DNA of 31,316 nucleotides from Burkholderiaceae bacterium. GTDB lineage: Bacteria > Pseudomonadota > Gammaproteobacteria > Burkholderiales > Burkholderiaceae. Under the pieces are notes generated by a model. That model did not search any database and had not been told where the DNA came from. It saw only the letters and a list, made by a program, of their open reading frames with translations. A program made the position numbers and the translations under genes. Location: assembly GCA_021166835.1 (NCBI GenBank), contig JAJPEN010000050.1, positions 1 through 31,316 of the forward strand, in the 5' to 3' direction. Positions 1 through 31,316 of this stretch are shown piece by piece (the stretch's first letter is position 1; the number at the start of each line of letters is the position of its first letter).

Positions 1-75
1 GGGGCCGGGGGGGGGCGCGTGCGGGGGGGTTTTACCACCCTCGGCGGGGGGTCCCTTTGTTTGCCCCACCACGCC
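1..75. other. G-rich left edge, probably contig end
   Basis: The first 55 or so bases contain several runs of 5 to 9 G residues on the plus strand and do not resemble the balanced GC-rich sequence that follows. No gene, repeat family or promoter is recognisable. The region lies just downstream of the stop codon of the minus-strand Crp/Fnr gene. The most economical reading is low-quality sequence at an assembly end, not a biological element. Confidence 0.5.
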
Positions 76-750
76 CTAATCCTCGAACTCGCGCAGCCCG
101 TCGACCGACAGCACGGTGACGCCGCCGTAGTCGACCTTCAGCAGGCCGATGCCTTCCAGGCGGCGCAGCGCCTGGTTCACGCGCTGGCGCGACAGGCCGG
201 TGAGGTAGCCGATCTCGCCCTGCGAGATCTCCAGCTTGCGGCCCAGCCCGGGATACAGCAGTGGGTTGAACAGCTGCGCCAGGCAGCGCGCCACGCGTGC
301 GTCGGGGCCGAGCAGGCGGTCGATCTCCACGGTGCCGATGAACTGGCCGAGCCGCTCGTTCAGCTGGATCAGCAGGTAGCGGTTGAACGCGATGCTGGTG
401 TCGAGCAGCCACTGGAAGGTGGCGCGCGGCAGGCAGGCGATGCGGCTTTCGCGCAGCGCGACGCCGTCGTAGCGGCGCGGCTCGTCCTTGAGCATCGAGC
501 CTTCGCCGAACCAGCCGCCGGGCGCAATGCCGGTGAAGGTGACCGTCTTGCCGCCGGACGAGACATTGCTGATCTTGACCAGGCCCTCGACGACGCCGAT
601 CCAGTGCTCGACCGGCTCGCCCTTGCGGCAGACGAAGCCTCCGCAGGCGATGCGGCGTTCGACGAGATCCTCGCGCATCCGCGCATGTTGCGTCGCATCA
701 AGCGCACGCATCCACGGCGACAGTTCGAGCATGTCGTCGAAGGCACTCAA
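76..750 (-). CDS. Crp/Fnr-family transcriptional regulator
   Basis: A 224-residue protein with an N-terminal cyclic-nucleotide-binding-like beta-barrel (roughly residues 20-130, with GGWFGEGSML as the phosphate-binding-cassette-like turn) and a C-terminal Crp-type winged helix. In the winged helix, ISQGEIGYLTGLSRQRVNQAL is the helix-turn-helix. Length fits the family. No N-terminal cysteine cluster of the FNR type is visible, so it is probably not an Fe-S oxygen sensor. The chosen start is TTG at 750, preceded by AGGGGGA at good spacing; an ATG at 732 is the alternative and would give 218 residues. It is divergent from the LIV-type operon and probably controls it. The effector is unknown. Confidence 0.88.
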   Translation of the reverse strand: MSAFDDMLELSPWMRALDATQHARMREDLVERRIACGGFVCRKGEPVEHWIGVVEGLVKISNVSSGGKTVTFTGIAPGGWFGEGSMLKDEPRRYDGVALRESRIACLPRATFQWLLDTSIAFNRYLLIQLNERLGQFIGTVEIDRLLGPDARVARCLAQLFNPLLYPGLGRKLEISQGEIGYLTGLSRQRVNQALRRLEGIGLLKVDYGGVTVLSVDGLREFED

Positions 751-778
751 TGGTCGGATCCCCCTGTTTTCCCTGAGT

Positions 779-796
779 TTGTCGGACGGACGACAA
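779..796. promoter_or_regulatory. Inverted repeat, candidate Crp/Fnr-family operator
   Basis: TTGTCG-GACGGA-CGACAA is a perfect 6-bp inverted repeat with a 6-bp spacer, in the divergent intergenic region between the regulator and the livG-like gene. It keeps the outer TTG/CAA of Crp/Fnr-type sites but is 18 bp overall, longer than the classical 14-bp Fnr box. Its centre (787.5) lies about 41.5 bp before a start site near 829 if TAGACT (817-822) is the -10 box. It would instead overlap the core promoter if TATACT (798-803) is used. Assignment to the neighbouring regulator is inference. Confidence 0.5.
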
Positions 797-797
797 C

Positions 798-822
798 TAT
801 ACTGCGCGGGCTGGCTTAGACT
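798..822 (+). promoter_or_regulatory. Candidate -10 elements of the LIV-type operon promoter
   Basis: TATACT at 798-803 matches the sigma-70 -10 consensus at 5 of 6 positions. TAGACT at 817-822 matches at 4 of 6. Neither has a convincing -35 box at normal spacing, which is compatible with an activator-dependent promoter using the inverted repeat at 779-796. The first gene starts at 896. Confidence 0.35.
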
Positions 823-895
823 GCCCGGTGCAGTGCAGTGCCGGTGCGACGGCGCGCGCGATGCAGGCCGCGACGACGGTTCGGGAGGCAGACAC

Positions 896-1693
896 TTGCA
901 GGGCGAAGGGACTCCGATACTCGAGGCGAAGGCCATCTCGCTGCAGTTCGGCGGCGTGAAGGCGTTGAGCGACGTGAGCTTCCACGTGCGCCAGGGCGAA
1001 CTGTTCTCCATCATCGGACCGAACGGCGCGGGCAAGACCTCGATGCTCAACTGCATCTCGGGCCGTTACTCGCCCACCGCCGGCCAGATCGTCTTCAAGG
1101 GCCGCGACATCACGCGCCTCACGCCGAACCAGCGCGCGCCGCTCGGCCTGGGGCGCACCTTCCAGAACCTCGCGCTGTTCAGCCACATGACCGTGCTCGA
1201 CAACATCATGGTCGGGCGCCATCACCTGCTGAAGAACAACTTCCTCAGCGGCGCGCTGTACTGGTTCGGCGGCGCGCAGAAGGAAGAGCTCGAGCACCGG
1301 CGCCACGTCGAGGACATCATCGACTTCCTCGAGATCAGCCACATCCGCAAGGCGCTGGCCGGCACGCTCTCCTACGGCCTGCGCAAGCGCGTCGAGCTCG
1401 CCCGCGCGATCGCGGTCAAGCCCGACCTGATCCTGCTCGACGAGCCGATGGCCGGCATGAACCTCGAGGAGAAAGAGGACATGGCGCGCTATGTCGTCGA
1501 CCTCAACGAGGAATGGGGCATGACGGTGATCATGATCGAGCACGACATGGGCGTGGTCATGGACATCTCCCATCGCGTGATGGTGCTCGACTTCGGGCGG
1601 GTCATCGCCGACGGCCTGCCGCACGAGATCATGGACAACGAGCACGTCAAGCGTGCCTACCTCGGCGTCGAGGACGAAGCGGGAGCCGCCTGA
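896..1693 (+). CDS. LIV-type ABC transporter ATP-binding protein (LivG-like)
   Basis: This 265-residue cytoplasmic ATPase energises uptake by a branched-chain-amino-acid-type (HAAT) ABC importer. Walker A GPNGAGKT is at residues 41-48, the signature LSYGLRKRVELARA starts at 158, Walker B LILLDEP is at 178-184 and the switch histidine is H216. The long region between Walker A and the signature is typical of LivG rather than LivF. The start is TTG at 896 because GGGAGG lies 7 bp upstream and the conserved fold begins straight after; no ATG is suitably placed. It is the first gene of the operon and its TGA directly abuts the ATG of the acyl-CoA ligase. Given its ligase neighbours, the cargo is more likely an organic acid than an amino acid. 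Confidence 0.93.
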   Translation: MQGEGTPILEAKAISLQFGGVKALSDVSFHVRQGELFSIIGPNGAGKTSMLNCISGRYSPTAGQIVFKGRDITRLTPNQRAPLGLGRTFQNLALFSHMTVLDNIMVGRHHLLKNNFLSGALYWFGGAQKEELEHRRHVEDIIDFLEISHIRKALAGTLSYGLRKRVELARAIAVKPDLILLDEPMAGMNLEEKEDMARYVVDLNEEWGMTVIMIEHDMGVVMDISHRVMVLDFGRVIADGLPHEIMDNEHVKRAYLGVEDEAGAA

Positions 1694-3655
1694 ATGCAGC
1701 CCGAGTACGGCGACGTCGTCCTGCACGACACCTTCCCGAAGCTGCTGGTGCACAACGCGACGCACTGGCCCGGCGAGGTTGCGCTGCGCGAGAAGGAATT
1801 CGGCATCTGGAACGAGTTCACCTGGTCCGACTACCTGGCCCGGGTGAAGGAAATCGCGCTCGGCCTTCACGGGCTGGGCGTGCGCCGTGGCGAGGCGGTG
1901 AGCCTCATCGGCAAGAACCGGCCCGAGATGCTCTGGGGCGAGATCGCGGCGCACGTGATCGGCTGCATGACGCTGGGCATCTACCACGATGCGCTGAACC
2001 AGGAAGTCGCCTACCTGCTCGACCACGCGCAGGTGCGCATCGTGCTGGCCGAAGACGAAGAGCAGGTCGACAAGCTGCTCGAAGTCGCCGAAGCCTCGGC
2101 CACGAAGATCGAGCGGATCATCTACTTCGACCCGCGCGGCATGCGCAAGTACGACGATCCGCGGCTGATGAGCTGGGAAGAGCTCAAGGCAGTGGCGGCG
2201 AAGGTCGAGGCTGCCGATCCCGGTCGCTTCGCGGCCGAGGTGGCGCTGGGCAAGGGCGAGGACGTCGCCGTGCTGTGCACCACCTCGGGCACCGTCTCGA
2301 ACCCGAAGATGGCGATGCTGCAGTCGGGGCCGTTCCTCGCGCACTGCCTGTCGTACCTGCGCGCCGACCCGAAGCTGCCCACCGACAACTACGTGTCGGT
2401 GCTGCCGCTGCCGTGGATCATGGAGCAGGTCTACGCGGTGGCGCAGGCGCTGATCTCGCGCATCACGGTGAACTTCGTCGAGGAGCCCGAGACGATGATG
2501 GCCGACCTGCGCGAGATCGGCCCCACTTTCGTGCTGCTCGCGCCGCGCGTCTGGGAGCAGATCGCCGCCGACGTGCGCGCCCGCGTCATGGACGCCACGC
2601 CGTTCAAGCAGAAGATGTTCGACTGGGGCATGAAGCTCGGGCTGGCTGCGCTCGGCCAGCGCCGGCGCTCGAAGCTCGCCGACCTCATCCTGTTCAAGGC
2701 GCTGCGCGACCGGCTCGGCTTCACCTACCTGAAGTCGGCGGCCACCGGCGGCGCGGCGCTCGGCCCCGACACGTTCCGCTTCTTCCAGGCGATGGGCGTG
2801 CCGCTGCGCCAGATCTACGGGCAGACCGAGCTGTCGGGCGCGTACACGATCCACCGGCCCGACGACGTCGACTTCGACAGCGTGGGCGTGCCGTTCGACA
2901 CCTCCGAAGTGCGCATCGACAACCCCGACCCCAACGGCGTCGGCGAGATCGTCGCGCGCAGCGCCGGCACCTTCCTCGGCTTCTACAGGAACGAGGAGGC
3001 CACCCTCGCCGACCTGCGCGACGGCTGGATGCATACCGGCGACGCCGGTTACATCAAGAAGGAAAACGGCCACCTGGTGGTCATCGACCGCATCAAGGAC
3101 CTCGCCACCACGTCCACCGGCACGCGCTTCTCGCCGATGTTCATCGAGAACAAGCTCAAGTTCTCGCCGTTCATCGCCGAGGCGGTGATCCTCGGCCACG
3201 ACAAGCCCTACCTCACCGCGGTCATCTGCATCCGTTACTCGATCGTCTCCAAGTGGGCCGAGCAGCGCGGCATCGCGTTCACCAACTACACCAGCCTCGC
3301 GGCGCAGCCGCGCGTCTACCGGCTGCTGCGCGATGAGGTCGAGAAGGTCAACGCGTCGCTGCCCGAGCCGCAGCGCATCCACAAGCTGGTGCTGCTCTAC
3401 AAGGAGCTCGACGCCGACGACGGCGAGCTCACGCGCACCCGCAAGGTGCGCCGCGGCGTCATCAACGAGAAGTACGCCGACATCATCGAAGCGATCTACT
3501 CCGACCGGGAGACGGTGCACGTCGACACGACGATCACCTTCCAGGACGGCACCACGTCGCGGATCCGCACCGACCTGGTGCTCGAGACGCTGATCGAGCC
3601 GCCGCGGCCGTCGAAGCCGGCGCCGGCCGAGCCCGCGGAACTGGAGGTGCGATGA
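1694..3655 (+). CDS. Long-chain-type acyl-CoA synthetase (AMP-forming)
   Basis: A 653-residue adenylate-forming enzyme of the long-chain fatty acyl-CoA ligase (FAA1/FadD15-like) type, expected to form an acyl-AMP and then an acyl-CoA. Visible motifs are the phosphate-binding loop around residues 195-205 (TTSGTVSNPK), YGQTELSG near 375, HTGDAGY near 455, DRIKD soon after, and the C-terminal TRTRKVRRGVI carrying the candidate catalytic lysine. The loop is unusual in having TSGTVSNPK rather than TSGTTGxPK. The ATG directly follows the stop of the livG-like gene, and the 3' end overlaps livH by ATGA. Being embedded among transporter genes, it probably traps the imported acid as its CoA ester. The substrate cannot be told from sequence; an aromatic or hydrophobic acid is likely. 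Confidence 0.88.
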   Translation: MQPEYGDVVLHDTFPKLLVHNATHWPGEVALREKEFGIWNEFTWSDYLARVKEIALGLHGLGVRRGEAVSLIGKNRPEMLWGEIAAHVIGCMTLGIYHDALNQEVAYLLDHAQVRIVLAEDEEQVDKLLEVAEASATKIERIIYFDPRGMRKYDDPRLMSWEELKAVAAKVEAADPGRFAAEVALGKGEDVAVLCTTSGTVSNPKMAMLQSGPFLAHCLSYLRADPKLPTDNYVSVLPLPWIMEQVYAVAQALISRITVNFVEEPETMMADLREIGPTFVLLAPRVWEQIAADVRARVMDATPFKQKMFDWGMKLGLAALGQRRRSKLADLILFKALRDRLGFTYLKSAATGGAALGPDTFRFFQAMGVPLRQIYGQTELSGAYTIHRPDDVDFDSVGVPFDTSEVRIDNPDPNGVGEIVARSAGTFLGFYRNEEATLADLRDGWMHTGDAGYIKKENGHLVVIDRIKDLATTSTGTRFSPMFIENKLKFSPFIAEAVILGHDKPYLTAVICIRYSIVSKWAEQRGIAFTNYTSLAAQPRVYRLLRDEVEKVNASLPEPQRIHKLVLLYKELDADDGELTRTRKVRRGVINEKYADIIEAIYSDRETVHVDTTITFQDGTTSRIRTDLVLETLIEPPRPSKPAPAEPAELEVR

Positions 3656-4545
3656 ACACCGACCTGCTGGTCCAGCTGATCGTCAACGGCCTCATCATCG
3701 GCACGCTCTACGGCGTGGTGGCGATGTGCTTCGTGCTGATCTACAAGTCGACCCAGATCGTCAACTTTGCGCAGGGCGAGTTCCTGCTGATCGGCGCCTG
3801 GGTCTGCTGGTGGATGCTCACCTACTGGCAGCTGCCGTTCTGGATCGGCTTTCCGATCACGCTCGCGTTCATGATGGTGTTCGGGGTGTTGCTGCAGGTG
3901 ATCGTGCTCAGGCCGATGATCGGCGAACCGATCATCTCGGTGATCATGGTCACGATCGGCCTGTCGATCTTCTTCTCGGCGATGATGAAGTGGATCTTCG
4001 GCGTCTGGGCCAAGCCCTACCCGGAGGTGTTCGGCACCAAGGCGGTGAACATCCTCGGGCTGAACGTGCAGACGCCGTACGTGATGTCGATGGTGATCTC
4101 GCTGCTGATCATGGCGGGCTTCGCGTGGTTCTTCAAGTTCTCGCGGCTGGGCCTGGCGATGCGCGCCACCGCATTCAACCAGCAGGTCGCGCAGAGCCTG
4201 GGCATCTCGGTGAAGTCGGTGTTCGCGATGGCCTGGGCGATCTCGGCGATGGTCTCGGCGCTGGCCGGCGTGGTCGTGGGCATGGTCAACGGCGTGTCCT
4301 CGGCGCTGTCGTTCTTCGGCATCAAGGTGTTCCCGGTGGTGATCCTGGGCGGGCTCGACTCGATCGTCGGCGCGATCCTGGGCGGACTGATCATCGGCGT
4401 GCTCGAGAACGTGGCCGAGTTCGTCGACAGCCAGTACCTGAACGTGGGCAACCTGTACACCGTCGCGCCGTTCTACGCGCTGATCGTCATCCTGATGATC
4501 AAGCCGTACGGGCTGTTCGGCACCAGGCAGATCGAGAGGGTTTGA
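3652..4545 (+). CDS. LIV-type ABC transporter permease (LivH-like)
   Basis: A 297-residue inner-membrane permease with about eight hydrophobic segments. LivH hallmarks are the N-terminal NGLIIGTLYGVVAM, the NFAQGEFLLIGA segment, GLAMRATAFNQQVAQSLGI in the cytoplasmic coupling region that contacts the ATPase, and the C-terminal VILGGLDSIVGAILGGLIIG. Its ATG overlaps the stop of the preceding ligase (ATGA), so the two are probably translationally coupled. It should form a heterodimeric channel with the next gene, livM. Confidence 0.94.
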   Translation: MNTDLLVQLIVNGLIIGTLYGVVAMCFVLIYKSTQIVNFAQGEFLLIGAWVCWWMLTYWQLPFWIGFPITLAFMMVFGVLLQVIVLRPMIGEPIISVIMVTIGLSIFFSAMMKWIFGVWAKPYPEVFGTKAVNILGLNVQTPYVMSMVISLLIMAGFAWFFKFSRLGLAMRATAFNQQVAQSLGISVKSVFAMAWAISAMVSALAGVVVGMVNGVSSALSFFGIKVFPVVILGGLDSIVGAILGGLIIGVLENVAEFVDSQYLNVGNLYTVAPFYALIVILMIKPYGLFGTRQIERV

Positions 4546-4546
4546 G

Positions 4547-5632
4547 TTGGCGACCACTTCGTCCGCACTGATTCCCTGCGGCCAGTTCAAGACTGCGTAC
4601 CGCACGGACACCACGATCTTCCCGACGCCGGTCGCCCGGGCGGTGGCGATCGCGGCGGTGGTGCTGCTGTGCCTTGCACCGCTGAAGATCAGCGGCGTCG
4701 AACTGCTCAGCAAGTACCAGCTCAACCTGCTGATCCAGATCGGCTACTACGGCATCGCCGCGCTCGGCATCAACATCCTCGTCGGCTTCACCGGGCAGAT
4801 CTCGCTCGGGCACGCGGCGTTCTTCGGCTTCGGCGCGTTCGCGTCGGCGTGGCTGAGCAACTCGTTCGGCGTGCCGGTGTTCTGGGCGATTCCGCTGGCG
4901 GGCGTGCTGACCACGCTGGTCGGGCTGCTGTTCGGCATCCCGGCCGCGCGGATCAAGGGGCTCTACCTGGCGATCGCCACGTTCGCGGCGCAGTTCATCC
5001 TCGAAGACTTCTTCGCGCGCGCCAAGTGGTTCACCGGCGGTTCGGCCGGCACGCTGGCGCAGCCGTTCAGCATCTTCGGTTACGAAATCTCCGGCGACCA
5101 CGGCTACTTCTACGTGGTGCTCGCCTACGTCGTGCTGATGTACCTGCTCGGCACCAACCTGCTGCGCAGCCGCGACGGGCGCGCGTTCGTCGCGGTGCGC
5201 GATCACTACCTGTCGGCCGAGGTGATGGGCATCGGCCTCACCCGCTACCGGGTGCTCTCGTTCGGCATTTCGGCGTTCTACGCCGGCATCGGCGGCGCGC
5301 TGTTCGGCCACTACCTCGGCTACGTGTCTTCCGAGGCGTTCACCATCCTGTTGTCGATCCAGTTCCTCGGCATGATCATCATCGGCGGGCTCGGAAGCGT
5401 GATGGGCACGCTGCTCGGCACGGCGTTCATGGTGCTGCTGCCCGAGGGCATCGGGGCGCTGTCGCGCGGCCTGGGTGGCGTGTTCCCGGCGCTCACCGAG
5501 GGGCTCGCCTTCCTGAAGGAGGGCGCGATCGGCCTCGTGATCGTCCTGTTCCTGATCTTCGAGCCCGACGGGCTCGCGCATCGCTGGAAGATGATCAAGA
5601 CGTACTGGAAGCTGTACCCGTTCTCTTACTAG
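4547..5632 (+). CDS. LIV-type ABC transporter permease (LivM-like)
   Basis: A 361-residue inner-membrane permease. A polar N-terminal extension of about 30 residues precedes the first hydrophobic helix. The LivM signature GFTGQISLGHAAFFGFGA lies near residues 80-100, and GLGSVMGTLLGTAFMV and the closing IFEPDGLAHRW are typical. The start is TTG at 4547, one base after the livH stop, with GAGAGGG 6 bp upstream. It pairs with LivH. The weaker start codon may keep LivM and LivH in balance, although this is only inference. Confidence 0.93.
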   Translation: MATTSSALIPCGQFKTAYRTDTTIFPTPVARAVAIAAVVLLCLAPLKISGVELLSKYQLNLLIQIGYYGIAALGINILVGFTGQISLGHAAFFGFGAFASAWLSNSFGVPVFWAIPLAGVLTTLVGLLFGIPAARIKGLYLAIATFAAQFILEDFFARAKWFTGGSAGTLAQPFSIFGYEISGDHGYFYVVLAYVVLMYLLGTNLLRSRDGRAFVAVRDHYLSAEVMGIGLTRYRVLSFGISAFYAGIGGALFGHYLGYVSSEAFTILLSIQFLGMIIIGGLGSVMGTLLGTAFMVLLPEGIGALSRGLGGVFPALTEGLAFLKEGAIGLVIVLFLIFEPDGLAHRWKMIKTYWKLYPFSY

Positions 5633-5660
5633 CCACGACCCCCAGGAGAGGAGCACCGAA

Positions 5661-6899
5661 ATGAAGGGCACCCTGTTTTCCGCCGCGGCTGCGGCTGCGG
5701 TCCTGATCGGCGCCGGCCCGGCCGCCGCCCAGGGCATCTTCGTCGGCCACATCGCCGACTACACCGGCGCGACGTCCGACGTCGGCAAACCCTATGGCCA
5801 GGGCGTGGCCGACGCGCTCGCCTACGTGAACTCCCACGGCGGCGTGAACGGCAAGAAGATCGACTTCGAGACGGTCGACTACAGCTACGAGATCCCGCGC
5901 GCGATCGCCACCTACAAGAAGTGGACCGGCTCGCAGAAGGTCGCGGCGATCCAGGGCTGGGGCACCGGCGACACCGAGGCGATGGTCACCTTCGTCGCCA
6001 AGGACGAGATCCCCTACTTCTCGGCCTCGTACTCGGGCCACCTCACCGATCCGTCGGGCAAGGGCACGCACGGCTCGAAGCCGGCGCCGTACAACTTCTT
6101 CTACGGCCCGTCGTACACCGACGCATGCCGCGCGCTGGTGCAGTGGGCCGCATCCGACGCGAAGAAGAGGAACATCGCCTCGCCGAAGTTCGTGCACATG
6201 GGCGACAACCACCCGTACCCGAACGCGCCGAAGGCCGCCTGCGGCGAATACGCCAAGGAGATGGGCTTCGCGATCGTTCCCCCGATCCAGTACTCGCTCA
6301 AGCCCGGCGACTTCAAGGCCCAGTGCCTGAGCCTGAAGGAGTCCGGCGCCAACTACGCGTTCCTCGCCAACACCGGCGGCTCGACGATCTCGCTGCTGAA
6401 GTCGTGCGAGACGGTCGGCGTGGACACCCAGTTCCTGGGCAACGTCTGGGCGATGGACGAGAACGCGCTGAAGGCCGCGGGCGACGCTGCCAACGGCGTG
6501 GTGTTCGTCGTGGGTGCGGCCGACTGGAAATCGACTGCGCCGGGCATGAAGACGGTGCGAGAGATCTCGAAGGTCTCCGATGCCTCGGGCAACATGTACC
6601 GGCCGGTGCACTACATGCGCGGCATCTGCTCGGTCTACTACATGCGCGACGCGATGGCCGTGGCCGACAAGGCGGGCGGCGTCACCGGCCCGAACATCAA
6701 GAAGGCGATGGAGCAGATGAAGGACCACGTCCCGGCCGAGCTGCAGGGCGTGTGCATTCCTTCCACGTGGACTCCGGAAGACCACCGCGGCACGACGACG
6801 GTGTTCATCTACCGGGCCAACTCGAAGGGCGGTGCCCAGAGCATCGAGAAGATCGGCGAGTCGGTGATCCCGCGCAAGCCGGAGTGGCTCGGCTGGTGA
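5661..6899 (+). CDS. LIV-type ABC transporter periplasmic substrate-binding protein
   Basis: A 412-residue periplasmic binding protein of the Leu/Ile/Val (type I) fold. The N-terminus is a clear Sec signal peptide, with positive residue K2, an alanine-rich core and cleavage probably after AAA near residue 23. The mature protein starts QGIFVGHIADYTGATSD, the usual position of the first ligand-contacting strand. The start is supported by AGGAGAGG just upstream. It is the specificity component of the importer. Unlike canonical LivK (about 345-370 residues) it is longer, as in homologues associated with aromatic or other organic acids. The ligand is unknown. Confidence 0.92.
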   Translation: MKGTLFSAAAAAAVLIGAGPAAAQGIFVGHIADYTGATSDVGKPYGQGVADALAYVNSHGGVNGKKIDFETVDYSYEIPRAIATYKKWTGSQKVAAIQGWGTGDTEAMVTFVAKDEIPYFSASYSGHLTDPSGKGTHGSKPAPYNFFYGPSYTDACRALVQWAASDAKKRNIASPKFVHMGDNHPYPNAPKAACGEYAKEMGFAIVPPIQYSLKPGDFKAQCLSLKESGANYAFLANTGGSTISLLKSCETVGVDTQFLGNVWAMDENALKAAGDAANGVVFVVGAADWKSTAPGMKTVREISKVSDASGNMYRPVHYMRGICSVYYMRDAMAVADKAGGVTGPNIKKAMEQMKDHVPAELQGVCIPSTWTPEDHRGTTTVFIYRANSKGGAQSIEKIGESVIPRKPEWLGW

Positions 6900-6973
6900 T
6901 CGCTGCCGGCTTCCCTTCCGCGGCCGCCGGCGGCGCGGAAGGGAAGCGGCCGGTCGCAGCAAGCAACACAACC

Positions 6974-7810
<837 letters not shown>

Positions 7811-7852
7811 CCGAGCATGAGTGCGAGCGTGACCCCGGGCGCGAAGGTGACG

Positions 7853-9112
7853 ATGAGCGATTATTTCGACTCCCTCGAAACGCGTCCGGCCGAGGCGCGC
7901 GAGGGCGCGCTGATGGCGCGCCTGCCCTCGCTCATCGAGCACGCGAAGGCCAACGCGCGCGGATGGGCGAAGCAGCTTGCCGGCGTCGAGCCGCGCGAGA
8001 TCTCCTCGCGCAAGGCGCTGGCGCAGCTTCCGGTGCTGCGCAAGAGCGGGCTGAAGGCGCTGCAGGAGGAAGACCCGCCCTTCGGCGGCTTCGTCACGGT
8101 CGAGCCGGGACGCCTGTCCCGACTGTTCCTGTCGCCCGGCCCGATCTTCGATGCCGAAGGCGCCGGCGACGATCCCTGGCGCGCGGCGCGCGCGCTGCAC
8201 GCGGCGGGCATCCGCGCCGGGCACGTCGTGCAGAACTGCTTCGGCTATCACCTGACGCCCGGGGCGTGGATGATCGACGGCGCGGCGAGAAAGATCGGCT
8301 GCGCGGTGGTCCCGGCCGGCGTCGGGCAGATCGAGCAGCAGATCGAGATCATCCGCACGCTGGCGCCCGACGCCTACACCGGAACGCCTTCGTTCCTGCG
8401 AATGATCGTCGAGAAGGCGCTCGAGGCCGCGCTCGACATCTCGAACCTGAAGCGCGCGCTGCTGGCCGCCGAGGCGCTGCCGACGAGCCTGCGCAGCTGG
8501 TTCCGCGAGCACGGCATCGACACGGTGCTGCAGTGGTACGGCACGGCCGACGTAGGCCTGATCGCCTACGAGTCGACGGCGATGGAAGGCATGATCCTCG
8601 ACGAGGAGCTGATCCTCGAGATCGTGCGGCCGGGCACCGGCGAGCCGGTGTCCGACGGCGAGGTGGGCGAGGTCGTCGTCACCAGCTTCAACCCCGTCTA
8701 TCCGCTGATCCGCTTCGGCACCGGCGATCTGTCCGCGGTGCTGTCCGGAATATCGCCCTGCGGGCGCACCAACGTGCGCATCCGCGGCTGGCTGGGGCGA
8801 GCGGACCAGACGACGAAGGTGCGCGGGATGTTCGTGCATCCGGAGCAGGTCGCCGAGGTCGCGAGCCGTTTTCCCCAGGTGCGCCGTGCGCGTCTCGTCA
8901 TCGAGGGCGAGCGCGCCGACGACCGGATGACGCTCACCTGCGAGCTCGCCGACGATGCGTCGCTGGGCGCGGACGACCGCGAAGCGCTTGCCGCGCGGCT
9001 GGCCGGCGCGCTGCGCGACGTCACGAAGCTGCGCGGCGAGGTCCGGCTTGTCGCGCCCGGTGCGCTGCCGAACGACGGCAAGGTGATCGAGGACGCGCGC
9101 GGCTACGACTGA
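7853..9112 (+). CDS. PaaK-like adenylate-forming protein with degenerate P-loop
   Basis: A 419-residue homologue of phenylacetate-CoA ligase (PaaK). The N-terminus MSDYFDSLETR, the helix ending LIEHAKANARGWAK, the WYGTADVGLI segment, IRFGTGDL, RADQTTKVRGMFVHPEQV and the C-terminal lysine region (NDGKVIEDARGYD) follow the PaaK layout. In place of the SSGTTGKPT phosphate-binding loop there is LSPGPIFDAEG (about residues 93-103), so classical ATP binding is doubtful. The ATG at 7853 has GAAGGTGA upstream and gives the family-like N-terminus; ATG 7817 is a poorer alternative. It is last in the importer operon. It may be a ligase of altered chemistry, or a binding or accessory protein. Confidence 0.82.
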   Translation: MSDYFDSLETRPAEAREGALMARLPSLIEHAKANARGWAKQLAGVEPREISSRKALAQLPVLRKSGLKALQEEDPPFGGFVTVEPGRLSRLFLSPGPIFDAEGAGDDPWRAARALHAAGIRAGHVVQNCFGYHLTPGAWMIDGAARKIGCAVVPAGVGQIEQQIEIIRTLAPDAYTGTPSFLRMIVEKALEAALDISNLKRALLAAEALPTSLRSWFREHGIDTVLQWYGTADVGLIAYESTAMEGMILDEELILEIVRPGTGEPVSDGEVGEVVVTSFNPVYPLIRFGTGDLSAVLSGISPCGRTNVRIRGWLGRADQTTKVRGMFVHPEQVAEVASRFPQVRRARLVIEGERADDRMTLTCELADDASLGADDREALAARLAGALRDVTKLRGEVRLVAPGALPNDGKVIEDARGYD

Positions 9113-9130
9113 GGTCGTCGCTGCGTCGGA

Positions 9131-9742
9131 TCAGGTCCTGGGAGACGCCGTCCCGGCCCGCTCTACGCCCTCCGGCGCCGGGAACGTCGCTGCCACCCGG
9201 CCGGCCTCGTCGTAGACCCCGATCAGCATCCGGAGCAGCGCAGTGCTCTCGGCGAGCCGGTCGTCGATGCCTTCGATGTTCCTGGTGCGGTCGGTCAGCA
9301 GGCTGCGCCGGATGCGGCCGTATTCGTTCATGAAGGCATTGCCCTTCTCGGTCGCCTCGTAGGTCTGCAGCTTGCCGCTGCCGCTGATCTTCTTCGAGAC
9401 GAGTCGGTACTTCATCAGCTTGCGCAGGCTGTACTGCACGTTCGAGATGCCGTCGACGTTGAGCTGGCGGGCGAGCAGCGCGGCGGTCTGGGGCCGGTCC
9501 TGCATCCGGATCAGGTGGACCAGCACCACCTCGGCGAAGCTCAGGTGCCCGAAGCCGCAGCGGCTGGCGACGTGCAGCGAGAAGCGCTCGTAGCTGTTGC
9601 GGAACTGCTTCACCGCCCATTCGAACTCCGTGGTCACCGCCTCGTGGGGGCTGCCGCCGCGAAAGCCGTGGTAGTAGTTCAGGTCCACTGTGGTTTTCCG
9701 GGTTGTGGGTCGATCGGTCGGGAGATCCGCATATCCGTTCAT
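9131..9742 (-). CDS. MarR-type winged-helix transcriptional regulator
   Basis: A 203-residue predicted DNA-binding protein. The central part (about residues 65-150) reads as a MarR-type winged helix: SFAEVVLVHLIRM, then the recognition region RPQTAALLARQLNVDGISNVQYSLRKL, then a wing (LVSKKISGSGKLQTYEATEKG) and a C-terminal dimerisation helix. The ATG at 9742 is taken as the start; a GTG beginning VDLNYYHGFRGG about 18 residues in is an alternative. It is divergent from the thiolase across an AT-rich operator-like region and convergent with the PaaK-like gene 18 bp away. It is the only local regulator of the mutase locus, so it probably controls that pathway in response to a CoA ester or free acid. 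Confidence 0.82.
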   Translation of the reverse strand: MNGYADLPTDRPTTRKTTVDLNYYHGFRGGSPHEAVTTEFEWAVKQFRNSYERFSLHVASRCGFGHLSFAEVVLVHLIRMQDRPQTAALLARQLNVDGISNVQYSLRKLMKYRLVSKKISGSGKLQTYEATEKGNAFMNEYGRIRRSLLTDRTRNIEGIDDRLAESTALLRMLIGVYDEAGRVAATFPAPEGVERAGTASPRT

Positions 9743-9789
9743 TTTCGTTCAGCGCGGCGCGCCCCCGCCACCAGAGGATGATTGTATCG

Positions 9790-9807
9790 ATTCAATTCAG
9801 GTTGAAT
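9790..9807. promoter_or_regulatory. Inverted repeat, candidate MarR-type operator
   Basis: ATTCAA-TTCAGG-TTGAAT is a perfect 6-bp inverted repeat with a 6-bp spacer. It lies in a markedly AT-rich stretch (9781-9827) between the regulator and the thiolase. It overlaps the 13-bp shared motif at 9805-9817 and lies between outward-facing promoter elements. Autorepression plus control of the thiolase is the likely role. Confidence 0.5.
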
Positions 9808-9825
9808 TTCAATTGATCTTATATT
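9797..9825 (+). promoter_or_regulatory. Candidate thiolase promoter
   Basis: TATATT at 9820-9825 matches the -10 consensus at 5 of 6 positions. TTCAGG at 9797-9802 is a weak -35, 17 bp away. Predicted transcription would start about 27 bases before the thiolase ATG. On the other strand TACAAT (complement of 9781-9786) is a good -10 for the regulator gene. Confidence 0.4.
9805..9817 (-). promoter_or_regulatory. Shared 13-bp motif, copy A
   Basis: Minus-strand sequence ATCAATTGAAATT fits WTYRATTGAAADT, which recurs upstream of hyuA (15053-15065) and in the dctP/mutase intergenic region (20999-21011). This copy flanks the inverted repeat at 9790-9807. It is proposed as part of the binding site of the adjacent MarR-type regulator. 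Confidence 0.45.
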
Positions 9826-9858
9826 AACCTGCGCGACTCGAACCCACCCGAGTCGTCC

Positions 9859-11064
9859 ATGCACGTCGCCGCCGAGATTCCGTACGGGGCCTACTGGAGC
9901 ACGCCGTTCGCGCGCTGGCAAGGCAGCTTCGCCGGCCTGCACAGTATCGAATTCGCCGCGCACGTGGCGCGCGCCGAGCTGGCCCGGCGCGGCATCGCCC
10001 CGGAAGTGCTCGACTACGGGGTGCTCGGCATCTCCGTGCCGCAGAAGCATTCGTTCTACGGCCTGCCATGGCTGGCGGGGCGCATCGGCGCCGGTCACAT
10101 CGGCGGCCCCACGCTGATGCAGGCCTGCGCCACCGGCGTTCGCACGTTGCTGGCCGCGTCGCAGGAGATCGGTGCCGGCCTGGCGAGCGCAGCACTCGCG
10201 ATCAACTGCGACCGCACCTCGAACGGTCCGCACCTCTACTATCCGGATCCTCGCGGGCCTGGCGGCACCGGCACCGCCGAGAACTGGGTGATGGACAACT
10301 TCGGCTGCGACCCGCTCGGCGGCCACACGATGCTGAGCACCGCCGAGAACGTCGCGAAGAAGTACGGCATTTCCACCTCGCAGCAGCACGAAGTCGTCCT
10401 GATGCGCGAAGCGCAGTACCGCGATGCGCTGGCCGACGGCGCGGCGTTCCTCAAGCGCTTCATGACGCTGCCGTTCGAGGTTCCGGCGCCCGGCTACCGA
10501 AAGAGCGCCGGCACGCTCGAGGGCGACGAGGGCGTCACGCACTCCACGCCCGAGGGGCTGGCGCAGCTGCGGCCCGTCGCGCAGGGCGGCACGGTCACCT
10601 ACGGCGGCCAGACGCATCCGGCCGACGGCAATGCGGCGATCCTCGTCGCCGCTCCCGGGCGCGCGCGCGAGCTGTCCAGCGATCCGAAGATCGCGATCCG
10701 GCTGCGCGGCTTCGGTCTGGCGCGCGCCGCGCTCGCCCACATGCCCGAGGCCACGGTGCCGGCGGCGCGGCGCGCGCTCGAGCAGGCCGGACGCACGATC
10801 GGGCAGATGGCGGCGATCAAGACGCACAACCCGTTCGCGGTCAACGACCTGTACTTCGCGCAGCAGACCGGCGTCGAGCTGAGGTCGATGAACAACTATG
10901 GCTGCTCGCTCGTCTGGGGTCATCCGCAGGCGCCGATGGGCACGCGCAGCGTCATCGAGCTGATCGAGGAGCTCGTGATCCGCGGCGGCGGCTGGGGACT
11001 GTTCGCCGGCTGTGCCGCAGGCGACACCGCGATGGCGGTGGTCATCGAGGTCGGCGACGCGTAG
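9859..11064 (+). CDS. Thiolase-family protein (SCP2-type acyltransferase)
   Basis: A 401-residue thiolase-fold enzyme expected to cleave a 3-ketoacyl-CoA with CoA, or to run in reverse. The nucleophilic cysteine is C90 in MQACATG. The histidine motif is KTHNPFAVNDLYF (H323, replacing the common HNEAFA), followed by NNYGCSLVWGHPQAPMG (H355). The second catalytic cysteine is C385 in LFAGCAAGDTAM. The full catalytic set is therefore present although the motif sequences are divergent. No ribosome binding site is evident before ATG 9859. It is divergent from the MarR-type gene and convergent with hyuB. No DUF35-type partner, common beside SCP2-like thiolases, is in the window. A last-step role in the mutase pathway is inferred. 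Confidence 0.85.
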   Translation: MHVAAEIPYGAYWSTPFARWQGSFAGLHSIEFAAHVARAELARRGIAPEVLDYGVLGISVPQKHSFYGLPWLAGRIGAGHIGGPTLMQACATGVRTLLAASQEIGAGLASAALAINCDRTSNGPHLYYPDPRGPGGTGTAENWVMDNFGCDPLGGHTMLSTAENVAKKYGISTSQQHEVVLMREAQYRDALADGAAFLKRFMTLPFEVPAPGYRKSAGTLEGDEGVTHSTPEGLAQLRPVAQGGTVTYGGQTHPADGNAAILVAAPGRARELSSDPKIAIRLRGFGLARAALAHMPEATVPAARRALEQAGRTIGQMAAIKTHNPFAVNDLYFAQQTGVELRSMNNYGCSLVWGHPQAPMGTRSVIELIEELVIRGGGWGLFAGCAAGDTAMAVVIEVGDA

Positions 11065-11095
11065 GCACGCCGGAAAGCCGCACAGCACGCCGGAA
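11065..11095 (+). repeat. Short direct repeat downstream of the thiolase
   Basis: GCACGCCGGAA occurs at 11065-11075 and again at 11085-11095, exactly 20 bp apart, immediately after the thiolase stop. It may be a small local duplication; no function can be assigned. Confidence 0.4.
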
Positions 11096-11126
11096 GACGC
11101 ACCGGCGAACTGCGGCGCGGACGGCG

Positions 11127-11146
11127 CGGACCGCGCGGCCGGTCCG
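11127..11146. terminator. GC-rich hairpin between convergent thiolase and hyuB
   Basis: CGGACCG-CGCGGC-CGGTCCG forms a perfect 7-bp stem with a 6-base loop between the two convergent genes. No T-tract follows on either strand. It may serve as a bidirectional pause or Rho-assisted terminator, not a strong intrinsic one. Confidence 0.4.
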
Positions 11147-11166
11147 GCGCAAGGCGATGCATCCGT

Positions 11167-12885
11167 TCAGCCGGCCGTTCCTTCCGGTTCCCAGCCGTAG
11201 GCGGCACGCGCCTGCGCGAGCGACACCACTCCGTCGGCCAGATCGTCGGCGAGGCTCGCGCGGTCGCGCGCCAGCGGGTCGCCGAATCCGCCGCCGCCGG
11301 TCACTCGCAGCTCGACTTCGTCGCCCTGGTTCAGCATGAAGAAAGACTCGGTGTCGATGCGCTCCGCCTCGCCGCCGCCGCGGCGGCGCACCCGCAGCTC
11401 CGAGATCGGCGAGCGCTGCCCGCCCGCGAGCCCGTACGGGCGGGTCTCGTCGTTGACGCCGCCGCCGAAGTTGACCGCCATGATGCCGTCGGCCTCCACC
11501 CGCCAGCGGTAGACCGTGCCCAGCCCGCCGCGCCAGCGCCCGGGGCCGGCGCTGTCCTGCCAGTACTCGTACTGCAGCACCGTGTAGGGGTCGATCAGCT
11601 CGTGCAGCTCCGGATCGGGCGCGCGAAGGCTTCCGCCGCAGAACGACGGGCCGACGTGATCCCATCCGTCCAGTCCGTGCGTGGCGCCGGCGCCCGACTT
11701 GCCCATGAAGTGGATGTCGCCGAACAGCCTCTGCGTGCGCGGGTTCAAGCCCATCGTCGCCGGCGCCAGCCAGCGTCCCCAGCCGGCGTAGACGCGCTCG
11801 GGCGCGGCCTGCGCCAGCGCCAGCCAGATCGCCTCGACGATCGCCTGCGACGCCGACACCGTGCAACAACTCACCGGCGCCGGCTCGCGCGCATGCAGGA
11901 CCGTGCCTTCCTTCGCCGTGACGCTCAACGCGCGCAGCGCCCCTTCGTTGTACTTGACGTCGGCGCAGATCGTCAGGAACAGCGCCTGGAACGAGGCGGA
12001 CACGGTGTTGGCCAGCGTGCTGTTGACGTAGCCGCTCGCCTGCGGATCGCTGTCGGACCAGTCGAAATGGATAGCCTCGTCGGAGATGGTGAGCGCGAGC
12101 CGCACGCCGATCTTCTTCGTCTTGTCGATGCCGTCATGGTCGATGAAGCTCTCGGCCCGGTACACGCCGTTGGGCAGGTCGCGCAGCGCGGCTCGGGCCT
12201 GACGCTCCGAGGCGTCCAGTATCTGATCGGCGGCGCCGCGCAGCACCGGCAGTCCGTATTTCCGGATCAGCGCGCGCAGGCTGCGTTCGCCGATCGTGCA
12301 GGCGCCGATCTGGCATTCGAGATCGGCCTCGACCAGCCACGGCATCCGCACGTTGAGCAGGATGAAGTCCCACAGCGACTTGTTGCGCTTGCCCTTGTCC
12401 AGCAGCTTCGCCGGAGGAATGCGCACGCATTCCTCCCACACCGTGCGCGCCGCGGGGTTGTAGCCGACCACGCCGCCGCCGCCGACGTCGGCGTGATGGC
12501 CCTTCGACACCGACCAGAACTGGATCTCGCTGTCGGCGAAGACCGGCTTGGCGATCGTGATGTCGGGCGGATGATTGTTGCCGTGATAGGGGTCGTTGAG
12601 GATGAAGACGTCCCCCTCGTGGATGTCGCCCGCGTACTCCTTCGCGATGCTCTCGAGCGCGAACGGCAGTGCCCCCATCAGCACCGGGATGTATGCAGTC
12701 TGCGCGAGCAGCCGCAGCCGGTGGTCGAAGATTCCGGTGACGAAGTCGCGCGCCTCCGAGAAGATCGGCGAGCGCGAGGTTCTCAGCATCGTCTGGCCGA
12801 TCTCCCTGCTGATCGCTTCCAGCCGGCTGCCGATGACCGAAACCTTGATCGGATCGACCTCCGAAACGCCGCTCGTCGCGTTCAT
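11167..12885 (-). CDS. Hydantoinase B/oxoprolinase family protein (HyuB-like)
   Basis: A 572-residue protein of the HyuB family, which pairs with HyuA in ATP-dependent hydantoinases, 5-oxoprolinases, caprolactamase and acetone- or acetophenone-carboxylase relatives. Diagnostic segments are ILNDPYHGNNHPPD (97-108), SKGHHADVGGG (about 128-137, with paired histidines that may bind metal), the central repeats around DWSDSDPQASGYVNS, and the C-terminal TGGGGFGDPLARD. Length is in the normal range of about 520-600. The ATG at 12885 overlaps the hyuA stop (ATGA) and has a GAGG just upstream, so it is coupled to hyuA. Sequence alone does not separate lactam or imide hydrolysis from ketone carboxylation. 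Confidence 0.9.
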   Translation of the reverse strand: MNATSGVSEVDPIKVSVIGSRLEAISREIGQTMLRTSRSPIFSEARDFVTGIFDHRLRLLAQTAYIPVLMGALPFALESIAKEYAGDIHEGDVFILNDPYHGNNHPPDITIAKPVFADSEIQFWSVSKGHHADVGGGGVVGYNPAARTVWEECVRIPPAKLLDKGKRNKSLWDFILLNVRMPWLVEADLECQIGACTIGERSLRALIRKYGLPVLRGAADQILDASERQARAALRDLPNGVYRAESFIDHDGIDKTKKIGVRLALTISDEAIHFDWSDSDPQASGYVNSTLANTVSASFQALFLTICADVKYNEGALRALSVTAKEGTVLHAREPAPVSCCTVSASQAIVEAIWLALAQAAPERVYAGWGRWLAPATMGLNPRTQRLFGDIHFMGKSGAGATHGLDGWDHVGPSFCGGSLRAPDPELHELIDPYTVLQYEYWQDSAGPGRWRGGLGTVYRWRVEADGIMAVNFGGGVNDETRPYGLAGGQRSPISELRVRRRGGGEAERIDTESFFMLNQGDEVELRVTGGGGFGDPLARDRASLADDLADGVVSLAQARAAYGWEPEGTAG

Positions 12886-14981
12886 GCCGTTGCCTCCTCG
12901 GTCAGTTGCCCGGCAAGGACCTTCAGGTCGCTGCCCTTGCGATGCATCAGGTAGTTGTTGGCCGCGTCGCAGACCAGCTCGAAATCGGGCGGCACCAGGA
13001 TCGTGGTGGTCGGCTGGACCACGATCGCGGGTCCGGGCACGACGTTGCCGTGAACCAGCCGCTGCCCGTCGTACACCGGCGTCTCGCTGAACGCGCCGCT
13101 GAACCACGCCTTGCGGGAACCGGTGCGCGCCTCGGATGGATCGGCGCCGCGCGCCTCGACCCGTTCGACGGTCGGTTTCCCGGTGAGCCCGCGCGCGCTC
13201 ACGCGCAGATTGATGATCTCGATCGGCGATCCGGGCGTCGAGTAGCCGTACAGCTCGTCGTGGCGGCGGTGGAAGGCCGCTTCGAGCGCTTCGAGCGCCG
13301 CCGGCGTGAACTCGCCGTCGTGAAACGCCGGCACCTCGACCTCGTTGAACTGCCCGACGTAGCGCAGGTCGGCCGAGTATTCGAGAACCACCTGCCGGGA
13401 CGAAACGTTCTCCGCCTCGAGTGTCCGCATGGCGCGGCCGGCGATCTCGCGGTAGATCTGCGCGACCGCGTCGAGATCGACCGCTGCGAACTCGCGCGCA
13501 TAGGTGTGGACGTAGTCGTGCTTGAGATCCGAGAGGAGCATCCCCGCCGCGCAGAACACCGACGACTCGCGGGGAATCAGGATCAGCGGTATCTCGAGGT
13601 CGCGCGCGATCGCCCCCGCGTGCAGGGGGCCGACGCCGCCCGCGACGACCAGCACGAATTCGCGCGGGTCGTAGCCGCGCTGCACCGATGCCACCGAGAT
13701 CGCCGCTGCCATGTTGGCGTTCACGACCTGGTAGATGCCGTAGGCCGCCTCCACCGTGCCGAGCCCGAGCGGCTGGCCGACGTGCTGTGCGATCGCCTCC
13801 TGCGCGGCCTCGCCGTCCAGCGTGAGCTCGTCGCCGGCGCTGTCCAGGTAGCCGAGCACGTAGTTGGCGTCGGTCACGGTCGGCAGAACGCCTCCGCGGC
13901 CGTAGCAGGCCGGCCCCGGAACGGCGCCGGCGCTCTTCGGCCCGACGTTGAGCAGGCCGCCGGCGTCGATCCAGGCGATCGACCCGCCGCCCGAGCCCAC
14001 CGTATGGATGTCGAGGATCGGCGAGGCGACGCGATGCCCGCCGATGCTGCCTTCGGTGGTGACGCCGGGCAGCCCGTTGCGGATCAGCGCGACGTCGAAC
14101 GAGGTGCCTCCCATGTCGACGGTGATCAGGTTGCGGAACCCGTGCACCGATCCGTAGTGGATGCCCGCCTGCGGCGCGCCCGCCGGGCCCGACAGCAGGG
14201 TGTTGGAGGCGAAGCGCTGCGCCACCTCCGGCGACATCACGCCGCCGTTCGACTGCATGATCAGCAGCGTGCCGCCGAAGCCGAGATCGTCGAGCCGTTG
14301 CCGCAGACGCGACAGGTAGCGGTTCAGCACCGGCCCGACGTAGGAGTTCAGCACCGTCGTGCTGTGCCGCTCGTACACCCGGATCTGCGGCAGCACCTCG
14401 GTGGACAGCGAGACGTAGACGCCGGGAAGCTCCTGCTCGAGGATCTCCTTCGTGCGGCGCTCGTGCCGATCGTTGCGGAACGACCAGAGATACGAGACCG
14501 CGACGGCTTCCACGCCTTGCCCGCGGAAGAGCTCGGCCGCGCTGCGGATGTCGCTTTCGTCCAGCGGCGTGGCGACCTCGCCTTCGGAGGACACCCGCTC
14601 GCGGACCGCAGCGATCCGGCGCCGGGGCACCAGTTGCGGCGGCGGCGCGTGGTTGTCGAACTGCTGCTCCTTGATCCCGCGCCGCATGTTCAGCACGTCG
14701 CGGAATCCCTCGGTGGTCACGAAGCCGGTGACCGCGCCCTCGCCGGTCAGCACCGCGTTGGTCGTGATCGTCGTGCCGTGCACGATCGTCTCGACGCGGT
14801 GCAGCCATTCCTTCAGCGTCTGTCCGTCGGCGGTCGCGGCCTTCTCCAGGCCGTTGAAGAAGCCGATCGTCGGATCGCCGGGCGTCGTGGAAGTCTTGTA
14901 GACCCGCGAACTCCCTTCCTCGTCCCTCACCAGGAAGTCGGTGAACGTTCCGCCGACATCCACGCCGATTCGTATCCCCAC
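12882..14981 (-). CDS. Hydantoinase A/oxoprolinase family protein (HyuA-like)
   Basis: A 699-residue ATP-dependent subunit with an acetate-kinase-like nucleotide fold. The first phosphate loop is GVDVGGTFTDF (6-16), HGTTITTN starts at 68, the second phosphate motif DMGGTSFDVALI is at 289-300, and the family signature GGGSIAW...SAGAVPGPACYGRGG runs from 331 to about 364. Length is typical. The start is GTG at 14981, supported by AAAGGAG at good spacing. It should form a complex with the overlapping hyuB product and phosphorylate the substrate or bicarbonate. A 170-bp AT-rich gap separates it from the upstream racemase-like gene, so it probably has its own promoter. Confidence 0.9.
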   Translation of the reverse strand: MGIRIGVDVGGTFTDFLVRDEEGSSRVYKTSTTPGDPTIGFFNGLEKAATADGQTLKEWLHRVETIVHGTTITTNAVLTGEGAVTGFVTTEGFRDVLNMRRGIKEQQFDNHAPPPQLVPRRRIAAVRERVSSEGEVATPLDESDIRSAAELFRGQGVEAVAVSYLWSFRNDRHERRTKEILEQELPGVYVSLSTEVLPQIRVYERHSTTVLNSYVGPVLNRYLSRLRQRLDDLGFGGTLLIMQSNGGVMSPEVAQRFASNTLLSGPAGAPQAGIHYGSVHGFRNLITVDMGGTSFDVALIRNGLPGVTTEGSIGGHRVASPILDIHTVGSGGGSIAWIDAGGLLNVGPKSAGAVPGPACYGRGGVLPTVTDANYVLGYLDSAGDELTLDGEAAQEAIAQHVGQPLGLGTVEAAYGIYQVVNANMAAAISVASVQRGYDPREFVLVVAGGVGPLHAGAIARDLEIPLILIPRESSVFCAAGMLLSDLKHDYVHTYAREFAAVDLDAVAQIYREIAGRAMRTLEAENVSSRQVVLEYSADLRYVGQFNEVEVPAFHDGEFTPAALEALEAAFHRRHDELYGYSTPGSPIEIINLRVSARGLTGKPTVERVEARGADPSEARTGSRKAWFSGAFSETPVYDGQRLVHGNVVPGPAIVVQPTTTILVPPDFELVCDAANNYLMHRKGSDLKVLAGQLTEEATA

Positions 14982-15127
14982 TGAGGTCTCCTTTCGATCG
15001 GATCGACGGCCGGTGCGGTTCGATCCCCGGGTCTGACGAAGTTTTATTTATCTTTGATTGAAAGTGTATAGATAGTATTCGAAGATGGTTTGTATCGCCG
15101 TCGCGGATGGTTGATCTGCATCAAGCG
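14982..15127 (-). promoter_or_regulatory. AT-rich promoter region of hyuAB
   Basis: Between hyuA and the upstream gene there is an unusually AT-rich island (15041-15090) in GC-rich surroundings. On the minus strand it contains TATACA and TACACT as possible -10 elements. The shared 13-bp motif is at 15053-15065. No unique -35/-10 pair can be chosen by eye. hyuAB can probably be transcribed independently of the dctP-led operon. Confidence 0.45.
15053..15065 (+). promoter_or_regulatory. Shared 13-bp motif, copy B
   Basis: TTTGATTGAAAGT fits WTYRATTGAAADT, like copies A (9805-9817, minus) and C (20999-21011). It lies just upstream of hyuA, where an operator for pathway control would be expected. 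Confidence 0.45.
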
Positions 15128-15146
15128 CGCCGGCCCGTGGCCGGCG
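15128..15146 (-). terminator. GC-rich hairpin after the racemase-like gene
   Basis: CGCCGGCC-CGT-GGCCGGCG is a perfect 8-bp stem with a 3-base loop, immediately downstream of the stop codon of the CoA-transferase-fold gene. There is no T-tract on the minus strand. It may attenuate read-through from the dctP-led operon into hyuAB or stabilise the 3' end. Confidence 0.45.
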
Positions 15147-15151
15147 TGGCG

Positions 15152-16330
15152 TCATTCGCCGCCGATGGCGCCGGCCTTGCGCATGTCGTCGATCCGCTCG
15201 TCGGAATAGCCGACCGAGGCCAGCACGCTGCGCGTGTGCTGTCCGAGGCGCGGAGCCCGCCGGCGGATCTCCAGCGGCGTGGCCGACATCCGGAAGGGGG
15301 GGCCGAGCTGAGCCGGCCCGGCCTCGCCGTCGATCCCGGCGCGGCGGACCATCGCGCGGTGCACGACCTGGCGGTCGGCCAGCGCCTGCGCGACGCTGTT
15401 CACCGGGCCGACGCAGGTGTCGACCGTCGCGAGATCCTCCAGCCACTGTACGCTCGGACGGGTCCGGAGGATCGCGGCGATCTGCGCCTGCACCGCGCGG
15501 CTGCGCTCGCCTTCGGCCCACATCTGCGGCGTCAGGTCCTCCCTGCCGAGGAATGCGCAGAAGTTCCGCCAGAAGTGCGGCTCGGTGCAGCCCACCGTCA
15601 GGTGGCCGTCGAACGTCGGATACACCGCGTAGCAGGGGTGGCCGCCGCTGAGCAACGCGCGCCCTCCGGTCGGCGAGGGGCCTCCGGCGAGCACGGTCAT
15701 CGCGTGGATCGACAGCATCGAGACCAGGCCGTCGAGCATCGCCACGTCGACGAACTGCCCCTGGCCGGTGCGGCGCCGGTGCAGCGTCGCCGCGAGCACC
15801 GCGACCGCCGCCGACAGCGCGCCGGCGCCGATGTCCGCGATCTGGATGCCCGGGATCGCCGGCTGCCCGTCGCCGCCGCGCGTCATGTCGAGCACGCCGG
15901 CGATGCCGAGGTAGTTCAGGTCGTGTCCGGCCTGGTCGCGATACGGGCCGTCCTGGCCGTAGCCCGAGATCGAGCAGTACACGATCTGCGCATTGCGGCT
16001 GCGCGCCGCCTCGTAGTCGATGCCGAGCCGCGCCGCGACGCCGGGCCGGAAGCCTTCCACGACGACGTCGGCAGCGGCGATCAGGCGCAGGCAGGCCTCA
16101 CGGCCGTCCTCGCTCTTCAGGTTCAGCACCACGCTGCGCTTGTTGCGGCCGAGCAGTTCGTAGGCTGCGCCCCGCGCGGCCTCGCCGACCGCCAGCGTGC
16201 GCGCGGCGTCGCCGGCGGCGCTCTCGACCTGGACGACGTCGGCGCCCATGTCCGCCAGCAGCATCGTGCAGAACGGGCCCGGCAGGCGCTGCGTCAGGTC
16301 GATGACCTTGAGACCGTCGAGTGCGCCCAT
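15152..16330 (-). CDS. Class III CoA-transferase fold protein, methylacyl-CoA racemase-like
   Basis: A 392-residue CaiB/BaiF-fold protein. Its active-site segments match the alpha-methylacyl-CoA racemase branch better than formyl- or succinyl-CoA transferases: QAGHDLNYLGIAGVL (H136, D137), IADIGAGAL (D166) and TVGCTEPHFWRNF (E250). These correspond to the catalytic His, Asp and Glu of mycobacterial MCR (H126, D156, E241). It would therefore epimerise a 2-methyl-branched acyl-CoA. A true CoA-transferase role, using the usual catalytic aspartate near D166, cannot be excluded. ATG 16330 is 2 bp after the stop of the acyl-CoA synthetase, so the two form an operon. Confidence 0.82.
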   Translation of the reverse strand: MGALDGLKVIDLTQRLPGPFCTMLLADMGADVVQVESAAGDAARTLAVGEAARGAAYELLGRNKRSVVLNLKSEDGREACLRLIAAADVVVEGFRPGVAARLGIDYEAARSRNAQIVYCSISGYGQDGPYRDQAGHDLNYLGIAGVLDMTRGGDGQPAIPGIQIADIGAGALSAAVAVLAATLHRRRTGQGQFVDVAMLDGLVSMLSIHAMTVLAGGPSPTGGRALLSGGHPCYAVYPTFDGHLTVGCTEPHFWRNFCAFLGREDLTPQMWAEGERSRAVQAQIAAILRTRPSVQWLEDLATVDTCVGPVNSVAQALADRQVVHRAMVRRAGIDGEAGPAQLGPPFRMSATPLEIRRRAPRLGQHTRSVLASVGYSDERIDDMRKAGAIGGE

Positions 16331-16332
16331 GC

Positions 16333-17895
16333 TCAACCGCCGATCCTGCGCCCGGCGTCCGCCCAGTAGCTTTCGCGCAGCGTCCGCTTGTCCAGTTTGC
16401 CGACCGCGTTGCGTGGGAACTCGTCGACGAGCTCGATCGACTTGGGCGCCTTGTAGCCCGCGATCCGGCTTCGGCAGAAGCCGAGCAGCTCCGCTTCGCT
16501 GGCCTGTCGCCCGGGCCGCAGCGAGACGATCGCCTTGACCGCCTCTCCCCAGCGCGGGTCGGGGACGCCGACGACGGCGACCTCCTTTACCGCGGGGTGC
16601 CGGGCCAGCACGTTCTCGACCTCGACCGGATAGATGTTGTAGCCGCCCGAGACGATCATGAACTTCTTGCGGTCCACCAGGTACAGGTAGCCGCGCTCGT
16701 CGAAGCGGCCCAGGTCGCCGGTGTGCAGCCAGCCGTCGCGGACCGCTTCGGCCGTCAGCTGCGGTGCGTTCCAGTATCCCGGGGTGACGAGCGAGCCCTT
16801 GACCAGGACCTCGCCGATCTCTCCGCTCGCGACCGTCACGCCATGCTCGTCGGCGACCACGACGTCCATGTACGGGACCGGTTTGCCGGCCGAGGCGAGG
16901 ATGTCGTGCTCGCCGGTGCGCAGCGCCTCGCGGTGATCCTCCGGAAACAGCATCGTCGCCATCCCGGTGGCTTCGGTGGCGCCGTACATCTGCAGCATCT
17001 CGACGCCGGGAAAGACCTCCATCGTCAGGCGGATGTTCGCCGGCGTGCACGGCGCCGCACCGTAGATGACCTGTCGCAGCGAGCGCAGGTCGCGCCGCCG
17101 CACCTCCGGATGGTGGATCAGCGACACCAGCATCGTCGGCACGACCAGGGTCCGGGTCACGCGCTCGCGCTCGATGAGCGCGCACGCCTGCTCCGGATCC
17201 CAGCGACGCATGATCACGCAGGTCGCGCCGTGGTAGATCGCCCGCAGGAGGATCAGCAGCGGAATGCCGCCTGCCGGCATCGTGTGCAGCCAGACGTCGC
17301 CGCGGCCGCTGCCTTCGTTCAGCGCGATGTGGCAGAGCGAGTCGATGACCTGGCGCCAGGTCGTCGTCACGCCTTTGGGCAGGCCGGTGGAGCCCGACGA
17401 ATAGAAGAGGTAGCCGGGGTCGTCGACGACGACGGCGACGTCCGGCTCCGCGGACGGATGGCCGGCGAGGGCCGCCTCGTAGTCGACGGCGAACGGATGC
17501 GGGCCGTCGAAGCCGACCAGCAGCGGCGGCGCCGGCAGATCCGGCGCGATCTCGCACAGGTGCCCGGCCAGGGCCGCCTGGACGAACACGACCCGGGCGC
17601 CGCTGTCCTCGAGGATGTGCGCGATTTCCGGCGGCGCATAGCGATGGTTGACGCCGACGCGAACGGCGCCGATCTTCGCGCAGGCGACGACGATCTCGAC
17701 CAGCTCGATGCAGTCGCAGCTGATCGACGCGACGCGGTCGCCGCGCGCCACGCCCGCGGCCAGCAGGAACTGCGCCAGGCGGCAGGCGCGTTCATTCAGC
17801 CGGGCCCAGCCGATCCGCCGGTCGCCGTCGACGTAGGCGGTCTTCGCGGGATAGTTGCGCGCGTTGTGCCGCGCGAGGTGGCCGAACGTGAGCAA
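16333..17895 (-). CDS. AMP-dependent acyl-CoA synthetase
   Basis: A 520-residue class I adenylate-forming enzyme. It has YSSGSTGLPKG (165-175) as the phosphate loop, MYGATEATGMAT as the A5 motif, WLHTGDLGRFDERGYLYLVDRKKFMIVSGGYNIYP spanning the A7-A8 hinge, and the C-terminal NAVGKLDKRTL with the conserved lysine. All core residues are intact. The start is TTG at 17895, with GGAGG 8 bp upstream. It lies between dctM and the racemase-like gene and is probably the ligase that activates the acid imported by the TRAP system. Chain length and ring preference cannot be deduced. Confidence 0.9.
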   Translation of the reverse strand: MLTFGHLARHNARNYPAKTAYVDGDRRIGWARLNERACRLAQFLLAAGVARGDRVASISCDCIELVEIVVACAKIGAVRVGVNHRYAPPEIAHILEDSGARVVFVQAALAGHLCEIAPDLPAPPLLVGFDGPHPFAVDYEAALAGHPSAEPDVAVVVDDPGYLFYSSGSTGLPKGVTTTWRQVIDSLCHIALNEGSGRGDVWLHTMPAGGIPLLILLRAIYHGATCVIMRRWDPEQACALIERERVTRTLVVPTMLVSLIHHPEVRRRDLRSLRQVIYGAAPCTPANIRLTMEVFPGVEMLQMYGATEATGMATMLFPEDHREALRTGEHDILASAGKPVPYMDVVVADEHGVTVASGEIGEVLVKGSLVTPGYWNAPQLTAEAVRDGWLHTGDLGRFDERGYLYLVDRKKFMIVSGGYNIYPVEVENVLARHPAVKEVAVVGVPDPRWGEAVKAIVSLRPGRQASEAELLGFCRSRIAGYKAPKSIELVDEFPRNAVGKLDKRTLRESYWADAGRRIGG

Positions 17896-17934
17896 GCTGC
17901 GACCTCCGGGAACGGGAATCGGGGGACGGCGCGG

Positions 17935-19227
17935 TTACTTCATCATCGACGGCAGCACCAGCGAGATCCAGGGCACCAGGATCAGCACGGTCAGCCGGAC
18001 GACGTCCATCGCCAGGAACGGCATCACGCCGCGGAAGATCACGCCGGTGGGCACCTCGGGCAGCAGGCTGCGCATCACGAACACGTTCATGCCCACCGGC
18101 GGCGAGATCAGGCTGATCTCGGTGACGACCACGACGATGATCCCGAACCAGATCAGGTCCATGCCGAGCGCCGAGACCAGCGGGTAGAAGATCGGCACGG
18201 TCAGCAGGATCATCGAGAAGCTCTCGAGCACGGCGCCGAGCACCAGGTACACCAGCGCGATCGCGAAGATCACCACGAGCGGCGGAACGTCCAGGTGCAT
18301 CACCCAGGCGGTGAGCGTCTCGGGCAGGCCGGACAGATTGATGTAGTTGCCGAAGATCAGCGCTCCGATCACGACGATGAAGATCATCGACGTCGTCGTC
18401 CCGGACTCGATCAGGACCTCGAGGAGCAGGCGCGGGGTCAGTGCGCGGCGCCACAGCGCGAAGACGAAGGCCCCGAACGCGCCGATGCCGGCGGCCTCGG
18501 TGGCGGTGAAGATTCCCACGTACAGGCCGCCGATGACCAGGGTGAACAGGCCCAGGATCGGAAGGACGCCGCGCAGCGCGCGAAACCGCTCCGCATACGG
18601 CAGGCGTTCGCCGCGCGGCCCGAGCTTCGGGTCGATCAGGCACATCAGCCAGACGGCGGTGATGTAGCCGAGCGCGCCCAGCAGGCCCGGCAGCACGCCG
18701 GCCATGAACAGCTTGCCGATGTCGGTCTGCGTCATCAGGCCGTAGATCACCAGCACCACGCTCGGCGGGATCAGGATGCCCAGCGTTCCGCCGGCCGCGA
18801 TCGATCCGGTGGCCAGCGACGGCGCGTAGCCGCGGCTGAGCATCGGCTTCATCGCGACCTTGGTCATCGTCGCGGCGGTGGCCACCGACGATCCGCACAC
18901 CGAGCTGAAACCGGCGCAGGCGACCACGGTCGCCTGCGCCAACCCGCCGCGCCGGTGCCCGAGCCAGGCGTTGGCGGCGGCATACAGCTCGTCGGACATG
19001 CCCGAGCGGGTGACGAAGCTGCCCATCAGGATGAACAGCGGAATCACCGACAGCTCGTAGCTCAGCCCGGTCTCGTAGGTGATCTGGCCGACCATGTTCA
19101 ACGCGGCCGGCAATCCCAGGTACAGCGCGGAGCCGAACAGGCCGACGATGCCCATCGCGAACGCGATGGGCATGCCGGTCATGATCAGGACGATCAGCAG
19201 CGCGAAGCCGACGTGCCAGGTTTCCAT
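17935..19227 (-). CDS. TRAP transporter large permease (DctM-like)
   Basis: A 430-residue integral membrane protein of the DctM family, which carries Na+-coupled secondary transport in TRAP systems. About 11-12 hydrophobic segments are visible. Family motifs include TGMPIAFAMGIVGLFGSALY near the N-terminus, FSSVCGSSVATAATM, the loop AAGGTLGILIPPSVVLVIYG, and ISPPVGMNVFVM near the C-terminus. ATG 19227 starts 4 bp after the dctQ stop. It forms the membrane complex with DctQ and receives substrate from DctP. Confidence 0.94.
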   Translation of the reverse strand: METWHVGFALLIVLIMTGMPIAFAMGIVGLFGSALYLGLPAALNMVGQITYETGLSYELSVIPLFILMGSFVTRSGMSDELYAAANAWLGHRRGGLAQATVVACAGFSSVCGSSVATAATMTKVAMKPMLSRGYAPSLATGSIAAGGTLGILIPPSVVLVIYGLMTQTDIGKLFMAGVLPGLLGALGYITAVWLMCLIDPKLGPRGERLPYAERFRALRGVLPILGLFTLVIGGLYVGIFTATEAAGIGAFGAFVFALWRRALTPRLLLEVLIESGTTTSMIFIVVIGALIFGNYINLSGLPETLTAWVMHLDVPPLVVIFAIALVYLVLGAVLESFSMILLTVPIFYPLVSALGMDLIWFGIIVVVVTEISLISPPVGMNVFVMRSLLPEVPTGVIFRGVMPFLAMDVVRLTVLILVPWISLVLPSMMK

Positions 19228-19231
19228 CCGC

Positions 19232-19735
19232 CTACGCTCCGGATGCCGCGTAGCGGGCGCGGCGAAGGGACTCGACGAGGTGCGCCCCGGAGAACCCCGC
19301 GGCGAGGGCGGTGAGGAGAAACATCAGGTAGCAGACCGGATACATCGGCAGTCCGAGATACATGCTCTGGTCGCCGGCGGCCAGCGTTGCGCCGGCTTTC
19401 ACCCATAGCCGCCACGCCAGCGCTGCGAGCGCGAGGGTGCTGACCAGATGGTTGAAGAGGCCCAGCCTTCGCCGCGACCGGTCCGACAGGCTGCCGAGGG
19501 CGATGTCCACCCGGATGTGCACGTCGTCGGCGCAGACGAGCGGCAACCCGGAGAAGATCAGGACCGCCATCAGGATCTGCGTGAGCTCGAAGGCTCCGGG
19601 CAGCGGCAGGCTGAACAGGTAGCGGCCCATCACGTCGACGAAGGTGACGAGCATCAGCAGGAACAGGATCGCCGCCATGGTCAGTCCCAGCAGGCGCAGC
19701 AGCCTGCCGGAGCCGGGGGACCGGGGGAGAGTCAT
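19232..19735 (-). CDS. TRAP transporter small permease (DctQ-like)
   Basis: A 167-residue membrane protein with four predicted helices. The DctQ signature FVDVMGRYLFSLPLPGAFELTQILM lies across helices 1-2 and is followed by LVCADDVHIRVDIALGSL. ATG 19735 has GGAGA upstream. It sits between dctP (74-bp gap) and dctM (4-bp gap), the standard P-Q-M order. Confidence 0.92.
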   Translation of the reverse strand: MTLPRSPGSGRLLRLLGLTMAAILFLLMLVTFVDVMGRYLFSLPLPGAFELTQILMAVLIFSGLPLVCADDVHIRVDIALGSLSDRSRRRLGLFNHLVSTLALAALAWRLWVKAGATLAAGDQSMYLGLPMYPVCYLMFLLTALAAGFSGAHLVESLRRARYAASGA

Positions 19736-19809
19736 GTCGGATCTCCGGCGAATCGGCCGGGGGGCGCAGGGCGGGGCGTTCGCGGCCGTCCTGCGGCCCG
19801 GCCTGCCGC

Positions 19810-20850
19810 CTACTTTCCGTAGGCGACGATCTCGGCGCGCAGCGCGTCGAGCGCGGCCTTGCCGTCGACCGGACCTGCCTGGACCTTGGCGAGCCAGGCC
19901 GCCTCCAGCGGAGCGAGGCGCTCGCGGATCGCTGCGAGCAGCGACGGCTCGACGGGGTCGATGTTCATGCCCGCCGCGCGCATCTGGTCGAGCGCTCCCG
20001 CGTCCGCCGCATCCCAGGCCTGGCCTGCGAGGCGGGCGAAGGCTTCGCCGGAGACGCTCATGATCGCCTTGCGGTCATGCTCCGACAGGCGATTCCAGGC
20101 TGCCTCGTTCATCACGAGAAAGAAGCTCGCGTTGTAGAAGCCGGTCGGCGCGAGCGTCGCGTACTTCAGCACCTTTTCCAGCTTGAAGAACGGCACCGAG
20201 TCCTTGCTGAACATGATGCCGTCGGCCACGCCGCTGGACAGCAGCTCGTACGACTTGGACGAGGGCGCCTGCAGCGGCACCATCTTCAGCGCCTTGGCCA
20301 GCTCGTTCGTCGACACGTTGGGAATCCGCACCTTCAGGCCCTCGAAGTCGGCGATCGCGCGGATCGGGCGCCGGCTGTTGAAGATCTGGCCGGGGCCCTG
20401 GGTGAACACGCTCAGCACCTTCGTGCCCGCGTGCTCGTTCGCCTTCGCGAGATGCCTCTCGAAGACGCGCCAGTAGGCGACGGACAGCGGCTCGGCCTTC
20501 TCGCTCAGGAACGGCAGCTCGACCATCTCGGCGAGCGCGAAGCGCCCCGGACTGTAGCCGTGGACGCCGTAGGTGATGTCGGAGACTCCGTCCTTCGCGA
20601 GATCGAAGTGGGACTGCGGGCTTCCGAGGGCGGTCGTGAGCACCTGGATCTTCACCCGGCCCTCGGTCACGGCATCGACCTGCTTCGCCCACGGAACGAT
20701 CATGTCCTTGACGATCGGATGGCTCGGCGGCAGCCAGTTCGACAGGCGCAGCACGGTGGTCTGCGCCGCGAGCGGCGCGGCAAGACACAGCGCGGCCGAG
20801 GCGACCGCGAATCGCAGCGCGCGCAGCGCTCTTCCTGCTTTCAATCTCAT
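19810..20850 (-). CDS. TRAP transporter periplasmic substrate-binding protein (DctP-like)
   Basis: A 346-residue periplasmic solute receptor. The signal peptide spans residues 1 to about 30 (basic start, hydrophobic core, APLAAQ cleavage region). The mature protein begins TTVLRLSNWLPPSHPI, typical of DctP. R175 in LKVRIPN is at the conserved position that salt-bridges the substrate carboxylate in DctP-family receptors, so the ligand is expected to be an organic acid. GAGAGGAG precedes ATG 20850. It is the first gene of the leftward operon and is divergent from the mutase. Confidence 0.92.
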   Translation of the reverse strand: MRLKAGRALRALRFAVASAALCLAAPLAAQTTVLRLSNWLPPSHPIVKDMIVPWAKQVDAVTEGRVKIQVLTTALGSPQSHFDLAKDGVSDITYGVHGYSPGRFALAEMVELPFLSEKAEPLSVAYWRVFERHLAKANEHAGTKVLSVFTQGPGQIFNSRRPIRAIADFEGLKVRIPNVSTNELAKALKMVPLQAPSSKSYELLSSGVADGIMFSKDSVPFFKLEKVLKYATLAPTGFYNASFFLVMNEAAWNRLSEHDRKAIMSVSGEAFARLAGQAWDAADAGALDQMRAAGMNIDPVEPSLLAAIRERLAPLEAAWLAKVQAGPVDGKAALDALRAEIVAYGK

Positions 20851-20962
20851 CGGTTGACTCCTCTCGCTTCGGTACGGCTCGATGCCGGCATGGTCGTTCT
20901 CGCCCGCCGTTCTCGTCCTTCCGCGGCGGGTCGTTCACCGCGGCTGTCGCGATGATGTGCAG

Positions 20963-20992
20963 AGTGTAGGAGCCGGGGTTCATCATCGTCAA
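20963..20992 (-). promoter_or_regulatory. Candidate dctP operon promoter
   Basis: On the minus strand, TTGACG (complement of 20987-20992) is a 5/6 -35 box. TACACT (complement of 20963-20968) is a 4/6 -10 box, 18 bp away. The -35 lies next to the palindromic motif at 20996-21011, so a bound regulator would affect it. Confidence 0.5.
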
Positions 20993-20995
20993 GAT

Positions 20996-21018
20996 ATTTT
21001 CGATTGAAAATCGATTGA
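20996..21018. promoter_or_regulatory. Composite operator with palindrome, direct repeat and shared motif copy C
   Basis: ATTTTC-GATT-GAAAAT (20996-21011) is a perfect 6-bp inverted repeat. CGATTGA occurs at 21001-21007 and 21012-21018, 11 bp or about one helical turn apart. The shared 13-bp motif TTCGATTGAAAAT occupies 20999-21011. The block lies between the divergent dctP and mutase promoters and overlaps the mutase -35 box, which suits coordinated repression of both directions by the MarR-type regulator. Confidence 0.55.
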
Positions 21019-21043
21019 CATATGCTCGACGAACCCCGAAGAT
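21015..21043 (+). promoter_or_regulatory. Candidate mutase operon promoter
   Basis: TTGACA at 21015-21020 is a perfect -35 hexamer. GAAGAT at 21038-21043 is a 3/6 -10 hexamer at 17-bp spacing. The second CGATTGA repeat overlaps the -35. The untranslated leader would be about 85 bases before ATG 21137; no B12 riboswitch-like features were recognised in it. Confidence 0.45.
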
Positions 21044-21136
21044 CTCGTTCGTCCAGCCGTCCGGCGAGCGGCGAGTCTCGCCTGGCGCTCCCGCTGCGCC
21101 GGGTGCGCGAAGGCATTCAGACAAGGAGGAGAAAGG

Positions 21137-22783
21137 ATGGGCGGCCGACTGGCTTCATCGCACGCAGGACCCGCGCGCGACAGCGAGGAACAGATTTTCG
21201 AGACCGGCGCCGGGCTGGAGATCCGCGAACTCTATCGGCCGGACGACATCGCCGGGTTCGATCCGGCGCAGGATCTGGGCGAGCCGGGGCACTTCCCGTT
21301 CACGCGCGGTCCGTATCCCGGCATGTATCGCGAGCGGATCTGGACGCGCCGCTTCCAGGTCGGATTCGGCTCGCCGCTCGAGACCAACGAGCGGATCAAG
21401 TATCTCCACTCCCAGGGCGCGAACGGCTTCGTCATCACGATCGACCTGCCCACGTCGTACGGCTTCGATTCGGACGATCCGCTGAGCGACGGCGAGGTCG
21501 GAGTCACCGGCGTGCCGATCAGCACGCTGGAGGACATGGAGACGCTGTACGAGGGCTTCGGACCGGACTCGGTGTCCTATGCGTTGTCGATCCGGCCGCC
21601 GGTCTCGTCGGTCACGCTGGCGATGCTCGCATCGGTCGCGCAGCGCCGCAACGTGCCTTTCGAGAAGGTCATCGGCACGCAGCAGAACGATCCGTTCTAC
21701 CAGATGAGCGGCGGCCCGCTGCAGACGATCACCCAGTTCTTCCCGCTCGAGGGAACGTTGCGCCTGTGCATCGACAACATCGAGTTCATCTCGAAGAACA
21801 TGCCGCGCCTGAACTGGATGGTCACCAACGGCTACAACCTGCGCGAGACCGGCGTCAACGCGATCCAGGACGGCGCGTTCACGCTGGGCCACGCATTCGA
21901 CATCTTCCGCCGTGCGCGTGCGCGCGGGCTCGACGTCGACCTCTTCCCGCGGCGCGCCTCGTTCTTCCTGTCGTGCTCGATCGACTTCTTCGAGGAGATC
22001 GCGAAGTTCCGCGCGATGCGGCGGCTCTACGCGAGAACGATGCGCGAGGAATTCGGCGCGAGCAATCCGGAATGCTGGCGACTGCGGTTCTCGGTGCAGT
22101 CTGCGGGCAACACGCTGACGCGCCAGCAGCCGGAGGTGAACATCATCCGGGCCGGCGTCGAAGCGATGGCGGCCGTCTTCGGAGGCGCGCAGTCGATCCA
22201 CCTGTGCTCGTACGACGAGGCGCACGGGTTGCCGACCGAGGAGTCGTCGCGCATCGCGCTGCGCACGCAGCAGGTGATCGCCTACGAGAGCGGCATCACG
22301 AAGACGATCGATCCGCTCGGCGGCTCGTACTACGTCGAGACCCTGACCAACCGGATGGAAGAGGCGATCCGCGAGAAGCTGGCGGAGATCGACGACAACG
22401 GCGGCATGATCGAATGCATTCGCGCGGGATGGCTGGAGAGCCAGATCAACGACGAGCGCATCCGCAACCAGAACGATCTCGACACGCGCCGCCGTACGCT
22501 GGTCGGCGTCAATCGCTTCCAGATTCCACGGGAGGAGGAGATTCCGCTGAAGATCCACAGGATCCAGGCCGAGCAGTGGGGGGCGCGACGCGGCGAATAT
22601 CTGCGCGAGTACCGGGTGTCGCGCGACCAGGGCAGGTGGGCGGACGCGATGGCGCGGCTGGAGGCCGGCTGGAGGAGCGGTGAAAACATGGTTCCGCTGC
22701 TGATGGACGCGCTGCAGAACAAAGTGACGATGGGCGAATGCCATGAGGCGATGCGCAACGCCCAGAACTGGTCTTTCCGCTGA
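21137..22783 (+). CDS. B12-dependent acyl-CoA mutase, large (substrate-binding) subunit, atypical
   Basis: A 548-residue TIM-barrel subunit of the methylmalonyl-/isobutyryl-/2-hydroxyisobutyryl-CoA mutase family, without its own B12 domain, as in split Icm and Hcm enzymes. CoA contacts of P. shermanii MCM are kept (M63, R67, T70, R72 for M78, R82, T85, R87), and Q183 matches Q197. Key positions differ. The Y89 specificity residue (Phe in Icm, Ile in Hcm) is Q74. The Hcm-specific Asp position is T101. No Arg equivalent to R207 exists between Q183 and R209. Catalytic H244 is N234 in NGYNLRETG. It therefore probably acts on a non-carboxylated but unusual acyl-CoA. AAGGAGG precedes the ATG, and the B12 subunit follows 12 bp later. 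Alignment was by eye. Confidence 0.9.
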   Translation: MGGRLASSHAGPARDSEEQIFETGAGLEIRELYRPDDIAGFDPAQDLGEPGHFPFTRGPYPGMYRERIWTRRFQVGFGSPLETNERIKYLHSQGANGFVITIDLPTSYGFDSDDPLSDGEVGVTGVPISTLEDMETLYEGFGPDSVSYALSIRPPVSSVTLAMLASVAQRRNVPFEKVIGTQQNDPFYQMSGGPLQTITQFFPLEGTLRLCIDNIEFISKNMPRLNWMVTNGYNLRETGVNAIQDGAFTLGHAFDIFRRARARGLDVDLFPRRASFFLSCSIDFFEEIAKFRAMRRLYARTMREEFGASNPECWRLRFSVQSAGNTLTRQQPEVNIIRAGVEAMAAVFGGAQSIHLCSYDEAHGLPTEESSRIALRTQQVIAYESGITKTIDPLGGSYYVETLTNRMEEAIREKLAEIDDNGGMIECIRAGWLESQINDERIRNQNDLDTRRRTLVGVNRFQIPREEEIPLKIHRIQAEQWGARRGEYLREYRVSRDQGRWADAMARLEAGWRSGENMVPLLMDALQNKVTMGECHEAMRNAQNWSFR

Positions 22784-22795
22784 GGAGGCACGATC

Positions 22796-23197
22796 GTGAC
22801 CGCGCCGAAACGCATCCTGCTCGCGAAGATGGGGCTCGACTGCCACGACACCGGGATCATCACGGTCGCCAGCATGCTGCGCGACGCAGGCTACGAAGTG
22901 ATCTATCTCGGTCTGCACAACCAGGCCGATCAGGTGATGAAGGTGGCGATCGAGGAGGACGTCGACGCGATCGGAATCAGCTTCCTGTCCGGTCAGCACA
23001 TGACGCAGATGCGCCGCCTGCTGGAACGGATCCGGGAACGCGGCCTGTCGATCCCGGTGTTCTGCGGCGGCGTGATCCCCGAAGACGACGCGCGGGCGCT
23101 CCGGCAGATGGGGGCAGCGGACGTCATTCTGCCCGGCACGCTCTCGTCCGAGCTGGTGCGCCTGGTCGATGCCACCATGAACCGCGTGCGCGCGTGA
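22796..23197 (+). CDS. B12-binding small subunit of the acyl-CoA mutase
   Basis: A 133-residue Rossmann-like cobalamin-binding protein, the size of IcmB and HcmB. It has the DxHxxG motif D15-C-H17-D-T-G20 for base-off/His-on binding, with K11-D15-H17 matching the Lys604-Asp608-His610 relay of methylmalonyl-CoA mutase. The SxL motif is S62-F-L64 and the GG motif is G91-G92. All B12-binding elements are intact. The start codon is GTG at 22796 with GAGGAGG upstream. It should pair with the adjacent large subunit to make the active adenosylcobalamin mutase. The MeaB/ArgK-type GTPase chaperone often found beside such genes is absent from this window. Confidence 0.94.
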   Translation: MTAPKRILLAKMGLDCHDTGIITVASMLRDAGYEVIYLGLHNQADQVMKVAIEEDVDAIGISFLSGQHMTQMRRLLERIRERGLSIPVFCGGVIPEDDARALRQMGAADVILPGTLSSELVRLVDATMNRVRA

Positions 23198-23216
23198 AGC
23201 ACGGGCGGAAGGCCTG

Positions 23217-24779
23217 ATGACGCTCGACAGGATCGTACGTCGCAATGCGCTGCGCTTCCCTGCCAGGGCTGCGGTGCTGGCGGGGACGGGCAGCATCAGC
23301 TGGCAGGAGCTCGATCGTCGCGCCGACCGGATCGCCAACGCGCTGCATGAGCGCGGCCTGGTCGCCGCCGACCGCGTCGCCGTGCTGCTCGGCAACTGCG
23401 CGGAGATGGTGGAGCTGTACTTCGGCATCGCGCGTGCCGGCCTGATCGCCGTGCCGCTGAACTGGCGGCTCACGAACGGCGAGATGTCGCAGCTGCTCGA
23501 ACGTGCCGAGCCGGCCTTGCTGGTCGTCGGTGCGGCGTTCGCGGAGCCGTTCGGACAGACGCTCGCTTCCGCGGCGAGCCCTGCGCGCCTGTGGGTCGTC
23601 GGCGGCGAGTTGCCCGGCGCCGAGTGCTACGAACGCGTCGTCGAACAGGCCGGCGACACCCCGATCGAATCGTCGGCGAACGACGACGAACCGTTCGCGA
23701 TCTTCTTCACCAGCGGCACCACCGGCCTGCCCAAGGGGGCGATGGTTTCGCACCGCAATCTGGTGGCCAACGCGTTCAACCAGTTCGTCGCCGACGCCAG
23801 CCGGCCCGACGATGTGAACCTCGTCGCCACGCCGCTCTACCACATGGGCGCAGTGTTCATGTCGGTTACGTACATGATGCTCGGCTGTACGCAGGTGGTG
23901 CTGGAGAAATTCGATCCGGCGGCCTGGCTGGACGCGGTTGCGCGATACAGGGCGAGCGTTTCACTGCTCGTCCCGACGATGATCAACGCCGTCGTCAATC
24001 ATCCCGCGATCGCACAAGCCGATCTCGAAAGCCTGCGCTGTCTGTTCTACGGCGGCGGCCCGATGCCGCCGAAGGTCCTGCGGCGCGCGATGCAATCGCT
24101 GCGCTGCGGGTTCACCCAGGGCTACGGCCTGACCGAAACGCTCGAAGCCACGTTCCTGGTCGCCTCGGATCACGTTCTCGACGGCGACGAGCGTCAGCAG
24201 CGACGCCTGGCTTCCGCCGGCCGGGAGGCGGTCGGCGCGGAGGTGCGGGTCGTCACGTCCGAGGGCCGGGACGCGGCGCCCTTCGAGGTTGGCGAAGTGC
24301 TCGTGCGCAGCGAGTCGGTCATCGCGGGATACTGGCGGATGCCGGAGGAAACGGCGCGGGTGATCCGTGACGGGTGGTTCCATACCGGCGATCTCGGCTA
24401 TCTCGACGACGAGCGCTACCTGTTCGTGGTCGACCGCATCAAGGACATGGTCGTCACCGGCGGCGTAAACGTCTACACGAAGGAGGTCGAGGCGGTCCTG
24501 TTCGAGCATCCGGCGGTGCTGGAGGCGGCGGTCGTCGGGCTGCCCGACGACGAGTGGGGCGAGGTCGTCGCCGCTGCCGTCGTGGTGCGGCCGGGACAGG
24601 CCCTTTCGGCCGAGGCACTGATCGAGCACTGCCGGAAGTCGCTGGCCGGCTTCAAGAAGCCGCGCCTGGTCCATTTCCTGGACGACCTGCCGCGCAACCC
24701 GAGCGGAAAGATCCTCAAGCGCGAACTGCGGCGCCAACTGTCCGGGGTTGGTCGGCCGGCACCGGGCGCTTCCTCCTGA
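23217..24779 (+). CDS. AMP-dependent acyl-CoA synthetase
   Basis: A 520-residue adenylate-forming ligase with an intact phosphate loop (FFTSGTTGLPKGAMVSH, about 162-178), QGYGLTETLEAT as A5, WFHTGDLGYLDDERYLFVVDRIKDMV in the A7-A8 region, and the C-terminal NPSGKILKREL lysine motif. GGAAGG lies just before ATG 23217, 19 bp after the B12 subunit. A dedicated ligase next to a split mutase parallels the 2-hydroxyisobutyrate operon organisation (hcl with hcmA/hcmB). It may make the mutase substrate directly from a branched acid. It is not close to the other ligase at 16333-17895, so two different acids or two pathway steps are possible. Confidence 0.9.
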   Translation: MTLDRIVRRNALRFPARAAVLAGTGSISWQELDRRADRIANALHERGLVAADRVAVLLGNCAEMVELYFGIARAGLIAVPLNWRLTNGEMSQLLERAEPALLVVGAAFAEPFGQTLASAASPARLWVVGGELPGAECYERVVEQAGDTPIESSANDDEPFAIFFTSGTTGLPKGAMVSHRNLVANAFNQFVADASRPDDVNLVATPLYHMGAVFMSVTYMMLGCTQVVLEKFDPAAWLDAVARYRASVSLLVPTMINAVVNHPAIAQADLESLRCLFYGGGPMPPKVLRRAMQSLRCGFTQGYGLTETLEATFLVASDHVLDGDERQQRRLASAGREAVGAEVRVVTSEGRDAAPFEVGEVLVRSESVIAGYWRMPEETARVIRDGWFHTGDLGYLDDERYLFVVDRIKDMVVTGGVNVYTKEVEAVLFEHPAVLEAAVVGLPDDEWGEVVAAAVVVRPGQALSAEALIEHCRKSLAGFKKPRLVHFLDDLPRNPSGKILKRELRRQLSGVGRPAPGASS

Positions 24780-24801
24780 TGCTTCCCCGGTCCTGATCGC
24801 C

Positions 24802-26556
24802 ATGAACAGCCCGTACCTGCCGCCGCTCGCCGATCTGCGCTTCGTGCTGAACGAAGTGCTCGGATACGAGCGGCTGTTTTCGCTGTCGGCGTACCGGCAT
24901 GCCGACGCCGACGTTGCCGACGCGATCCTGTCCGAGGCGGGTCGCTTTGCGGCCGAAGTGCTCGCGCCGCTCGGGCCGATCGGCGACGTCCATGGCACGC
25001 GCTTCGAGCACGGGCGGGTGACGATGCCGCCCGCCTTCCGCGCGGCGTACGCGCAGTACGTGGAGGGCGGATGGCCCGGCCTGGACATGCCGCGCGAGCA
25101 CGGCGGGCAGGATCTGCCGCTCGTCCTGCAGGCGGCGTTCGCCGAGCTGGTCAACGGCGCGTGCGTCGCATTCGGCATGCTGCCGCTGATGGAACGCGCG
25201 GCCACGCGCCTGCTGATCGCGCATGCGCGACCCGAGCTGGTGCAGCGCCTGGTGCCATCGATGGCGGCAGGAACCTGCGGGGCGACGATCTGCATCTCCG
25301 AGCCGCAGGCGGGCTCGGACGTCGGACGCATCGCGACCCGCGCGCGCCTGGACGCCGGCGGCGTCCACCGTGTCAGCGGGACGAAGATGTTCATCACCTA
25401 CGGCGACCATGACCTGACCGGGCAGATCGTCCACATGGTCCTGGCGAGGCTGCCGGGCGCGGCGCCCGGAACCCGCGGGCTGAGCCTGTTCGCAGTGCCG
25501 AGCCGCCGGCTGGACGGCGACGGGGCGGCTCCGGACAACGGCGTCCATATCGTCCACGTCGAGCGCAAGATGGGGCTGAAGGCCTCGCCCACCTGCGTCG
25601 TGGAGTTCGACGACTCCGAAGGCTACCTGGTCGGTGAGGAGCACGCGGGGCTCAAGGCGATGTTCACGATGGTGAACGCGATGCGCCTGGAGGTTGCGGT
25701 GCAGGGCGTGGCGATCGCTGGAGCGGCGACCGCGAGAGCGCTGCGCTACGCTGCCGAGCGTACCCAGGGAGGAGCACCGGACTCGGCGCCGCCGGCGATC
25801 ATCGGGCACGCCGACGTCCGCCGGATGCTGTACGAAATGCGCGCCCGCACCGAGGGCCTGAGGGCACTCGTGCTGGAGGCGGCGTTCCAGCTCGACCTCT
25901 CCCAGTGCGGCGCACCCGCCGAGCGGGCCGACGCGCTGGTGCTGGCCGAATGGCTGCTGCCTGTCTGCAAGGCGTACGGCTCGGAGGCCGGCTTCGACGT
26001 CGCAAACCTCGCGGTGCAGGTGTTCGGCGGCCACGGCTATATTTCCGACACCGGCGTCGAGCAGTACGTCCGCGATAGCCGGGTGATGTCGATTTATGAA
26101 GGCGCGAACGGCATCCAGGCGCTCGACCTGGTGATGCGCAGGCTCGCGCCGGACGGCCGCTCCTATCGGATGTTCACCGAGCGGATCCGCGCCGATCTTC
26201 TCCGGCTGTCCGGACACCCCGACGTCGAAGGCATCGTTCGTGCGCTCGACGACGGGCTGACCCGGCTCGACGCCTGCACCGAGGCATTGCTGGCGTCGAT
26301 TCCGGCCGCGAAGCGCGATGCGGAAGCGGGCGCGAGCGCATACCTGAAGATGGTCGGGCTGGTGGGTACGGGCTGGATGTGGCTGCGCATGGCCGCCGCA
26401 GCCGAGGGCTCGCCGCTGCAGCGGACGAAGCGAGCGCTCGCCGGGTTCCATGCGGCCTACCTGATGCCCGAGATCGCGGTCCTCGAGCGGCGCGCGCTGC
26501 TCGGAGCGTCTGTGCTCGACGAGCTCGACGCCCGGGAGCTGGCCGGCACCGGGTGA
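24802..26556 (+). CDS. Acyl-CoA dehydrogenase, DmdC-type
   Basis: A 584-residue FAD-dependent acyl-CoA dehydrogenase of the long subfamily that includes 3-(methylthio)propionyl-CoA dehydrogenase (DmdC). The N-terminal extension MNSPYLPPLADLRFVLNEVLG and the roughly 150-residue C-terminal helical domain are characteristic. The FAD and substrate loop CISEPQAGSDVG is present. The catalytic base is E433 in SIYEGANGIQALDL. ATG 24802 is 22 bp after the ligase stop, with no strong ribosome binding site. It would introduce an alpha,beta double bond in the mutase product or precursor. Members of this subfamily have varied substrates, so DMSP metabolism should not be assumed. Confidence 0.9.
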   Translation: MNSPYLPPLADLRFVLNEVLGYERLFSLSAYRHADADVADAILSEAGRFAAEVLAPLGPIGDVHGTRFEHGRVTMPPAFRAAYAQYVEGGWPGLDMPREHGGQDLPLVLQAAFAELVNGACVAFGMLPLMERAATRLLIAHARPELVQRLVPSMAAGTCGATICISEPQAGSDVGRIATRARLDAGGVHRVSGTKMFITYGDHDLTGQIVHMVLARLPGAAPGTRGLSLFAVPSRRLDGDGAAPDNGVHIVHVERKMGLKASPTCVVEFDDSEGYLVGEEHAGLKAMFTMVNAMRLEVAVQGVAIAGAATARALRYAAERTQGGAPDSAPPAIIGHADVRRMLYEMRARTEGLRALVLEAAFQLDLSQCGAPAERADALVLAEWLLPVCKAYGSEAGFDVANLAVQVFGGHGYISDTGVEQYVRDSRVMSIYEGANGIQALDLVMRRLAPDGRSYRMFTERIRADLLRLSGHPDVEGIVRALDDGLTRLDACTEALLASIPAAKRDAEAGASAYLKMVGLVGTGWMWLRMAAAAEGSPLQRTKRALAGFHAAYLMPEIAVLERRALLGASVLDELDARELAGTG

Positions 26557-26578
26557 CGGGACGCGGTGTCCTTCTTTC

Positions 26579-26594
26579 CCGACGACCCCGTCGG
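26579..26594. terminator. Small hairpin between convergent genes
   Basis: CCGACG-ACCC-CGTCGG is a 6-bp stem with a 4-base loop between the acyl-CoA dehydrogenase and the SRPBCC gene. It lacks a T-tract on either strand, so its terminator strength is uncertain. Confidence 0.35.
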
Positions 26595-26603
26595 CGTCAT
26601 CTC

Positions 26604-27053
26604 CTACGAGTCCGGAATCTCCGCCTCGACGAGCTTCGCCAGCAGCGCCAGCGATTCCTGCCAGCCGAGATAGCAGGCCTCGACCGGGATGGCTTCGGGA
26701 ATGCCCTCCTGCACGATGCTCAGCTCGGTGCCGACCGACACCGCCGCCAGGGAGATCGTCGTGCGCATCTCTCCGGGCAGCTTCGGATCGTCGAAGCGGT
26801 CGGTGTGGCGGATGCGCTGCCCGGGCAGCAGCTCGAGATACTCCCCGCCGAAGGCGTGGCTGCGACCGGTGCCGAATTGGGTGAACGACATCCGGTAGCT
26901 GCCGCCTACCCTGGCGTCGAGGTGATGGACCTTGCCGGTGAAGCCGTTCGGAGGCAGCCACTTGACCATCGCGTCGGGATCGAGAAAGGCGCGATAGAGG
27001 CGTTCCGGGGTGGTGCGGATCACTCGGTGGAGTCGGACGGTGTTGGCGGACAT
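26604..27053 (-). CDS. SRPBCC/AHSA1-family protein
   Basis: A 149-residue protein with the START-like SRPBCC fold: VRLHRVIRTTPERLYRAFLDPDAMVKWLPP at the N-terminus, GGSYRMSF in the mid-strand, and a C-terminal helix starting at YLGWQESLALLAKLVE. AHSA1-like members bind hydrophobic ligands or act as Hsp90-ATPase-like folds. Here no ligand can be named. GGAGG precedes ATG 27053. It is divergent from the enoyl-CoA hydratase-family gene and convergent with the dehydrogenase, so it probably lies outside the mutase operon. Confidence 0.85.
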   Translation of the reverse strand: MSANTVRLHRVIRTTPERLYRAFLDPDAMVKWLPPNGFTGKVHHLDARVGGSYRMSFTQFGTGRSHAFGGEYLELLPGQRIRHTDRFDDPKLPGEMRTTISLAAVSVGTELSIVQEGIPEAIPVEACYLGWQESLALLAKLVEAEIPDS

Positions 27054-27152
27054 GGCGATCGACCTCCGTGGCAGGGAACCGGAAGGTCATCGTAAGACGA
27101 TCTCCGTGCCTACCTCCCGGGCGCTACACTCGCGCCGACGCCGGAGGACCCG

Positions 27153-28067
27153 ATGCCCCGCTTCCGCACGCTGAAGTACGCGCCCGACCGCGCCAATCCG
27201 CGCATCGCGCGCATCACGCTGAATCGTCCCGAGCGGTTGAACGCGATCGACGAGCGCATGCCGGGCGAGATCCGGCGCGCGGTGGAGGCGGCCAACGACG
27301 ACGACGAGGTGCACGTGATCGTCGTCTCCGGCGCGGGCCGCGCGTTCTGCGCCGGCTACGACCTGCAGGCCTTCGCCGAGGGCGTCGTCGACCACCCGTG
27401 CCAGCAGGAAAGCACGCCGTGGGATCCGATGCTCGACTACCGCACGATGAAGCGCTTCACCGAAGACTTCATGAGCCTGTGGCACAGCTACAAGCCGACG
27501 ATCGCGCAGGTGCACGGCCACGCGGTGGCCGGCGGCAGCGACATCGCGCTGTGCTGCGACCTGCTGGTGATGGCCGACGATGCGCGCATCGGCTACATGC
27601 CCACGCGCGTCTGGGGCTGTCCGACGACGGCGATGTGGACGTACCGGCTCGGGCCGATGCGCGCCAAGCAGCTGCTCTTCACCGGCGACACGATCGACGG
27701 CGCCACCGCGAAGGCGTGGGGGCTGGCCGTGGATGCCGTGCCTGCGGATACTCTCGAGGAGAGCGTTCGCTCGCTGGCCGAGCGCATCGCCGGCGTGCCG
27801 CGCGGCCAGCTGATGATGCAGAAGCTCGTCATCAACCAGGTGCTCGAGTCGATGGGGCTGGAGCAGACGCAGATGTTCGCCACGCTGTTCGACGGCATCA
27901 CGCGGCACAATCCCGAAGGGATGTGGTTCCGCCGCAGGGCGCAGCTGCACGGCTACAAGGACGCCGTCGCCTGGCGCGATTCCGGCCGGCCGATCCCCGA
28001 GGGAGCGGAGGCGCAGGCGCTGGTCGAGCGGATGCAGCGCGAGCTGGACGCAAAGAAGCGCGACTGA
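27153..28067 (+). CDS. Enoyl-CoA hydratase/isomerase (crotonase) family protein
   Basis: A 304-residue crotonase-fold protein, slightly longer than the usual 260. The CoA-binding and oxyanion-hole segments are clear: [15 protein letters not shown] (61-74) and [23 protein letters not shown] (125-147). Relative to rat enoyl-CoA hydratase, Glu144 is replaced by D130 and Glu164 by T151 (in YMPTRVWG), so simple hydratase activity is doubtful. Isomerase, hydrolase or other crotonase chemistry is possible. GGAGG precedes ATG 27153, and TACACT about 25 bp upstream is a possible -10. It forms an operon with the SDR 33 bp downstream. Confidence 0.87.
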
Positions 28068-28100
28068 CCCCGCAGCATCGAAGCGCAAGGAGGTAGAACC

Positions 28101-29003
28101 ATGTTCCGTACGGACCTGCTTCGCGGCAAGCGAATCCTGATCACCGGCGGCGGCACCGGCCTGGGCCGCGCGATGGGCGAGCGCTATCTCGCGCTCGGCG
28201 CCGATCTCGTGATCTGCGGGCGGCGCAAGGGCGTGCTCGATGCGGCGGCCGAGGAGATGACGAATGCGCACGGCGGACGCGTGGAAGCCTACGGCGTCGA
28301 CATCCGCGATGCGCAGGCGGTCGACGCGATGGTCGAGTCGATCTTCGCGGCCGGCCCGCTCACCGGCCTCGTCAACAACGCGGCCGGCAACTTCATCAGC
28401 CCCACCGAGATGCTGTCGCCGCGCGCATTCGACGCAATCGCGAACATCGTCTTCCACGGCACCTTCTACGTCACGAACGCGGTCGGCCGGCGCTGGATCG
28501 AGCAGGCGCGCGCCGCGGGCGGCTGGTCGAGCCCGCAGCCGATGAAGTCGGTGATCTCGATCATCGTCACCTGGGTCGAGAACGGCGGGCCCTTCACCGT
28601 GCCGTCGGCGATGAGCAAGGCCGGGGTCGCGGTGATGACGAAGTCGCTCGCCGTCGAGTGGGCGCAATACGGGATCCGGCTGAATGCGATCGGCCCGGGC
28701 GAGATCCCCACGGAAGGGATGAGCAAGCGGCTGAACCCCGGCGAGGCGCCGGGCGAGCGATCGAAGGAGACGAACCCGCAGCATCGCGTCGGCGAGTTGA
28801 GCGAGCTGCAGAACCTCGCGACCTTCCTGATGGCCGACGGATGCGACTGGCTCAGCGGCCAGACGCTGTTCATGGACGGCGGGCACTCGCTGGCCACCGG
28901 CGGCAACTTCTATCCGCTGCGCGACTGGAGCGACGAGCAGTGGCGGGAGGCGCGGGCGCGCATCGAGGCGCAGAACGCGAAGGATCGGGAGCAGCGGGGT
29001 TGA
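28101..29003 (+). CDS. SDR oxidoreductase, 2,4-dienoyl-CoA reductase-like
   Basis: A 300-residue short-chain dehydrogenase/reductase. The cofactor loop is TGGGTGLG (15-22), followed by CGRR, whose basic residues after strand 2 suggest NADPH. NNAAGNF is the structural motif. The active-site region reads FTVPSAMSKAGVAVMTKSLAVEW, where the usual tyrosine four residues before lysine is serine. This matches the FVVPSASAKAGVEAM pattern of mitochondrial 2,4-dienoyl-CoA reductase. IGPGEIPTEGMSKRL and MDGGHSLATGG also fit that group. AAGGAGG precedes the ATG. With the crotonase-family gene it suggests processing of unsaturated acyl-CoAs. Confidence 0.87.
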   Translation: MFRTDLLRGKRILITGGGTGLGRAMGERYLALGADLVICGRRKGVLDAAAEEMTNAHGGRVEAYGVDIRDAQAVDAMVESIFAAGPLTGLVNNAAGNFISPTEMLSPRAFDAIANIVFHGTFYVTNAVGRRWIEQARAAGGWSSPQPMKSVISIIVTWVENGGPFTVPSAMSKAGVAVMTKSLAVEWAQYGIRLNAIGPGEIPTEGMSKRLNPGEAPGERSKETNPQHRVGELSELQNLATFLMADGCDWLSGQTLFMDGGHSLATGGNFYPLRDWSDEQWREARARIEAQNAKDREQRG

Positions 29004-29008
29004 TGCGG

Positions 29009-29030
29009 GTGCCGCCGGCAGCGGCGGCAC
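29009..29030. terminator. Hairpin between convergent SDR and diguanylate cyclase genes
   Basis: GTGCCGCC-GGCAGC-GGCGGCAC is a perfect 8-bp stem with a 6-base loop, starting 6 bp after the SDR stop. There is no T-tract. A shared bidirectional termination or 3'-end stabilising role is likely. Confidence 0.5.
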
Positions 29031-29078
29031 GCGGCGACCCGCCTGGCGAGGCGGAGTCGTCGACGTGATCCTCGTCGT

Positions 29079-30266
29079 TCAGACCACCGGCTCGGCGAGC
29101 GCCTCGCCGTAGCGCACGACGCGGTTGCGTCCCTCGGTCTTCGCGCGATACACGCAGTCGTCGGCCCGCACCAGTCCGCGCTCCAGCGAATCGGCGTCGA
29201 CGATAGGCACCGCTCCTACGCTCGCGGTGAGCGCGATCGTCGCCTGTCCGACGCGCAGCGGCGCGTTCTGCAGCGACGCGCGCAGCGCGTCGATCGCGCG
29301 CCGTGCCTCGTCCTGGTCGCGCGTCGAGATCAGCGCGCAGAATTCCTCGCCGCCGTAGCGCGACAGCAGTCCGCAGCCCCGCAACGACGCGTTCAGCACG
29401 CGCGCCGCGTGGCACAGCGCGCGATCACCGACGCTGTGGCCGAAGCGGTCGTTCACCGACTTGAAGTGGTCGAGGTCGATCATCAGCAGGTGGTGCACGC
29501 TGCGACCGGCCTGCGGCCGGGAAAGACGATTGCGCGCCAGCTCGAAGAAGTGCCCGCGCGTGTGCAGCCCCGTCAGCTCGTCGGTGGTTGCGCGGACGCG
29601 CAACTCGCCGGTGATCCGCGCATGCAGGATCGTCTGCACGATCAGCGCCAGCACGATCGGCATCAGCGCGAAGAGCAGGATGAACACGATCTGCGCGATG
29701 CCCGGCGCCGTGGCGCCGCCGGCCGGCGAGCCGCCCATCAGCGCGATCGCTCCGCGCAGCAGGTGCGCGCCCGCGTAGATCCCGAAGACCGTCCCGAGCG
29801 CGCGCACGTAGCGCTGCCGTCCCCACGCCGGCGTGCGCCTCAGCAGCAGGACCACGGCCAGGCCGTAGGCGCCGTGCACGGCGGAGAAGACGAGCACGCG
29901 CGCCAGAGTGTCGCCGTCGTGCTCGCCCAGCGCGATCCACAGCGCGCTCAATGCGGCCAACTGCAGCGCGAGAAGCCAGCCGGGCGGGCGGCGATCGAAG
30001 GTACGCAGCGTCGCGTCGACGGACAAAGCGATTCCGATGCTGGCGAGCAGGTTCGGCCCGATGTGCACGAGCGGCGTCGCAAAAGCGTCGCGCAGCGCGT
30101 ACATCAGCAGCGCGGCGCTGAGCACCGCCATCGCTACGGCGTGCCGGCGCAGCACGTCGGCCGCGCCGGGATGCATCGGCCGCAACGCGACGAAGGTCGC
30201 GCAGCCGAGCGCTGCCATGCAGGAGGCGACGAGGTAGATCGTCCGGAGATCGAATTGCGCGGCCAT
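29079..30266 (-). CDS. Membrane-bound diguanylate cyclase (GGDEF)
   Basis: A 395-residue inner-membrane protein. The N-terminal half has about six hydrophobic helices (residues 1 to about 225) with no recognised sensor motif. The C-terminal half is a GGDEF domain with TTDELTGLHTRGHFFELA, the metal-binding IDLDHFKSVNDRFGHSVGD, and the active site RYGGEEF (about 301-307). It should make c-di-GMP from GTP. The RxxD inhibitory site expected just upstream of GGEEF is RGCG, so product inhibition is probably lost. ATG 30266 is preferred; GTG 30302 would add 12 residues. It is unrelated to the catabolic genes and probably part of the core genome. Confidence 0.9.
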   Translation of the reverse strand: MAAQFDLRTIYLVASCMAALGCATFVALRPMHPGAADVLRRHAVAMAVLSAALLMYALRDAFATPLVHIGPNLLASIGIALSVDATLRTFDRRPPGWLLALQLAALSALWIALGEHDGDTLARVLVFSAVHGAYGLAVVLLLRRTPAWGRQRYVRALGTVFGIYAGAHLLRGAIALMGGSPAGGATAPGIAQIVFILLFALMPIVLALIVQTILHARITGELRVRATTDELTGLHTRGHFFELARNRLSRPQAGRSVHHLLMIDLDHFKSVNDRFGHSVGDRALCHAARVLNASLRGCGLLSRYGGEEFCALISTRDQDEARRAIDALRASLQNAPLRVGQATIALTASVGAVPIVDADSLERGLVRADDCVYRAKTEGRNRVVRYGEALAEPVV

Positions 30267-30406
30267 CGCAGCGAGTATCGCCGCTGTGGAGCCGTCGCGC
30301 ACGTTCCGGTTCCGACGGGCGGGGCTGCCGGTCGGAGGAGCGCCGGGCCCGGTCGCCGGGTGTCGGGTGTTAGCATCGAAGCCGACCTCGTGCAGACGCT
30401 CCCCCC

Positions 30407-31009
30407 ATGGAAACGACCGTTTACGCCTTCGAAGGCGTCGTCCCGGTGATCGACCCGCTGGCCTACGTGCACCCGAGCGCGGTGCTGATCGGCGACGTCA
30501 TCGTCGGTGCGGGCTGCTACGTAGGGCCGGGCGCGGTGCTGCGTGGCGACTTCGGCCGCATCGTCATGCAGCCGAACGCGAACCTGCAGGACAACTGCAT
30601 CGTGCATTCGGCGCCGGACTTCGAATGCGTGATCGAGGAGGAGGCGCACGTCGGCCACGGCGCGGTGATCCATTGCGCGCGCATCGGGCGCGACTCGCTC
30701 GTCGGCATCAATGCGGTGATCATGGACACGGCGGTCGTCGGCGAGCAGGCGGTCGTCGCGGCGATGTCCTTCGTGAAGGTGGCCGACGTGGTGCCGCCGC
30801 GCGTGCTGGTCGCGGGCGTGCCGGCGCGCGTGCGGCGCGCGTTGAGCGACGACGACATCGCCTGGAAGCGGCGCGGAACCTCGTTCTACATCGAGCTGGC
30901 GCAGCGCGCGCGCGACAGCGGGATCGTCGCGACGAAGCCGCTCGAGCGGGTCGAGGAGGGGCGCGCGCGGGTGAACTGGGATTTCGTCAGCGTGCGGCCG
31001 CGCGGCTGA
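30407..31009 (+). CDS. paaY: PaaY-like hexapeptide-repeat protein (gamma carbonic anhydrase fold)
   Basis: A 200-residue left-handed beta-helix protein, close in length and pattern to PaaY (about 196). Conserved segments include YVHPSAVLIGDVIVG, VGPGAVLRGDFGRIVM, NLQDNCIVHS, HVGHGAVIH (metal-binding histidines), LVGINAVIMDTAVVGE, and the C-terminal helix from DIAWKRRGTSFY. PaaY acts as a thioesterase removing ring-oxidised CoA dead-end products in phenylacetate degradation; homologues also resemble gamma carbonic anhydrases. Here it is alone, not beside paaABCDE, although a PaaK-like gene lies about 21 kb away. It is divergent from the diguanylate cyclase. Confidence 0.85.
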   Translation: METTVYAFEGVVPVIDPLAYVHPSAVLIGDVIVGAGCYVGPGAVLRGDFGRIVMQPNANLQDNCIVHSAPDFECVIEEEAHVGHGAVIHCARIGRDSLVGINAVIMDTAVVGEQAVVAAMSFVKVADVVPPRVLVAGVPARVRRALSDDDIAWKRRGTSFYIELAQRARDSGIVATKPLERVEEGRARVNWDFVSVRPRG

Positions 31010-31012
31010 GGG

Positions 31013-31316
31013 TCAGAGCACTTTCCACCAGGGGGCGGCGAGCACGTCCGGTGCGAGCCATTCGAGCGTGCTTCCGGTGTGCAGCAGCAGTGCGGCCCTC
31101 GCCCGTCTGGGGGCCAACGCAGGACAGGCTGCGTTATGCAGCGTTTCATTGTCCGTAACGGGTTGCCCGGCAAAAAAATGCTGTACATGGACGCCCCCGG
31201 TTTGCCAAGCGCTCGTTTCGGTGATGGGTCGAAGGCAAAGATTGCAGCCGTACATTCGGACTTCGATCGGCGAGCCGTAGTTCGCCCTTGTCCCTGATGG
31301 ATTCCGCTGGCTGGCT
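31013..31316 (-). CDS. Partial hypothetical protein, C-terminal end only
   Basis: The minus strand is open from the window end to a TGA at 31013-31015, giving about 100 residues without a recognisable domain. The last 40 or so codons (ending TLEWLAPDVLAAPWWKVL) have GC-rich third positions like the neighbouring genes and look coding. The upstream part has more mixed codon use and may not be. An in-frame ATG at 31255 would give 80 residues. The frame is convergent with paaY, only 3 bp apart. No function can be named. Confidence 0.4.
   Translation of the reverse strand, partial: ASQRNPSGTRANYGSPIEVRMYGCNLCLRPITETSAWQTGGVHVQHFFAGQPVTDNETLHNAACPALAPRRARAALLLHTGSTLEWLAPDVLAAPWWKVL

Follow-up and report, generated by a model that had tools for sequence, protein, structure and literature searches.

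A split acyl-CoA mutase and its gene neighbourhood

The window, by which we mean the whole stretch of 31,316 nucleotides analysed here, carries two intact open reading frames assigned to the large (MutL) and the small, B12-binding (MutS) subunit of an acyl-CoA mutase (Table 1). MutL starts with the ATG at 21137, preceded by AAGGAGGAG, and MutS with the GTG at 22796, preceded by GAGGAGG. Both proteins score above their family cut-offs (MutL 495 bits against TIGR00641, cut-off 304; MutS 120 bits against TIGR00640, cut-off 57), which bears out the original prediction of a two-subunit, split B12 acyl-CoA mutase. The cobalamin motif, already described there as complete, is indeed so in MutS: K11, D15, H17, G20, S62-F-L64 and G91-G92 are all present. 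The mutase fold was also predicted for the window protein; the AF2 model used was built from an alignment of 78 rows, in which one locus was entered twice, and supersedes a poor one from 21 close rows (pLDDT 71). The scores against two more specific models stay below their cut-offs: 409 bits against 876 for NF006944, a methylmalonyl-CoA mutase equivalog that models the fused protein, and 215 bits against 1500 for NF045497 (IcmF).

Table 1 Genes and active-site codons of the window (positions on the 31,316-nucleotide stretch)
Feature	Positions	Strand	Evidence
MarR-type regulator	9131..9742	-	Pfam
Thiolase	9859..11064	+	Pfam
Hydantoinase/oxoprolinase subunit B (HyuB)	11167..12885	-	PF02538, 516 bits; ATG at 12885
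Hydantoinase/oxoprolinase subunit A (HyuA), 699 aa, ATP-dependent lactam/imide hydrolase type	12882..14981	-	Pfam
Class III CoA-transferase	15152..16330	-	PF02515, 372 bits; ATG at 16330
Second AMP-forming CoA ligase (LigB)	16333..17895	-	Pfam
TRAP DctQ (19232-19735) and DctM (17935-19227)	17935..19735	-	Pfam
TRAP binding protein DctP, divergent from mutase	19810..20850	-	Pfam
MutL, large subunit of B12 acyl-CoA mutase, 548 aa, Asn at His244 site	21137..22783	+	TIGR00641
MutL Q74 codon (MCM Tyr89 site)	21356..21358	+	invariant, 120/120
MutL R153 codon (MCM Asn168 site), co-varies with residue 234	21593..21595	+	alignment index
MutL residues 186-203, loop at Arg207 site (His-type enzymes: 4 residues shorter)	21692..21745	+	alignment
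MutL N234 codon AAC (MCM His244 site)	21836..21838	+	invariant, 120/120
MutS, small B12-binding subunit, 133 aa, DxHxxG/SxL/GG complete	22796..23197	+	TIGR00640, 120 bits; motif positions
AMP-forming CoA ligase (LigC), directly downstream of mutase	23217..24779	+	Pfam AMP-binding, 291 bits
Acyl-CoA dehydrogenase, long (PF12806) type, YEG motif	24802..26556	+	ATG at 24802
Enoyl-CoA hydratase	27153..28067	+	Pfam ECH_1
Short-chain dehydrogenase	28101..29003	+	Pfam

The gene calls relied on third-position GC and Pfam. The plus-strand group made up of the mutase, LigC, the acyl-CoA dehydrogenase, the hydratase and the short-chain dehydrogenase is broken up by a minus-strand AHSA1 gene. Neither MeaB nor an adenosyltransferase is among the genes identified in the window. 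Hydantoinases/oxoprolinases of the two-subunit type, to which HyuA and HyuB are assigned, are ATP-dependent cyclic amidohydrolases according to excerpts of PMC5214803. Among PDB proteins, HyuA obtains 528 bits with 5-oxoprolinase and 373 with acetophenone carboxylase; a ketone carboxylase reading of the pair was discarded because of the higher 5-oxoprolinase score and because no more than two subunits were seen. On plasmids, HyuA has its best match (55%) among amidase genes, with no mutase beside it. Proteins of the hydantoinase type act on other cyclic amides too, which counts against the lactam reading preferred below.

Active site of the large subunit

MutL was aligned to 1req_A and 4r3u_A and residues were mapped by indexing the printed alignments. 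The file numbering runs 1 below the published MCM numbers and 11 above the Hcm numbers. The indexing reproduced three substitutions that had been reported before: the MCM Tyr89 site is Q74, the Hcm Asp117 site is T101 and, in an ungapped stretch of the alignment, His244 is N234. The Arg207 site is T197, located past a four-residue insertion (residues 192-195), and Ser114, Ser164, Thr166 and Asn168 are replaced by V99, A149, S151 and R153, respectively. The window protein is identical at the sites of Tyr75, Met78, Arg82, Thr85, Arg87, Thr195, Gln197, Asn236, Arg283, Ser285, Phe287 and Gln330, and the earlier statement that the CoA-binding residues are kept holds for most of the CoA contacts.

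These replacements set the protein apart from the characterized mutases that were compared. Relative to methylmalonyl-CoA mutase (1req, human MMUT and E. coli ScpA; 31-38% identity), Tyr89, Arg207 and His244 are all replaced, the first two by Q74 and T197, and the B12-binding subunit is separate. HcmA, the 2-hydroxyisobutyryl-CoA mutase (PDB 4r3u), has Ile90, Asp117, Gln208 and a histidine where the window enzyme has Q74, T101, T197 in a longer loop, and N234; the window mutase neither has the Ile90/Asp117 pair nor falls within the HcmA clade. Xaut_5043, the pivalyl-CoA mutase PcmA, is also a split enzyme with an altered pocket and no Asn168, but it keeps His244 and is distant from the window protein (35% identity).

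All the 120 homologues listed (74-91% identity) have the same residues as the window protein at Q74, T101, S151, R153, T197 and N234; they are the best 120 of 7999 scored candidates (7994 at E<=1e-60) and thus cover only the nearest relatives. In the same 120 sequences the contact positions 60, 63, 67, 70, 226, 233, 275, 277 and 321 are kept without exception. The invariance of the six altered positions indicates that the unusual active site is that of a real, constrained subfamily, and neither a sequencing error nor the product of decay. Since the B12 motif is complete and the altered positions are invariant in 120/120 homologues, the split adenosylcobalamin-dependent acyl-CoA mutase encoded in the window should be functional, as had been predicted.

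The part of the original prediction that fares less well concerns the carboxylate-binding Arg207. Its replacement by T197 is confirmed, but the assertion that no residue can take over its role overlooked the invariant R153. This residue sits two positions past S151 (Thr166 site) and four past A149 (Ser164 site), in phase with both, and its side chain may point into the barrel, so the absence of a substitute for Arg207 is not established. Arg153 could bind a substrate carboxylate, which would undo the inference of a carboxylate-free substrate. As for the radical chemistry, His244 is regarded as a residue that aids the rearrangement of acyl-CoA mutases and shields its radicals, and its mutation reportedly slows methylmalonyl-CoA mutase strongly; deposited structures of the H244A and Y89F mutants were found in the structure search. 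An altered handling of the radical is plausible in the window enzyme, because asparagine cannot donate a proton as histidine can.

Phylogeny of the mutases lacking His244

The residue at the 244 site was recorded in 117 mutases, comprising fetched loci and references; their selection was based on resemblance to the window and on a profile search aimed at relatives without His. It is His in 79, Asp in 26, Asn in 11 and Ala in one, proportions that do not reflect natural frequencies, given that the set was chosen partly for lacking His. All the references at which this site was compared (HcmA, three methylmalonyl-CoA mutases, E. coli ScpA and PcmA) have His, in agreement with the earlier view that it is conserved in the characterized members. 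The 153 site changes in step with it: Asn is found there in 78 of 79 sequences with His and in three of 38 without, although the His-less rows are mostly of one ancestry and do not amount to independent events. Three His-less rows lie outside the main clade, one of which (L048) keeps Asn153 while two (L058 and L135) do not. The stretch 185-203 also differs in length: 9 of 11 Asn-type rows have 19 residues there, whereas 79/79 His-type ones have 15.

In a tree of 45 rows, whose references do not include EcmA and IcmA, 25 His-less rows form one clade (support 100/99), within which an Asn subclade (16 rows, 99/96) and an Asp subclade (9 rows, 100/100) separate. The His-type rows, HcmA, PcmA and ScpA among them, fall outside it. 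The AU test rejects a joint clade of the window group with HcmA (p-AU 0.0027) and also one with the IaaG-like rows (p-AU 0.0073); it was run for these two groupings only, which were chosen with the tree already known. The MCM and PCM rows are placed away from the window protein by the tree itself, and PcmA, which forms a very long branch, does not group with it. In this tree, a kind of check suggested originally, the protein thus lies away from the HCM, MCM and IaaG-like rows and, as far as the long branch allows, from PcmA.

The mutases with Asn or Asp at this site form a broad group. In the phylum of a Syntrophaceae MAG that carries one of the loci (L032, genome G831), 15 of 297 genomes have such enzymes at the set threshold (34 matches), three of the 15 (G829, G830 and G832) having themselves supplied loci to the search profile. 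Thirty of the 34 matches were obtained as loci and all are non-His (26 Asp and 4 Asn). This breadth bears on the idea that the window protein is a degenerate or regulatory relative that no longer catalyses a rearrangement. The replacement of His244, Tyr89 and Arg207 together, and the reported strong slowing of methylmalonyl-CoA mutase upon mutation of His244, would fit with it. Nevertheless, the same replacements and the counted contact positions recur in all the 120 listed homologues, the B12 motif of MutS is complete and the Asn/Asp clade is broad, which makes a loss of catalysis highly improbable.

Distribution and gene order of the close relatives

The subfamily of the window is rare in genome collections. 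It was detected in one of 150 genomes of relatives, in none of 399 drawn from the order and in none of 398 drawn from the phylum, whereas the family of the Glaciimonas MAG that carries locus L001 yielded one in 294, namely that very genome; the draws overlap, and in the three larger ones at most three or four candidates were scored per genome. Among plasmid records, the mutase has 410 matches, all below 60% identity. Some close homologues carry names from Georgfuchsia and Aromatoleum. A DNA motif match found once among 398 genomes was set aside as chance; the only long ORF listed for that locus resembles an integrase by eye.

The readable context of the close clade amounts to three loci, the window, L001 and G005, two of which apparently belong to the same genus. 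A hydantoinase pair lies beside the mutase in 3/3. The order in L001 is thiolase-HyuA-HyuB-MutL-MutS-LigC-dehydrogenase in a single row, and that in G005 is HyuA-HyuB-MutL-MutS-LigC, then a partial thiolase in facing orientation at the contig end; hydantoinase and mutase genes are thus consecutive on one strand in these two loci, and the window has them in divergent operons. Each of the three loci has LigC downstream of the mutase (the L001 copy is 72% and the G005 copy 65% identical to that of the window), and all three have a thiolase nearby (74% in L001, 84% over 112 residues in G005) and a MarR gene near the cluster (53% in L001; 83% in G005, about 11 kb before HyuA). The YEG dehydrogenase is shared by the window and L001 (70%); in G005 the thiolase takes its place after LigC, and the best dehydrogenase match of that genome (57%) is on another contig. 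For the CoA-transferase and TRAP genes, which the window carries together with a second ligase, a comparison at E<=1e-20 gave no match in the stretches of L001, L094 and L095. Beyond the close clade, no hydantoinase was found in the vicinity of the Asn-type relatives L002, L013, L130 and L132.

The hydantoinases of the window and G005 are close (A 90%, B 83% identical), but between the window and L001 subunit A is 50% and subunit B 42% identical, as against 85% for the mutases, and the two do not pair up in the HyuA tree. The association with the mutase has thus outlasted the divergence or replacement of the hydantoinase, and this persistence argues for a functional link. A new substrate, in line with the original proposal of a new substrate class, is likely, because the mutase genes travel with a lactam-opening module; the enzyme is nevertheless not an isolated oddity, as it belongs to a series with Asn, Asp or Ala that makes up 38 of the 117 mutases compared.

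An alternative without any link to lactams would be a mutase similar to PcmA, acting on acids whose alpha carbon is quaternary or bulky, the hydantoinase operon being a chance neighbour or serving a different compound. PcmA also lacks Arg207, Asn168 and Tyr89, CoA ligase genes are found nearby, and the hydantoinase of the window is on the strand opposite to the mutase. Yet PcmA is a distant long branch that retains His244, and the hydantoinase and mutase genes of L001 and G005 are consecutive on the same strand, so that we regard this explanation as quite unlikely.

Comparison with the indoleacetate pathway

In gene content, the window parallels the anaerobic degradation of indoleacetate. In A. 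aromaticum this route uses a gamma-lactamase of the hydantoinase (Hyd) branch (excerpts of PMC5214803), together with the CoA-transferase IaaL, the mutase IaaGH and the decarboxylating dehydrogenase IaaF, in whose orthologues a GGG motif, the signature of decarboxylation, replaces YEG (excerpts of PMC8360864). An iaa-type operon is present on one strand of a Rokubacteria contig (L146/L147), where a GGG dehydrogenase, MutS, MutL, a CoA-transferase, HyuA, HyuB, a Liv transporter and a PaaK-like ligase are encoded; it is called iaa-type by its gene content and the GGG signature. Its mutase, at 38-40% identity, keeps Tyr89, Arg207 and His244, in keeping with a substrate that bears a free carboxylate. 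With L146 as a stand-in for IaaGH, the phenylsuccinyl/benzylmalonyl-CoA mutase of the iaa operon, the two systems are alike in having a hydantoinase-type lactamase, a CoA-transferase and beta-oxidation, and they differ in the Tyr/Arg/His mutase and GGG dehydrogenase of L146, as well as in the clade of their mutases.

One could thus propose that the window mutase is itself IaaGH, the (2-aminophenyl)succinyl-CoA/benzylmalonyl-CoA mutase, in a variant iaa operon in which Arg153 would bind the carboxylate, the hydantoinase would be the 2-oxoindoleacetyl-CoA lactamase and the class III CoA-transferase IaaL. The gene content of the window fits this well (hydantoinase pair, class III CoA-transferase, PaaK-like ligase, thiolase, hydratase and short-chain dehydrogenase), as do the Hyd-branch lactamase of A. 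aromaticum (excerpts of PMC5214803) and the Georgfuchsia and Aromatoleum names among the close homologues; moreover, the HyuA proteins of L001 and L146 form a group (support 97/92). However, the dehydrogenase of the window has YEG instead of the GGG of IaaF orthologues (excerpts of PMC8360864), the mutase that accompanies a GGG dehydrogenase is the distant Tyr/Arg/His one, the joint grouping of both mutases is rejected by the AU test reported above, and the mutase genes of the three close-clade loci each have a CoA ligase gene after them. The YEG motif and the Tyr/Arg/His mutase of the iaa-type operon demote this reading, which we consider unlikely. The lack of an Arg207 clamp in the mutase and of a decarboxylating signature in the dehydrogenase is the main reason why a carboxylate-free substrate is proposed instead, Arg153 being the caveat.

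A putative role in lactam degradation

The reading we prefer, to which we give about an even chance, is that of an active Asn-type mutase in a lactam-degradation pathway, whose substrate would be a lactam-derived, probably alpha-branched acyl-CoA without a free carboxylate. From sequence, predicted fold, clade and gene neighbourhood, we infer the activity, the substrate, the direction and the chemistry; the roles of the enzymes follow their family membership and the order of the steps follows chemistry. HyuAB would open the cyclic amide in an ATP-dependent reaction and LigC would form the CoA thioester of the acid released. With adenosylcobalamin, MutLS would then transfer the thioester carbonyl onto the adjacent carbon, a 1,2-shift that would convert the alpha-branched into a straight-chain acyl-CoA, and the YEG dehydrogenase, the hydratase, the short-chain dehydrogenase and the thiolase would complete beta-oxidation. 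In the active site, Asn234, perhaps along with Arg153, would hold the thioester carbonyl in place of His244, and the longer, Arg-less loop would take the place of the Arg207 carboxylate clamp. No description of a His-less acyl-CoA mutase or of a lactam-mutase pathway was recognized in the literature searched, which consisted mostly of titles and abstract openings and had most subscription journals outside its scope.

A more specific and doubtful version of this pathway would make the enzyme a 2-arylpropanoyl-CoA/3-arylpropanoyl-CoA mutase in an unreported route for skatole, of the 3-methyloxindole type. In that case, the hydantoinase would convert 3-methyloxindole to 2-(2-aminophenyl)propanoate, LigC would activate this product, the mutase would yield 3-(2-aminophenyl)propanoyl-CoA, and the same four beta-oxidation enzymes as above, from the YEG dehydrogenase to the thiolase, would lead to 2-aminobenzoyl-CoA and acetyl-CoA. 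Since the product radical would be benzylic, the proton donor His244 would be dispensable and could have been lost.

If true, the skatole pathway would be a carboxylate-free twin of the indoleacetate route, and the wider Asn/Asp clade would represent natural replacements of His244 for other substrates. The His-less clade, in which the positions of Arg153/Asn168 and His244 change in step, offers natural variants to probe the need for proton donation to the thioester carbonyl. The operon link, in turn, points to a substrate class that can be tested, the CoA esters of opened lactams, and suggests that B12-dependent rearrangements take part in the breakdown of N-heterocycles beyond indoleacetate.

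Substitutions at the His244 site in other mutases

Asparagine at the site of methylmalonyl-CoA mutase (MCM) His244 also occurs in a split mutase from a Hyphomicrobium MAG (L048), adjoined by MeaB and a CoA ligase. In the quick tree this protein grouped with the 2-hydroxyisobutyryl-CoA mutase HcmA (support = 93), but the same grouping was not firm in the careful tree. It is possibly an independent loss of His244. The Asn-type mutases of two further loci (L130 and L132) carry a GTIMNC motif; the clusters in which they lie also encode TRAP transporter components and AMP-forming ligases and include PaaK-like genes.

In the phylum of the Syntrophaceae MAG G831, loci L098-L127 include mutases with aspartate at this site (YDLRETG or YDMRETG), and at several of these loci they are adjoined by acyl-CoA dehydrogenases and hydratases. 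They form several paralogues per genome, with at least four matches each in G875, G911, G832 and G830; four matches were scored per genome in this search and these counts are lower bounds. At L135 (G1024), an Ala-type mutase is flanked on both sides by Asp-type ones.

Coordinates of the features discussed
Feature	Source	Positions	His244 site	153 site (MCM Asn168)
Split mutase	L048	9977-12025	Asn	
Ala-type mutase	L135 (G1024)	5812-7518	Ala (GGYAHRDSG)	Arg
Second module	window	488-9112		

Genomic context

The second module of the window, a Liv-type ABC transporter with an embedded CoA ligase plus a PaaK-like ligase, resembles the genes adjoining the pivalyl-CoA mutase in Xanthobacter (Xaut_5037-5044). 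A MeaB-type GTPase is annotated beside HcmA, PcmA and ScpA, whereas none was found among the genes identified in the window (1-31316).

A Rokubacteria MAG carries an operon of the iaa (indoleacetate) type (L146 and L147; G835, contig C51), which contains a GGG dehydrogenase and two hydantoinase pairs. Hydantoinase A also lies close to a His-type mutase in G831 (L154) and G834 (L153), in surroundings that include a CoA ligase, or a TRAP transporter and a PaaK-like ligase; the hydantoinase-mutase pairing thus recurs outside the window's clade.
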